From assembly GCF_000210295.1 (NCBI RefSeq), contig NC_026743.1:1736001-1800000 (forward strand): a stretch of 64,000 nt of DNA, given 5' to 3'. Positions 1 to 64,000 of this stretch are shown one piece after another; the stretch's first letter is position 1, and every line of letters begins with the position of its first letter. Both the position numbers and the translations under genes were made by a program. The notes beneath the pieces are model-generated. The model did no database searches. It was not told the DNA's origin and saw only the letters and a program-made list of their open reading frames with translations. This DNA comes from Trypanosoma brucei gambiense DAL972. Taxonomy: Eukaryota; Euglenozoa; Kinetoplastea; Trypanosomatida; Trypanosomatidae.

Positions 1-785
1 AGGGCTAGTGCATTGTTGTTTTGTGTTTGTGTGTATGTGTTTTCGTTTGGGGATGACGGGGCATTTGTAGACCAGGGAGGCCGCAGTATAATACTGGTAT
101 CTGACTGTTCTGATGCATGTGGTTTGTCCGCTGCTTTCCTCCGTTTAGTCCGGCTCCGTTCGACCTCAAGCTCCTCATGCAAAGAACGTAACTGCCGAAT
201 ACCGTGGACGCTTAGTTCCTCCGGTGGATGCAGTGTAAAAATCGGACCAACAACCAGTGATATAACAAATCCCCATCATCTTCCTCTGGGACTGGCCTGT
301 TGTAAATAAGTTTGTTTGCATGAATTTTTTTGACCTTGTGCGGTAATCACGTGAGGCCCTGGGAGAAGGGTGACCCTTCCTCTACACCCTCAGGCCTGAA
401 AGAAAGTGCTCTCCTGAAGGGCAAATTGCTCGCACTAAGCACATAAAACCCTCTGTTTGCGTTTTCTCACTGTGCATAAAGTGGAAGGGATATGTGTTCA
501 GCGAAGTGATGAGACTTCGCCAATGTTTGGGCGTATGTTTGATATGTGTTGCTCGGGCCCCTCCCCCCACGGTGCTGGCCGGTCATTTTTTTTGTTGGCG
601 GACGCCAGCACTGCAGCGGAGGGGTGCCGATGCGCTGTATCTCTTTTGTGCGGCTTCATGGAAGTTACGACCGAAATAACCGGAAAGGAAACTCCAACTC
701 ACCGCCGTCGCATTGGCCACAAGACGGTCGTGTCGTGTTTCTCCTAACATTCGCGTCTCGGTACAATCGGCGGGGCAGCCGGCGC
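1..785. other. Left-edge region without a recognised gene
   Basis: No intact gene is recognised. On the minus strand a frame stays open from about 275 to the window edge. It encodes a short hydrophobic stretch followed by a charged tail rich in Glu, Arg and Lys, preceded by an in-frame TGA. This could be the tail of a membrane protein gene continuing outside the window or a decayed fragment, and I cannot tell which. An A-run with GC-rich flanks near 585-595 hints at a retroposed end but is too weak to name. Confidence 0.25.
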
Positions 786-1007
786 TCATGCATGTAGCCT
801 CGCAACTCCACGGAGCAGTTGGACTTCCTCGAGTTTTCTGTCAGCCTCCATGAGTTTCTGCTCGACGAAACCGCGCACAGCCTTTAGTTTTTTTGAGGTA
901 TTACATAACGCTTTTATTGCGGACAATTTCAAAGCTGCCCCGGCGTCCGCATGATGACAACAACCACTTACTAACGCCACTACTAAAAATGCCACTGTTC
1001 TTCGCAT
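786..1007 (-). pseudogene. Truncated VSG-related protein fragment
   Basis: This frame encodes about 73 residues from the Met at 1007. It has a hydrophobic signal-like start (MRRTVAFLVVALVSGCC), then a helical segment with the core KALCNTSKKLKAV and a Cys-Asn-x-Ser sequon. The segment matches the start of the full-length neighbour at 1089-2234, which has EALCNASKRLKSV at the same distance from its signal peptide. Similarity stops after about 70 residues and the frame terminates, so most of the N-terminal domain and the whole C-terminal part are missing. It reads as a decayed or truncated tandem relative of the neighbour. Alternatively it could be a very short secreted protein. The upstream Met at 1070 is unlikely to be the start because it would bury the signal peptide. 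Confidence 0.45.
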
Positions 1008-1088
1008 TTGCTGAAGAAAACAAAAGATGTCTGGCACCCGCAACCCACCAAGTTTTCCCTTAAACCACACAAACTAAGAAATACGATT

Positions 1089-2234
1089 TTAAAACAATAA
1101 AAATAACAACGCGAGGGTCCTCCTGAGAGAGTCAGCCCTGCCAACACCACATATCGCCATCTCCTCCAACAGCTTCTCCTCTTGCACCGTTTCTCTGTTC
1201 CCGAGCACGACGAATGACTTCCCACTATCCTCATCTACCACTACTGTGCTTTTATTTCCGTGCGTGCCCGTGTTCACAATAGCTTGCGCGTATTCCCAGT
1301 TCCAGTGTGCGCCGGTTTCGTGCGCCAGCTCTTCGATGTAAGCATACAAGTTCACAAATTTGCGAAGCTCTCGGTAGGCGTTTCTAAGAACGGGGACGTT
1401 GTTAACGGGGTCTTCCTCCCAAGTTACATCGTGTATTAGAACCTCTGCACGGGTTTTTCCTGTCCCCCCAACGAATCCTCTTCCACTTCGTTTAAGGGAA
1501 ATAATTCCATCTCCCCAGAGTATTCTTCTGGACGTGCTGTTTTCGGAGAGGTAGCCGCCCCCCGGACGGGTGTTTGTTAGGTGGCAGTTTGCGCTGTGGA
1601 CGTAGCGTTCCAAGGGGTTTCCACCGCCACCAGTGAGCCTAAGCAGTTCGTTCATACTCTCCCGTGTCATGTTCATTTCCTCCACCCTTTCCATGCGGTG
1701 CATATCCCCCAAAGAAATAAATTCATCCTTCTCCGAGTCACTTAAATAGCAATTCAACAACTGATTCCGCGTCGCGTGGCGCTCGCTATTTCCTACGCAA
1801 AAATCCCCTTTCCCACTGGAATACGCGCGCCGCCACACATTTATCATTTCATCCAACCTCCCCGCCGCTATCCCTGCTGCCCCTACCGCTGAGTATCCAA
1901 GATATCTCAACCTCTTCAATTCTCTCCTCTTCACCCTATTCACTTTACTCCCCACACGTTTCAAAAACTTCGCGATCCCCGTGCACGAGGTCCAATTGCC
2001 ATTTCCCCCTTCATTTCCCCTAACCCTCACAATCTTTAACCTCACCAACTCCACCATATCCTCAAACTCCCTCACCTTCTCGGTTGCATACTTGGTTTTC
2101 GCTTGGACGAAGGCATACACCGATTTCAGCCTCTTCGACGCATTACAGAGCGCCTCCGCAGCTCCACTCAAACTCAGTGCGCCACTGTCCGCAAAAGCAA
2201 AATGACAAAGAGAAAAATACAACGACTGGCGCAT
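1089..2234 (-). CDS. VSG-related (VR-like) surface glycoprotein
   Basis: This encodes a 381-residue predicted secretory protein. The start at 2234 gives a short hydrophobic signal peptide, followed by a Ser/Ala/Leu-rich helical stretch (AEALCNASKRLKSV) typical of the mature start of VSG-like N-terminal domains. The body is mostly charged helix with several N-x-S/T sequons (NAS, NWT, NMT, NST, NKS) and scattered cysteines. It ends in a hydrophobic run (TLALLFLLF) that resembles a GPI-addition signal without much hinge. VSGs are usually longer and have a Cys-rich C-terminal domain, which is not visible here. That favours the chromosome-internal VSG-related family over an expressed-site VSG. A truncated relative lies just downstream. 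The family assignment is inferred from architecture, and the exact function is unknown. Confidence 0.5.
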   Translation of the reverse strand: MRQSLYFSLCHFAFADSGALSLSGAAEALCNASKRLKSVYAFVQAKTKYATEKVREFEDMVELVRLKIVRVRGNEGGNGNWTSCTGIAKFLKRVGSKVNRVKRRELKRLRYLGYSAVGAAGIAAGRLDEMINVWRRAYSSGKGDFCVGNSERHATRNQLLNCYLSDSEKDEFISLGDMHRMERVEEMNMTRESMNELLRLTGGGGNPLERYVHSANCHLTNTRPGGGYLSENSTSRRILWGDGIISLKRSGRGFVGGTGKTRAEVLIHDVTWEEDPVNNVPVLRNAYRELRKFVNLYAYIEELAHETGAHWNWEYAQAIVNTGTHGNKSTVVVDEDSGKSFVVLGNRETVQEEKLLEEMAICGVGRADSLRRTLALLFLLF

Positions 2235-5200
2235 CCACGCGTTGATGAACTTTCCTCTTGGCAGAAGGGGCGGGGGAAGGGGAAGTGAATAAGTTGTTAG
2301 TGGGCCTGTGAAGAAAAAAAATCAGTAATTTGACATGCCCTCTTTCGAGAACCGGCTGGCTTGTCTTTTCATATGGCGGTGCAACTACCGCGGCAATATT
2401 GGTGGGGGAGGGGAGATGCAATGAGATTGTTATTCCACTTTCAAACTTGGTGCACAACCCTCGCAAGAAAACCTGGTTCCGCCTTACCAAAGCTGGGCAC
2501 GGCATGCTCGACACAAAGACTAGTGATAATCGGCACGGGTGTGAATTGGTGCGGTGAGGTGTTGAGTCCGCTCACTCGCCCACATCGCGCAGTTGAATGC
2601 GGCGTGAAATGGCACTTTGATGGGGAAATGGGACTTCCCAACGTCAGAAGCCGAAATAAGATTATCAGAACAGAAATTATTCCACTCGGGTGTAGCAGTG
2701 CACGGGGGATGCAACGCACCCTTATGGATCTTGAAACAGACAACGGTCAACCAGCAGCGGGCCGCCTCCAACGTATGGATCGGAGTGTGCGTCAACAGAA
2801 TTTACTTGTGCCATTACGAGCTTAGATCGCCCGCGTAAGGGGGAAATTGTTGGGAAATTTGCCCACAAATACGCACCCGCGGGCTTCGGAGGGGATCTTA
2901 TCGCCTCCTAAGAGGTGGGACGTTATGGATGAATCCCTTCGGGAGCCGAATAGCGTGGCTGTGGCGATGGAAAACCCATGGTGGAAACGGGCTGCCGCCA
3001 CATCTCTGGGGACGAGCCTTGCAAGGCGCGTGGGTTACGGGAGATAAAGATTGCCAAGCCGAAAAGGGCGCACAGAAACAATGCCATATGGCGGTGGGTG
3101 GTGCGGAACCTCGAAACCAAAAGCGGCCGAATCAGCAGGTTAGAATTTGACACAGTGCTTACTCCAAGCTCTCTTAAACTTGATCGCAGTACCCGACAAA
3201 CAACCGTTAGCAGGGAGGCATCAGGGGAATTGCCTTTCAGGGATGAGCAGCGCGAAGCCCGAAAACATGCCGAAAGATCCAATGATGGAACCACCGGGAA
3301 CGGGGAATCGTAAGCCGAAGCCCTTGGCCTTGGCCTTAGGGAGGGAGGGGGGGGTTAAAGTTAACGGTAAATGAATTTTGTACAGGAGCCGCGCCCTTGG
3401 GAAATATACACTAAGAGGATTTGCAGAAAGTCTGTGGGAAAGGGAGGCTGCGCTTGCTGGGCTTTGTGACCACTTCGCCGAAAGCACTGTCACACAATGA
3501 AAAGCGGGAGATGGTCATTATAATGCCAATCCTGGTGTCAAAACATGATGAAACGCCGATAGCAACCTGCAGTGGCCCTCGGCAGCACCATCCAAGGCGC
3601 GTCCCACAGCAATGCCCAGTGCGGCACGCCCATCCACTTCAAATATCACCCATCACTAAGAGTGGCGGGATACCGTCACCAAATGTTTCCATCACTCCTA
3701 AAATACTGTGTTGCGATTTCGAAGTGGGGCAGCCAAGCAAGCGTTGAAAATATATCGATGGAAAAAAGAAAGGGGCGTCGGCGGTTCGGTGATGTCCGCT
3801 ACCGCAGCGCCCACGGCATCCGAGGGGAAGCGCAGTTGCCACAACCACGGCGCACGACTCCGCGTAGTTCAATCCGACCTCTGAACATTCCACTATGTGC
3901 CAAGGGGCAAGTGGGGGTAAAAAAGATACCAAGGACGACGGAGTAACCTGGATATGCCTGAATCCCTTCCCTAAACGCGCAAACTGACTGTGCAGTCCTG
4001 AAAACAGCAACACCGCACACGCCACGCACGGAGGAACGCAACACCACCCCAGGTTGGTTGATCAAACAAACAGGAAAGCAACATTCCGGGTGTTCGAAAG
4101 GAAAGCGAGAGAGCGACCACCAACTGGCGCCAAGGCTGCCGGAGAACAACAAAATCTCTCCGGGTTGTTAAAGCAGTTGGGGTGGAAGCAATAGTGAGAG
4201 GCGATACCGGAAGTGCTAGGCCCTTAAAGAATCCGGTACTATCCGAACAACAGGTTGCAGGAAATAACGGAAATTGGTGCACGAATGTGGTTGGTGGAAT
4301 GGGGAACATACCTGCATGCAGATACGGATGCTGCACACCAAAAATAGATGGCCGAGCGACACACCGCCACCAAATACATAGAACGCAAGCATGGCCACAA
4401 CCTAAAAAAGCAGCGCAACTCCCTTAAGTTTGAGTCCGAGGAATTTTCTCTACACCTTCCCCCGCTCCAACTCCCAAGGGCATTGCATGCAGAATGTGAA
4501 GTGGATACCGTCGTAACAGTTGGAATTAGTAGCTCAGGAGGGTTATCAAAGTTGAATAATGATCACCCGCGATGATTTTGCAAGCCATTCCGTTGTATTG
4601 ATCCCACCAAAACTGTCGGTGTGAGCAATGCCGTACCAACGCATTGGTCTACACACTATACCTTCACTTTCCAACATATATTAAAAGGGCCAAACAAGAA
4701 AAATTAGGCGCGGAGTGGGGGGATTTTTCCCACGACGAAGACTCCAACTGAACCACCATACAAGCGGTTGCACGAAAAGTGCGACGTGTGAAGCAGAGGC
4801 GACGGTTGCAGCACCAGCACGCATGGGCGACGCTGAAGTCTTCGGTTATCACTCGTTTGTGTTTACCCGTAAAGCGCCAAGCAGATTACAGGGGTTAAGT
4901 TTCTATTTCCCGATGTTCCCCCCACTAACCCGCTCACTGGCCCCCAAATTGAAAACTTTCCCTCCTTAATTACATGTTACATCTATCGTGTTTTAGGCCC
5001 CTCAGCAGGGTCAATGCCGCTTGCGAAAACTACTTCATCAGTCTAAATACGGTACGCTTCAGAGAAAACACGACGACACAAACAAACTATGGTATAAAAA
5101 TATTTAGAAAAAAGGATAAAGAATAAGGGCTTCTGGAATGACGACGGCAGTGGAGCGTTCTCCTATTTTCCAACAAACACTCGGCCAAACGTGAAATTAT

Positions 5201-5653
5201 TCCCGCAACAGTTGAAATTGCTCACGAAGAATCATATGTTTGTAAAAGAAAAAATGTATGTATATATATAGATATAATTATTGTTATTCATACGTGCGCA
5301 CTCGTACATAAATGTACTGCTAATACCTACAACACATCTAAACAGAAATGCAATAATCCCAACTCGAGTACGAAGCGGAGCAACGCTCACACAACTTCGT
5401 CCCCCGTACCGTTTGTGGGAACCAGCGGCACGTCACATGTGTTCACTCCCTGTTCTGTACATGCAGAACTGTTAAATCTCAATGAGTACATGTTTACCTG
5501 ATGAAAAGAAAAAACTGGGCTCAAAGACTACGAAAAAAAAAATAGGTAAATAAACTCCCTCCCGATCGATCACAACATAATAAATCTTCGAAAAAAAAAA
5601 AATTTCCCCCTTACCGGTCCCCTTTCATCCGGTTAAAACAAAAAACTATAGCT
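2235..5653. other. 3.4 kb without an intact gene; suspected decayed coding DNA
   Basis: No ORF here looks like a real gene. Between about 2900 and 4400 the minus strand carries several overlapping frames rich in hydrophobic segments (for example around 3221-3493, 3639-4025 and 3971-4398), broken by stops and frame changes. That is what a mutated membrane-transporter gene would look like, but I could not align it to a named family. The part nearest CRAM (about 5080-5650) is A/T-rich with A-runs and fits a CRAM 3' untranslated and polyadenylation region. Confidence 0.35.
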
Positions 5654-7012
5654 TTACGGTCTCGCTTCATCTGAGGATTGAGTTACGGGGACGGCAAAAG
5701 ATGCATCAGATAAGCATCGGGGCACCTCCTCCATCATAACCTCGTTGTCGCATATGACAACCGCGTTCTGGCGTTCCCTTCCCAAAAATAAAACTGCCGA
5801 CAGCCCCACCGCCAGTACCAAAAACGTGGAACCAACCAAAAGCAGCAATCCCGCACTGACGCTCGATCCTTTCCCCTTTGCATTCGAGGACTTGGGGGAA
5901 TCCTCAGTAGGGCATCCATCACAGAGTGCAACAAGCTTTAACGAAGACGAAGATTTCAAGAACATTCCGTCAGTCCCGTCCGCTGCATCGCTTACCTCCG
6001 TATCATTGCAGTCACCTGTGATGTTACAATCATCAGTTTCATTGCAGTCACCTGTGATGTTACAATCATCAGTTTCATTGCAGTCACCTGTGATGTTACA
6101 ATCATCAGTTTCATTGCAGTCACCTGTGATGTTGCAATCATCAGTTTCATTGCAGTCACCTGTGATGTTGCAATCATCGGTTTCATTGCAGTCACCTGTG
6201 ATGTTGCAATCATCGGTTTCATTGCAGTCACCTGTGATGTTACAATCATCAGTTTCATTGCAGTCACCTGTGATGTTGCAATCATCAGTTTCATTGCAGT
6301 CACCTGTGATGTCGCAATCATCAGTTTCATTGCAGTCACCTGTGATGTCGCAATCATCAGTTTCATTGCAGTCACCTGTGATGTTACAATCATCGGTTTC
6401 ATTGCAGTCACCTGTGATGTTGCAATCATCAGTTTCATTGCAGTCACCTGTGATGTTACAATCATCAGTTTCATTGCAGTCACCTGTGATGTTGCAATCA
6501 TCAGTTTCATTGCAGTCACCTGTGATGTTACAATCATCGGTTTCATTGCAGTCACCTGTGATGTTACAATCATCAGTTTCATTGCAGTCACCTGTGATGT
6601 TGCAATCATCGGTTTCATTGCAGTCACCTGTGATGTTGCAATCATCAGTTTCATTGCAGTCACCTGTGATGTTACAATCATCAGTTTCATTGCAGTCACC
6701 TGTGATGTTACAATCATCAGTTTCATTGCAGTCACCTGTGATGTTACAATCATCAGTTTCATTGCAGTCACCTGTGATGTCGCAATCATCAGTTTCATTG
6801 CAGTCACCTGTGATGTTGCAATCATCGGCGTAACCCGTAGCGTTCTTGTAGTCGAAGAAGAAATCATCATGTACGGCATCAGCAGGGGGTGTGGCTACCT
6901 CAGCATTTGATTCTTCAAAGATTGGACCTGCCTCGTTAGCCATGCCAGGCACACACGCGGTGCTGGCGAATAAGACGGTCATAAACAAAGGAATGTAGTA
7001 TTTGGCGGACAT
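5654..7012 (-). CDS. CRAM: CRAM, short copy (23 repeats)
   Basis: This is the cysteine-rich acidic transmembrane protein of the trypanosome flagellar pocket. The frame gives 452 residues: a signal peptide (residues 1 to about 25), an acidic linker to about residue 62, 23 copies of a 12-residue unit with core NITGDCNETD, a spacer, one membrane segment (about 381-411) and a cytoplasmic tail of about 42 residues starting GRERQNAV. Each unit has two cysteines and two N-glycosylation sequons. Published T. brucei CRAM has about 66 units and 945 residues (established knowledge), so this copy is much shorter while both ends are intact. A receptor-like or scavenging role in the pocket has been proposed for the family. 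The shortened array may be a real allele, a tandem paralogue or an assembly collapse. Confidence 0.9.
   Translation of the reverse strand: MSAKYYIPLFMTVLFASTACVPGMANEAGPIFEESNAEVATPPADAVHDDFFFDYKNATGYADDCNITGDCNETDDCDITGDCNETDDCNITGDCNETDDCNITGDCNETDDCNITGDCNETDDCNITGDCNETDDCNITGDCNETDDCNITGDCNETDDCNITGDCNETDDCNITGDCNETDDCNITGDCNETDDCNITGDCNETDDCNITGDCNETDDCDITGDCNETDDCDITGDCNETDDCNITGDCNETDDCNITGDCNETDDCNITGDCNETDDCNITGDCNETDDCNITGDCNETDDCNITGDCNETDDCNITGDCNETDDCNITGDCNDTEVSDAADGTDGMFLKSSSSLKLVALCDGCPTEDSPKSSNAKGKGSSVSAGLLLLVGSTFLVLAVGLSAVLFLGRERQNAVVICDNEVMMEEVPRCLSDASFAVPVTQSSDEARP
6001..6828 (-). repeat. 36-bp tandem array, 23 units (short CRAM copy)
   Basis: There are twenty-three 36-bp units in exact register with no spacers. 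Units differ at a few positions, giving Cys TGT/TGC, Asn AAC or Asp GAC in the first sequon, and Thr ACT/ACC in the second. In plus-strand order, units 9-16 have the same variant order as units 2-9 of the long copy, and the last six units match its last six. Confidence 0.95.
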
Positions 7013-7544
7013 TGCCCTGTTTAAGAATAGCGTTAACTTGTCGCGAAAGCTCCTTGGGATGAGGAGGTAGGGGAAAGGAGAGATTTAGAACATTGGAGAG
7101 GACGCAAAGTGAATTTGGGCTTCAAGAGGCGCAGGATGGAAAAAAGAGTCAGAACATCGAGCGACAGCATGGTGGTGAAATCTTTCAAACAAACTCACCC
7201 TTTTAAGGCACATACCTTATCCTTTTCTTCCCCCACCGTTGAGGCCACTGAAGCTTCTCCGCACTGCCACACTTGCAACAAAGGTGCCGTACACAAAACA
7301 AGTTGAATGGAGAATTGACCGCGGACCACAAAAAATGTCTGAGAATTCCAATCGATGTGGCTCACGTCGAACCCCAACACCGGAAGAAACGATCCCCAAA
7401 GAGAAGCCTAGCAGGCAAAGTCTTTTTATCAACCCCCATCCGGCCAGCTCTTCAATCAGTCTGAGAATATGAGGTATATTTATCTGCTGAGCAGGCGACA
7501 GGAGGATTGTGGAAGCACCACGCGGTACTGACGCTTGACGAGTG
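7013..7544. other. CRAM-DTD intergenic spacer, left copy
   Basis: This 532-bp spacer is a by-eye identical copy of 9921-10452. It contains the CRAM 5' untranslated region and splice region, and presumably the DTD 3' untranslated region. No gene is seen in it. Confidence 0.7.
7053..7082 (-). promoter_or_regulatory. Predicted trans-splice acceptor of the short CRAM copy
   Basis: On the minus strand a C/T-rich tract (7057-7082) is followed by the first AG at 7053-7054, about 41 nt upstream of the CRAM ATG. This is the usual polypyrimidine-AG arrangement for spliced-leader addition in trypanosomes. The site is predicted, not mapped. Confidence 0.5.
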
Positions 7545-7616
7545 TCACTTATTTCGGCTGTCCAGCACAAGCGTCACTGGGCCATCGTTGGTCATATTGA
7601 TATTCATGTAGGATGG
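7545..7616 (-). pseudogene. DTD: 3' end of a DTD gene cut by the assembly gap
   Basis: This encodes the last 23 or so residues of D-aminoacyl-tRNA deacylase, including the NDGPVT motif and the terminus VLDSRNK, identical to the end of the complete gene at 10453-10908. The frame runs straight into the N block, so it is incomplete because of the assembly rather than visibly mutated. The last two or three bases before the Ns (GGATGG against GGATTGG) differ from the intact copy and look like low-quality contig-end sequence. If the gap hides a whole DTD, the locus is a true tandem duplication. If not, the fragment is a misassembly product. Confidence 0.8.
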
Positions 7617-7716
7617 NNNNNNNNNNNNNNNNNNNNNNNNNNNNNNNNNNNNNNNNNNNNNNNNNNNNNNNNNNNNNNNNNNNNNNNNNNNNNNNNNNNN
7701 NNNNNNNNNNNNNNNN
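7617..7716. other. Assembly gap (100 N)
   Basis: Exactly 100 Ns, a conventional placeholder for a gap of unknown size. It separates the DTD 3' fragment from the interior of the long CRAM array. Confidence 0.99.
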
Positions 7717-9736
7717 TCAGTTTCATTGCAGTCACCTGTGATGTGGCATTCATCAGTTTCATTGCAGTCACCTGTGATGTCGCAATCATCAGTTTCATTG
7801 CAGTCACCTGTGATGTCGCAATCATCAGTTTCATTGCAGTCACCTGTGATGTTACAATCATCGGTTTCATTGCAGTCACCTGTGATGTTGCAATCATCAG
7901 TTTCATTGCAGTCACCTGTGATGTTACAATCATCAGTTTCATTGCAGTCACCTGTGATGTTGCAATCATCAGTTTCATTGCAGTCACCTGTGATGTTACA
8001 ATCATCGGTTTCATTGCAGTCACCTGTGATGTTACAATCATCAGTTTCATTGCAGTCACCTGTGATGTTACAATCATCAGTTTCATTGCAGTCACCTGTG
8101 ATGTCGCAATCATCAGTTTCATTGCAGTCACCTGTGATGTTACAATCATCGGTTTCATTGCAGTCACCTGTGATGTTGCAATCATCAGTTTCATTGCAGT
8201 CACCTGTGATGTTGCAATCATCAGTTTCATTGCAGTCACCTGTGATGTTACAATCATCGGTTTCATTGCAGTCACCTGTGATGTTACAATCATCAGTTTC
8301 ATTGCAGTCACCTGTGATGTTGCAATCATCAGTTTCATTGCAGTCACCTGTGATGTCGCAATCATCAGTTTCATTGCAGTCACCTGTGATGTCGCAATCA
8401 TCAGTTTCATTGCAGTCACCTGTGATGTTACAATCATCGGTTTCATGGCAGTCACCTGTGATGTTGCAATCATCAGTTTCATTGCAGTCACCTGTGATGT
8501 TACAATCATCAGTTTCATTGCAGTCACCTGTGATGTTGCAATCATCAGTTTCATTGCAGTCACCTGTGATGTTACAATCATCGGTTTCATTGCAGTCACC
8601 TGTGATGTTACAATCATCAGTTTCATTGCAGTCACCTGTGATGTTACAATCATCGGTTTCATTGCAGTCACCTGTGATGTTGCAATCATCAGTTTCATTG
8701 CAGTCACCTGTGATGTTGCAATCATCAGTTTCATTGCAGTCACCTGTGATGTTACAATCATCGGTTTCATTGCAGTCACCTGTGATGTTGCAATCATCAG
8801 TTTCATTGCAGTCACCTGTGATGTTACAATCATCAGTTTCATTGCAGTCACCTGTGATGTTGCAATCATCAGTTTCATTGCAGTCACCTGTGATGTCGCA
8901 ATCATCAGTTTCATTGCAGTCACCTGTGATGTTGCAATCATCAGTTTCATTGCAGTCACCTGTGATGTTACAATCATCAGTTTCATTGCAGTCACCTGTG
9001 ATGTTGCAATCATCAGTTTCATTGCAGTCACCTGTGATGTTACAATCATCAGTTTCATTGCAGTCACCTGTGATGTTGCAATCATCAGTTTCATTGCAGT
9101 CACCTGTGATGTTGCAATCATCAGTTTCATTGCAGTCACCTGTGATGTTGCAATCATCAGTTTCATTGCAGTCACCTGTGATGTTGCAATCATCAGTTTC
9201 ATTGCAGTCACCTGTGATGTTACAATCATCGGTTTCATTGCAGTCACCTGTGATGTTGCAATCATCAGTTTCATTGCAGTCACCTGTGATGTTACAATCA
9301 TCAGTTTCATTGCAGTCACCTGTGATGTTGCAATCATCAGTTTCATTGCAGTCACCTGTGATGTTGCAATCATCAGTTTCATTGCAGTCACCTGTGATGT
9401 TGCAATCATCAGTTTCATTGCAGTCACCTGTGATGTTACAATCATCAGTTTCATTGCAGTCACCTGTGATGTTACAATCATCAGTTTCATTGCAGTCACC
9501 TGTGATGTTGCAATCATCAGTTTCATTGCAGTCACCTGTGATGTTGCAATCATCAGTTTCATTGCAGTCACCTGTGATGTTACAATCATCAGTTTCATTG
9601 CAGTCACCTGTGATGTTACAATCATCAGTTTCATTGCAGTCACCTGTGATGTTACAATCATCAGTTTCATTGCAGTCACCTGTGATGTCGCAATCATCAG
9701 TTTCATTGCAGTCACCTGTGATGTTGCAATCATCGG
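7717..9736 (-). repeat. 36-bp tandem array, 56 visible units (long CRAM copy)
   Basis: The units keep strict 36-bp periodicity from 7721 to 9736. They carry the same variant classes as the short array. The array is interrupted by the gap on its left side, so the copy number is a minimum. Confidence 0.95.
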
Positions 9737-9920
9737 CGTAACCCGTAGCGTTCTTGTAGTCGAAGAAGAAATCATCATGTACGGCATCAGCAGGGGGTGT
9801 GGCTACCTCAGCATTTGATTCTTCAAAGATTGGACCTGCCTCGTTAGCCATGCCAGGCACACACGCGGTGCTGGCGAATAAGACGGTCATAAACAAAGGA
9901 ATGTAGTATTTGGCGGACAT
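7717..9920 (-). CDS. CRAM: CRAM, long copy (at least 56 repeats; 3' end in the gap)
   Basis: This is a second CRAM copy with the same signal peptide and acidic linker as the short copy, starting at 9920, followed by 56 visible 12-residue units before the gap. The membrane segment and tail are missing because the gap falls inside the array. The unit beside the gap resembles unit 8 of the short copy with two probable base errors, and the next eight units match units 9-16 of the short copy by variant type. If the hidden part resembles the short copy, about seven further units would complete the array at about 63, close to the 66 published for T. brucei CRAM. One unit (about 8441-8460) has His in place of the second sequon Asn. 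The long open frames on the other strand are a by-product of a repeat length divisible by three. Confidence 0.9.
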
Positions 9921-10452
9921 TGCCCTGTTTAAGAATAGCGTTAACTTGTCGCGAAAGCTCCTTGGGATGAGGAGGTAGGGGAAAGGAGAGATTTAGAACA
10001 TTGGAGAGGACGCAAAGTGAATTTGGGCTTCAAGAGGCGCAGGATGGAAAAAAGAGTCAGAACATCGAGCGACAGCATGGTGGTGAAATCTTTCAAACAA
10101 ACTCACCCTTTTAAGGCACATACCTTATCCTTTTCTTCCCCCACCGTTGAGGCCACTGAAGCTTCTCCGCACTGCCACACTTGCAACAAAGGTGCCGTAC
10201 ACAAAACAAGTTGAATGGAGAATTGACCGCGGACCACAAAAAATGTCTGAGAATTCCAATCGATGTGGCTCACGTCGAACCCCAACACCGGAAGAAACGA
10301 TCCCCAAAGAGAAGCCTAGCAGGCAAAGTCTTTTTATCAACCCCCATCCGGCCAGCTCTTCAATCAGTCTGAGAATATGAGGTATATTTATCTGCTGAGC
10401 AGGCGACAGGAGGATTGTGGAAGCACCACGCGGTACTGACGCTTGACGAGTG
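9921..10452. other. CRAM-DTD intergenic spacer, right copy
   Basis: This is a 532-bp copy of 7013-7544 at an offset of 2908 bp, identical as far as I can see. It contains the 5' end and splice region of the long CRAM copy and the 3' side of DTD. Confidence 0.7.
9961..9990 (-). promoter_or_regulatory. Predicted trans-splice acceptor of the long CRAM copy
   Basis: The arrangement is the same as in the left copy: a minus-strand pyrimidine tract (9965-9990), then AG at 9961-9962, about 41 nt before the ATG at 9920. It is predicted from sequence only. Confidence 0.5.
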
Positions 10453-10908
10453 TCACTTATTTCGGCTGTCCAGCACAAGCGTCACTGGGCCATCGTTGGT
10501 CATATTGATATTCATGTAGGATTGGAATCGCCCTGTCGATATTTTGTGAGCCGCATAGTCCCTGCAAAGAGCCTCACGCAAGTTGTTAAACAGTTCAGAT
10601 GCTCTCTCTGGCTTCATTGCCAGGTGGAAGTCGGGTTTATTTCCCTTAAGTACGTGCATGAGAGTAAATTGTGACACGAGAAGAATTCCGCCGTCCACCT
10701 GCTTCACATTACGGTCCCACGTTTTTTGCCCATCCTCACTACGCCATATGCGAAGCGACAGCAGTTTGTGGGCAATGTAGTCCACATCGCTCATATCATC
10801 TTCGTGGTGTATACCCACCAACGCCACAATTCCACGCCCAACACTACCAACAACCTCCTCACCAACCGTTACGGCACCCTCCAGAACACGCTGAACGACA
10901 ACTCTCAT
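10453..10908 (-). CDS. DTD: D-aminoacyl-tRNA deacylase (DTD)
   Basis: This encodes a 151-residue protein of the usual DTD length. DTD cleaves D-amino acids (and mischarged glycine) from tRNA and acts as a dimer in chirality proofreading. The start MRVVVQRV is the normal family start. The two family signatures are present: SQFTL at about residues 79-83, which carries the catalytic Thr, and the C-terminal NDGPVT motif at about residues 138-143. It lies upstream of the long CRAM copy in the same transcription unit, and a fragment of an identical gene lies at the gap. The enzyme is cytosolic in other eukaryotes, and no targeting peptide is visible here. Confidence 0.93.
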   Translation of the reverse strand: MRVVVQRVLEGAVTVGEEVVGSVGRGIVALVGIHHEDDMSDVDYIAHKLLSLRIWRSEDGQKTWDRNVKQVDGGILLVSQFTLMHVLKGNKPDFHLAMKPERASELFNNLREALCRDYAAHKISTGRFQSYMNINMTNDGPVTLVLDSRNK

Positions 10909-11749
10909 ACGTGACGCTTAAAACACGCCCCACATATACACCCCAATACACGTCCGCACATTTGAAAGGGGGAAAAAAGCAGAAGTGCACATTTCACACA
11001 CGATTTAGTGGCAGGGAAGGAGGAAAAATAAAATCAACTACATACACATATAGCCGTGTGAAACCCGTTTTAATATTGAGAATAATATCAACAATAATAA
11101 TGGTAACAAATAGTAGTAGTGATGAAAATGGCCCCTCGCCGTCATGCATCGGCGAAACCTCTCATTGATATCCCAATGGGTTAACTCCCTTACCACCGGT
11201 GACGGAAAAGCAATTTCCCCACGCAAGTTTCAGACCAGCTGCAGACGAGGCCAACCCCTTCCTTAATCCTCAGTTCAATCAGTGAAATCAGTTCACCGTT
11301 GCGTACCAAACCAGTAGAATTAAGAATCGCCACTGACCAAAACACGCACACAAAAAACCCAAATGGTTTGAGCGGCCGGCAGTGAGTGAGCCAACAAGAG
11401 GTCTCTGTGGATAATGCAAGCGCGCGAAAACCACCAATCAGATTAAGAGGTTGCGCCCATACCGTCAGCTGGGCTCTACTCCGCCTCCCTCTTTAGGTCC
11501 ATAGTTGATAGTGTGGAAAGGGAATCTCTCACAGTGCCTCGGGTTTCCCGCAACACCAAACACGCACCTACGCTTAGGTGTAGTTGCGCTCAACCGCACC
11601 TCACACGGAACCGAAACGTGAGAAGAGGAACAGTCAACACATGATGGGGAATTTCCAAAGAAAACGGAGAGATCAGATACGGTAAATGCCCACAATAGCA
11701 ACAGCAGCAATCAGAGATGAAGCCAATGGTGGTCCACGAGCTCCAAATC
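10909..11749. other. Intergenic spacer between DTD and the TTC12-like gene
   Basis: This stretch has no convincing gene. A/C-rich sequence and short A/T microsatellite-like runs (about 11080-11125) fit 5' and 3' untranslated regions. Confidence 0.6.
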
Positions 11750-14290
11750 CTACGAAGCCTGCTGCTGTTCAAGCACGGCATGAAGCGTCTCAAAACCCTT
11801 CAGTTCGCGCAGTCGCTCCCGCTGCGACTCCACCGTGCAGCAACGGGACAATGCGATAGCAACGTTCTTCTGTGCTGCACGCGCATGGCACCACTGCGGG
11901 GTACCATTTTTTCCTTCATGCTCCAACGAAAACAGGGACGCCCGCACCTTACGAAGGCTCTCCAACAAAACATCGACGCCGCGAAGTGCCACGTAGTGCT
12001 CACATCCTGCAGGTGGAACAAAGGAACAAATAAGAGCAGCATTACCAACCGCCACCGCGTGTCGGTCTCCCCCCAGTTGGACGACACGCAGCAAAGCGCG
12101 AACCCGCTCGAGCTCCCATAAGCCTTCCACACTCGAGAGAAGCTTCTTTGAATAGAACCCCGCAAGCAACGTTGTGGTGTGCTCCACAACTTCCCATAGC
12201 GCAGACGGTTTAGCCTCCGAACCCTCGCTGTCCACTGCGAGTCCATCCCTTTTCGCTTCAGCTTCATATATCTCCACTGCGTCGCCTCCAAGTATGGAGA
12301 GCGCGGAATCGAGCATCGACCACAGCGTACCTTCATCCTTCAATATGGCATCACGGAGTGAGTCGTCGAAAGGAGAAAACTTTGAAAGAACCCCCGTCAT
12401 TTTAGAACAAACGGTTGCTCTCTCCGTCGAGACTCCACCGGATTGGGCTCGGTCGCGCAGCACGTACCAAGCACAGAGTGCAAAGTGCATTTTGCCATTA
12501 CCAGTTTCAACCATCGTGTCGCACCATTGCTTCACATAATCTCGCCGAGACTCCGCCTGCAGGAACAAATTGTACACAAGAGCAAATAACCCCTCTTCCG
12601 CCCGAGCTGACAAAGGGGCTGACGCACAAACCTTTGGGGGCGGCAGCATTTGAGCGAGAGCACACGTGAAACTGGACGTGGACATCGCTTTTGCGCACGT
12701 ATGGTTTGTACATGACACACGGACGGCCAGTGACAGTCCTACTTCCTTCAGCAGCGTGGGCCCTGCCGTGAGAGCTGCGTCAACCACACGCACGCCAATT
12801 TTTTCTAGCGTCGGTGTCATTGCTTTTGCGACGACCTCTACTTTTAGGAGCGCCTCTAGAAGCCCACAAAGAAAGTAGAGTGGCTGCGGAGCAGGACGAC
12901 CCCCTCTCAACACACTTTCCGATATTTTCTCCATTACTGGACCACAAGGAGTGTGAACTTCATTGGGAAAGCGCGTGGCTAAGCCTTCCAGAGCCTGGAG
13001 CAACCCAGACACAAGCGATAAACAAGTCTCTATATTTACCCCTCGAGCTGTTCCCTTGTCCATGCCTTCAACAGCTTCAAGTAAAACTGCCGTTAGGTTG
13101 TTTGCCATTTCGTGAATACTTGAAGGCTCCAACTCATCTGCACATGCCTCACTTCCAACCAAAACAAGAGACAAGAGTCGAAGGGAAGCAAACAAGACCA
13201 TTCCCTCAGGTGACATGTCTTTGGCACCCGCGGCACAAACAACACCGAAACGTTCTTCTGCACTACCAGAAAGCAGACCGAGGATCAGCTCCGTCAACGA
13301 GCCCATTCCATCACGGAGAGCGAACAGGACCGCTGCGCCGAGATGAAAACACTGAACGACTTTCAGGCAGCGGCAGACGGCCTTCAAAACCCGCATCATA
13401 CACTTCCTCTTACGACCTTGCTTTTCCGCAACATTTTCTCTGCTTTCCTCACTACTCGCCTCACTCACATTCGGTAACTCCTTCACAGCGGCAATGAGAT
13501 CACATGTCGCCTTAGACAGCTGTTCCGCGTCTCCTGAATAATGATGCTGGAAGGCAGCACAGCGTTCATGTTCACTCTTTATTCGCCGCAACCACTGAGC
13601 AAGATCCGCTGCCTCTTGATTTGAAACATCTTTCTGGAGCGCCGCTTCAGCATCTCTCAGCGCATCCAGCGGCCTGCGCAGATGTCTTAGCGCTGTGGCG
13701 CGCCGCAACAGAGCCTTCACATTCGTTGGCTCCTCGCGTAAAACATAGCTTGCGTCTTCCACAGCATCCAAGTAGCGCTTCAACTTCAGCTGAACAAGAG
13801 CGCGGTTGTTGTGCAGCGTAACCTGCAGTGACGCATCCACCACATTCAACCCAATGGCATTGGAGTATAATTTAAAGGCAGTTTCCCAATCAGAAGCTCT
13901 CACAGCCTTCGCCGCCTCCTCCTTCATTCGTAGTGCCTCATCCAAAGAGACCCTTTCCGCCCGGCTAAATAATGCTTCATCCTTATTACAGTTCTTGCCT
14001 TTACCCTTGCAAGTGGGACCATCGGCTTCTTTCAACAGTGTATCAATAAATTCATCGTTCTCAAAACGCGAGTAGTAACGCGGGTCGTACCGCATTTTCA
14101 CTTTATCACGCCTTTCCCGTGCCTCAGCCTCGCGGCGACGGGCTTCACGCTCCTCTCGCTTTCGTTCCGCTTCCATGGGATCCTCGTTGAGTATCTCTTG
14201 CACTGCGGCGGTAATGTCATCGATGCGGTCAAGCCAATTTTCCACCTCGTGTCGCGATGGTGCCTTGCAATCCAAATTAATTTCTGGCAT
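11750..14290 (-). CDS. TTC12: TTC12-like TPR/ARM protein, dynein-arm assembly factor
   Basis: This encodes an 846-residue protein. The N-terminus has the TTC12-type segment with WLDRIDDI and EILNEDP (about 19-38), then a highly charged coil (40-66), a segment DEFIDTLLKEAD (79-90), and three TPR-like helix pairs at about 121-225 (for example HNNRALVQLKLKRYLDAVEDA). The rest, to 846, is mostly Leu/Ala/Val-rich helix with regular spacing, consistent with ARM/HEAT repeats. This order (short coil, TPR, then ARM) matches TTC12, a cytoplasmic factor needed to pre-assemble axonemal dynein arms in ciliated cells. Human TTC12 is about 700 residues, so this one is somewhat longer. Alternatives are other TPR-ARM co-chaperones such as the UNC45 type, but the N-terminal segment favours TTC12. 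Confidence 0.7.
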   Translation of the reverse strand: MPEINLDCKAPSRHEVENWLDRIDDITAAVQEILNEDPMEAERKREEREARRREAEARERRDKVKMRYDPRYYSRFENDEFIDTLLKEADGPTCKGKGKNCNKDEALFSRAERVSLDEALRMKEEAAKAVRASDWETAFKLYSNAIGLNVVDASLQVTLHNNRALVQLKLKRYLDAVEDASYVLREEPTNVKALLRRATALRHLRRPLDALRDAEAALQKDVSNQEAADLAQWLRRIKSEHERCAAFQHHYSGDAEQLSKATCDLIAAVKELPNVSEASSEESRENVAEKQGRKRKCMMRVLKAVCRCLKVVQCFHLGAAVLFALRDGMGSLTELILGLLSGSAEERFGVVCAAGAKDMSPEGMVLFASLRLLSLVLVGSEACADELEPSSIHEMANNLTAVLLEAVEGMDKGTARGVNIETCLSLVSGLLQALEGLATRFPNEVHTPCGPVMEKISESVLRGGRPAPQPLYFLCGLLEALLKVEVVAKAMTPTLEKIGVRVVDAALTAGPTLLKEVGLSLAVRVSCTNHTCAKAMSTSSFTCALAQMLPPPKVCASAPLSARAEEGLFALVYNLFLQAESRRDYVKQWCDTMVETGNGKMHFALCAWYVLRDRAQSGGVSTERATVCSKMTGVLSKFSPFDDSLRDAILKDEGTLWSMLDSALSILGGDAVEIYEAEAKRDGLAVDSEGSEAKPSALWEVVEHTTTLLAGFYSKKLLSSVEGLWELERVRALLRVVQLGGDRHAVAVGNAALICSFVPPAGCEHYVALRGVDVLLESLRKVRASLFSLEHEGKNGTPQWCHARAAQKNVAIALSRCCTVESQRERLRELKGFETLHAVLEQQQAS

Positions 14291-14446
14291 TTCTATGTCG
14301 TATTTTTTTTTTAATGTTGTGAAGATTTTCTGTTCCTTTTCTTGTTTTTAAATCTCTCGTACGGATTGCCTTCAACACCGCCAAAAACACGGAAGAAAAA
14401 AACCGTAGCAACTTCTCTCCTATCTCTGTAACACTAACAATTACAC

Positions 14447-14505
14447 ACCATCATCATCACAATCATCATCACAACAACAACAACGATAATAATAATAATA
14501 ATAGC
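14447..14505. repeat. Trinucleotide microsatellites (CAT/CAA/AAT)
   Basis: This is an imperfect run of CAT/CAC, then CAA, then AAT triplets in the spacer upstream of the TTC12-like gene. It lies outside any predicted coding region and is a likely length-polymorphic site. Confidence 0.8.
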
Positions 14506-14529
14506 AACAAAAAGCGCCATGTTCATGAC

Positions 14530-14769
14530 CTAAACTGGACCTCTGGGATGATTCCCTTTATATTCCTCAAATACACAATTCCATTCCGCAGTATTACCGT
14601 TGCTTAGCATTTCAATGCTATGATCTTCGAACACAGATACGCGCACAATTTCAGCAAATCGAGGGTCGAGTACATCACTATCAGTTATGTGTTGTGCTGA
14701 TAATGTAACCCGCTGAGCGTTAGGTTGTATGTTTGCAGCACTGCCAGTAACGGGAGTTGCATTAGACAT
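14530..14769 (-). CDS. Small conserved-looking protein of unknown function (79 aa)
   Basis: This encodes a 79-residue soluble protein starting MSNATPVTGS. The composition is balanced, with a C-terminal half rich in acidic and aromatic residues (DPRFAEIVRVSVFEDHS, then EWNCVFEEYKGN). No membrane segment, signal peptide or known motif is visible. It is flanked by typical spacers and its codon use looks coding, unlike the surrounding A/T-rich DNA, so I regard it as a real gene. It lies between the TTC12-like gene and a basic 228-residue protein in the same direction. I do not recognise the family. Confidence 0.55.
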   Translation of the reverse strand: MSNATPVTGSAANIQPNAQRVTLSAQHITDSDVLDPRFAEIVRVSVFEDHSIEMLSNGNTAEWNCVFEEYKGNHPRGPV

Positions 14770-16050
14770 AATCCTTTTTCTTTCCTTTCTTTTTTTATAG
14801 CAAAAAGATTAGAATTTTCCCTTTTATACCTGTTTGTTTCTGTGCCTACTTCCTTCTTTCTTTAAATTATTATTATGATTATTGTCCCGTCGTACGACTC
14901 GTGCAGAAGCTTCTAAGTTCCCCCCACCTTTGGCACCAGGGTAAACAGGAAAACGTTTTTTTTTAAAAAAAATAAGAAGAGGGATGGAAAATGTATCAAA
15001 TCTTTAAAACTACAATTTTAAATTTTTAAAAAAATGAAAAAAAAACAGCAGCCTAACATTGGAGCCACTATCTCCTTCCCCTTCACGCTGTATACAGGTT
15101 TTACAACACAACGTCCCCTCATTTTCTCCCGTCTTTCCTTTTCTAAAAAGAAAAACAAAACAAGAGAAACAAAAAATTGTCTCTTTGCCGTTAGCCCTTT
15201 CCATCACAGAAATTACGTTAATAATGTTTTTCGCATCAATGCAAATACAAGTGAGGGAGAGAGAAGAATTCAGAATGGTAACAAATTTGCAACTGCTGCT
15301 CTCATTGAAGGAATCTTCCTTTCTCCTACCACATAACCCTACTTCCACACATGTTTTTTTTCCCACATAATTTCCCTCGTAATTACCACTACATTTGAAA
15401 AATAAAAGCCCCTACCCAACTCCGCGCTCGCTTCAATGGGAAATGGCACATGGCGCTAAGTAAAATGTTAATTTTTTTTCTGCTTTTTTTTTTTCCCCCC
15501 CCCCCCCATCCCTTCCATCTAACACCCATTCAAATGAGGGAAGTTGGACACATTTCAGCCCATTATGCTGAACGGAACCGTAACATTGCCGTTGCCACAA
15601 GAAGAAGAAGGGGAAGGAGAAAATAATCATCATTATTTTCCTTTTTCCCTTTCTAAAAACAATAATAAAAAAAATGGAAAACAAATACAGCGGTACTGCG
15701 CTCAACTAGTTAAACATCATGTTGAGTACCTTTAGGATGTGTTGTAAACACTCGCCCACGCGTAAAACATCATAGGCTGAAGGAGAACTAAAAAGAAAAA
15801 AAAGATAGGAAGAGAGGAAACTCAAGACCAAAACAAAACAAAACGAGGGGCCCCTCGCGTGTCAAATCTTTCTGCACGTAGTCGCATACAAATCACACTT
15901 TTTAAGCACACAACAACAAAAAAAAGGGGCAAAAACAAGTCTTTTATACGTATGTTTGTCTATAGGCAGGACGAACATGCAATGAAGACCACAACTGGGA
16001 TTAGCACCACAACTGTACACAACCAAGTGAATTCTCCATTTGGCTTAATT
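14770..16050. other. 1.3 kb A/T-rich spacer
   Basis: This is low-complexity A- and T-rich sequence with C-runs near 15490-15507 and many homopolymers. Frames here are short and compositionally UTR-like. It probably holds the 3' untranslated region of the upstream 228-residue gene and the 5' region of the 79-residue gene. Confidence 0.6.
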
Positions 16051-16737
16051 TTATCCTTCATCAGAATCATCCATATCATTCGACACTAAAGGCACAAGTA
16101 ATGTAATGCGCATGACGGCATCCACAAGGCCACCAGGGGCTGCGAAGAGTCGCTCCATTGCGATACGGGACCTTTCATTAAATGCGCGAACGGCTGCCAG
16201 GATTCGCCTCCGGCTTCGTGGGGATTCGTCACGTCCTTCCTCGCTATCATCGGGAATTATATCATCACCATACAAAAGATCCGCAAAAGCCACTTCATCA
16301 TAGTCGAAAACGTATTTCCGCATCAACTCCAACTCATCATCACTCAGCCGCTTGGCAACACTAGTGTTATACCGACACAAATCTCTTGGTGTGAGAAATG
16401 GTGTCCCATCAAGAAATGAGTTGAGTGAGCACCGAAACCGACGAGGCCTCGCTGACATGCGATGACGGTTCGGCTTCTCTGTTAGCAACGCACTACTCGC
16501 ACGTATGGCACAAAATATCATTGATGGATCAAAACACCGCGAGCATCTTCTTGGCGCATTATTACGCATATGTTCGCGTATCCGCCGCAGCCATCTCTTC
16601 GTGTCAGCAATGCGCTGATCGATGTTTTCACTAAGAAGAAACCGAATAAAAGCTGATGCGTCGGTGCTTCTGGAAGGAGTGCCTCCTCTGGGGCTTCTGT
16701 AAGGGGAGGTGCTACGGCTATAAGTGGCGCGGGACAT
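16051..16737 (-). CDS. Basic N-terminus, acidic C-terminus protein of unknown function (228 aa)
   Basis: I chose the Met at 16737 (MSRATYSRSTSPYR), giving 228 residues. The frame is open further upstream to 17088, but that extension translates a TA microsatellite and A/T-rich leader and is clearly untranslated. The protein begins with a Ser/Arg/Pro-rich tail (residues 1-25), then a helical basic region (IDQRIADTKRWLRRIREHM) followed by a Cys pair (CSRC). The second half is acidic (DDELELMRKYVFDYDEVAFADLL) and ends DMDDSDEG. No catalytic motif or membrane segment is evident. I do not recognise the family. Confidence 0.65.
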   Translation of the reverse strand: MSRATYSRSTSPYRSPRGGTPSRSTDASAFIRFLLSENIDQRIADTKRWLRRIREHMRNNAPRRCSRCFDPSMIFCAIRASSALLTEKPNRHRMSARPRRFRCSLNSFLDGTPFLTPRDLCRYNTSVAKRLSDDELELMRKYVFDYDEVAFADLLYGDDIIPDDSEEGRDESPRSRRRILAAVRAFNERSRIAMERLFAAPGGLVDAVMRITLLVPLVSNDMDDSDEG

Positions 16738-16898
16738 GACACGGCCCTGCGCAGCCGATACCTTTTGCTGTGAAACTAGTCTATTTGTTACTCCAAAACT
16801 ACGATAACAAGAGACGCAAACAAAAAAACAAGAGAAAGAGGGAGGAAAAACACGAATAACAAAATAGTAAACAAATTTCCACGCATACACACACACAC

Positions 16899-16939
<41 letters not shown>

Positions 16940-17425
16940 TTTATATACGCGCGCACAAATTTAATAGTTTCCTTCGTATGCTTAGCGGCACATCGTGCAG
17001 ACATATAAAAAACAAAATAAAAACGAAGGGTAAAAACTGTCAGCAACGCATCTAAACAAGGCAAAGTATGCACCCTTTGGAGCCGCAAGCGTCAACAGTT
17101 AAGCTGAAAATGTTGTGAACATACCAACAGGATAATAGGCAAAAAAAAAAACCTCGCGCTCCTTGCAGGTTCACGTAAGGCAAAGAAACGTATGTGCGTC
17201 AGTAACGGCGTAGGCGCTGGTCCGACGCAAGACTAAAATATATATATATACGATGGCAATGTGTGAAGAAATAAAAGCAAGAGGGGAAAGAACATAAGTT
17301 GACTTGTGAGGTGCAATCGTGCTCATACAAACACATATAAACAAACATGCGTGTTTGAACACGCCTACCCAAGTTGTAGAGTGCATCCACACAAAACAGT
17401 GTTGTGCGTTGGCGTAATATCGCCT
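16738..17425. other. Spacer between the 228-aa gene and SPO11
   Basis: This is an A/C-rich intergenic sequence with a CA/TA microsatellite. It probably carries the 5' region of the 228-residue gene and the 3' untranslated region of SPO11. No gene is seen. Confidence 0.6.
16886..16935. repeat. (CA)n(TA)n microsatellite
   Basis: A short CA run is followed by about 18 TA dinucleotides, in the 5' leader of the 228-residue gene. Confidence 0.9.
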
Positions 17426-18787
17426 TCACCTGTGAAGAAAGTCGATAATAAGCCGCAGAGGTCCCTCAACATACGCCTGCAGGCAGCACTTCGTTTCCAT
17501 CATTTGCATCCACTCTGCCTCACGCAACATTTCATCGAGTGTGACACGAATAATGTCTTCAGCACTACCACCACCAACACAATACTGCCCAAGCGGGAAA
17601 GAACTCCCGGTGCCTGGAAGGCCCTCCAACGCCGCCTTCGCCCGCTGTATCACCTGCTTTAGCACTCGCTTATCATGTTCAGTTAATGGCGCTCGCCCTT
17701 TGTTGTCATGCGAGAGACAAGAAGGACGGACACCAACCCAGCGAATGGGAAGAAGCGCAGCCGCAACGGATGTCGACAATTCGGGGACACGTTCCGCTGG
17801 CTGACATCGCCGGCCGCGGTTGATATCCTCCCCGAAAAGTCCCATGAAAGTAAGGGCAATGCGCAATCCATGAGGGTCCCCATCAACAAGAACGAGAATC
17901 GGCAGCTCAGGTAACTCACGATGAAGGCTGCGAAGAAAAAGACGGGAGGCTCGGCACGGATAGCCCTTACTGCACAAGTAAGCACATCGGTTTGAAATAG
18001 ATTCACTCCCCAGTGCGCTCTTAACATCCGCAAGGGTGTGCAGCGTGCTTTCCTTTTCCACTACAACAAGTGCGGCTGTGACACCATTGCCACGACCCGC
18101 TCCTGCAGCCCTGAAGTTGTGGGCATGTAAACCAAGTGTTGTGCTGACAAGTACACCGGAAATGTGATGTTTGGCATTGACCTCCACAGAAGGCACTTTG
18201 GCACTGGGAACGCACGTCGGCAACTCCTGTGCACCACCCGACACTAATGAGGTCGAGGTTGCGGAAACTGTAGGAATGTCAAATGCAAGGTTTCCAAGAA
18301 GAATGCTCTTCCCACTCGCTCCAATACGAAGGTCCTCACGGGTGTAGCGACGGCGCTCACCGGCAGATGAGCCTGGTGGAAGCGGGCAAACACAACTCAT
18401 CCATCGACAGAGTCGCTCAATGCTGCAGTGGGTGTCGCGCTGTCCGTTTGGAAACAGTTCTGTATTGCGGTAGTACACATCCCGTTCAGTGCACAGTAAA
18501 CCCTCCTGAACCATATTAACGACGCAACAAAGCACATGCAAAGCCTGGGCATCATACCGCAATAGTTCTGAGCACCTCCCTCTTAATGTTTGCATCTCAT
18601 CACCCACCGCAGTACCATGGGGGAGTAAAGGCACCTGCTGCCTCTGCACAGTGAGACTGAGGAAGTGAAAACTGTGCTTTTGTGAAGTCCTCGCGCGCGC
18701 ACCAGTGGGAGGTGGAGAAAATAGAGAAGTGAGATACGCCCGAGTGATGGCTTCCGCCGCGTTCATCACCTCCTTGTCACTGAGCAT
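17426..18787 (-). CDS. SPO11: SPO11, meiotic topoisomerase VI A-like protein
   Basis: This encodes a 453-residue SPO11/TopVIA homologue, the transesterase that makes the DNA double-strand breaks that start meiotic recombination. The 5Y-CAP region carries ERDVYYRNTELF at about 101-112, and Tyr106 is the expected nucleophile. The TOPRIM domain shows VVEKESTL with Glu244, then GYPCRASRLFLRSL (275-288) and LVDGDPHGLRI with Asp302 and Asp304 for metal binding. The downstream LTEHDKRVLKQ segment is also family-typical. An extra, poorly conserved stretch of about 65 residues (171-237) sits between the two domains. The length is near that of other SPO11 proteins. It is expected to be nuclear and to act in meiosis, which occurs in the tsetse stage of T. 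brucei. Confidence 0.9.
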   Translation of the reverse strand: MLSDKEVMNAAEAITRAYLTSLFSPPPTGARARTSQKHSFHFLSLTVQRQQVPLLPHGTAVGDEMQTLRGRCSELLRYDAQALHVLCCVVNMVQEGLLCTERDVYYRNTELFPNGQRDTHCSIERLCRWMSCVCPLPPGSSAGERRRYTREDLRIGASGKSILLGNLAFDIPTVSATSTSLVSGGAQELPTCVPSAKVPSVEVNAKHHISGVLVSTTLGLHAHNFRAAGAGRGNGVTAALVVVEKESTLHTLADVKSALGSESISNRCAYLCSKGYPCRASRLFLRSLHRELPELPILVLVDGDPHGLRIALTFMGLFGEDINRGRRCQPAERVPELSTSVAAALLPIRWVGVRPSCLSHDNKGRAPLTEHDKRVLKQVIQRAKAALEGLPGTGSSFPLGQYCVGGGSAEDIIRVTLDEMLREAEWMQMMETKCCLQAYVEGPLRLIIDFLHR

Positions 18788-19862
18788 ATGGGGAATCTGC
18801 TGAGGAACTCTCGTGAGGATAGTGGCAAATAATTACAACACCAGCGATATGTACTATCTTTGCAACGGCCAGAAATGTGTATACACCCATATAAACAGTG
18901 AAAGGGAAGATAGCGGTGAACAACAACAACCAAAATCATTCATTGAAACCGGGGGAAAGCACAAGGAATGAAAAAGGGAATGAATGGGCATTGACAAATG
19001 GTGAGAGCTGCAGCCCCCTCAGATGAATAACAATATTAATGAAGAAGGAGCATGTGTGAAAACAAAAGAAAAAAAAAGAAGAACAGCACCCGTAGTATTT
19101 GTAATCCGGTACATGAAGAAATGCGCGCACGTAAATAAACAAGTGTATGAACACTTACACTGAAGTTTGAATATCAAAACGTCGTGCTCGCTGGGCAGAC
19201 AACTTGATTAATTTGAAACCGTGAAGAATTCAAGCACTTCATAGAAACAACCCGAGAATCCCATTCGTATTAGACATCTTTCCTTCCTTTAGTCTGAGTC
19301 TCTTTGCTAGTTGCGCCCATTCCCCCTTTACGAATGGAAGGATGGCATATAAAACGAATTCTACTATTGACTTCCTTTTTAAAAAAATTTCTTTCTTACT
19401 TTTTTCTACCACTTATCTTTCTTCTACTTGATAATCTGAACGGTTGTACAGGAAACCACACACCACCTAGGTAGTACACGTGTAATGTTTGGTAATTCTA
19501 ACATAGAGGGAGGGTGGAAAGCTCAAAAACAAAAAAATGGTCGAAATAATACCAACGGCAATTACTATCCCCCCTCCGTGATAGTTTCTTTTTTTTTTAT
19601 TCCTTCGGCTTCCCGTTGGAAAGACCGGAAGAAAGGGGGGGAATCCTCTGAGCCTTTGTTCGAGCGGAATTTGACATCCTCAACATGTCGTATCTCAATT
19701 AACATATGTTTTGCTTACTTTTCTCCTTATTCCTCTGCTCCGCCTTGTTCCGTCCGGATGTTCGCGGTCGGCGACAATTCTATCTCGTGTCTGCCGGCCT
19801 GCTTCTGCTGAGGAAAAGGAAGAGGAATGTGGAGGGAAAGAAACAGCCTCCACTACTGTAAA
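18788..19862. other. 1.1 kb spacer between SPO11 and the NDK-repeat gene
   Basis: No gene is seen. The sequence is A/T-rich with purine and pyrimidine runs, consistent with the 5' splice region of SPO11 and the 3' untranslated region of the upstream giant gene. Confidence 0.6.
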
Positions 19863-22800
19863 CTACATCTGGTGTATCATCGCAAGGGCAACGCGAAATT
19901 CTTCGTATGTCATGCGGCCGTTACCACGTCGCCTCATTCCTTCGAACATCTTTGACATCTTGCCCTTGGACGGAGGCTGTCCAAAGAAATCCAACATCTT
20001 GATGTCTCTTTCGAAGGCTTCCCCATCGATGGTACTGCGCAAAATGTCGCATATTGAGCTGCGGTTGCCTGCAGACGATGCGGCAACGCGGGACAAGAGG
20101 GAACTGACGTAGCCCTGCTTCCGCAGCTCCTCTTTACACTCGAGTTTGCCGCCATAATGAACCCACAGACGTGGCACATCTTCCGCGGACGCGTGCAGAA
20201 GACTCTCCCACAACCATCCCTTTAGTGCTGCCTCATCCGAATTTCTGGCGGGATTACCAAAGTAATGCTGTGGGTCGCACACCCAATCATCTTCCCTCGA
20301 TTTCGGTCTTTCGCACTCCACATCGGGCCCATTTCCACTGACCTTTTCATCAAGTCCAATGTGTGCCGGTGCCAGGGGGACAAAAGTCCCTTCCCTCTCA
20401 GTAAGGACGTCAATAAACTGCTTGGTGTCGAGCCCATGCACGAAGCTAAACATGTGACCAGTGTAGTATCCATCGTTTAACTCGTGTCGCTTACTACCTG
20501 TGTAACGAACTAGCGGGTTCTCCGCCCACTCTGACAAGTCGGTGGGGTCATGATCAACGTGACATAACGCACGAACAAGTGGGTCAGGCGCAAAATCTCC
20601 CGTGCCGCACCACAGATCGCGCTCCTTGTACGCTTGCAACGGCCCTTCACTCGCTAACACGACGTTATCGATACGGTTGGGTCTTACTGGAAGGTCATAA
20701 TCCTCCCAATCAGAGAAGAGTTCACCGCGGAAAGAAGTGGGAACCGCTCTCTCGGGGTCAGGGTCACCAATGACATCGTGCAGAAACTTTTTCCAACTGC
20801 AGTCCCGCTGGTCCCAGCTCACTATATAACAGTGGACGTCATTGACGCCAGGCTCGCTCTCGATCATGCGTTCGCATTCAAAAGGAATAGCGGCGTTGAC
20901 AACGTAAACATCCTCTGCATGGAACTTCGTTATTTCCATATCGTAGGCAAGATGGACATGCTGCTGTTGCGGGAGGGACCACTTCACATAGAGTTGCGAG
21001 GGTGTCAACGAGAAGCGGATGAGGGCCTCACGGGCGCCAACAACACGTTGCGACTTCGCGGCCTCTTTCCATTCCTCACCGAACGCGTCGTAGAAATCGT
21101 CCTCTCCACCAGGTGTCACATCCAAATAGCCATTGGTACACGTTGTTGCGTAGAGCATGGGGGAGGAAAACTGTTTTTCGATAAGTGTCGGGGTCGTTCT
21201 CTTGCGAACCTCCCGCTTTATCCGTATACCGTTTTCATTGAGAACCCTCTCCAATAGACCCATCACCTTCACGTTGCCTGCTGCATGAGGTTTCAAAATG
21301 ATCATAGCGGTATTCCTGTAGAGCAATGAGGGGCCCGTCTCCGCCGGCTGTGGGGCCCTTGAAGAAACTGTCATGGGCCCTTCGGTTTCCTCCCCTAGTG
21401 TGGAATGTCGCTCCTGCGTTGGCGTGCTAGCGGTGCCATCACGTCCTCCGTCATGAGCACACTCATTAGCGGGGAGTCGCGCCGCTCCAGTTGGATCAAC
21501 CTCCTCCTCCTCCTCGCGCTTCAACTCCTCCGACAACGCGGTCATCATAAACATGACACGGGAGGTGTCACATTGGCCAAGATGTTCGAATATGCTCATC
21601 TTGATTCCTCCGGACAACACCTCGGGGTTTTCGACCCATGTTTGTAGCACACACTCGAGCACTCCTTTCCGCAAAAGCAAAGAACCAAGATAATCTTCTT
21701 GAACGGAGTACTTCACACACTTCGTACGCTCTCTAATCGCCTGGATGGCACCTTGACTAACGTGCAGACCGTTACGCAGCTCATCTGGTGGTTCAGTTAT
21801 CCCGTAATCTCTCCATCTGCGATTCAGTTGTCCCCGAATGCTCGTTGGCACAGCATCCGCTGGGGACTCGCTCCCAACAACCTCCTCTAAGAATGTGGGC
21901 CAGTCCATCTCACGGGGCTCCCACAACACGACATACCAGTGATGCATCGCCTCAGATGATTCGAGGAAGCATTTCAACCCCGGCATGAGGCCATTTACGA
22001 CAAACACGCCATCAAACGGCAACTCAAAAATTTCAAGGCCTGGGCGAACCATCAACCGCCTTGATGCCGCCGTACACTTATAGAAGAGTTGAACAGGTGT
22101 AATGTTACTTAGCGCAACCAGCGCCTCGTACGCGTTTACCAGTACACCGCCCTCAAGCAGGTTGCACCAACTAACCCCAAAACTCAGCTGCACTCTGTCC
22201 CTTTCCTTCCGTGACAATTTAATAGTTGAAACATCGCAGTCCGCGTACTTCAGCTCAACAGCGTAAAGGTGCTGAACAAAATCGCGCTCACGTAAGGTGG
22301 CAGCGCTCACATCACCTTCCTCGTCAATCCGCACCCTCGCGCGCGCAAAGACCGTCTCAACCGTCAAAGCAAAGCCACGGCACAGGGAGCCGGTCTTCAT
22401 CAACACAAAAGCAGAGTTACGCGGCGCCTCGGAAAGATGTGCAAAATTCTCCGACTGGAGAAGTTGTAATGCCTCCTTGCTGTTCATCCTGCGCGCCATA
22501 TCGAATAGGAATCGGCCGTCGCCACAGGGGGTACGTGGGTTTGTTAGACACCTTCTCATTACGTATGGTGTGATAGACAGTTCATCCATTCCAAAACGAC
22601 ACACCGCGTCACGTTTGATTCCCAACGAAAGCCACATTTGTTTCAAACGCATCGCCTCCAGAGGACTCGCGGATGCCATCACCGCACCTTCAAACGAGTC
22701 CGGTGGCCGCCGTAGCCCGGCAGCCTTCCACTCCTCACATAGGACCTGCTGCAAGCTTCCCGGTCTGGCTTCCTTAAGGTAAGGATCCCCAATGATGTAA

Positions 22801-25800
22801 TCCATAAAATGAGCGTAATCCATGTCGCTGCTATTCCACGATACTGTCAAAAAATATTTCATGTTGGCCTCACCGCAAAACGTTTCCACAGTGTGAAGGG
22901 CAAACCCGTTAACAACATAAACGTCATGGTCGGGCATCTTACCGACGAAACAGTTTGGGGCTATGCGCGCCAGAGGTTCACACATCAGCCACCTATCCCT
23001 TAGGTATGCCGCCGAGTAGTCAAACTCCACAGCTGCGTCCACAGCGTTGAACACCTTTCGGGGGTCCCACATCGTTCCAAAAGTGCTGAGGAAAAGGGAC
23101 AGGGCCTCCGAGTCGAGTGCATACTGGTAGGGAGATTGTCTGACTGCGTATTTGAATACGCCGTCCTGGACGGCGTGAGCCACGCTGCTTAGATCCTGAT
23201 TTCCACCAACCATGCTTCCACTTCCGTCGATCCGTATGTTATAGTGGCGCAGAAAATCGGCGATATAGTTAATCACACGATCACTTGCTTCCGATGAAGT
23301 GCAGGCGGGATTGACCACAATGAAGGCGTAGTTCCGCTTCAAGTTTCCCTCTTCATCCTTCAGGGTTGACGAGGTGTCCCCTTCGGAGCAGAGAGGCTTC
23401 CCTTCCGCCCGCAGCACGCCTTTACATCCGTCAACACACTCTTTTCCAGTGTCCCTTTTCACCTTGTACTCGTGGCTGGACGAGAGCTCGGGGGGAACCG
23501 GCACAAATCTTGGTGCCTGGGGTGAAACGATGTGCATTCCACCAGACGACTGCAGCCCGATTAGTTGCGCTATCAGAAGTGGGTTCTCCGTGCATAACTT
23601 GTCGAACGCATCGCCCATGGACTCCAATGGCTCCTCTCTGTGTCGCACAAGGGGGTTCTCAAGTATCTTACGAAGATACCCGGGGTCTACGCCACCCATA
23701 ACCAGTAACCGTCCGAAAACATCCTGTTCCAAGCTTACCCCAAGCCAAGAGACACGATCTGCAAGCCCCTCAACAGGCGTGGCAGAGGCGCAAAAACCGT
23801 TGTCAATACCGTCTGGCTGCCGTTGCAGACCGAGCTCCACCCAAGATTTGTACAGTGTGTGGCGAAGAGATGATTCCTCAGCCTTTTCTGGCACATCTGT
23901 ACCGATCACGTACCGGTGGAAATCCCCCCACGTCATTATCTCGCTATCCCATGACACAACGTACCAAGAAACGTGGGAGCCAGCGTACATTCGCGAACGC
24001 AAATAAGGATAGAACCCATTGACAACATAAAGCCCCTCCCTCTCTAAGTAAGCAATGTAAAGGGAAGGAGCCAAGCACACCTTACGTGGTGCCTCATCCC
24101 AATCCTTTAGCAACTGCAAAACGCCAATCCTATCCACCGCCTGCGCTGCATTGATAACCAAATGAAGGTTCATCGCGGTATTCCACGTGATACCGAAGGT
24201 AGCATCAAACTCTGCCATCTGTTTTGTGCTGATGGGAATCTCGTGCACTGCGCGTGTCATGGCGTTGCGATAGAGGGTGCACTGCTTGCGGTCGGCAAGT
24301 TCCTTATCAAAGACTTCCGCCATGGGTACGCGACCCGAAGAAATTACCTCAATACGGTGTTGCAACAGTGCTTTTGGGATCCACGCTTCCACATGCTTTG
24401 TGCATGCGTGCGGTTTGACCCACAGAAATGCGTAATTCATTTTCAAACCGCGCAAAAAACGTGAAGTAATAACCTTCATGCGACGAACCACTTCAGAACT
24501 CTGTACGTGATACGAAAGATCAGACATTGTGTATTGTGGCAGAAAACATCCGGTTGCGCTCCAGTTCTTCCTTGATGTCCATGACTTCGGAGGTGGAGAC
24601 GACGTATCATCAATATTCTTGATCGCCTTTACCCCTTCCTCCTCCTCTTCATCATCCTCATCTTGCGGGTTGCGTTCACCGTCTATGTACGTCGTAAGCA
24701 TTGAAAGCGGCACACCTTCCAGTAGGAGGCGCTGTACAAAGTGGTCCTCCGGTAACTGAACGTCCAGCCAAATTTCTCGATCAACGGTACCCTCCAAAGG
24801 ACCTTGCGAAACTGAAACGGCAGCAGACCAACGCGAGGCTGGCTTGAATGGCAACCCGAAACCCTTCCACTCATCCGCAAACGTGCGCTGCAAGCTTCCC
24901 TCCGTTGCTTTGTAGGGAATACAGTCGTCACTGAAACCAACCAAGCGCTCAGAGAGGTCGTGCCAAGTCCAAACATCCTCCTTCCACTCCACATCAAAGA
25001 CGTGAGTCACGCTCCCAGGTTTTCCATGGGTCTCCCGAACAAAGGGAACAAAACCATTTAGCACGTATATTTCGTGGTCGGTTAGGTGAACCACCCAGCA
25101 GTTTGAGTGAAGCTGCACCGGTTGTACTGACTCCCACAGATGAAGGAGCTCCGTTGGTGTTAAACCCAGTACCTCGCAAGCAGAGGTTGCGCCCATCAAC
25201 TGTCCACTGATAACACAACCCTCCCACGTATATCCGAATTGTGCATGAAACTGCTTTTTGATCGATGAACTGACGTTTCCGCACATATCATCTTTTTTGA
25301 AGTCAGCCCAGTGCGCCAGCTTAAGGAATTCATTGCTGCCGAGGTACCGTTTCTCGACGCTTCTGCTCAATAATGTTAGCTCCCGCACCACCGCTACATC
25401 AGCGGCAGCAAAACAATTCCTCACAGTTTCTATAGTCCACTCGTTGACGGCAAAGGGCCTCAGTACTACCACTGCTCGGTTGACCGATCGTTCGTTGTAC
25501 TCTGCAAGAACATGCTGCTCTGCCTCGCACATAAGGTCCACGACTTCAGAAGTTTGTAAGTTCTCTAGAAGGTCAAAAACATGACCGGATCGCACCCCAT
25601 CGGCCATTACAACCGCCGGATTCGACCGCCAGCCGTACAGCAGCGCACCTGTCAACCCACGCTCTTGCAGCCGTAGTGTGAGTGGATCGTGTGTGAGTGG
25701 TGATCCGATCCACAGGTACCGCTCCAGCACTGCCTCCAGCGGACCCGCCGAGGCGTGGACCCCGTTGTTTGTTGTTGTGGGAATGCCCTGCAGCCCCAGT

Positions 25801-27431
25801 TCGCGCCAGCGGTTTTGTATCAACCCGCGCAAACTGGTTGACGGTGCTTTGGCGGGGTTCGTACACCCAACCAGCTCCTCACGGAAGCTCCTCCAAGTCA
25901 GATGTTCTTCGAGCCATGAAACCACGTAGCACGTTACCTTCGCATCCTTCCGCTCATAGCTGTCCCGAATGTATGGAAAGAAGCCGTTAATCACAAAAGC
26001 ATTCTCCTCAGAGAGGCGCGCAACGTACGCCCCAGGGGCAACCTTCAACACATCAGTGCATGAGCACCACATCTCGTACAACTCGGTGGAGGATATATCC
26101 CCAAGGATGCGCAAGGCAGAATCAGCATTCCACACCCGTCCACTCCGAACCAACTCCTTCCAGGACATGCCAAACCGCTCCTGGAATTCTTGCATTGTTT
26201 TGGGGCTCAACTCGATCAAATCGGGTGTTAAAACAGCGGCGTACTTCGCAATGGTTCCGTAATGCTGCTCCATCACGTGCCTCGACGCTATTTCGCTTCC
26301 AGAGATATGGTGTTGAGACAAGATTTGTATGCCCTTAACCTGTGTGAGTCGTTCCTCCACCAGCGCTCGGGTTTCGGGGGTGTTGGCGTGGGGTTTCACA
26401 AACAGCAGGGCCCTGTTGCGTACCTCGTCTGGATCTTCATCGTTTAGTACAATAGTCCAATCAGCTATGCGTGAAGGTGAAATCGGAGTATCAGCTTGAT
26501 TCTTCCGTTCACTTAGGCACTTTTGTCTCTCATCAGCATAAACAGCGGCCACTAGACAGGTAGCCTCACTACTCTGCATGTCTTCTGTAATCTCAAATAC
26601 AGAGCGACACGCGCCCTTGTAGCTGATGGGGGGATTTTTCATCAGTCCCTCAACAAAACCTCGCCCAACACCCTCTTGCAGCAGCTGCCGCCCAAAGTCA
26701 TCTTCGTTGATACCACGATGCATCCACACAGAGCGGAGCGCAAGTGCCTCAATGGGCCCATTGGCATATATCAGGCCGTTGTCCGCAATGCTTGGTTGTT
26801 CACTGAGCCCGTATTCCTCCCAGTTCTCGTACATCAATCGGCGGAGGGACGTTGAGTCGGCTTCGCTGGGGTCCGCCGCGCCGATCACCTCTAAACAAAA
26901 CCGTTTCCACGAGTACCGCGCCTCGGGCCATGAAAGGACGAAGAAACAAATCTTACTAGTGGGAGCGGTGAAGGAATTAAATAGCAGCGGGTAAAAGCCA
27001 TTAATTACATATAGCCCTTCCTCTTTGAAATATGATACATAGAACCCGTACTCAAGCCGAACCCGCAATTTGGATGACCACCAACGGGCGTTTAATCCTT
27101 CCATAGTTGTATTGAGGGCTACCATAGCATCCTCGGGGGTCAGCACACGCCGTTCCTCCATCGCGACGGTCCAAGATTCACCAAACGCAGAGAAAAAAAG
27201 CATGGCAGACTCCTCTGAAGCGAATGTCCCCATTTCTAGAGAGGAGGACATGACACGCGCCGCAGTTGCGCTGTAATGTCGCTCCACATACGCGCCCCGG
27301 CTAACCTCCTGGCCTGTCAGTAGCTGCATGTCGTCCACGCGAATCCCATGGGAGTCAAAATGATCTCGTGCCTTCGCAATAAACGTATCCCTGCATGCAC
27401 TGGGTTTAACTAGTACGAATGATGTATTCAT
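19863..27431 (-). CDS. Giant protein with seven NDK-like repeats and an EF-hand-like tail
   Basis: This encodes a 2522-residue protein made of seven units of about 300-370 residues starting near residues 1, 339, 651, 999, 1367, 1672 and 2040. Each begins with a strand like ALLFVKPHA, resembling the NDK start VAIKPDGV. Each continues through a family-specific middle with a VINGF motif, and ends with a block such as VGCTNPAKAPSTSLRG followed by NGVHASAGPLEA. That last block mirrors the NDK pair G-T-NP-A-PGTIRGD and N-IHGSDS. The active-site His position is His only in unit 2 (His559) and unit 6 (His1890); the others have Ile, Ser, Cys, Met and Leu. Units are therefore mostly pseudo-enzymes. The last 45 residues resemble a degenerate EF-hand pair (GNGRMTYEEFRVAL). 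NDK-domain proteins are common in axonemes, so a flagellar structural role is possible but is inference. Confidence 0.7.
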   Translation of the reverse strand: MNTSFVLVKPSACRDTFIAKARDHFDSHGIRVDDMQLLTGQEVSRGAYVERHYSATAARVMSSSLEMGTFASEESAMLFFSAFGESWTVAMEERRVLTPEDAMVALNTTMEGLNARWWSSKLRVRLEYGFYVSYFKEEGLYVINGFYPLLFNSFTAPTSKICFFVLSWPEARYSWKRFCLEVIGAADPSEADSTSLRRLMYENWEEYGLSEQPSIADNGLIYANGPIEALALRSVWMHRGINEDDFGRQLLQEGVGRGFVEGLMKNPPISYKGACRSVFEITEDMQSSEATCLVAAVYADERQKCLSERKNQADTPISPSRIADWTIVLNDEDPDEVRNRALLFVKPHANTPETRALVEERLTQVKGIQILSQHHISGSEIASRHVMEQHYGTIAKYAAVLTPDLIELSPKTMQEFQERFGMSWKELVRSGRVWNADSALRILGDISSTELYEMWCSCTDVLKVAPGAYVARLSEENAFVINGFFPYIRDSYERKDAKVTCYVVSWLEEHLTWRSFREELVGCTNPAKAPSTSLRGLIQNRWRELGLQGIPTTTNNGVHASAGPLEAVLERYLWIGSPLTHDPLTLRLQERGLTGALLYGWRSNPAVVMADGVRSGHVFDLLENLQTSEVVDLMCEAEQHVLAEYNERSVNRAVVVLRPFAVNEWTIETVRNCFAAADVAVVRELTLLSRSVEKRYLGSNEFLKLAHWADFKKDDMCGNVSSSIKKQFHAQFGYTWEGCVISGQLMGATSACEVLGLTPTELLHLWESVQPVQLHSNCWVVHLTDHEIYVLNGFVPFVRETHGKPGSVTHVFDVEWKEDVWTWHDLSERLVGFSDDCIPYKATEGSLQRTFADEWKGFGLPFKPASRWSAAVSVSQGPLEGTVDREIWLDVQLPEDHFVQRLLLEGVPLSMLTTYIDGERNPQDEDDEEEEEGVKAIKNIDDTSSPPPKSWTSRKNWSATGCFLPQYTMSDLSYHVQSSEVVRRMKVITSRFLRGLKMNYAFLWVKPHACTKHVEAWIPKALLQHRIEVISSGRVPMAEVFDKELADRKQCTLYRNAMTRAVHEIPISTKQMAEFDATFGITWNTAMNLHLVINAAQAVDRIGVLQLLKDWDEAPRKVCLAPSLYIAYLEREGLYVVNGFYPYLRSRMYAGSHVSWYVVSWDSEIMTWGDFHRYVIGTDVPEKAEESSLRHTLYKSWVELGLQRQPDGIDNGFCASATPVEGLADRVSWLGVSLEQDVFGRLLVMGGVDPGYLRKILENPLVRHREEPLESMGDAFDKLCTENPLLIAQLIGLQSSGGMHIVSPQAPRFVPVPPELSSSHEYKVKRDTGKECVDGCKGVLRAEGKPLCSEGDTSSTLKDEEGNLKRNYAFIVVNPACTSSEASDRVINYIADFLRHYNIRIDGSGSMVGGNQDLSSVAHAVQDGVFKYAVRQSPYQYALDSEALSLFLSTFGTMWDPRKVFNAVDAAVEFDYSAAYLRDRWLMCEPLARIAPNCFVGKMPDHDVYVVNGFALHTVETFCGEANMKYFLTVSWNSSDMDYAHFMDYIIGDPYLKEARPGSLQQVLCEEWKAAGLRRPPDSFEGAVMASASPLEAMRLKQMWLSLGIKRDAVCRFGMDELSITPYVMRRCLTNPRTPCGDGRFLFDMARRMNSKEALQLLQSENFAHLSEAPRNSAFVLMKTGSLCRGFALTVETVFARARVRIDEEGDVSAATLRERDFVQHLYAVELKYADCDVSTIKLSRKERDRVQLSFGVSWCNLLEGGVLVNAYEALVALSNITPVQLFYKCTAASRRLMVRPGLEIFELPFDGVFVVNGLMPGLKCFLESSEAMHHWYVVLWEPREMDWPTFLEEVVGSESPADAVPTSIRGQLNRRWRDYGITEPPDELRNGLHVSQGAIQAIRERTKCVKYSVQEDYLGSLLLRKGVLECVLQTWVENPEVLSGGIKMSIFEHLGQCDTSRVMFMMTALSEELKREEEEEVDPTGAARLPANECAHDGGRDGTASTPTQERHSTLGEETEGPMTVSSRAPQPAETGPSLLYRNTAMIILKPHAAGNVKVMGLLERVLNENGIRIKREVRKRTTPTLIEKQFSSPMLYATTCTNGYLDVTPGGEDDFYDAFGEEWKEAAKSQRVVGAREALIRFSLTPSQLYVKWSLPQQQHVHLAYDMEITKFHAEDVYVVNAAIPFECERMIESEPGVNDVHCYIVSWDQRDCSWKKFLHDVIGDPDPERAVPTSFRGELFSDWEDYDLPVRPNRIDNVVLASEGPLQAYKERDLWCGTGDFAPDPLVRALCHVDHDPTDLSEWAENPLVRYTGSKRHELNDGYYTGHMFSFVHGLDTKQFIDVLTEREGTFVPLAPAHIGLDEKVSGNGPDVECERPKSREDDWVCDPQHYFGNPARNSDEAALKGWLWESLLHASAEDVPRLWVHYGGKLECKEELRKQGYVSSLLSRVAASSAGNRSSICDILRSTIDGEAFERDIKMLDFFGQPPSKGKMSKMFEGMRRRGNGRMTYEEFRVALAMIHQM

Positions 27432-27999
27432 CGGTGGTAATACGTCTTGAAAAAGTCTTTGTTACCTTGTTTCTTCTCGTGTATTCTGAAAGGAAGTGCA
27501 AAGGTGGTATATGATTTAGGCGGAACAACCAACAAGACAAGTAAAAGGAACAGGCACAAACTGGAAGAAAACGAAAAGCGCAAAATCGGCAACAGAACAG
27601 GAACATCTAAATGCATTTCGTCAGGTAGCAGGTACATCCTGCGAAATAAAAAGAACGGATGCTATTGCTCGTAGACGGAAACTGCAAAACAAATGTATGA
27701 TATAAAATATATCATACATTTATGCCGACTTTTTTTTGGGGGGGAGGGTACAACGAGAAACCCGACAACAGTAAAAACTAAAAAAAAAGTGAGAAAACTT
27801 TACGCTGAAGCGCATCTAAAGAGAGTATACGTGAAGAGTGAAAAGAAATGGATGCTTGCAGGAGCGTATGACCGAAACATACCAAGGAGGCAGGAACTTA
27901 CGTGTACGTCTCAAAATGCGAACCTGCACACCGGAGAACGTATTTCCCCCAACCTCCCCAAATGCACTGAATGTTTGTCTGTTCGCCTTAGCTTGTTTT
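27432..27999. other. Spacer between the NDK-repeat gene and KKT14
   Basis: This is A-rich intergenic sequence with a short palindromic ATGTATGATATAAAATATATCATACAT-type element near 27693-27720, described here only by position and symmetry. No gene is seen. Confidence 0.5.
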
Positions 28000-30057
28000 C
28001 TAACGAGGAAATCGGAGCGCCGCGTTATACTCATTTATAAGCGCTACGGCGTCGCCCGGAATAGCCAACATGGCAGTGTTTAACTGAACCAAATAAGCGG
28101 CCACCTGCATACCCTCCGCCACCCCTGACACAAGGCTCCGAATCTTTTCTACCTGCTGTTGGTGAAGGTGTATAGCGTTTTCATTTTCTAGAAGCGCACG
28201 CATAAGCGTTGCCACGTCATGGCCATGAAACACGCACTCACTCCTGTGGCAACTCTCCTCATAAGTTAGCGGAATGGTTCGTCCAGCGTTGCGGTCGACA
28301 AACATGCTAAAATCCACTAATTTTTCCCAGTGCACTGGAATTAGCAATGCCGAGGTCATGTCCTGAGCACCGCCACCGTCAGGTAGAGCAAAGAAAATGT
28401 GGTTCAATCCGTAGAGATTACCGTGCACCGTGCGTCTCGCAACAAGGTCCAACAGCATCTTGAGTATTAGCTTCATACACGTAGGAAACGAGCAAGGCGA
28501 CAGGGGAAGAAGAGAGAGCGGAACGCTGCGGTACCCTTTAGCCAGTGTAATGACGGTCAGCCCCCCATCAGAGTAGCGGTAGCCAGCAACATGCACAGCG
28601 GATGTACTGCCAGTGACATACGATAATCCAAGTGCCGCACGATGTGCCTCATTTACTCCCTCTTGCACTGCTCTTACGCTCCAGCGGTAAATAAGAGCCT
28701 GCGGAGGTGAGCCCATGGCAGAAGAACAAGAAGGGATAACTGAGGGCACGCCCTGCGTTGGACCCTCCGTCATTTCCTGCGCCTCGTACACATCAGCAGA
28801 GGCATGGTGGCACACGATACGGTAAAAACGGCCTTCCAGAACCAAAACTTTGCCAGGAGATACCTGCGGTGCGGACGCATCACTTGTGTAAAATTCGCCA
28901 CCTGAGCAGAACGCCTCAACGTTTGCGTTAACAAACGACAAAACGCTAGCAGCGGGGATGGTTTGGCTTTGAGCTCCATAAACCTTAGTAGGTATAGTGA
29001 CGGGATGATGAACAGTGGACTGCGGCGTCGGTCCGCACTTGGGTGGGAAAAGCTGCTTTGTCGTGCGAAACTCCGACAACCCCTCTCCTGCGCGTTGCGA
29101 TGCGGACCCATCCGCAGGACATTCAGGAGACGTTTTGGCGTGGAGCACCGAACTACTTGACGTTACGCCCTCCCCTCCTAGTTTATCGTTGACGGCACCT
29201 TGCCACTCCAAAGGAGACGCTGTGCTGCTTCGCATAGGTGGCGCCGCCGAGGCTAATTGGCTCGTTTGGTTCTCGGACGACTGCCCAAGATCTTCACCAG
29301 TAGAGAGCAGCACTGGAAACGCGGAATGACGGCCATCTGATATCACCTCTGATTGAAATAGTAATTGATCCCGTGGTTGTTGCCGCGGCTGCGCGACAAC
29401 ACCTTCTGACCATGGAAAGGGGTTCACGCATGGATTCGCTCTCCTATCAGGGTAAGTGGAAAATTGAGACATCGGAACCGTGCCAGCCGCTGCCACCGCT
29501 GGTGTTAGCGTGTATGACTCCGATGGGGCGACCAAGCTGGAAAACCGCTGAGTTGATGCAGACACCTCAAAGTTACTTTCTGTGTCATTCATTGGGGGCA
29601 AGTTGACATATGGTGTTGGCCGGTACACGGAGTCCCTGCCCTCGTGGTCCTGTTCCTCCACGTGGCCCACTGGGCGGGTCACAGAAGCGTGGTTTCCCTC
29701 ATTTCTAGCACCAGTACCCGAAGCGAGACGCACAGCAGAGTTTCGTGTGGCATCCCCTCGTCCCTCCACGCGGAGGAGTTCGTGTTGCACCTCCGACTCG
29801 ATTATTTGGTAGAGTACACACAGTTCACGGCCACAGTTATCACGCACTGGAAACTGGGAACGAAACACTACATTGGGGTCTCGTGAAGTGAGCAGACCAT
29901 TCCTTCTCTTGGCATCATCCGTCTGGCATCGCAAACCCTCCACAGAGGTGGCATCTTCATCCTCTTTCATGTAATCGAGCAATGACATGCGCCTGATGTA
30001 AGTCCTGTCAAACCCGTAGTAGGCCTTGTAGGGTGAATACGCATTGACTTCTTCCAT
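28000..30057 (-). CDS. KKT14: KKT14, kinetochore protein with a Bub1-like pseudokinase domain
   Basis: This encodes 685 residues. Residues 1-355 are mostly disordered Ser/Pro/Gln-rich sequence. From about 358 to the end the protein folds like a degraded kinase: VLEGRFYRIVCHHASADVYE at the nucleotide loop (about 405-424), VHGNLYGLNHIFF where active kinases have the HGD-x-K-x-x-N loop, and LVDFSMFVD in place of DFG. The catalytic Asp is replaced by Asn, so phosphotransfer is unlikely. The pattern HGN..N and VDF..D resembles the BUB1 family. Kinetoplastids use unconventional kinetochore proteins, and KKT14 is the member with a BUB1/BUBR1-like pseudokinase C-terminus; the length and domain boundary fit it. 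It should act at mitotic kinetochores. Confidence 0.75.
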   Translation of the reverse strand: MEEVNAYSPYKAYYGFDRTYIRRMSLLDYMKEDEDATSVEGLRCQTDDAKRRNGLLTSRDPNVVFRSQFPVRDNCGRELCVLYQIIESEVQHELLRVEGRGDATRNSAVRLASGTGARNEGNHASVTRPVGHVEEQDHEGRDSVYRPTPYVNLPPMNDTESNFEVSASTQRFSSLVAPSESYTLTPAVAAAGTVPMSQFSTYPDRRANPCVNPFPWSEGVVAQPRQQPRDQLLFQSEVISDGRHSAFPVLLSTGEDLGQSSENQTSQLASAAPPMRSSTASPLEWQGAVNDKLGGEGVTSSSSVLHAKTSPECPADGSASQRAGEGLSEFRTTKQLFPPKCGPTPQSTVHHPVTIPTKVYGAQSQTIPAASVLSFVNANVEAFCSGGEFYTSDASAPQVSPGKVLVLEGRFYRIVCHHASADVYEAQEMTEGPTQGVPSVIPSCSSAMGSPPQALIYRWSVRAVQEGVNEAHRAALGLSYVTGSTSAVHVAGYRYSDGGLTVITLAKGYRSVPLSLLPLSPCSFPTCMKLILKMLLDLVARRTVHGNLYGLNHIFFALPDGGGAQDMTSALLIPVHWEKLVDFSMFVDRNAGRTIPLTYEESCHRSECVFHGHDVATLMRALLENENAIHLHQQQVEKIRSLVSGVAEGMQVAAYLVQLNTAMLAIPGDAVALINEYNAALRFPR

Positions 30058-30483
30058 ATTTCCCCCTCACAACTACAAGTTCCCCTTCTGCTCAAAGAAC
30101 TCGCACCACAAAACTATGGTAACAACGCCTCACCAACAAATCTACGCACGGCTTCAGCCTTCGACCCACTCCCCTCCGCACACAAAATGACACGAAAACG
30201 AAAAGATTGTGATGCAAAGGTACACAGAAATTGAAGGCTGCAAAGCAAAGAAAGAAGTTAGGGCTAACGACGATTATGGCACCAATGAGTATGGTTGGTA
30301 AGGGAAAAAAAAATCGAACGGTCCAGAGGTATATGGAAACACAAAAAATAACGAGTACGTACGTGTATATACACAAATAAATATATGTAAAAGTCTCTTT
30401 ACTACCACATTTAGGATGACGAAGTTTCAGTGGTCCAAATCCAATTCGCACTTAGCTCAAAATCAAACGATCGCGCACGCGCC
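30058..30483. other. Spacer between KKT14 and the AAA+-like gene
   Basis: This is A/C-rich sequence with ACGTACGTGTATATACA-type runs near 30355-30380. No gene is seen. Confidence 0.6.
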
Positions 30484-31887
30484 TTACCCACTGGGTGGGG
30501 CACTATGCTTTATAACAGTAACACAAATCAACTCCCGACACTCAGGGTAGGACAAAACTTTGTCCAACGATTCACGTGAGGCGTGCAACGCCACATTCGT
30601 CGAGCCTCTAATACCGTTCATTCCCCTACCCGCCGTCTTCTGCTCTGTCTCTCTCTGGCCAGCTTCTTGTGACAGCCACCGCAGAGCCACACTGTCCAAC
30701 ATTTCAAACACCGTCAACGACAGCTCGCCTCCTGCCCTGTTGTCATCGTTTTCCACACTATTGCTATTACTGTTGCCACTGACACCGTCCCCACCTCCAG
30801 CACTAATCATTATATTGGGAACGAAATGGCCACTATTGGTGTAGCCGTGCACGATGTCACCAATCCGAGTGGTTGCCATCTCTCGGCGTATTGTGAAGAG
30901 GTGCGCCACCATTGGACACAGTAAACCCATCACGTGCGCAGGGGACACCATGACATGGACGAAGCTTGTAATCGGAGTGGTGTCACGTGGGAGTTGTTCC
31001 TGCCGCTGCTGCCTCTGGTACTTCAACAATGCAGGGCTGCGAAGTGAGAAGGGGGGCTCACGAGCACGGGACAAGAGAGGTCGTGCGAACAGGAGCGCCA
31101 CAACTTTCAGCAATCGGAAGAGCAACGGGACTCTCCCCGGAATGTAGCATCCCGGTACGCTATGGTGTAACATGGCACCGCGCAACACGATTAAAAGGTG
31201 CCGCAAGTAGCGGGATACCTCACAAGAGAGCGTCACAGTGTCCACCAGCTCGCAACCATCCTCTGAGAGCATCACTTCAAGCATATTGCGCCTATTGACG
31301 ACGTTTGACTCATCACTGTCTGTGGACTGAATAACCGCAGCACTTTCCATGGTGAACGACGACATGTACGTGGATAGTGCGAAACCTGCACGTAACCATT
31401 CCGGGACTGCCGTTGCGAATACACGGGCGTCACAGTACGCCACAATACGCAAAGAAGGCACGCGTCGAACCTCCCCACCCACACGGACAACGGAGAACTG
31501 CAGCACGTCCATGAGTGCGGACTGCACGGAGGGTGTAGCGGCAGCCAGGCCAGTTAAGCAGATAATATTCACAGGCCGTTGTTTCCCCTCTACGATATTG
31601 TTACCGGTAGAACTAGCGGTTTCTGCGCGGGATACGAAACTGCAAAAGGTTTCACTACTGGTTTGTTCGGTGAGTCGCAGCTCCAAGTACGTTGGCCCCT
31701 TCGGCATCGATGTCACGGTGGTGTTACAAGCCCCGTCATGAAGTACAAGAAGGTGTGCGGATGGCACGCAACAACATACTGAGACAAGCACGTACAGCTG
31801 CCGGCACTCGCATAGCACTGGATGGTTCGTAGCGGGCCACTGACTGGAAAGGGGATCGGGAAAACACTGGCTAAACGTGGCCGGCAT
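30484..31887 (-). CDS. Divergent AAA+-like protein (MCM/Mg-chelatase resemblance)
   Basis: This encodes 467 residues from MPATFSQCF. Residues about 110-190 resemble the middle of helix-2-insert AAA+ proteins (MCM, MoxR, Mg-chelatase): ICLTGLAAATPSVQSALMDV, then SVVRVGGEVRRVPSLRIVAY, where active members have Walker B followed by the inserted hairpin and sensor I. The acidic Walker B residues are replaced by LTGL, and no Walker A P-loop is visible. If it is an AAA+ fold, it is probably inactive. The N-terminal 60 residues are Cys- and hydrophobic-rich (VLVSVCCCV), and a low-complexity Gly/Asn/Ser stretch lies near 365-395. The remainder is helical. I do not recognise a named gene. A role in DNA metabolism would be inference only. 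Confidence 0.5.
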   Translation of the reverse strand: MPATFSQCFPDPLSSQWPATNHPVLCECRQLYVLVSVCCCVPSAHLLVLHDGACNTTVTSMPKGPTYLELRLTEQTSSETFCSFVSRAETASSTGNNIVEGKQRPVNIICLTGLAAATPSVQSALMDVLQFSVVRVGGEVRRVPSLRIVAYCDARVFATAVPEWLRAGFALSTYMSSFTMESAAVIQSTDSDESNVVNRRNMLEVMLSEDGCELVDTVTLSCEVSRYLRHLLIVLRGAMLHHSVPGCYIPGRVPLLFRLLKVVALLFARPLLSRAREPPFSLRSPALLKYQRQQRQEQLPRDTTPITSFVHVMVSPAHVMGLLCPMVAHLFTIRREMATTRIGDIVHGYTNSGHFVPNIMISAGGGDGVSGNSNSNSVENDDNRAGGELSLTVFEMLDSVALRWLSQEAGQRETEQKTAGRGMNGIRGSTNVALHASRESLDKVLSYPECRELICVTVIKHSAPPSG

Positions 31888-32404
31888 TTCTCTACTGTTG
31901 AAGCGTTACAGCTACGGTATGTCTCAAGTGCTGTAGGACGACACTCCCAATAACATATCTTGCCACACACGTAGAGAAGGAGGGGAACGACGTTGCCCAA
32001 CATTCAGTAACAAAGGAATAACACACAAACAAACCAAGGAGGAAAGGAAAGTTGCGTTTAAAAAACAATAAAGTCGCGAGGGGAACACAAAAGAAAAGCG
32101 GGAAATACTCAAGAAAAAAACGTAACCAACCACGGCTATGGCGCGCGTAAAAAGCACACAGCGCAGGACACCTCAAATAGCGCTGCGAGAGAAGGAAAAG
32201 AGAGGGTAAGAAAACGGCTGTGAGATCAATCGCTACACCACAACCATAAAAGAAATACTGAGAAGGGGCGGCAACGAAACGCATCCACTGAGGAAGCGTT
32301 CGCCCCGTTGATGGACAGGCCCCTTATCCTTTTTCGTCTTCGTGAAGCAGAAACGATAACGCAGTTTCGTGGAAACGGTATGAAAAAAAAAGAAATTGCA
32401 AGGT
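31888..32404. other. Spacer upstream of the AAA+-like gene
   Basis: This is intergenic sequence with minus-strand pyrimidine-rich tracts (purines on the plus strand near 32035-32120) suited to trans-splicing. No gene is seen. Confidence 0.6.
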
Positions 32405-33981
32405 CTATAGTGCGTCAGGAGAATCGATGCGTGGGGAAAGTGCGTTATCGTCTCCAAGATTACTTACGTCCCAAAGCTCCTCCCCACTTAAATTGTGGGG
32501 CTCGTGGCTGCCATTGGCTCTAGTACCTGCCACCGCCCCAGTCGCAGTGCGCCGACGGGAAACTACCCTTCTAGTGTCTGAAATGTTTGTAAATGCGTGA
32601 GAAAAATCATCGTTACCCTGCAGGGCGTCAGGAGTAAATGCAGTGCCTCCATCACCAAAGGCTGTGCTTTCATTCTGCCTCTCTCCCCCAAAGACGTCAG
32701 GATACCCTATACTGCCAGGACGCTGCCATTGTTGTACCGTTGCCGCTTGGTTGTCACCTACCGATGCGTCGAAACCCCCCACAGCTCCTGGGGCCAAACC
32801 CGCTCTATTGAGAGACAAGTCACTGAGGTTATCGACATTAAAAACATCAGCTAAATTGTCAGCACCACGTCCCATCATCCCTGAGCCAAACGGGGGCACG
32901 GTGTCGCCGACACCCTGCACCACAGGAGTCCCATCCGGCCTCAGTGGCTCCGCCTTTTGCAGCCCCGAAGAGCCCCAATGCATCGCGCTTCCTCCCGCAT
33001 GAGGTTCATCCTCCAACAGAGAGTGCATATTTTTGAACTGCTCTTCCTGGGCGCGGGTGGCGAATAGTCTTCGCATTTCCTCCACCTGTTCGTTGTAGTC
33101 GGCTTCTGTCATAAGGGCATAACTTCGCACGATGCGGACTCGTTCCCCTCTCCCAATAGCATCACGAGCCTCCGATATGATCCTCTCCCGTGCCGCGGTA
33201 TGAATGCTGAGTGCTGCCTTATCTACAGAAAGCCTTATACCAGTCTTTTCCCAGGGTACGTCTGACATTGAAAAAAGGGCTATTGCCGGATCGTGTGATT
33301 TATATACCCGTGTGACAAGTCCGATTGTGTATATGATAAGGTTGACAATGGCTGCTCCCATAGCCCACTCGAGCCGGGTTCCGAACAGATGGAACCCATC
33401 AAAGCCAGACTCTAGAAGTTTCTCGTTATCTTCCTCGGCGAGCTTAGCCGCACAGAATTCCAAATGGCACTGTAGTAAGACCGAACAGGACCTGACACCG
33501 CCACAAGCGCGATGATCGTGACGGTCAAAACGTATGCCAATACATTTAAAATGAGATGCACTGGTACGTGTAGACCAAACAAATGCATATGACGAATATT
33601 GGTGGAGTAGCAATACCCACCCGCAACACCGTTGAGGGCCGCCAGGAACTGCACAACTAGAACAGCGCGCATGTGTTGCAGCATAGAAATAATCGCAAAG
33701 GGAAGAGACTTAGCGTTGACACCCACCACCACTCCGACACCGTAAATTGACATTATGCCTTCGTACTCGCAGTTACTCATCACCATTTCTAGCGAATCAG
33801 AAAGATTCGCGCCGGGAGCGCTGAAGCTGCCATGCATACCTGCCTGCAATCGAACGTCAGCCTCGGTTAGAAGCACGACGTAACTAATGACGAAAATCGC
33901 CGCACCCAACTGATAAAGTACCCTCATTACTCGTTCAACCCTCTGTCGAGGGGACGTGGGAAACGGAAAGACGAAAAACAT
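32405..33981 (-). pseudogene. Four-pass membrane protein, frame broken near 33425-33450
   Basis: Two overlapping minus-strand frames look like halves of one protein. The upstream half (start MFFVFPFPT at 33981, or MRVLYQLG at 33927) has a first membrane helix (AAIFVISYVVLL), an extracellular-type loop, a second (SMLQHMRAVLVVQFLAAL) and a third (LILNVLAYVLTVTIIALVAV). It then stops shortly after entering sequence that looks out of frame. The downstream half, in another frame, begins plausibly at FCAAKLAEEDNEK, has a fourth helix (GAAIVNLIIYTIGLV), then a long soluble Gly/Asp-rich tail ending at 32405. One missing base near 33440, around the AATTC beside the join, would restore continuity. It may be a true mutation or an assembly error. 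The topology resembles tetraspan families such as amastin, but the amastin signature is not visible. Confidence 0.6.
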
Positions 33982-34392
33982 GACAGCTCGCTCAATGTAT
34001 GCCGAAAGAAGAGCGAAGAAAAAAGGAGGGAGCTGGTTTGGTACAACGCAACTCCTAAGTTTATGAATATGTGTATTTATGTATGTATGGTACGACTTTG
34101 CTTCACTAAGGGGAAAACCTGAAGCGTTTGAAAACTCTTGTGTCTCTACTCTACTTTTATCGGAAGTATCGGTGTAAGTTCTCTCTGCGACAACACCTTG
34201 GATAAATTCAAATGGAGGAAAAGAGAAAGTTAGAGCAGAATAAGAAGCAATATAAATAGAAAATGCAAAAGCCACCTCATCAAAGCACCTAGCACAACAA
34301 CGGCGTGAGAGTTACCGGTAAAGGTGTATTAAATAGACACGCTCTCCGCCACGCATCGACATGTACTCCACCACCTGTATTCCCCCGTGTGA
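33982..34392. other. Spacer between the membrane protein and the DEAH helicase
   Basis: This is the 5' region of the membrane protein gene and the 3' region of the helicase gene. It contains A-rich runs and GTATTTATGTATGTATGG-like sequence. No gene is seen. Confidence 0.6.
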
Positions 34393-37300
34393 TCACCTGC
34401 GACGCCTCTGCTTAGAGATTCTCCACGAGTTTCCGCTCTCCCATGCGCGCAGAATTGGATTAAGGCGTTCGGCACGTTGCTCTTTCGTTAATTTCCCCTT
34501 CCGCGGTTTGCTGTAAAACGCTGGGGCGAGTTCCACAAGCCAACGTGGCTCGATGGCCAGTATCTCACGCATGTACTCGCGGCTTGTTAATTGAACCTCG
34601 TTGTACAAGAGATATTTTGGTGGTGTGTCCCGTAAACAGGACGAAGGATGAACATAAACCTCGCGCCGCTCCGCAAGCGTGGCGTAGGCCACGTCCGTGA
34701 TACGTCTTGCAGCATTGAAAAAGTACCCAGCGGTAATGGCCCGTCGCACCTCCGTAAGTGAGGAGTCGTTATGATGCTCAATGTTTGTATGTCGCTTCCG
34801 CAACATTTCGCTAAGTTGGTCACGGGTGTCGCGAGCCTCCATAAGCATGCGGTGTTTTAAGAAGTTCCGCTTACACCAGTTTTCGCTCAGACCGTTGGCC
34901 ACCCATGCATCGTACACAGCAAGCAGTGTAATGTGGTCACCCTCCGGTTGGTGAAACTGCCGCTTTGCTGCATCTGCCGCCTCGTGTTGATCACGCGGCC
35001 GGTAAAATACGCCACGCTTTTGAGCTGCGAGCATAGAGACTATGGTGAGCACGGGCTCGCTGCAACCCAAGTCGACAGCCGTAAGAAGTGTCTTGCTGTG
35101 CGAGGGATCAATGGGCAAATGAGCCATACGACCTCCCAGCGGCGTCAGAAGCCCATCCTCATCCAATGCCTCGAGGTAGCGCAACTTTTGTAACGCCGTC
35201 ACCAGCGTCTCTTGGGGAGGTGGATCCATGAGGTCCAGAGCGAAGAGGTCATTAATTCCCATTGCCTTCAATTGCAGAACTACGTGGAACAAGTTCGAAC
35301 GCTGAATATCAGGAACGGTGGCAGGGTCCATATCCTGGCGAAACTGAATCTCCGTGTACATACGAAAGCACTTGCCGGGCCCAATACGCCCTGCACGCCC
35401 GGCCCGTTGACGCGCTTGTGCTTGCGAGATGGGCATGATTTTGAGTTGCTCCATCCCTGTCTTCGGGTCGAACACATTTTGCTTACTATACCCGCTGTCC
35501 ACCACGTAAGAAAGGTTACTAATTGTAATGGAAGTTTCTGCGACATTTGTGGCGAGCACGACCTTCCTGCAATGTGGCGGCGTCGGCTCGAAAACGCGTG
35601 ACTGCACATCTTGTGGCAGTGTCGCAGTTAAGGGGAGGATGAGCATGTCCGGCACCGGGAGGTCACTTAGGCCCCGAAGCCGCTCCATCCAGCGGAAGAG
35701 ACGGTCACCACCAAACTCAATCTCCTCTTGTCCTGTAAGAAATACAAGGACATCGCCTGGTGGCTCCTCAAGATGTAACTTCATCACAGTTTTTAGAGCA
35801 CAGTCGAGGTAATCCTCCGTTGGCTCCGCAAGGAAATACGTGTCAACAGGAAAAGTGCGACCTTCGATAAAAAACACATCGTGGACGTTGAAGTACGAAC
35901 AGAATTTCTCCCTCTCAAGTGTGGCAGAAGTGACAATAACTTTTAGTGTTGGCCGCTTGTGTGTCGCGTTGCGTACAATTGCAAAGAGCAAATCAGTGTT
36001 GACCGACCGCTCGTGTGCCTCATCGAGGATGATAACGCTATACCTCTGAAATGAGTCATCAAGAAGGGCTTCACGCAGCAACATACCGTCTGTCATGTAC
36101 TTTATGCACGTGAGGGAAGATGTGACATCGCGAAACCGGACAGTGTAACCGACTTCCTCACCGAGGCGGCAACCGTACTCCTCGGCCACACGGATTGCAA
36201 GTGTCTCCGCCGCCACTCGCCGGGGCTGGGTGCAACAAACAACACCGTTCTTACCGTAACCGTGCTCAACAAGATACTGAGGAATTTGTGTTGTTTTGCC
36301 ACTGCCAGTTTCTCCCACCAACACAGTTACTGCATGTGCATCAACGTGCTGTAGGAACCGATCACGAAATGCATAAATGGGCAGCGAACGACGCTGCTCT
36401 GCAAGGCTCTCAGAGGTTTCCATCATACCGAAGCGGGGCTTCTCCCCGAAACTGTGTTTCATCCACGGTGGAAGCGCAGAACGAGAACCACGGCCAAGTC
36501 CGCCCCTATGGAGGTGTTCTTCCGGGCGCTCTAATAATTCCCGATCGAGGAACGTATTGCCCTTGTAGTGGGTTCCATCCTCCTCGTTATTACCCTCCTC
36601 ATCATCTCCCTCTTCCTTTCTGTCAACAGCATCATTCGGTTCATAGAAACCGCGCGCCTGCTCTGCCAACCGCTGCTGCCGCCGCTCCTTCGCTTGAAGA
36701 ATCTGCCGCTCCTTGTTACGTTGCTGCTGCGCCAAGGCAGCACGCTTCATGGTATTAGTTTCAATCTCTTCGGCGCTAGCTTGTTGCACGACGCGGCGTG
36801 CAATGATGGCTTCTCGCTGTGCCGGTGTGCTCGCCCTCATCAACTGCTCGGACGGCAACAACGCCCGGTAGTTGATGGGTTTGTGTCGCACCAACCCACG
36901 CAAGAACAGGGGTTCCTCTTCATTCAGCTCCACCTGCTCCACATCCTCATCATCCGTCTTAACCTGAAGTAATTCCGACTCATCCAGTAACCCGGTGCGT
37001 ACCAACTGCGCCAACTGCATTTTCTCCTCCGCTCTCACCTTCATCGCCGCTCTGCGCTCCGCGGGGTCCACTGAAAGGTCCTGCAAAGTCCGTTGTCTAC
37101 CGACGGCGCTGTCGCCTCCCTCGTTTGCATCCCGTCGGGCCTCCTCTTCCTGCAGAATCTTTTGCCTGAGAGTTTCTTCAATTTCCCGCCGTTCCTGCTC
37201 CACGATGGCGAGTGCCCCAGCTGCGAGACATTTCGACCAGTCGATGTCACCCAAAAGTGATCGCATTAGGCACGCAAGGTCCTGCAACTGCGAGAGCTGT

Positions 37301-37620
37301 ATGGGTGGCTCATCATTCTCATCTCCATTGATAGCGCTATCAAGCGCGTCAACCAGCGACTTGTTTCTCTCCTCTGCTGAAACTTCCTTCGAGTCATCAC
37401 TATCCCGTTTTTTTTCATTCGCCTCAGCGAAAAGAGAAACAAGCCCCTCCACGTCATCATAAAGTCCCTCTGCCTCCGCCGCACTCTCCGGCCTACCAAG
37501 CACGTGCTCTAGCCTGTGGTACAGCTCATTTTTGCTGTAAATGAGTTGCAATTTCCTCAGCACACATAACTCATCGCTCATTACCTTTTCGCCGCACTTT
37601 TTTCCCGGCGCAACCCCCAC
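34393..37620 (-). CDS. DEAH-box RNA helicase, PRP2/DHX16-like
   Basis: This encodes 1075 residues. An N-terminal charged region (1 to about 430) precedes a complete DEAH-box core: GETGSGKTTQIPQ (motif I, about 437), TQPRRVAAE (Ia), DEAHERS (II, about 533), SATL (III), FLTGQEEIE, TNVAETSITI (V) and QRAGRAGR (VI). The HA2 and OB-fold regions follow, with FYRPRDQH and AITAGYFFNAAR, ending in a basic Lys/Arg tail. No S1 domain is seen, which argues against PRP22. The winged-helix/HA2 text and the absence of other N-terminal domains fit PRP2 (human DHX16, about 1040 residues), the ATPase that activates the spliceosome before step one. In trypanosomes nearly all splicing is trans-splicing, so the enzyme would serve that process in the nucleus. 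PRP16 or PRP43 are alternatives. Confidence 0.8.
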   Translation of the reverse strand: MGVAPGKKCGEKVMSDELCVLRKLQLIYSKNELYHRLEHVLGRPESAAEAEGLYDDVEGLVSLFAEANEKKRDSDDSKEVSAEERNKSLVDALDSAINGDENDEPPIQLSQLQDLACLMRSLLGDIDWSKCLAAGALAIVEQERREIEETLRQKILQEEEARRDANEGGDSAVGRQRTLQDLSVDPAERRAAMKVRAEEKMQLAQLVRTGLLDESELLQVKTDDEDVEQVELNEEEPLFLRGLVRHKPINYRALLPSEQLMRASTPAQREAIIARRVVQQASAEEIETNTMKRAALAQQQRNKERQILQAKERRQQRLAEQARGFYEPNDAVDRKEEGDDEEGNNEEDGTHYKGNTFLDRELLERPEEHLHRGGLGRGSRSALPPWMKHSFGEKPRFGMMETSESLAEQRRSLPIYAFRDRFLQHVDAHAVTVLVGETGSGKTTQIPQYLVEHGYGKNGVVCCTQPRRVAAETLAIRVAEEYGCRLGEEVGYTVRFRDVTSSLTCIKYMTDGMLLREALLDDSFQRYSVIILDEAHERSVNTDLLFAIVRNATHKRPTLKVIVTSATLEREKFCSYFNVHDVFFIEGRTFPVDTYFLAEPTEDYLDCALKTVMKLHLEEPPGDVLVFLTGQEEIEFGGDRLFRWMERLRGLSDLPVPDMLILPLTATLPQDVQSRVFEPTPPHCRKVVLATNVAETSITISNLSYVVDSGYSKQNVFDPKTGMEQLKIMPISQAQARQRAGRAGRIGPGKCFRMYTEIQFRQDMDPATVPDIQRSNLFHVVLQLKAMGINDLFALDLMDPPPQETLVTALQKLRYLEALDEDGLLTPLGGRMAHLPIDPSHSKTLLTAVDLGCSEPVLTIVSMLAAQKRGVFYRPRDQHEAADAAKRQFHQPEGDHITLLAVYDAWVANGLSENWCKRNFLKHRMLMEARDTRDQLSEMLRKRHTNIEHHNDSSLTEVRRAITAGYFFNAARRITDVAYATLAERREVYVHPSSCLRDTPPKYLLYNEVQLTSREYMREILAIEPRWLVELAPAFYSKPRKGKLTKEQRAERLNPILRAWESGNSWRISKQRRRR

Positions 37621-39084
37621 TACAGGCGAAGCAGCAGCAGCACTGAGGAAGGCAGAGCCACTGGGCAGTTAATGGAGGAAATGGGGAGAAAAGAAAAGAA
37701 GAACGCAAGGGGTGTTACAGTTACAGTGATCACGTAATAGAAAAATATGTCATGTATGCAGAGGCACACACGCATATATTATTTATGTAAGGTATGAACC
37801 AAAAATACTCGTGGGGAAGTAAAAGCATGGCCTCCCAATGAAGGGGGACACTGCGTAAAGGGAAATTGGAAATCCCAGGCTTAACAGAGGGCGGTTGAAT
37901 TTAAGATAGAGCCAAAAGAAGAGACAATGGGAAAAAAAAAACAGCGGTACGAACAAGAAACTTTCAAAAAAATAAAATGAAGTTAACGATCAGGTGTGAG
38001 GGGAAGTGGGTCACGTCCGGAAAGAAACACACACAATAAACCAGCGATGAGGTAAAAAAGGGGGAAAAGATGAGAAGGGAGTCTATCATCGCTTAACGTT
38101 GTCAAAACACCTTGAAGAGAAGGAAATTATAAATAACCGCAAACGCACGCAACAACTCTAGTCACTTCGTCCCATCGCAGTACAATGTAGGCGCAATGGG
38201 GTGAGTTGCTACCTTTATTAGCACTAAATGAAGAAATGGCAGGAAAAAAAAACATTATCCATCCTTTTCTTCTTTTCCGTTGTTGATCAATTGTATCCAC
38301 ACAACCACACACACGCACGCTGTTTAACAAGTCCCCCTTTTTTTTTTGCATCTGCACAAGTTCTAACGCTTGTGAAATCAAACCGAGCGTCCAAGCCACT
38401 AAAGTGTAAAACAAAAAAAAACATAAATTACCGCTCCTCCACCGACAAACCTATGTAGAGAAAAACATACACGTAGTACTGAATTAAAAGTCTCGAAATC
38501 AAAATAAGTAAACAAATAAACAAACATATATTTACTTGCACTTCTTTATATATTGAAAGACAGGAAACTTTACGCACACGACGCTCACTATGCATTTAAT
38601 TCAAACTGATGGAGCTACTTCCCCTCGGTTTCTTTTCTCCCGCTCAATTCCCTCCACAGCAAGCGTGGGTACTGCCACCGCTGCTGTCATAATCCCTTTT
38701 CACTCAGATGATGTACTGTGCACACGAGTGCTGGTATAAGACATATATATTAAAACATAAAAAAAATAATAATAACAACACTGGCAAAGTTGAAGGACGA
38801 GTAAAAAAAAGAAAAAAGAAAAAGAAAAATTAAATAGGGAGTGGTACTGGAATAGTGAAATGGGATTACAGAGAAGAGTACAAAAAAAAAACGAAAAGGA
38901 GGAAAGAAGATATCCTCTTCCCCCTAGGTGCCCCTTTCTACGTTACCTACGCCCCCAGATACATTCACGCACGGGTAAACCACATCTGAAACTCCTCGCA
39001 GCGAACATTTCTGGGCATGTATTTTTCATTCATACAAAACATTACTCGACAAATCACACTCTTGCCAACACAAAACTCTACTCA
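37621..39084. other. 1.5 kb A/T-rich spacer
   Basis: No gene is seen. The stretch is rich in A-runs and TATA-like repeats (38520-38560, 38740-38830) and plus-strand purine tracts. It should include the 5' region of the helicase gene on its left and the 3' untranslated region of the phytochelatin-synthase-like gene on its right. Confidence 0.6.
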
Positions 39085-42000
39085 TCATCGTCTTCTATCC
39101 GGCGACTCCTGAGGAGAAAAAAGGAATCTCGTCATCATCTCCCGATTACGTCGTAGCGCCATGGGCCCCGACGGCACGTCATCAAATCCCTTCGACGGGC
39201 TGCCTCCCTCATGAGCATCGAGGTGTTTGATGAGTGTTCGCCGCCCTGACAACTTCCGCTTTACCTTCTCAAATTTCACAAGACCGTAAGGACTGCGACC
39301 CTTATCCATCAGGTTACCAATTTCAATAAATTTAGGAACATCGACAGTCCAAAACATACCAAAGACAGTGTGCTCCGCCTCCCACAGCAATACAGACTTG
39401 GTATCGGGGTTGTACGCCTTTATCAGTGCTGCACTGCGGCCAAAACCCACCACGTCATGCGCTATGGCAGTGTCGTAGTTCAGGAGGAGAACTGTGTTAT
39501 TATTCTCCCGACGTGTGGCATCTCTAAGAATCGAATCGATATTCCCTTCCGTCACATCCTCCATGACCTCCACATGCACAAGCCACTCTTCATCATTGTG
39601 TTCATCGATTTGACTGTCACTTGACCCCCTTGTAGAATTGCGAGATTCCAGAAACATGCGGCAAATCTGGGCGAGAAATACTGTATCGATTTGCTTGTTA
39701 ATCACTGAAAGAGATACATCCACGTCACGCCACGCAAATGCCTGAGTCCCCCGGCGACGTTGACGGTTCATTGTCTGAAGGTACGCCTCGTAAAATATCT
39801 CCTCTGGGGAGTAGAAAAATCCAAGCTGGGTGAAGGCGCACGAAAGTGCCTGGAAATGCGGCGATGGGCTAACATGGAAAATGTTCCGTAGAGGCAGCAT
39901 ACGCAACGGTGTTTCTCGAGAATACTCAAGTGGAAACGATGGTGCCGGAAGAGTCGTGCAGTGTGACACTTTAAGGAAGCCACAACGGTGGTGAACGGTG
40001 TCCGCATCATGCATGGCCCTGAAGAGAGTGTGGAGGCACACGGACCATGTGCGGAAGTATCGGTTGGGATTCGTATCCATCACCGTTACGCCGCCGGTTG
40101 CCTTATTGTAACCAACAACTAGGCCTGTGGAACCAAATGGACGGGAGTCACCGAACACCTCAATTTCATTTGTGTTGAACAACATGACGAGGGCCTTGCC
40201 ACGGTCCGCCAAGCATTCCTCCATGATTTGTTCAAACTCCTCGACGGTTACACGTGCTTTGTTGCCGTTTCGCCTGTCAGTATGATAGGTCTTTACGCTT
40301 ACATTAAGACCGACATGCTCCACGTACGTCGTGAGGCAAACAGCCATTGATTCAAGCGTGAAGTAGCGCAGCATCAACGACGATATTTCGAAGGGTAGGG
40401 CAACAATAACGTCTTCAAATGTCGTAGGACAGCCCAACTCCATTAAAGTTAGCGCAATCATCGTTGGGCTCAATGGCAATGATGGAAAACACAATGTTCT
40501 CATCACCTCCCTTCTCGTCACACCGAGTGCATCTTGGTCCCTTAGTAGAGCGAGGTATCTTTGCACAGTTGGATCCACGCGCCTCAAGGCCCCAACCCGC
40601 GGAACCTGCGATTCATGTCCCAAAGGCAGCGAGTCACACCATGTCTCATCATGACTTAATCCCACATGTGTGCTGGCTGCGGTGCGCTTGGAGAATATAA
40701 GGTATCCGTTTGAGGTCATAGCCCGATGCAGGCGTTCAAGTGAACAAGTCCAGAGCTTCATGAACTTCTTCGGGTGCGCATCAATAAGCGACACCACCTG
40801 TGACTCCTCATCATAACCGGAGAGCACGCACCACTGGGGAGTATTGCTGACGTACAGGACATTGTGCGCAACGTTAGCATTATACATAATCACCATGACG
40901 TGCTCCGGGGCGTCAGGATCCTTGTTTGCATTCTTTACGTCGGTGAGAATTGACTCCAGCTCGAACACAGAGATGGTTGGCACCGCGTCTTCTCGAGAGG
41001 TGTTTGTGAGAATAGGGTAAATGGAGACATCGTAATTACGCTCCGTAAGGCGGATGTACTCTCGCGCGTATTTGAATACCTCTCCCAACGGCAGCGTGCT
41101 GTCGATGAGCACCTCTGCTGGAAACTTCATGGTGCGGACAATATCCGAAACTGGTAGCCCATTACCGTGGCCGTGCGCACTTGCTCTGTCACCTCCGAGA
41201 AGGTGCATCGCCCACGCAACTGCGATGATGTGAGGGCTGGTGTGGCCTGAGATGGCAGAGGCATGGGTTCCCATAGATGTCGTGCCAAGTACATTTCCTC
41301 CCGCCAGTTCAGGTGAGAACATGGATTGAACTTCGTCGTGGGACATCACCGGCACGCTATCCTTGCGAAAGATACGCATGAAACCACGCGCTCGTTCATT
41401 CTCCAACGGTACTGTCATCGCCTTGAAAAGGGCTGCGGCAGGAACTTCAAACAACCTTACGTGCAACTGATCATCAACGATACCTTCTGCGAGGGTAACC
41501 ATCAGCTCCACTACACACCGCACCTCCACAATAACAGCGTACACTCCATTGTTATTTTTAGAATATTGCCTCTCCTGATCCCTTAATCCAACACGGATAG
41601 AGTCTGCGAGGGCGGAGACGTCGTCATCTCCATCCACAAAGTTGTCAACGAATGTTTCCTGCTGGAGAACGTATGGATCATAATTTACAATGCGTACTGC
41701 TTGAATCTGCTCTTCACTGTCGTTGGCTATGGCTTTTGTGAACTCGTGCAACTGCATGCACGTCTGCCGATCGCCCACCTCGTTGCGACCAAGTTCCACC
41801 TGCCCAACGACGGGCGAGATGTCAAAATGGACAACAGAAAGGCCATACTCGTTCTTGAAGCGATTGTCAACATCAATAAACTCACGGAGAATGTCGCTCA
41901 TGACCTGTAGTGTCTGGACACCGCTGTGGAGGTAGTGGAGGGGTAAGTGGACAGCAAAAAATATATCTTCCATGGTAACGCACTTTTTGCGATCCCTGCA

Positions 42001-42552
42001 GCCGCGCGCACCTCCGAGAAGGTAGGAAAGAGCAACTGCAGCAGCACCAAAGTGGCCGCATTCCATAATAGCCTTATGCTCGTAATCCCGCTGCATCTCG
42101 TAACTCTTGAAGAATGCCATACGGGCTTTGCGAATTTCTACCACCTGTTGGCGGCTTCTGTGTTGACCTACAAGGGATCCAGTCCTCGATTGCTCCGCAT
42201 TGTTAATGTTACTCGTGTTGCCTGATTGGTTCGTTCCCCACGACCGCCCGTTGTTTTCGTTGGGCGTTTGGTTCTGTCGCCGTGGGGGCTGGTGCTCGGT
42301 ACACGACGACTCAGAGCCCCCAGCTGTCGTGCTGAATGAAACCTGCGAGGACCGACACGCTCCGCGCATTGAACCCTCCAATACCTCTTCATTTCCACTG
42401 CGCGCGTCTTCTGCACCGCCGTAGTAAACCCGGTCCCTTTCCATTGCACGGCGGCCTGAATTTGACACCTTCTCAAGTGCTGCCAGAGCGGCTTCCCACT
42501 TCCTGAGGTGCTCCTCAGTGGAGGCACGGGCATTAATTTGGCCGTTCCCCAT
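39085..42552 (-). CDS. Multi-domain phytochelatin-synthase-like papain-fold protein
   Basis: This encodes 1155 residues. After a disordered N-terminus (1 to about 145, with an MGNG start but a poor myristoylation context) I see four related domains at about 155-380, 430-650, 690-905 and 890-1080. Each starts with a helix like GHFGAAAVALSYLLGG, the place of the PCS motif with the nucleophilic Cys. Domains 2 and 3 end with GYDEESQVVSLIDAHPKKF and GYNKATGGVTVMDTNPNRYF, followed by W-x-x-x-L-x-x-(L/F)-x-x-AM. This closely follows the PCS end block GGY-x-LILDVARFKYPPHWV-L-EAM. Domain 1 keeps a Cys (about 165). Domain 2 has lost it, and the catalytic His looks replaced in domains 2 and 3 while the Asp remains. 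The array is therefore probably largely non-catalytic. The assignment is by motif reading only. Confidence 0.5.
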   Translation of the reverse strand: MGNGQINARASTEEHLRKWEAALAALEKVSNSGRRAMERDRVYYGGAEDARSGNEEVLEGSMRGACRSSQVSFSTTAGGSESSCTEHQPPRRQNQTPNENNGRSWGTNQSGNTSNINNAEQSRTGSLVGQHRSRQQVVEIRKARMAFFKSYEMQRDYEHKAIMECGHFGAAAVALSYLLGGARGCRDRKKCVTMEDIFFAVHLPLHYLHSGVQTLQVMSDILREFIDVDNRFKNEYGLSVVHFDISPVVGQVELGRNEVGDRQTCMQLHEFTKAIANDSEEQIQAVRIVNYDPYVLQQETFVDNFVDGDDDVSALADSIRVGLRDQERQYSKNNNGVYAVIVEVRCVVELMVTLAEGIVDDQLHVRLFEVPAAALFKAMTVPLENERARGFMRIFRKDSVPVMSHDEVQSMFSPELAGGNVLGTTSMGTHASAISGHTSPHIIAVAWAMHLLGGDRASAHGHGNGLPVSDIVRTMKFPAEVLIDSTLPLGEVFKYAREYIRLTERNYDVSIYPILTNTSREDAVPTISVFELESILTDVKNANKDPDAPEHVMVIMYNANVAHNVLYVSNTPQWCVLSGYDEESQVVSLIDAHPKKFMKLWTCSLERLHRAMTSNGYLIFSKRTAASTHVGLSHDETWCDSLPLGHESQVPRVGALRRVDPTVQRYLALLRDQDALGVTRREVMRTLCFPSLPLSPTMIALTLMELGCPTTFEDVIVALPFEISSLMLRYFTLESMAVCLTTYVEHVGLNVSVKTYHTDRRNGNKARVTVEEFEQIMEECLADRGKALVMLFNTNEIEVFGDSRPFGSTGLVVGYNKATGGVTVMDTNPNRYFRTWSVCLHTLFRAMHDADTVHHRCGFLKVSHCTTLPAPSFPLEYSRETPLRMLPLRNIFHVSPSPHFQALSCAFTQLGFFYSPEEIFYEAYLQTMNRQRRRGTQAFAWRDVDVSLSVINKQIDTVFLAQICRMFLESRNSTRGSSDSQIDEHNDEEWLVHVEVMEDVTEGNIDSILRDATRRENNNTVLLLNYDTAIAHDVVGFGRSAALIKAYNPDTKSVLLWEAEHTVFGMFWTVDVPKFIEIGNLMDKGRSPYGLVKFEKVKRKLSGRRTLIKHLDAHEGGSPSKGFDDVPSGPMALRRNREMMTRFLFSPQESPDRRR

Positions 42553-44021
42553 CTGTCAGATTTCACCCTAAACCGTTACTATTCTACACCCCGTTTCTGG
42601 AAACTCGCTTGATCACTACCTTTAGCCCGTAGTGGTAGAGACACTGCTTCAATAATAAGTTTCGAAGCCACACCCTTTCCTTCTTACTTGAAGACAGCGT
42701 ACAAGAGTACATATAAATGGAGGTAGACAAATATAGGCATGGTGACATACAAATCAAAAAACTGACCTGTACGAAGCGACGTACAGGAGTAAAGGTGGTG
42801 ACGGTGAGGGGAGACAACGAAGAGGAGGAAAAACATCAAAAAAAAAAAAATTCTGCCCAACGGTTGAAGCAAACAGATCTCTTAACGTGCACTGCTCCTC
42901 TTGTTATAGGCAAAATTGCAGAAATTTTGCTCATGTGTGGCGGGGTTCCGCGCACAGCGCTGTTGAATAACAAGATTTGACGCCGGCGGCACAAATATCA
43001 CAAGCAAAGCCAAATAGAACCCGTGGGTGTTTTCACGGTCCCCAGAGGGATTTACATCTTTTATTTTTTTTCTTTTTTAAGTCTCCGTTATTGCTAATAC
43101 TCATCCTTCCCTTTTCTCATTTTTCAACCTAAAAAATTAGAAAAGGAAGCGGGACATCTACGTATTTATTTATTTTTTTTTACAAGTTAAAGAAAAACAA
43201 GGAGAACCAAAAGGAGAAAAAAAACAAGAAACAACGACAACGACAACGACAATCGGAGACGCGGCCGTTGTCCACTTCCCATTGTGGGTTACACTAATCG
43301 GGGAATAACAACAAAGATTTAGCGAAAGAAGAAAAATGTGTGTTTTTCCATCAGCAAACAAAAACAGAAATCAGCCCACAGGAGGAGGCCGCGTATAGCG
43401 TTCCCCTCACTCCTTTCCCTCTCGTTTATTTTGCATTTTCATTTCTTTTCACTTTCTAAACAAGGGAGGAACAGCGCCGAGAAGGTGGAGAGACCACAAC
43501 AAACAAAAAAAGAAAAAAAGACGAATGTGGGCCTTTGAAGAATGGAACTAAACCCGTTACCAATTGTTTTTTTTCTTTCCTCTTCCTCTCTCCTCTTTGT
43601 CTTCCGCATAGCTTGAATTATTATTATTATTGTTATATATATATCGCCCCCTATATTCTTTTCTCTCCACTTCTTCTTCCTTTTGCTTTTCTTTCGGTAA
43701 TGTTGTGTCACGTGGCCCAAAGGGAGCGTATGGAAGGGAAGGGAGAAGCCTAAATCAAAATGTCAAGCGGTTGAGCGTAGAGCAAAAGTTGTCACATGAC
43801 ATCATGACGAAACAACGAAGGAAACAATAACGTTACTAGTGACAAAAGTGGGTGAGCCAAAAGAAGACAAGGAGGAGGAGGAGGAGGAAGAACCCAAAGA
43901 AGGTAGACAAGTATAATTTAAAAAAAAGCGAGAGAAAAAAAAAAGAGAAGAGAAAAGAAAAGAAAAAAGAAGAGAGGCGCATGGCATATAAAATACCTGC
44001 AGTATCCCGCCCCCGCCCCAC

Positions 44022-44042
44022 TCACACACACACACACACACC
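44022..44042. repeat. (CA)n microsatellite
   Basis: About ten CA dinucleotides in the spacer. Confidence 0.9.
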
Positions 44043-44189
44043 ACGTGTTTTTAAAGCATTCCCTTCATTACAACTACTGTTTATATCTCCTTTTTATTTA
44101 CCCACACCCTTCACCACAAACAATTGCGCGCCCCTCGCCTTTTTTACTCACAGCTCCCGTTCAACATCAAGCGCCCATCCCACAAATAA

Positions 44190-44220
<31 letters not shown>

Positions 44221-44222
44221 AA
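44190..44222. repeat. (GA)n microsatellite
   Basis: About fifteen GA dinucleotides with one interruption. Confidence 0.9.
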
Positions 44223-45068
44223 AAGGGGGAAAGAAAAAGGGTAGAAAACACACACAAACATTAGCATATGAATGCATCATTATAAACGCCTCCATCATCG
44301 CCTGGAAACTTCAGCATTCACAGGCTTCCATGAACAAATCGGCAACACCCGAACAGCACACATGAACGTCCAGTTTCTCTTTTTTTTAGCATCTCTCCTC
44401 CCTCACCCCTTTTTTTTCTTCTACGCATCCACTTGCATATAAAAATATAAATATACACGAGTTTTATACCTTGCAGCTTCCCAGCTCCCTCTTTTTTTTT
44501 TTATTTGTTCTTTAGACCATCTTCGGTGGGGGGGGGGCTTTTCTTTTGGCTGTAGTGGCGCCGTTGCCCCGCTAATCCGCACACCTTCAGGTTGTTTGTA
44601 GCTCATTTATTTACTTTATTTTTACATTTCGTTCTTAGCGTTTGTTATTTTGTTTTTTTTGTATATAAAACCGAGAAGAAAAGAGCCAACTAGACCAAAA
44701 CGAAGCAAAAAAAAAAGGAGGAGGAATGTGAACTCCGTTTGTTTTCTTTCGGTTTGTTTCTTCTAATTGTTTTATTTTCTCTTGAATTCGCATCAAGTTA
44801 GAAATACAGGTTAATTACAAAAAAAAAACCGGAACAAACCAAACGGAGAGGGGGAAAAGGCCACTAGAAGTGAGCTTCATGGGGGAGAGAAAGAAGGGGA
44901 GAGGCCAACAAAAAACGAAGCGAAAAAAAAAAATGTTGATGAGAACCCCTAACCGTACTTTTGTTATTATTATTATTTTATTTTATTTTTTTCCCACCCC
45001 TTCCAGTCTTCCCCCCTGTCCCTTTCCTCTTCCTCCTCCAAAAAGTAATCAAACCATCACTGTGGTTC

Positions 45069-45356
45069 TCATCGCTTTTTGCATTTCCCATCATTGGGAT
45101 CCACTAAACCCAACATAACATTTGATAAAATGGAAGCTCCCGAGTTGCTGCTTTTGGAATCATTGCGGTTACGGCGTCCCGGCATGCATTGGCGTTGAAG
45201 TTCGTTGATTTCCTTCTCAATGGGTTCAGTGATGGCGGCAATATCTTCCAATTCCTTCTGTAACCTTTCCACCTCTTTTGTCGCTTGTGCAATTTCATCC
45301 CCATTGCGTTTTTTGAGGGTCTCCAACTGTTGGTGGAGCTCCGCCACAGTCGACAT
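45069..45356 (-). CDS. Small coiled-coil protein of unknown function (95 aa)
   Basis: This encodes 95 residues from MSTVAELHQQLETLKK at 45356. The longer frame to 45425 adds a Phe-rich stretch that translates a pyrimidine tract of the splice region and is rejected. Residues 4-55 form one heptad-like coiled coil (LHQQLETLKKRNGDEI, then KEVERLQKELEDI). The C-terminus is short, basic and Ser/Asn-rich, ending GKCKKR, with a hydrophobic patch ILSNVMLGLV. No signal peptide or enzyme motif is visible. It could be a small partner of a larger complex. I do not recognise it. Confidence 0.65.
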   Translation of the reverse strand: MSTVAELHQQLETLKKRNGDEIAQATKEVERLQKELEDIAAITEPIEKEINELQRQCMPGRRNRNDSKSSNSGASILSNVMLGLVDPNDGKCKKR

Positions 45357-45582
45357 CGCTCTCCGGTGGGGAAAAAAAATTTGAAAAAAAAAAAAAGATC
45401 CTTTCAAATGTGAATATACGCACAACCGGTGCTGGTACCGTTGTGGTGAAGAAAATAAAAAAAGGGAAGACGAGAAAATGGAAATTGTAACAAAACGAAG
45501 GAAAGAAAACCTGATGGCTCGAATACTTTCAAAGCAACTAGACGGTCACACGAAGGAGTTATGCATGCCTTCACTTCGAGTA

Positions 45583-45611
45583 TACACACACAAACACACA
45601 CACACACACAA
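45583..45611. repeat. (CA)n microsatellite
   Basis: About twelve CA dinucleotides with an AAA interruption, just upstream of the 95-residue gene. Confidence 0.85.
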
Positions 45612-46027
45612 AATAAAAAAAAAAAGAAACGAGAGCGAAAAACGCAGGGACAAATTCAGAGGGAAAGTTAAGAGATGAACTTCAACTGATCGTGCGACGT
45701 GCAACGGATATCGACTGCTGCTTCAAAATAATAAAAAAAATAAAAATAACGGGATGTTACATTAGGCATGCGCACAAGAGAATGAGGAAGTCACCAAAAC
45801 ACCTCTTTAAAGTTGTTGAACGCATACAAGGGAGGGAAATCACGTTTGCACAAATGTGCTGCTTTCTTCCACCATTCGCGTTGAAATCTCGCAGTGTTTA
45901 CTTGCGTTAGGAGCTACAAATTAAATGGAACGCCCATTTGTAAGACATCTAACGCCCAGAAACACTGCTTTGAGTAGTGCCCACAGTAATACGCCCACGT
46001 ACAGCGTGTGTGGAAAGGGGGGAATGG

Positions 46028-46045
46028 GAGAGAGAGAGAGAGAGA
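46028..46045. repeat. (GA)n microsatellite
   Basis: About nine GA dinucleotides in the spacer. Confidence 0.85.
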
Positions 46046-46235
46046 ACAAAAAGGAGAGAAAAGAAAAAAGGGAGTTGCGGCCGGCCCGGGGAGCTCCAGT
46101 GAGATTCAGAGAATTCAGTGGGTGCCGTAGTCACATCGGTGAGTTAAACGCATGTCATCTCACGCCGCTTTGGTGGTGCCACTCCTATCCCAACATGAAT
46201 TCAACATGCGTACGAAGCACACCGCGTAGCAGACG

Positions 46236-46266
46236 TTTGGGTTAGGGTTAGGGCTAGGGTTAGGGG
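46236..46266 (+). repeat. Interstitial TTAGGG telomere-like repeats
   Basis: GGG is followed by four telomeric hexamers (TTAGGG, TTAGGG, CTAGGG, TTAGGG) in a spacer inside a transcription unit. The second-last unit has one substitution. This is the trypanosome telomere sequence at a non-terminal place. Confidence 0.9.
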
Positions 46267-47217
46267 ACAGAAACTCATCAGAATATTACCAAATAGGAGG
46301 ATCTGTATCCACATGAACTCATATATTCGTGTAAAAATGGAAAGGGTAAGAGGAGGGGAATAAATTAAGTGGTTATCGCAATCACGAAGGAAAGGCGGGC
46401 TCAGCTGAAAATAATCTCGGGTTGATGTACTAAGCAACCGCCAGTATTGTAAGGTAACAAGCGGTACCGGAAATACAACCCTTGTCTGCCATTACCACCA
46501 CCGCAACCGTAAAGAACGGCACCTATACACACATGCCCAACCACGCGTATTCACATATACAGATGCGTACGGTTAAAGGGGCAATTACGAACCTCATCGA
46601 AACAAAAGGAATGTGAGGGCCGACGAATTTGTACATGGTGACTAAACATTAACCGCAGCGGCTACAATATTGCCGTCATCTGAGTTTTATTACCATAGTC
46701 CCTGTCTTACCTGACACTTAAATAACTTAGCTTCACTCCCGACTTTTGAATCATCGGAGGAGACGTGTCGTTCTAAAAAACAACGATGGAGAAAAGAACG
46801 TCTAGAGCTCTTGCGTTAAAGCAGGCAGAAACATTACAAGCGATCCTTTTCTAAGAAAAGTATTTTCTGGAAGTAATGTGAGAGAGCAGGTAATACAAGT
46901 TCAAGAAAAGATGACAAGCACCCTCGAATATTGTCCAAGAGAAGCTTAAGGTATGTCAACAGGCGTGGATGGCGTATCTCCTTCTTTCGCACAGCAACTA
47001 ACGTAGCCCAGCAACCGATCCGAGGACGCAGGAGCTGCCCATGTGGAAAAGAAGCGAAACGTAACAAAACAAGAAAAAGCGAAGTGCTTGGTGCAGAGTA
47101 AGAATAAAAACAAAAAAAATAAATGATAATCAAATGCATGTGGCCAAACAGGACGTCCACAATGTGTCAACAAATTGACATCAAACCTCCACTTCAGCGA
47201 AGAAGTACCAACAACAA

Positions 47218-49701
47218 CTAGTTTTTCTGACAGTCGTACGCCTTCCAGCACGCACCGCAGTAAAGACCATCATCCGCAGATTTGTCGGATGCCTCCCACA
47301 GATCAGTGCCCGATGCACCGCATTCGCTACACGTCCCTTGACCTGCATGATTCCCACGCCGTACAGCATTCTTCCGTTTTTTTGAACCCTTGGACTTTTT
47401 GCGCTGCACAGTCTCAGCACATCGGGTCTCCACCACAACCGGCGACTGCACTGTGATATTTTCCTCACTACCGGAAACTAAAAGGTCGTCAAGTAAAGTG
47501 CCATTCCGTACAATTGATGGGATGGCATCCGCAACCCTCTCTAAGATCTCCTCCCGCGTCGTGCATCCCCGCGCCCGCGCGGCGGATACAGCTTCAGCGT
47601 GCATCAGAAAATTGTCGCGATCCTCCGCGGTTCGAAAGGCCCTCCCGCGTGCCAAAAAGTACACGCCAAGTAAACCAGCAGGAATATTAGCATCGGATAC
47701 GCCGAGCGGACCCGCTACCAACAATGCGTCATCGATGCTATGCATTTTTGAGCAGAGTAGGTGCCGCCGCGGTGCTTCACAGCTCTCCACATGGTCAGGG
47801 GGTTCTCCTTCTTGATTATTTGTTACTCCTTCAGCATCATCATCCCCCTCTTTGCTTTTATTGTTGAGAGTGGAGGCCATGTCAAGTAAGGTCTCCCAAT
47901 TGTGGCTTGCTTCGTAGATAGCAACACAGTCTGCGCCTGCGCTATCTATCAACAACTGCCGTAACGCCGAAACAGTCACCGGTCGCAAATTGCGTAACTC
48001 CCCCTGCACAGAAAGCCGGGTCACGTAGGCAGGCATCGTTTCCTCTGCAAACTTCTGCTCGTCAACGAGCAGCTGCTGAGGTCTGCCTGCTACAATTGAC
48101 GCCAGCGCACGCATAAACTGCACCTTCACAAAGGAAGCTTTGTCAGGGGATAGGTGACGGCCGAGGTTAAAGTTATCTTCGTACGGATCATCAATGCACA
48201 GACGGTACCAGACGCGATCGCGAAGGGGGCCGCACTTCACTTCATTAGCCTCCACCCAGCCAAGGGAATCAGGTGTTACCGGCGGCCCCCCTCCAGGGAC
48301 CCGTAGCGTCACCACAACTTTGTCCCACCGAATCCTTGTATAGTACAAAAAAAACAAGGGAATCAAACCACCAAGCGCACCCCGCAACATCGTGAGTTCT
48401 GGAGACTTTAAAACATCACTAGGCCGTTCACCACCATCCCCATCATCGCGCAAAAGGGGTAAGTACGACATTTTCTGTTGTGACAAGTCTGGAATAGGCT
48501 CCACATCAGCCGGTCTAACGAACTTTACGAGCCCGTTCTCCAACAAGAAGTGCACCCACAAAATGGACACAGCGTAGGAAGTAAGATACCCATTCTTTGC
48601 ATTGTTTATACCATACAACTTGCTCCATTTCTTCAGAAACAAATAACCAGTCCGTACAAAAGGATCCTGTTGAAAATACTTGCGAAGAAACAAGCTATTT
48701 CTCACTCCTTGTGCTCTACAACTTAAATCGAAGTCAAGTGAAAACATTTCAGGCAATTGTGAGCCAGTCTTCCATGAAACTTCCATGTCGCGTGGTCCAC
48801 ACATGGCCGAATTGCAGAAGAACTTTACTGCCTTCAAACTATCCTTAAAGTGAAACGTTAGCGTATCACTGTCTTTTCGCTCAACCGTAGAGCTAATGGC
48901 CGCCTCGACTAACATGCGGGGCGGAGAAGAAAACTCCTTACTGTTCGACCACACAACGCTGTACGTGTCGTCCTCACCATGTGAACGCAGTGGGACCCGA
49001 ACCTTTTGAACACGCCGCACAACAGGGACGCGGGTCCGCACAAGGGGCTCCAGCTCTCCAAAAAAGAAACCCGCCTTCCTCAGCGCCGCGGTGAGCCGAA
49101 GTATAACTTTTTTCTCGTCCTCGGGTGGCCATTTACCCTTCTTCATATCCTGCAGACCAATTGCGGTGAAATCAGCATCACTCACCCCGTCCCAACAACC
49201 ACACGACACGCAACTTCCAAAAGGAAATAACACTAAGTTGCGAACAAAACAAGAAATGACTTGGCTCATTTGAGAGAACGCACGCTCAATTACATCGAAC
49301 GTCTTCCTGCCCATGTCAAGGGCTGCCGCGCTTTCCAACACAAAATTGCCACACGAGACAATGTGTCCAGAAGGAATGCATCCATAATGGAGCAGATTAT
49401 CTTTACTCGCTAGAATCTCTCTGCACCAGAGAGAGAGCGCGGCATGGTGCACCTGAAAGTGTTCTTGGATTTGCTCCTCATCCCGGCTTTCTATCATTTT
49501 TGCACAAAGGTCACAACGGACACTCTGAGAGTTCCGACTCGTCAATTTTTCTTTTATTTGTTTTGTTGCGCCGTCTCCCTCACTATGTACGAGACAACCA
49601 TCCAATAACTTCTGCTCTGCTTCCTTCCACTCTTCATGGACACCACTGCTGTACACCACACCCGAAACTACAGTCGGAGCTACAGGCACCGATGTGAACA
49701 T
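47218..49701 (-). CDS. TUTase/poly(A) polymerase-type nucleotidyltransferase with two zinc modules
   Basis: This encodes 827 residues. The N-terminus has a C2H2-like finger (CDLCAK, then HFQVHH, about 60-85). The nucleotidyltransferase motif is at about 158-180: FPFGSCVSCG followed by SDADF, the equivalent of GS-(x)-GL-DSDID. A third acidic site is DFDLSCRAQGVRNS (about 322). The central domain then shows WSKLYGINNAKNGYLTSYA, as in terminal uridylyltransferases. The C-terminus carries a Cys4-type ribbon (CSECGAS, then CGAC, about 787-820). Trypanosome TUTases add U to mRNAs and guide RNAs. The C2H2-plus-NTase layout is closest to RET1/TUT3, and the length would suit TUT3, but I cannot separate TUT3 from a related poly(A) polymerase by eye. 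No clear mitochondrial presequence is seen. Confidence 0.75.
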   Translation of the reverse strand: MFTSVPVAPTVVSGVVYSSGVHEEWKEAEQKLLDGCLVHSEGDGATKQIKEKLTSRNSQSVRCDLCAKMIESRDEEQIQEHFQVHHAALSLWCREILASKDNLLHYGCIPSGHIVSCGNFVLESAAALDMGRKTFDVIERAFSQMSQVISCFVRNLVLFPFGSCVSCGCWDGVSDADFTAIGLQDMKKGKWPPEDEKKVILRLTAALRKAGFFFGELEPLVRTRVPVVRRVQKVRVPLRSHGEDDTYSVVWSNSKEFSSPPRMLVEAAISSTVERKDSDTLTFHFKDSLKAVKFFCNSAMCGPRDMEVSWKTGSQLPEMFSLDFDLSCRAQGVRNSLFLRKYFQQDPFVRTGYLFLKKWSKLYGINNAKNGYLTSYAVSILWVHFLLENGLVKFVRPADVEPIPDLSQQKMSYLPLLRDDGDGGERPSDVLKSPELTMLRGALGGLIPLFFLYYTRIRWDKVVVTLRVPGGGPPVTPDSLGWVEANEVKCGPLRDRVWYRLCIDDPYEDNFNLGRHLSPDKASFVKVQFMRALASIVAGRPQQLLVDEQKFAEETMPAYVTRLSVQGELRNLRPVTVSALRQLLIDSAGADCVAIYEASHNWETLLDMASTLNNKSKEGDDDAEGVTNNQEGEPPDHVESCEAPRRHLLCSKMHSIDDALLVAGPLGVSDANIPAGLLGVYFLARGRAFRTAEDRDNFLMHAEAVSAARARGCTTREEILERVADAIPSIVRNGTLLDDLLVSGSEENITVQSPVVVETRCAETVQRKKSKGSKKRKNAVRRGNHAGQGTCSECGASGTDLWEASDKSADDGLYCGACWKAYDCQKN

Positions 49702-50619
49702 GCAAGCTAAGGTACTTCTCGACCTTTGCGTTGGGCAGCTATCACCCGACAGAGAAGAAAAAAAAAATACAACGAATTATAAAAATTACTTTGATGAAAG
49801 AGCGGAAAAAAAAAAAAAGAGCACGGCATGAGGCGAATTGAGGGAGCTTTCAAGAACACGTGGTATCGTTTAAAAAAAAAATCATATCCTGGTAAATGGA
49901 CTATGATACACAATTGAGTACAGATACAAAGGTGGTACATATACCTATCTTTCCCACTTAAAATCATTTCTTCCTTGCTTGCCACCACCAAAAGGCAAAA
50001 CAAAGAGGCAACAGTAAACCACCTCCATCTTATTATAATCCACTTGCCCTGTGCCCTACTCAGCACCCCTTTAGGGATCACAGCAATAAGTGGTTGCGGA
50101 TCACCTCCCTTCTCATGTACAGTCACATATCACACACATATACACACATACATACATACATTTGCATAATGAGATTCAATGATGCACGATCGCACAAAAC
50201 TACACGGAATAAAGGAATATCCACAGTATGGAGAAAAATTAGTAGTAAACAGTAGCAGCGCCAGAGGTGGTACCGTTAGTAGCGGTCATGGAAAAAAAAA
50301 GACCCTGGAAAATGAGAAAAGAAGGGGGAAAAAATAGGTTAAAACACTTCAGAAAAAAATAGAATGTGGAACAAAGAAACAAAACCGCGAAGGCTAAAGA
50401 CAAAATAACCAAGAAAATAATAAAAGACAGGGAAACGGGAAAATGTGAGCGCTGAAGTGAAAACAAAGCGCACAACAAAGGCCAACGGAAGTTGTTGTTG
50501 AAATGCCATGCGTCCCCACTTTCCCCTTTCACCAGCTACAACCCATGCACAAACACCTCTCCATCCTCCCTCCTTCCGCACACATGGTCGATTTCGCAAA
50601 AACAGAGGGAACTTTTCCT
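49702..50619. other. Spacer between the TUTase-like and SPRY genes
   Basis: This is A- and purine-rich intergenic sequence, pyrimidine-rich on the coding strand, with an ACATACATACATAC run near 50145-50160. No convincing gene is seen. Confidence 0.6.
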
Positions 50620-51315
50620 TCAAGCTGTACTTGCGATAATTTTCCTCGGTGGGACGACGGAGGCACTGCTTTTGTTTGCCTCAGCTCCCGCACCGCACGT
50701 GGGAGGAGCGTCCAGCGCTATGCACGGCCGAAGTTTCTTCCCCTTAAAACCGGTAGCGGTGTCGGCAATGAGCCCCTGATATTCACCATTGACATAAAGC
50801 TGGACGGCGCCCTCGTCGGTATTAACAAGAAACCCAAAGCGCGCGCCTGCCGAGGGAACTAACAACCGCCATAAACTCCTGACCTCCACACCATTCACCT
50901 CAACGGCGCATGTCAGGCAGTTAAAGAGGCAGCAATTAGCTTCGGACAGCCGGCTATTTAAAGAGCTGCTCGGCTGCGCTGCACGCAGCTCAACGTCCCC
51001 CAAGTTAACATTCGAAAGAAATGCATCTTCCGTACACACACCGACTTTGCACCTCGTATCGCTTGTTTGGATCTCATAGAAATACTTCCCATGTCCTGCG
51101 GGCATCTCTAAACCTCCAATGGCAGGTTGATATGATCCTAAACAACCAGAATGATACACGTGTGGACCGTCTAAAGTGTACGCCGGACCAGCGCGGACCC
51201 ACTCAAACGTAACGCTATTGATTGAGTCCATACCGAAATTCTCAACTACCTTTATTCCCTCCGGTAATGCACCCCACCTTTTCCCTTCGTTTCTTCGCAC
51301 TTCCTCACCAACCAC
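50620..51315 (-). CDS. SPRY-domain protein
   Basis: This encodes 231 residues from MVGEEVRRNEG. Most of the protein forms one SPRY/B30.2 fold: GKYFYEIQTSDTRCKVGVC (about 85-103) for the early strands, NCCLFNCLTCAVEVNG in the middle, and FGFLVNTDEGAVQLYVNGEY with LRPCIALD near the end (about 164-205), the most typical SPRY signature. There is no RING, TRIM, LisH or CTLH segment, so it is a stand-alone SPRY protein. SPRY domains bind protein partners. In trypanosomatids most are uncharacterised, so no specific role is claimed. Confidence 0.8.
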   Translation of the reverse strand: MVGEEVRRNEGKRWGALPEGIKVVENFGMDSINSVTFEWVRAGPAYTLDGPHVYHSGCLGSYQPAIGGLEMPAGHGKYFYEIQTSDTRCKVGVCTEDAFLSNVNLGDVELRAAQPSSSLNSRLSEANCCLFNCLTCAVEVNGVEVRSLWRLLVPSAGARFGFLVNTDEGAVQLYVNGEYQGLIADTATGFKGKKLRPCIALDAPPTCGAGAEANKSSASVVPPRKIIASTA

Positions 51316-51669
51316 TTAATCAAATTCAGAGAGGGTAAGCGACCAACAACCTCCACGTCTTCACTCGCGGAGACACAACGGCCTTTCAACTTTGCATTCA
51401 GACATGCCACAAAAAATAAGGGAGATACAAGGAGGAAAGAAGTAAGATGAATAAGTTATGTGAATGCATTTGGCAAGCATTGGATATGGGCCTGCGCGAG
51501 GGTCGACAGCAACAACAACAACGATGTCCAGCCACGTTCCTTTTCGACCATTTGGTCTTGAATTAAATAATAAATTGAAACAATAAAAACGAAAAAAAAC
51601 ATGAAGGAAGTGAGAAACCTAGGATACGAGACGACGAGAATACCAGGCAGCTGTCCGCCGCATCGTCAC
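51316..51669. other. Spacer upstream of the SPRY gene
   Basis: This 354-bp spacer contains CAACAACAACAACAACG near 51510 and A-runs near 51560-51600. It should hold the SPRY 5' region and the 3' untranslated region of the left eS24 copy. Confidence 0.6.
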
Positions 51670-52083
51670 TTACTTCTTCTTTGTCTGCATCTTGCCCTTC
51701 GCCTTGCCACGAATCTTCTTGTTTCGGTTGCGGCGTTCCTTCACTGACTTACGAGCCGGAAGCTTCTTCTTACCCATACCCAGGCGAGCCTTACGGTAGT
51801 TGGGCTCAATGCGCTTCATGGCAGCAAGGTCATCATAGATAAGACCGAAACCAGTCGTTTTCCCGCCACCGAATTTCGTCTTGAAGCCAAAGACGGAAAT
51901 TTGGTTCTCGTCAGCGACCTTGTAGAGCGACGCGAGGCGGTTGCGAATGAGTTTCGCGGGAACAGTGCCGCACCACCCGGGGTGGTTCACCTCAACAACG
52001 AATTGCTTGCGGTTCAGCAGTTTGTTCACCTTGAACTGCGAGGTTCGCACCGTCACCTCTGCCTTCTTCTTCTGGAAGACCAT
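51670..52083 (-). CDS. RPS24: 40S ribosomal protein eS24, left copy
   Basis: This encodes 137 residues with the eS24 pattern: VRTSQFKVNKLLNRKQFVVE near the start, VNHPGWCGTVPAKLIRNRL, FGFKTKFGGGKTTGFGLIYD in the centre (the most conserved part), and a Lys/Arg-rich tail. The protein is a component of the small ribosomal subunit. The start at 52083 gives MVFQKKK and matches the second copy. The protein is identical to that of the right copy, and the coding nucleotides look identical too, as does the short stretch just after the stop codon. Confidence 0.95.
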   Translation of the reverse strand: MVFQKKKAEVTVRTSQFKVNKLLNRKQFVVEVNHPGWCGTVPAKLIRNRLASLYKVADENQISVFGFKTKFGGGKTTGFGLIYDDLAAMKRIEPNYRKARLGMGKKKLPARKSVKERRNRNKKIRGKAKGKMQTKKK

Positions 52084-52412
52084 CGTTACCCACTACCTTG
52101 GTTGAAGACAGGCGGCCAAATGTGCGATAAAAATATTTTATGAAGAAATGGTGAAAAGCGTTGGGGAAAAGAACAAGGTTGAGTAAACCGTGATATTGGG
52201 GGGAAAGGAGCTCCAACGCGGTCGCTCTCCAAGGCTTCTTACGCACCACATTGCGCACGCGTCACAGGGCTCGACAGCCCATCACGCAAAGTGCACCAAG
52301 GGGAGGGAGCTGAGCCCAACCGCAGAAATAGAAATATGATAAAATTAAAAGAAAAATATACGAAAAAAGCCTTGCATCCAAGGAGTGTATGGTCTGTCCG
52401 CCGCATCGTCAC
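52084..52412. other. Spacer between the two eS24 genes
   Basis: This 329-bp spacer has no counterpart upstream of the right copy except for the last 20 or so bases before the coding end. Purine-rich plus-strand tracts provide pyrimidine tracts for splicing of the left copy. Confidence 0.6.
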
Positions 52413-52826
52413 TTACTTCTTCTTTGTCTGCATCTTGCCCTTCGCCTTGCCACGAATCTTCTTGTTTCGGTTGCGGCGTTCCTTCACTGACTTACGAGCC
52501 GGAAGCTTCTTCTTACCCATACCCAGGCGAGCCTTACGGTAGTTGGGCTCAATGCGCTTCATGGCAGCAAGGTCATCATAGATAAGACCGAAACCAGTCG
52601 TTTTCCCGCCACCGAATTTCGTCTTGAAGCCAAAGACGGAAATTTGGTTCTCGTCAGCGACCTTGTAGAGCGACGCGAGGCGGTTGCGAATGAGTTTCGC
52701 GGGAACAGTGCCGCACCACCCGGGGTGGTTCACCTCAACAACGAATTGCTTGCGGTTCAGCAGTTTGTTCACCTTGAACTGCGAGGTTCGCACCGTCACC
52801 TCTGCCTTCTTCTTCTGGAAGACCAT
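52413..52826 (-). CDS. RPS24: 40S ribosomal protein eS24, right copy
   Basis: This is the second eS24 gene, 743 bp from the first, encoding the same 137 residues. I use the ATG at 52826; the longer frame to 52829 begins with GTG and is not needed. Two copies are common for trypanosome ribosomal proteins and raise transcript dose, because there is no gene-specific promoter. The sequence just beyond the start codon differs completely from the left copy, while the sequence after the stop agrees for about 17 bases. Confidence 0.95.
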   Translation of the reverse strand: MVFQKKKAEVTVRTSQFKVNKLLNRKQFVVEVNHPGWCGTVPAKLIRNRLASLYKVADENQISVFGFKTKFGGGKTTGFGLIYDDLAAMKRIEPNYRKARLGMGKKKLPARKSVKERRNRNKKIRGKAKGKMQTKKK

Positions 52827-52829
52827 CAC

Positions 52830-53205
52830 TGCTATCCTGAACTGGGGGAGGTTTCGGCAAACATTGAAATATCAGAGTCGATATTCAAAGGGGGATAAAA
52901 TCACAGATACATAAGAAACACCAACGATTAGTTAGCGACAATCATAATAGTTAGTAGGGCACATTACCAAAACAGAAAGAGGGGTCTAAAACAAACCGGT
53001 GGGAGAACTCGATTGAACATCGATAGTTTTCCTTGTTCGCATTCACTTCCATTTCTCTATCCATATTGTATTTCGTTTTCATAGTTCTAAACCGTCACAC
53101 ATTAACAATATTGTTTTTGTTTTCTACTGTTACATCTTGGTAAGCACAGACTTGTGTGCATAATCATCGGGTGGACAGTATCTGGTCCATGGTCCAACCG
53201 ACACT
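52830..53205. other. Spacer upstream of the right eS24 gene
   Basis: This 376-bp spacer holds the 5' region of the right eS24 gene and the 3' untranslated region of the CFAP65 gene. No gene is seen. Confidence 0.6.
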
Positions 53206-56200
53206 TTAGCTTCGGCGGCCCAGTAAACCAGCTCCCATATCCTGCGTAATGGTGCGCACGGCCACATCGTTAAGTAATTTCTCCACCAAGTTCAGCAATG
53301 CGCTATTCTTCCACGGTGGCAGGACACCCTGATCCTTGCACGGGGTTCCTGCCGTTGTAGTGAGCCGTTGTGTGACTCCTGTAGTGGGAGGCATGGCCTC
53401 AGTTGCGCCTGCTGCGCCTGAACCGGGGTCACTTGACTTGTTCGCCCCATATGTCGATGATGGAGGATCCCTCACAAAAGAGTTGGAGGCCATAGACACC
53501 AACTCCCTGTATTGTGGAATCTCCTCTTTGATAGTCTCGGTGAATGCATTTCGAACCGGTGGGCAGTCGACAACAGTTCGCAACAGCCCTTCAAGCATCC
53601 TTCGCACAATTCTCACATTACCTCGAGTGAAATCTTTTATTGTTTGCTTGAGCCTATCTCCCACCAAAGATGCACTCTGAGGCCGTACGTAGTTCTCGTA
53701 GAGCGGGGGAAAGTACACCTGCCGGACCGCACACTCCCCGTAGAGCCGCTGGTACTCGTCGACGGGCATAATACGCGCCTGCACCAACACCTCAAGCGAG
53801 TGGGCCAAGACAGGTCCTTCATCTGCGCGTTTTTTTAGTGGTAGAGACATCGTGTTATGATCCGCAACACCAGAATGTAGAGCAGGTGCAGCTGCCGCGG
53901 AGAGCACACGAAGGCTCTGATACTCCGGCGGGGCCTCAATTACAGAGGGCCGCTTTTTACCCATGTAGGTGGCTCGACGCTTCGTGCAGGTGGGCCTCTC
54001 GAACCGCGTTTTCGTCTGTGGTTTGACGTCGAGCAACGGATCGGTATCATCTTCTTCATCGGCCTCTTCGTCCTCAGGAGCTGCTGCCGCTTCCACATAC
54101 ATTGGGCTCACACTCTTGTCCTCAATCAACGTCTCGTTGACTACACGGCAGAATATCGGGGCCTCGATAATTTGGCTGAGCTTGCCACATTGTAGCGCAA
54201 GAACGCACCGCACGCGCTGCCCAGGTCTCACCACGCCACTGTTCGGCGACACAGAAATTGTTGAGCTCCCCGGTTCTAGCGATGTAGCCCACGAAAAGCT
54301 GTATGAAAATGAGTTGTGCCTGTTTTCAACATAACAAATTCGGCGGTGCAGCGAGAAGCGGGGCACCGCACCAATACGCATGACGTCGATGGAAAGGGAA
54401 ACTGGGCAAAGCCTTGAAGGCAGACGCAACGAGGGCGAAACGGGGATGGGCAGGAAGGCATCATTAATCATGTTACATGCTTCCCCAGTAGACGTCTTCT
54501 TTGGATGGTATCCGACACCGCAGAATCGCATACTGTATCCCTCACCATTCACGATCTGAAGGCCAACGTCAATCGTGTAGGTACGCACCTCGAGGGGGCG
54601 GAAATACCAATGGAGCTGGGTTGATCCGCCGGGGGGAATAACACCCTCTGGATTCATACACTGAAACACGGGAACACCGCAGTTGGCCGCACAAACCTGC
54701 TCAACAAGATCTTCCTGTACAACGTAAGTCATCGGATGCGACGAGGTGTTCTCAATTGTTGAGCTTTGCAACGGTGGCTCGACATCGCCGAGTGCTATGG
54801 GGTGTAACTGATAAACAGGTGGATGGTGAAAGGCGAGAGCGTGAGTGTTGTCCGCCACTGTGCGCCCCTCAAGGACCAGAAGAGCCTTCTTACCCTTGTC
54901 CAGCCGAAGCAAAACGGGCAAGCAGTGCGTGCCGACACTAACATGGCGGTACGTAATGGTGATAACGGCGTGGGAGTTCACGGGGATGGTCCCCTCTCGA
55001 GGAGAAATTTCCAACAAGCGGTTAGAAAGAATTTGCTGCACATCCTCCAACTCTTCATCTTCAACGAACCACGTCTCGTTCCCACCTTCGTGATCAATCG
55101 GGTACCAGAACCGGAACGGGGCTGCACACGATCCAGCATTCTCAACGCACAGCATAATCTCCTTATCATCATCATCCACACAACCTACGCCGACATCCAT
55201 GTAAATTGGCTCAACGCCCTGTACATACTGCGGGAAGGCGAATGAGTCCCTCTCCACGTCCACGCTCTGTACAGGAGCAGCAAGCACGTTATTAATGCTA
55301 TTAATAGCTAACTGGCACCACAACTGCGAGCGGTGCTGCTGTAACGAGCGTACGTCAGTGATCTGAACAGCCGGGCGTGTACCTTTCAAGCGAACCTCGC
55401 AATGTGGGTGCTGTTGAACCTCGTGCAGGTTTGTGGGGCAAGCAATACTACTCAAATCTACCCCCCTGCCGCCAACGAGTGTGTACAAGATACAGTCAGT
55501 CACGCCGGCCGGAGGCCGCAACGTAACAAGTACTACAGTGTGCGAGCGGGCGGCCAATGCTCCGCACCTGTTGTTACTGAGGTGAATCATTGGGGTGTCT
55601 TCACCCTCCCAATTCATCCTCCTTGTTTTCGTGAGCCACCTCACCTCATAGCATACTTCACACACACTGCTGTTGTATATGGTCCACTCAAATGTTTTCT
55701 CCTGTGCGGCTGGACCCTCGTGCTCAATCACCACCGGTTCAACCTCAACTACAGATTGACGACCTTCACCCGTAAAGGGGCAAGAGATGATGCGCTTGCC
55801 ATCTCTTAAGCTCAGCTCTCTGGGTGTGTTGTTGCAACTGCTGCTTTGTGACTCCCGTTCCCGCCCGACCAAAGGATCAACAGCTCTCCGTGTTGCGTTT
55901 GAACTCGGCTGTGTTTCATCATGTGTCGAAATTGAGAATGTTATATGCCCCTCATACAACACAGGATCTTGGGGGCAGAAGGAAACAACCAAATTCATCC
56001 CCATCCCTGCTTGTAGGACGCCAACCGGTGGTTCCACAAACACTACACCCTGAAGTGGCTGTGAAGGAGATGACTCGAAGCTAATCGGTACGGTTGTTGG
56101 GTTCGTGATTCTCAACGACCGCTCCGTGACGCCTGTTACGCACGCGGGGCGCATTGTAATCATAGAGCTGTCCTCTACGAGAAGCTCTGGTCTAAACCCC

Positions 56201-58611
56201 TCACCGTGCAGCACTATGCGGAGCTCGTCTTTAGGACTATTGCTCAACTGAACGAGCATCTCTCCACGCATCCACGCCGCGCCTTTGGCACTAAAAGAAA
56301 GCATCAAAGGAACGCGACTACGTGCTGGTATTATGCCGTACGCGGGGTTGCACCCGAAAACTGAATTTGATCCATGGCCGCTAATGGCATCACTTCCGCA
56401 ATCCTTCCCTTTCGACTCTTGGCTCTCCAGACGTAGGGCGACCGCGAAGGAAACAATCACACCTCCACGATTCTCCAGTTCAATAACCGTGTGCGTGGTG
56501 CCGTCAACAAGGCACTTAGGAAAGACGATGTGCTTCGGTGCCCCCACACAGGAAACAATGCTTCCAGCCTCCGCATCGGAGCACTGAATAATCTGTTGGC
56601 AGTGCACGGTAAAGTAATGAGGAGGAGTGAAACTTCCCTCCTCGATTAAAAGGAAGGACTGCATCTGCTTGTAGTTTACATAGCACTCAAGATGCTGGTC
56701 GCGGAGTGAAGTGCCTGCTGCCCGCGACCGAGTAACGGTGAAGGTGCAGTAAGAGTGAGGCAATATATCTTCTTGCATGGGCGTCACGCTGAAACTGCAG
56801 TCGGCGGGGAGGCACCAGTACGCCGTCGCCACCGTGTTGCTCCGGTTGTACACGTTCACATATTGAGGTTCGTTCCTTGAATCCACAAAAACTAATGCCT
56901 CTGTGCTCAACACGAAGGGGGCGCCGGTGGAGAAAGACGAGTTCCACCGAGCGAAACTAATACGGCCCCCGCTCTTTTTGCGACAACCTCCCGTCACCAA
57001 CTCACTGGAGGTCGTCGGGTCACGATGAAGATCTCGCAGCATTGCCAAACTAGAGGTGGAAAGTAGATGCATCAACGTGTCGGGCACCTTGCCACCCCGC
57101 AGAACCTTCGAAAGGAGGAACAAATCCTGCGGTTCAGATGCCCCAAGGCCGACCTCGTGACGCCAAAAAAACTCCTCCACCTCCTTCAACCCGAACGACA
57201 TGGGGCGGATGCTGTCATCGTACGCAGAGCCAAATAAGTCGACGAAAACAACGTGTCTCGTGAAGTTCATGATAATGTGCAATCGCCGTAGATAATTCAT
57301 CGGGTATGTAGGACAGAACTCCACCCACATCCGCTGGGTGCCTTTAGCAGGGAGTTCTCCGGTCGTCGGTGTTACAACAAATGACGCGCCTGGAGAAACA
57401 CCAAGAACATAGAAGTTCACAGACACGTCTGAGAGGTTCTTGATGTAAAAAGAACGCCGCAATGCCCGGCGGTGCTCATAAACAACGATGTTCTTTTCCA
57501 TCCGGATGTCACCAAAGTTCATGGAAGTCACTGAAGCAACCACAGTGGGCGCAACCACAACACCGCGCAGCAGCAACGTAACCGTGTTCCCAGCGAGTGC
57601 TTTTACGCACAGCTTGTCAGAAAAGGCAGCACCCACCGACGTCGCAGCGAAGGTAACTTTGAACTTCTGTGCCTTCCCCCGCGGAATAACACCGGTCCGC
57701 GGTGCGGCAGTAAAGGGGCATGAGAAGTCCTCCCTTTCCACCTCCAAACTGAACACCGCGTCAACCACTGAGGGATTTTCGACATCAAACTCCATAGTGT
57801 GCACCTTACCAACGTATACGGTACCAAAATCTAACAAGAGACTCCTGCCATCCTGCAACAACTGCATCTCACGACCGCTGAGGCAGCTGTCGTCAGCGGT
57901 AGTTGAGCCGGTTACGGTGCTAGGCTCCTTCGACACGCGGATGAAGGGGTACTTGGCAACACCAGATATCTTTATTGTTGAGAGTAAAGAACCACACGCA
58001 GCCATTTTGCACACCGCCTGAGCAATCAAAACACACGCCTCCGACGGCGTGAAAGTTATGCACAGGTCCACTGTTTCATTTTCCCGAAGCTCCCCGCTTG
58101 TGGGTGTAATGCCGAAGGGCGCCGGCACCTCCCATTCGTACGAGACGGTGGTGGTACCCACGTTCTTCATGGCGACGATTTCCCTCGCAGTGGTAGCGGT
58201 TGGAACATAGCCAAAGTCATGGTGTGGAGGCACTTCGACCCTCGCCGTCGGTATTTTCCCTTCCAATTTCACGAAAAAGCTACCCCGACCAACGACAGTC
58301 ACCTCAAACATGTCACAAATATCAACAAGCTCCGTTGGGCGGAAAGATACTTTAATATCGGTGGCCATGCCACTGCTGAGTGTAACCGGATCGGGGAAAT
58401 CCATGATAAAAACTGTCTTTCGCAGCGGCAGTCGGTACACTATAGTTTGCTTTTTCATGTCTAAATTTCGTATCCGCAGCCTCTGGGTATATTCGCCACC
58501 TGGCTCCCAGTGGCGCCATAGGAGTCGACCAACGCAATCAACGCCGAGCGTTCGCTTCCGCTGCTCCCGGCCATCTGGCTCAAAAGACATTTGACAACTA
58601 AACAAAAGCAC
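53206..58611 (-). CDS. CFAP65: CFAP65 (CCDC108)-like flagellar protein
   Basis: This encodes up to 1801 residues. The start could be MLLFSCQ at 58611 or MSFEPDGR at 58590, and the second seems more natural. Most of the protein consists of repeated beta-sandwich domains of the MSP/ASH (HYDIN-like) kind, seen as recurring phrases such as RIRNLDMKKQTIVYRLPL, GYVPTATTAREIVAMKN and VSFRPTELVDICDMF, with Pro/Gly-rich turns. The N-terminal WRHWEPGGEYTQRLRI segment matches the CFAP65 start. The C-terminal third (after about 1500) is less regular, with acidic stretches (EDEEADEEDDTD). Human CFAP65 is about 1925 residues and belongs to the central-apparatus or axonemal ASH proteins needed for flagellar motility. 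HYDIN- and CFAP47-like proteins are alternatives. Confidence 0.72.
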   Translation of the reverse strand: MLLFSCQMSFEPDGREQRKRTLGVDCVGRLLWRHWEPGGEYTQRLRIRNLDMKKQTIVYRLPLRKTVFIMDFPDPVTLSSGMATDIKVSFRPTELVDICDMFEVTVVGRGSFFVKLEGKIPTARVEVPPHHDFGYVPTATTAREIVAMKNVGTTTVSYEWEVPAPFGITPTSGELRENETVDLCITFTPSEACVLIAQAVCKMAACGSLLSTIKISGVAKYPFIRVSKEPSTVTGSTTADDSCLSGREMQLLQDGRSLLLDFGTVYVGKVHTMEFDVENPSVVDAVFSLEVEREDFSCPFTAAPRTGVIPRGKAQKFKVTFAATSVGAAFSDKLCVKALAGNTVTLLLRGVVVAPTVVASVTSMNFGDIRMEKNIVVYEHRRALRRSFYIKNLSDVSVNFYVLGVSPGASFVVTPTTGELPAKGTQRMWVEFCPTYPMNYLRRLHIIMNFTRHVVFVDLFGSAYDDSIRPMSFGLKEVEEFFWRHEVGLGASEPQDLFLLSKVLRGGKVPDTLMHLLSTSSLAMLRDLHRDPTTSSELVTGGCRKKSGGRISFARWNSSFSTGAPFVLSTEALVFVDSRNEPQYVNVYNRSNTVATAYWCLPADCSFSVTPMQEDILPHSYCTFTVTRSRAAGTSLRDQHLECYVNYKQMQSFLLIEEGSFTPPHYFTVHCQQIIQCSDAEAGSIVSCVGAPKHIVFPKCLVDGTTHTVIELENRGGVIVSFAVALRLESQESKGKDCGSDAISGHGSNSVFGCNPAYGIIPARSRVPLMLSFSAKGAAWMRGEMLVQLSNSPKDELRIVLHGEGFRPELLVEDSSMITMRPACVTGVTERSLRITNPTTVPISFESSPSQPLQGVVFVEPPVGVLQAGMGMNLVVSFCPQDPVLYEGHITFSISTHDETQPSSNATRRAVDPLVGRERESQSSSCNNTPRELSLRDGKRIISCPFTGEGRQSVVEVEPVVIEHEGPAAQEKTFEWTIYNSSVCEVCYEVRWLTKTRRMNWEGEDTPMIHLSNNRCGALAARSHTVVLVTLRPPAGVTDCILYTLVGGRGVDLSSIACPTNLHEVQQHPHCEVRLKGTRPAVQITDVRSLQQHRSQLWCQLAINSINNVLAAPVQSVDVERDSFAFPQYVQGVEPIYMDVGVGCVDDDDKEIMLCVENAGSCAAPFRFWYPIDHEGGNETWFVEDEELEDVQQILSNRLLEISPREGTIPVNSHAVITITYRHVSVGTHCLPVLLRLDKGKKALLVLEGRTVADNTHALAFHHPPVYQLHPIALGDVEPPLQSSTIENTSSHPMTYVVQEDLVEQVCAANCGVPVFQCMNPEGVIPPGGSTQLHWYFRPLEVRTYTIDVGLQIVNGEGYSMRFCGVGYHPKKTSTGEACNMINDAFLPIPVSPSLRLPSRLCPVSLSIDVMRIGAVPRFSLHRRICYVENRHNSFSYSFSWATSLEPGSSTISVSPNSGVVRPGQRVRCVLALQCGKLSQIIEAPIFCRVVNETLIEDKSVSPMYVEAAAAPEDEEADEEDDTDPLLDVKPQTKTRFERPTCTKRRATYMGKKRPSVIEAPPEYQSLRVLSAAAAPALHSGVADHNTMSLPLKKRADEGPVLAHSLEVLVQARIMPVDEYQRLYGECAVRQVYFPPLYENYVRPQSASLVGDRLKQTIKDFTRGNVRIVRRMLEGLLRTVVDCPPVRNAFTETIKEEIPQYRELVSMASNSFVRDPPSSTYGANKSSDPGSGAAGATEAMPPTTGVTQRLTTTAGTPCKDQGVLPPWKNSALLNLVEKLLNDVAVRTITQDMGAGLLGRRS

Positions 58612-59527
58612 TACTGACTACGGTCCTGCACAGGGCAGAAATACAAAAACTCGCGCACCCTTCTCCGTCCCGTCTATGAATCCTGTGTATCTTCCCAGCA
58701 AGCGATCACAAAACGTAAAAAGAAAGGGGAAAAAATAGAGGCAAGTGACACACAATTTGCATTTTTCACTTCACCAAACCCAACGTAGAAGACAAGTCCA
58801 AAATGCGCAACGGAAGAAACCTGAATGTGCCCGCTTACACCACACGAGATGGCAGCTTCCGCATCCTTTTCCCCTCCGGGTTAGATGCTTGTGGAGAGAA
58901 TGGAAAGGAAAGAACCGGCAAGAATTAAATAGCTACCCCTAATAACTTTGTATTCTGCGGCGCTCGGGTTGTACGTGGTAAAAAGATAAAACAAGTGCGT
59001 TGCAAACAATGGCAACGCAGAAAAGGGTCACAACGAAGAGGTGAACTCCGGTATTCGCTTGCCCCATAAACTCAAACAAACAAACAAGAAATAAAAGGAG
59101 ATGGGGGAAACAGCGATAACAAGGTTAGTGACATAAGTAAATGGTGCAATAGAGGTCGACAATAAACCGAAAACCAGTGACAGAACTAATGAGGACCGTT
59201 ATATTGTAGTAAAGCAGGAAGTATAAAGTGGTAGTATACGAAAAGCGGGGTGAAGAGAACAAAAGCAATGGTAGTCAGACACCTGGCCGCAATTTATAAA
59301 GTGAGAAAGTGGAAAACGGTGCATGTTATGCTCTGGAACCCCACTACTTCGGACGTCTACGAAGAGACGAGCAGCCACGAAGAACAATAGCGATAACCTT
59401 ACCAAAGAAGGTGCAACATGGAAGCAATTGCCTCCTCACATAGCAGACCATACAATGATGTTTGCCGCGGATACCGCGGCAAACCATAGTACACAAGCAC
59501 GTTGGAAAAAAAACGTTGGAAGTTTCC
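58612..59527. other. Spacer between CFAP65 and the ABCG transporter
   Basis: This is a 916-bp intergenic region with an A/G-rich part and A-runs. The plus-strand frame around 59323-59772 overlaps the end of the ABCG gene out of frame and is not a gene. Confidence 0.6.
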
Positions 59528-61468
59528 TCACTGAAGATACTTCGCACGCGCCAACAAAGCGAAGAATGCCAACACCATGTAAACCGCAACACTTGCTGCA
59601 CACGCGACGATGTATTCCGGGAGTTCTTCCGGAAAATACCCCTGCAACCTTGCATACGTCGTGCCATCCGGAAAGCAGAAGGGCACCTTCGGCTCACACA
59701 CGAACTTCAAACCATCAAATTCGTTCACCACAAGCCCCGCTAGGCCGTAGCGCACAAACGAAACATATTTGAGCCAACGCCAAAAGAATGGAAGGCTCTG
59801 AGTGCCCATCAAGACACCCCCCGAGGGTAGAAGCAAAAGCACAAGCACCAACGGTGCCACAATGTTCGCCACTTGTATGTTTCTCGACAAGCTCGAGAGG
59901 AACAAACAAAGAAAGTAGCTGTTCAGCACAACAAAGGTGCACGTACAGGAAAAGAGGAGGAACTTACCCACACCCTGTTGCAGACCCATCGTGAAGTACA
60001 CTATAATGTCGAACAGGAGGTTTGTCACAACGGTTATCGGCACGTCCTGAACAATCTTCCCTATGTAGTACGCAAGCACACAATACATCCCGGCACGATG
60101 CTCTCTCACGAAAATAGCACGCTCCTCGATGAAAAGATTAAGGGTTGCTAGGCACGAAAGCGATGTATTCATGGTTACAAAAAATAGCGAGCCCATTCGA
60201 TTCCGAATAGACAGCTGATCGTTACCCAACTGAAAGTACACAGAGCCGATCACTGTCCCGAAAAATGCCGCTGCAACGATACGGGCCACCGCCGCGCTGG
60301 AATCCCGTAGTTTGCTTAACACCGCACGCCACGCCACGACATAGATTTGTTTCGTGATGCCACGGTAATATGGTGACGGGTCTCCCCCTGGAAGACCATC
60401 ATATCCATAACTGCACCTTTCGTTGATGGCACCAATCTCACGCTCCACCACGGCGAGCAGTGAAGTGTGGAAGGCGGTGACAATGCCGGAGCACGTTCGT
60501 GACATGGCTAAAGCACAGTTTTGACCTACACCACTTTTAAAAAACTCCTCACTTGGTGGCACAGCCACAGCGTCCAGCAAAACATCTGCTGGATTGTCCA
60601 GCTGCGGCGGCGCGACGCCTACACCCTCGAGGAATCGCATGACTGCACTCGCGGGCCCGAAGTACGCCTGCTCACCTGACCCGGTTAACAGCAGCAACTT
60701 GTCAAACAGCTGGAATATGCTTTTGCGTGGCTGATGAATTGAAAAGACAACAGCAACACCACCAGCTGCTATCTCCTTAAGGACAGTAAGGAGATGTTGG
60801 GCAGTAAAGGTGTCAAGGCCTGTGGTTGGTTCGTCAAGGAATAAAATGGATGGCTGGGACACCAGCTCCATGGCGATCGCGCAGCGCTTCTTTTCTCCCC
60901 CGCTGATTCCACGGACCATCTGCGACCCAATTCGTGAGTTCTGTACGTGATCGATGCCCAGAAGTCGCATGACACGCTGGATGTGTGTTTCCAGCACACT
61001 GCGTGTGAACGACGGCGGAGTGCGCAGCTGGGCGGCGTATGAAATGCTTTCTTTCACAGTCAAATAAGGCCAAAGCAGGTCTTCCTGCTGTACGTACGCA
61101 CTGATGCGGCGAAACGATCCCAGGTGAATTGGGCGCCCCTGCAACAGCACCTCACCACCTATAGTCCCACTCTTTTGTCTTTGCGCCATTATGTCAAGAA
61201 GCGTCGACTTACCGGCACCAGACGGACCGAGCAAGGCAAGCAACTCACCACCTCTCACATAGCCCGAGATACCGCGTAAAATTTCTTTTGGCCTCCCTTT
61301 GTCACCTTGGACAGTGTATGTGATATTTCTAAACGTTAAGGCCACAGGCTTCTCTGGCCCCAATGAAGCGGGGTCTTCTTGATTTGGGCCCTTAACTAGA
61401 AAAGAGGTCTCCTCTTCTTCGGCATCTGTAAACTGTGTGAAACAAGGAGGGCTGCCATTGCCCTCCAT
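59528..61468 (-). CDS. ABCG-type half-transporter
   Basis: This encodes a 646-residue ABC half-transporter in reverse order (ATPase first), as in the ABCG/White family. The N-terminal nucleotide-binding domain has GPSGAGKS (about 81), a Q-loop (YVQQEDLLWP), the signature ISGGEKKR (about 190) and ILFLDEPTTG (about 208), then the H-loop SIHQPR. The C-terminal half has about six membrane segments, for example AAFFGTVIGSVYF, SLFFVTMNTSLS, FLLFSCTCTFVVL, IVAPLVLVLLLL and AASVAVYMVLAFFALL, with a Cys-rich extracellular loop (FVCEPKVPFCFPDG) before the last helix. Such proteins pump lipids or sterols as dimers in other eukaryotes. The partner and substrate here are unknown. The length is the family norm and nothing is missing. 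Confidence 0.92.
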   Translation of the reverse strand: MEGNGSPPCFTQFTDAEEEETSFLVKGPNQEDPASLGPEKPVALTFRNITYTVQGDKGRPKEILRGISGYVRGGELLALLGPSGAGKSTLLDIMAQRQKSGTIGGEVLLQGRPIHLGSFRRISAYVQQEDLLWPYLTVKESISYAAQLRTPPSFTRSVLETHIQRVMRLLGIDHVQNSRIGSQMVRGISGGEKKRCAIAMELVSQPSILFLDEPTTGLDTFTAQHLLTVLKEIAAGGVAVVFSIHQPRKSIFQLFDKLLLLTGSGEQAYFGPASAVMRFLEGVGVAPPQLDNPADVLLDAVAVPPSEEFFKSGVGQNCALAMSRTCSGIVTAFHTSLLAVVEREIGAINERCSYGYDGLPGGDPSPYYRGITKQIYVVAWRAVLSKLRDSSAAVARIVAAAFFGTVIGSVYFQLGNDQLSIRNRMGSLFFVTMNTSLSCLATLNLFIEERAIFVREHRAGMYCVLAYYIGKIVQDVPITVVTNLLFDIIVYFTMGLQQGVGKFLLFSCTCTFVVLNSYFLCLFLSSLSRNIQVANIVAPLVLVLLLLPSGGVLMGTQSLPFFWRWLKYVSFVRYGLAGLVVNEFDGLKFVCEPKVPFCFPDGTTYARLQGYFPEELPEYIVACAASVAVYMVLAFFALLARAKYLQ

Positions 61469-61987
61469 TTGACCCGTCCTTACTGCTGGTGCAAAACTTC
61501 GAGCAAGTTAATGAAATGCATTCAAAAGTAGTGGGGCACAACTGAAGCGCAACAATCGTACTCACGGGACAGAGTGGTTGGACAATAAAGCGGAGGGAAT
61601 GTTTGTGGGCACAAAAGTGCCACGAGCAGAAGCACCAGTATGAAGGGGGGACGACGATCAACCCCAAGTAAACATCCAAAACAGTGACAAAAACGATGTA
61701 AAATAGAAGAAAGGTAAAATAACTCCCGTAAACCTGCATGTCCATGTCTGGCAGCGGAAACGAAAAGGCGTTGCACGCAGCACGATGAAAAACAAAGGAA
61801 ACAATGTCTCCCAGTTTTGTCTTGTCTTTATTGAAATGTAAAAGGAATCTCCGGATCGAAGTAAGATCAAAACGAATGGTATTTAAATAAAAGAAGAACA
61901 CAAATTCCTGAAACACGCATGCGTGTACGTAAACGTAATGAGACGTAAGCTTCCCCCCCCATCATGCCACCAGTGTCAACGAGTAGG
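61469..61987. other. Spacer between the ABCG and MCM-like genes
   Basis: This 519-bp spacer has plus-strand purine runs and A-rich parts near 61860-61910 for splicing and polyadenylation. The frames here are out of register with the flanking genes. Confidence 0.6.
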
Positions 61988-64000
61988 TCAAACTTCAGCG
62001 ACGACAGCATAAGCGTTTAACCTCCTTATTATAAGGCCGGCATCCAGAAGCTGCTGAATCACCGAACTTAAACACATTCCAATATGATGTTCTCCACCCA
62101 TTCGCTCAAAAAGACACCTCACAACCTCTTCAGGCACTGCTGAGCCATTACACGCCCGCTGTTCAGCCAACATCTGGCGCAACAGCGCAAGGCAAGCGAC
62201 CTTTTTTCCTACCCTTTTTCGCTTGTGTGCACCAGCAGCGGAACGTGATGCGGGACCATAGACCGGTCCTTCCGATACGAAGTGATCTAGTGAGCTCAAA
62301 CCAGCTGAGGTCGTGGCAACGGACACGGCTGGCTGGAGAATCGTGGATGAAGCTGAAGCAGCCGTATCCGCAGTCCACAGGTGATGTTTGTAACACAACC
62401 AGACCTCCTCCGCAAGGGTTTCGTTCCATCCAGCGACACAGGTACGACGACAATCGCCACTCTGAGCTTCAGCTTCAACATTGCAAATCCCGTTGAGTAT
62501 GAGCCGTGCAATGTTTAACTCCCATAGCACTACCAAATGTGAGCCGAAGGTCTTTTCGCATTCGGTGACCCCGTATTGGCACCACTCAGAAAGACGGCTA
62601 AGGTAAAACGCTGTGAATTCGTTAACAGGAATGGCCGCCTCCAAGGATGCGGCACACGGCGCCTCCTTCACAATGATGTGAAGTGTTGCGCTGCTTAACG
62701 GTCCGTGGCACATCGAGACCCTGCTGCTACCTAACGAGGTAGAGCGAGACCGAGGTGCCGACTTCGACTGCGAGCGGGCCACGGAAGCAGCAATAACCTC
62801 ATCGCCGACTAACGCAGCGTTCTGTAACAGCAAGTTGGCGGTGGTGCGAGCCACAACAGTAAACTGCGGTACGATAGCCGCGATGCCGAGGTTGTCATCA
62901 TTGGAAGCAGCGGTAATCTGAGCACGGGTACGGACCACCCCACCACGCAGGGTGGCAGCCCCACCAGTACCGCTGCCGCCTCCACTGTTTACGGGACACA
63001 GGCCACATAGGAGGCCTCCCACATGATTCGTGAAAGCACCGCTGCCGTTGGCAGGCAACTCATCGATGACGAGTGAGTCCACCGCGGAAACCGCACCAGC
63101 CATAAGAAGTTGCTGATGCACGTGTGGGTACGCTGCAGTGATAGCCTGCGAAGCAACTGTGGATCGCTGCCCTCCGCGCATAACGTGGGCACCAACAAGT
63201 GTGGCGCAGGAGCCTAAAAAGTGAAGAAAAGCGCGCAAAAGCGCCGACTTCCCCGAACGCGAGGGACCGAGTAGTAACAAGTGAAGAGGCCGCCGACTGC
63301 GGCAACGAAGCGAACGATATATCGTGTGTGTGGCGACAAGAAGAAGCATCGACTTGCACAATTCTTGACCCGCAATCTCTGGAGCAAATGCTCTCGTAAG
63401 CTGTTTAAAAGTAAGCGGTGGCGTAGCCGACACAAGGGACAATGGGTCCCTAGTCACTTCGGCGGTTGCTAGCATTGGCCGCATCACCCACTCCACATCG
63501 CTACATCGTTCAGTGTTGTGAATAACGTAAGCAGTACTTCCATCATCCATACTGCTTGCATACATAACGGCGCATAGTACATCCCCCAGGCGCATCTGCG
63601 TACCAACATCACCATAGGCCCATGCGGAGAAATGCCGCATGCTGTCCAGCAGCTGTATGACGAAGTGTGTGCGGCTGCAGAGAGCAGGTTGAAGTCGCTC
63701 AGTTGATGATGACACAAAATCTGTACCACGCCAACCAAGCTGAACAATGTCCGTCGTAGTAGGCAGAAGACGCAACGCGACGACTCGTATGGGACGTCGA
63801 TGCAGCACACCATGGATGTCAGAACCATGCGGCAACCTGGGAAAGGGCGAAGAGGAGGTCGCGCTGATTAGAAACGCACATTCCGAAAAACTATAAACAT
63901 TTTCAAAGGAAGAAGCCAAGCACCGAAGGTAATACAGCGCTAGCGGTTCGTCCTGTAGATTCCAGACTCTCTTTTCCCAAGTAGCACACAACGATGGTGG
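61988..64000 (-). CDS. MCM-like AAA+ ATPase (5' end outside the window)
   Basis: The frame covers at least 667 residues and is open to the right edge. The first base triplet that could start it in the window is TTG, so the true start lies outside and the protein is partial. The ATPase module shows FAPEIAGQELCKSMLLLVATH (the MCM helix before the P-loop), LLLLGPSRSGKSALLRAFL (Walker A) and SLVIDELPANG (Walker B with DE), then a Gly-rich insertion, ITAASNDDN (sensor I region) and a later helical C-terminus ending in a small winged-helix-like region. This fits an MCM8/MCM9-type or other divergent MCM, rather than MCM2-7, because the usual GDP-x-x-x-KS and DEFDK motifs are altered. The N-terminal part shows no obvious zinc-finger Cys pattern. 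Such proteins act in DNA repair, recombination or replication. Confidence 0.55.
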   Translation of the reverse strand, partial: PPSLCATWEKRVWNLQDEPLALYYLRCLASSFENVYSFSECAFLISATSSSPFPRLPHGSDIHGVLHRRPIRVVALRLLPTTTDIVQLGWRGTDFVSSSTERLQPALCSRTHFVIQLLDSMRHFSAWAYGDVGTQMRLGDVLCAVMYASSMDDGSTAYVIHNTERCSDVEWVMRPMLATAEVTRDPLSLVSATPPLTFKQLTRAFAPEIAGQELCKSMLLLVATHTIYRSLRCRSRRPLHLLLLGPSRSGKSALLRAFLHFLGSCATLVGAHVMRGGQRSTVASQAITAAYPHVHQQLLMAGAVSAVDSLVIDELPANGSGAFTNHVGGLLCGLCPVNSGGGSGTGGAATLRGGVVRTRAQITAASNDDNLGIAAIVPQFTVVARTTANLLLQNAALVGDEVIAASVARSQSKSAPRSRSTSLGSSRVSMCHGPLSSATLHIIVKEAPCAASLEAAIPVNEFTAFYLSRLSEWCQYGVTECEKTFGSHLVVLWELNIARLILNGICNVEAEAQSGDCRRTCVAGWNETLAEEVWLCYKHHLWTADTAASASSTILQPAVSVATTSAGLSSLDHFVSEGPVYGPASRSAAGAHKRKRVGKKVACLALLRQMLAEQRACNGSAVPEEVVRCLFERMGGEHHIGMCLSSVIQQLLDAGLIIRRLNAYAVVAEV

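What the first reader, a model, noticed from the sequence alone, without database searches (positions are those of the whole stretch)
19863..27431. A 2522-residue chain of seven divergent NDK-like units, mostly without the catalytic His
Seven repeats each keep the NDK start (V-K-P) and end blocks (VGCTNP...SLRG, NGVHAS), but the active-site His survives only in units 2 and 6. An insertion with VINGF between the two halves appears in all units. Nothing similar is known to me: NME7 and NME8 have two or three NDK domains. The array could be a structural ruler or a nucleotide-sensing scaffold.
Basis: partly seen in the sequence, partly recalled or inferred. Interest (0 to 1): 0.75.

Follow-up and report, generated by a model that had tools for sequence, protein, structure and literature searches.

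The report
Trypanosome flagellar protein, seven NDK-fold units
A trypanosome gene, named after its flagellum in a related parasite, encodes a chain of seven copies of a nucleotide-handling enzyme fold, of which only one copy still has the full active site, so a row of enzymes appears to have been turned largely into a scaffold.

The parts
19863..27431 (-). gene for the seven-unit NDK-like protein (2522 aa), ortholog of T. cruzi 'Flagellar Member 1'
   Evidence: frame far longer than in shuffles
26520..27428 (-). unit 1 (residues 2-304); catalytic His replaced by Ile; NDK fold kept in model
   Evidence: unit profile; residues; model; coordinates
25503..26417 (-). unit 2 (residues 339-643); the only unit with all nine active-site residues
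25755..25757 (-). codon of the catalytic-type His of unit 2 (H559)
   Evidence: alignment; coordinate by arithmetic from residue number
25998..26234 (-). approximate insertion of unit 2 (about residues 400-478) inside the NDK fold, before the NGF motif
   Evidence: 137 NDK residues spread over 246 model residues; boundaries inferred from the unit consensus
24681..25481 (-). unit 3 (residues 651-917); His and most site residues lost
23592..24437 (-). unit 4 (residues 999-1280); His replaced by Cys here; His present in 6 of 13 trypanosomatid-type proteins
22452..23333 (-). unit 5 (residues 1367-1660); lowest-scoring unit, site lost
21507..22418 (-). unit 6 (residues 1672-1975); His kept, Thr94 and Phe60 equivalents changed
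21762..21764 (-). codon of the His of unit 6 (H1890)
   Evidence: alignment; coordinate by arithmetic
20394..21314 (-). unit 7 (residues 2040-2346); His replaced by Leu
19866..20393 (-). C-terminal tail (residues 2347-2522), apparent degenerate counterpart of the EF-hand-like tail of bodonid orthologs
   Evidence: EF-hand matches in P0011 just under the curated cut-off; precomputed EF-hand labels on P0010-P0012; tails printed; no EF-hand hit in the window protein

Best explanation
This is the African-trypanosome ortholog of Flagellar Member 1, a kinetoplastid protein made of seven copies of an insertion-bearing NDK unit. SHOWN by computation: seven units; an NDK fold in the models of units 1 and 2 and like secondary structure in unit 3; nine of nine active-site residues conserved in unit 2 of all 13 trypanosomatid-type proteins examined; loss of part of the site in every other unit of those proteins, with the fold kept at least in units 1 and 3. 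SUPPORTED by one test: the order of units predates the trypanosomatid-bodonid split. INFERRED: the protein sits in the flagellum. INFERRED: unit 2 still transfers phosphate between nucleotides through a phospho-His, balancing ATP and GTP locally. INFERRED: the other units are binding or spacing modules, unit 6 possibly a nucleotide sensor. INFERRED: the tail was a calcium switch in the ancestor and lost calcium binding in trypanosomatids.
For: Seven units. Fold. Active sites: unit 2 nine of nine in 13 of 13, no other unit nine of nine in any of the 13; unit 6 His 12 of 13; units 1, 3 and 7 His 0; bodonid His 21 of 21, all nine residues in 17 of 21. Wider set, His 211 of 211 scored units. In unit 2 the site columns are kept 117/117 against 430/546 for other family-invariant columns; the chance that all nine fall among the 26 fully kept of 51 columns is 0.001, relatedness ignored. 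Units 3 and 5 lose the site faster than other invariant columns (0.26 against 0.53 and 0.43). Unit order: 8 of 5040 orders fit as well. Name of the T. cruzi ortholog. Local NTP supply in flagella is discussed in PMC5473427 (passages). NME7 is a precedent for one active and one inactive NDK domain in one chain (PMC13256974, passages).
Against: No activity or location was measured here. The founding FLAM study could not be read. R88 of canonical NDK is not kept at its aligned column in the family (4 of 203), though the residue before it is Arg in 201 of 204, so even unit 2 may differ in mechanism. Units 1, 4 and 7 do not lose the site clearly faster than other invariant columns (0.45, 0.62, 0.60 against 0.51, 0.55, 0.50). 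The unit tree does not join trypanosomatid units with the bodonid unit of the same number, and in the order test only 4 of 7 units find their own number as best partner. The 211 of 211 comes from the best-scoring hits to a profile of His-bearing units, so it is biased towards conserved copies.
Confidence: 0.55

Rival explanations
1. Pure structural scaffold: all seven units, unit 2 included, are non-enzymatic binding modules on the axoneme or paraflagellar rod, and unit 2 conserves its site only to bind a nucleotide or partner.
For: Six of seven units have lost part of the site; group II NME proteins of cilia have been considered mostly inactive (PMC13256974, passages); NDK-family chains of trypanosomatid CFAP67 type have solved structures.
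Against: His and the eight other scored residues kept in unit 2 in 13 of 13 proteins, His in 211 of 211 scored units of the wider set (biased sample).
Confidence: 0.25
2. Structural ruler: a stiff rod of seven units that sets an axial spacing in the flagellum.
For: Seven units in every kinetoplastid copy of P0001-P0015 (P0008 lacks part of unit 1); a helix runs from unit 2 almost directly into unit 3 in the model.
Against: Gaps between unit matches of 34, 7, 81, 86, 11 and 64 residues here and of other lengths in relatives; the unit 1-2 stretch has pLDDT under 50; the two Phytomonas copies lack unit 7; no PDB chain matches although flagellar NDK-family chains are in the library.
Confidence: 0.08
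3. Nucleotide or calcium sensor: units that bind but do not turn over nucleotides report ATP/GTP, with the tail adding calcium.
For: EF-hand matches in the Bodo tail, 1.3e-5 but just under cut-off; unit 6 keeps site residues better than its other invariant columns, 0.79 against 0.41.
Against: No EF-hand hit in the window protein up to E 1; sensing has no direct evidence.
Confidence: 0.1

Closest known systems
NME8 (TXNDC3), three tandem NDK domains
   Same: Tandem NDK domains in a cilium-associated protein without detectable NDPK activity (PMC2777172 and PMC13256974, passages)
   Different: Three units after a thioredoxin domain; here seven units with insertion and helical tail, no thioredoxin hit
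NME7 / CFAP67 (FAP67; trypanosomatid NDPK2 and NDPK3)
   Same: NDK domain in ciliary proteins; in human NME7 domain A competent and domain B inactive
   Different: NDPK2 and NDPK3 of T. cruzi carry an N-terminal DM10 domain (PMC8833001); the paralog at L003 matches PDB chain 9e2g_0R over 349 of 349 residues while this protein has no PDB chain
Flagellar Member 1 (FLAM1) of T. cruzi
   Same: Ortholog over the full length, 53% identity, seven units
   Different: Only the name was available; no described domain architecture was found in the library searched
Protist NDK-like proteins with one or more such units, some fused to enolase, glutamine synthetase, a histidine phosphatase, peroxiredoxin, CAP-Gly or Alba domains
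   Same: Match the same 308-position unit with the same insertion
   Different: In the three arrays measured the units are 61-68% alike and the His is kept in every unit scored; the seven units here are 25% alike

Membership tests
NDK fold (PF00334 superfamily) | Sequence match of the whole protein over Pfam's gathering score | tested here: met
   29.3 bits against 27, E 9e-7, no stretch passing alone; Bodo ortholog 3.5e-36
NDK fold (PF00334 superfamily) | Each single unit over the gathering score | tested here: not met
   Units 1 and 2 at 17.0 and 14.8 bits, 0 of 5 for units 3-7. Profile comparison with three NDKs of this genome, probability for units 1-7: 50.4, 82.5, 40.8, 25.4, 0.2, 71.4, 22.8%; reversed control 0.1-0.2%
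NDK fold (PF00334 superfamily) | NDK three-dimensional fold | tested here: met
Catalytic NDPK (EC 2.7.4.6) | Catalytic His and eight other site residues | tested here: met
   Unit 2 only, 13 of 13 proteins; a tenth residue, R88, is not kept at its column, 4 of 203 in the wider set
Catalytic NDPK (EC 2.7.4.6) | Measured phosphotransfer and oligomeric state | not testable with these tools
   Needs protein
NME7/CFAP67 | DM10 domain at the N terminus | tested here: not met
   No such Pfam hit up to E 1; the first NDK unit starts at residue 2
NME8 | Thioredoxin domain before three NDK domains | tested here: not met
   No thioredoxin hit up to E 1, seven units
FLAM1 orthologs | Full-length similarity and same unit order | tested here: met
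   P0007, 100% coverage, 53% identity; same-position units group together for the five trypanosomatid-type proteins in the tree
FLAM1 orthologs | Location in the flagellum | not testable with these tools
   Name only

The most novel reading that the evidence does not exclude
The insertion-bearing NDK unit is a protist domain without its own Pfam or NCBIfam model among those that matched here; it repeatedly builds arrays and picks up metabolic enzymes (enolase, glutamine synthetase, peroxiredoxin) as a local phosphate-transfer module, perhaps of flagella. In trypanosomatids the seven-unit chain has become a single-chain counterpart of the NDPK oligomer: one unit stays catalytic and the others became regulatory or docking subunits, much as dynein's ring of six AAA modules keeps few active ones (analogy recalled).
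Probability: 0.2. Interest if true: 0.8.

Novelty: new variant of a known kind. Interest (0 to 1): 0.55.

Why it matters
Among multi-NDK ciliary proteins that I read of, the largest number was three (NME8); this has seven. It gives a series of enzyme-to-pseudoenzyme change inside one polypeptide: the bodonid-type copies keep the His in all seven units, the trypanosomatid-type copies keep one complete site. That makes the question of what NDK domains do in flagella testable unit by unit. It also adds a candidate to the NDPK list of trypanosomes: the T. brucei table of a 2022 review has four entries and not this one (PMC8833001, section 2 parts 1 and 2 of 3).

Tried and rejected
Rejected: chance frame. 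Rejected: recent tandem duplication; Tandem Repeats Finder sees nothing and the units are 25% alike on average. Not found: further copies in the genome; unit 2 as query hits only the seven units of this gene. Not found: a PDB chain for this protein (E up to 1 gives one tyrosine--tRNA ligase chain at 0.99), although an NDK paralog of the same genome matches 9e2g/9e5c over 349 of 349 residues (control; that these are doublet-microtubule entries is recalled). A PF00334 search of the whole genome found four other genes and missed this one.

Led nowhere: NCBIfam gives NDK models far under cut-off, and one weak lipoprotein match in P0016. Ten literature searches gave no description of this architecture in what was listed; several lists were capped (20 of 56, 30 of 38, 20 of 108 papers), most papers were seen only as listings, and subscription papers are mostly missing. 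Passages were searched without finding this protein in PMC2813431, PMC7617938, PMC11971395, PMC8141408, PMC6070722, PMC9323424. The founding FLAM paper (Subota 2014) is not held; what I say of it is recalled apart from the citation seen. The L. donovani paper PMC6022219 links FLAM1 with paraflagellar-rod function by prediction only and reports its transcript; that its FLAM1 is this ortholog was not checked (passages). VIA-align leaves the insertion and tail untested.

Rows dropped or special: P0002 has 100% identity to the window protein and was left out of counts. P0008 lacks the start of unit 1; P0017 and P0143 lack unit 7 and the later half of unit 3; P0146 is too broken to count. For P0013-P0015 the two matched pieces of unit 7 were counted as one unit. 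'211 of 211' is over unit matches in P0018-P0142 (120 listed hits and five) with a residue at that column; 45 more had a gap there. The 1644 matches beyond the listed 120 were not seen and may include ordinary NDKs. Unit counts count matched stretches over 100 positions, so a broken unit may count twice. Four trypanosomatid-type rows (P0009, P0013-P0015) and two bodonid-type rows (P0010, P0012) come from unnamed sources and are placed by similarity.

Full report
Setting. The window lies at C10:1736001-1800000 of a 22.1 Mb genome in 11 contigs. A variant surface glycoprotein match sits at its left end, and the nearest named homologs of the protein are from Trypanosoma congolense (64%), T. vivax (55%) and T. 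cruzi and T. theileri (53%). I take it to be an African trypanosome of the T. brucei group; no tool named the species.

The gene. Shuffles of the window gave at most 290 codons. One Pfam family passes its cut-off for the whole protein, NDK at 9e-7. Databases already label some orthologs nucleoside diphosphate kinase.

The units. Aligning units of the Bodo saltans ortholog, two bodonid-like proteins and a EukProt protein gave a profile of 308 positions. It finds seven units in the window protein, and seven in each of P0002-P0015; the two Phytomonas copies have six. Each unit has an N-terminal NDK half, about 100 extra residues, the N-G-F motif, the C-terminal NDK half, and a helical tail; the consensus of the bodonid and EukProt units reads K-P-H, G-A-T-N-P, S-L-R, N-G-I-H-A-S and F-D-L-L-E-D in these places.

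The active sites. I mapped K12, Y52, F60, T94, R105, N115, H118, S120 and E129 of human NME2 (numbering and role recalled) onto the unit profile. In P0018-P0142 these are nearly invariant and the His is kept in 211 of 211 scored units; R88 is not kept at its column (4 of 203), but the residue before it is Arg in 201 of 204. These are the best hits to a profile of His-bearing units, so the sample leans towards conserved copies. Bodonid-type proteins keep the His in 21 of 21 units and all nine residues in 17. In 13 trypanosomatid-type proteins (the window's included) the His counts for units 1 to 7 are 0, 13, 0, 6, 3, 12 of 13 and 0 of 11; for unit 3 two copies have no residue there. Unit 2 keeps all nine in 13 of 13, no other unit in any. 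Among 51 family-invariant columns, unit 2 keeps 26 in all 13 proteins and the nine site columns are among them (hypergeometric 0.001, not corrected for relatedness). Units 3 and 5 lose the site more than the rest, unit 6 keeps it better than the rest (0.79 against 0.41), units 1, 4 and 7 show little difference.

History. In a tree of 68 units those of five trypanosomatid-type proteins form seven supported clades by position (unit 7 with four rows). They do not join bodonid units of the same number on that tree. A comparison of unit order between seven trypanosomatid-type and three bodonid-type proteins still favours shared order, 8 of 5040 orders being as good; 4 of 7 units find their own number as best partner. 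Three arrays from unnamed sources look recently expanded (61-68% alike inside an array), while Bodo units are 42% and the window's units 25% alike.

The wider family. A profile of paired units matches 1644 proteins at E up to 0.001 among the 7995 candidates scored; 120 were listed, the rest not seen. All 134 proteins fetched as P0018-P0151 (P0143 is a Phytomonas copy) hold at least one stretch of over 100 unit positions: 55 one, 52 two, 21 three and 6 five or six. Named hosts include the euglenid Eutreptiella, Prorocentrum, Durusdinium and Polarella (dinoflagellates, recalled), Hondaea, a dictyochophyte and a chlorarachniophyte. Pfam confirms joined domains in single proteins: enolase (complete in one, partial in another), glutamine synthetase, a histidine phosphatase, peroxiredoxin, CAP-Gly with PH, Alba and EF-hands (8 proteins). 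Chimeric gene models cannot be excluded.

What it does. The T. cruzi ortholog's source name is Flagellar Member 1. No PDB chain matches the protein, though the NDPK3-like paralog of this genome matches 9e2g/9e5c over 349 of 349 residues (that these are doublet-microtubule entries is recalled). So it is more likely outside the ordered doublet repeat, for instance in the rod, the matrix or a loosely held complex. I judge most likely a flagellar scaffold with one working NDK unit, 0.55. The gaps of 34 to 86 residues between unit matches speak against a rigid ruler, though they include some of a unit's own tail. The Bodo tail has EF-hand matches, the best 1.3e-5 and 0.1 bit under its cut-off; the window protein's tail has none.

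Print. A 2022 review of trypanosomatid NDPKs lists four T. brucei genes, on chromosomes 11, 9, 4 and 8, two of 349 and 634 residues (section 2, parts 1 and 2 of 3 read). They fit the four genome matches to PF00334 on C11, C9, C4 and C8, two of which have frames of 349 and 634 residues. The present gene is not in that table. I found no description of the seven-unit architecture in ten searches of the held library, which lacks most subscription papers and the founding FLAM paper.

Noticed in passing
window 53206-58611 (-): 1801-aa protein with many Ig-like domains of CFAP65, another ciliary protein on the same strand.
   Followed up: no
window 17426-18787 (-): SPO11/topoisomerase VI A-like protein, the next long frame downstream of the NDK-array gene.
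   Followed up: no
window 5654-9920 (-): Two frames rich in CRAM 22-residue repeats (21 and 47 matched stretches), cysteine-rich acidic integral membrane protein.
   Followed up: no
window 1089-2234 (-): A-type variant surface glycoprotein match in a 381-aa frame.
   Followed up: no
window 39085-42552 (-): 1155-aa protein with a partial phytochelatin-synthase match in its later half.
   Followed up: no
P0139, P0140, P0145 (fetched proteins): NDK units joined to enolase (P0139 complete, P0140 partial) and to glutamine synthetase (P0145): an unexplained habit of this unit to join metabolic enzymes.
   Followed up: partly
P0016 (fetched protein): EukProt array whose first ~165 residues are outside the units and may be a docking segment (impression only); its units are 58-73% alike.
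   Followed up: no
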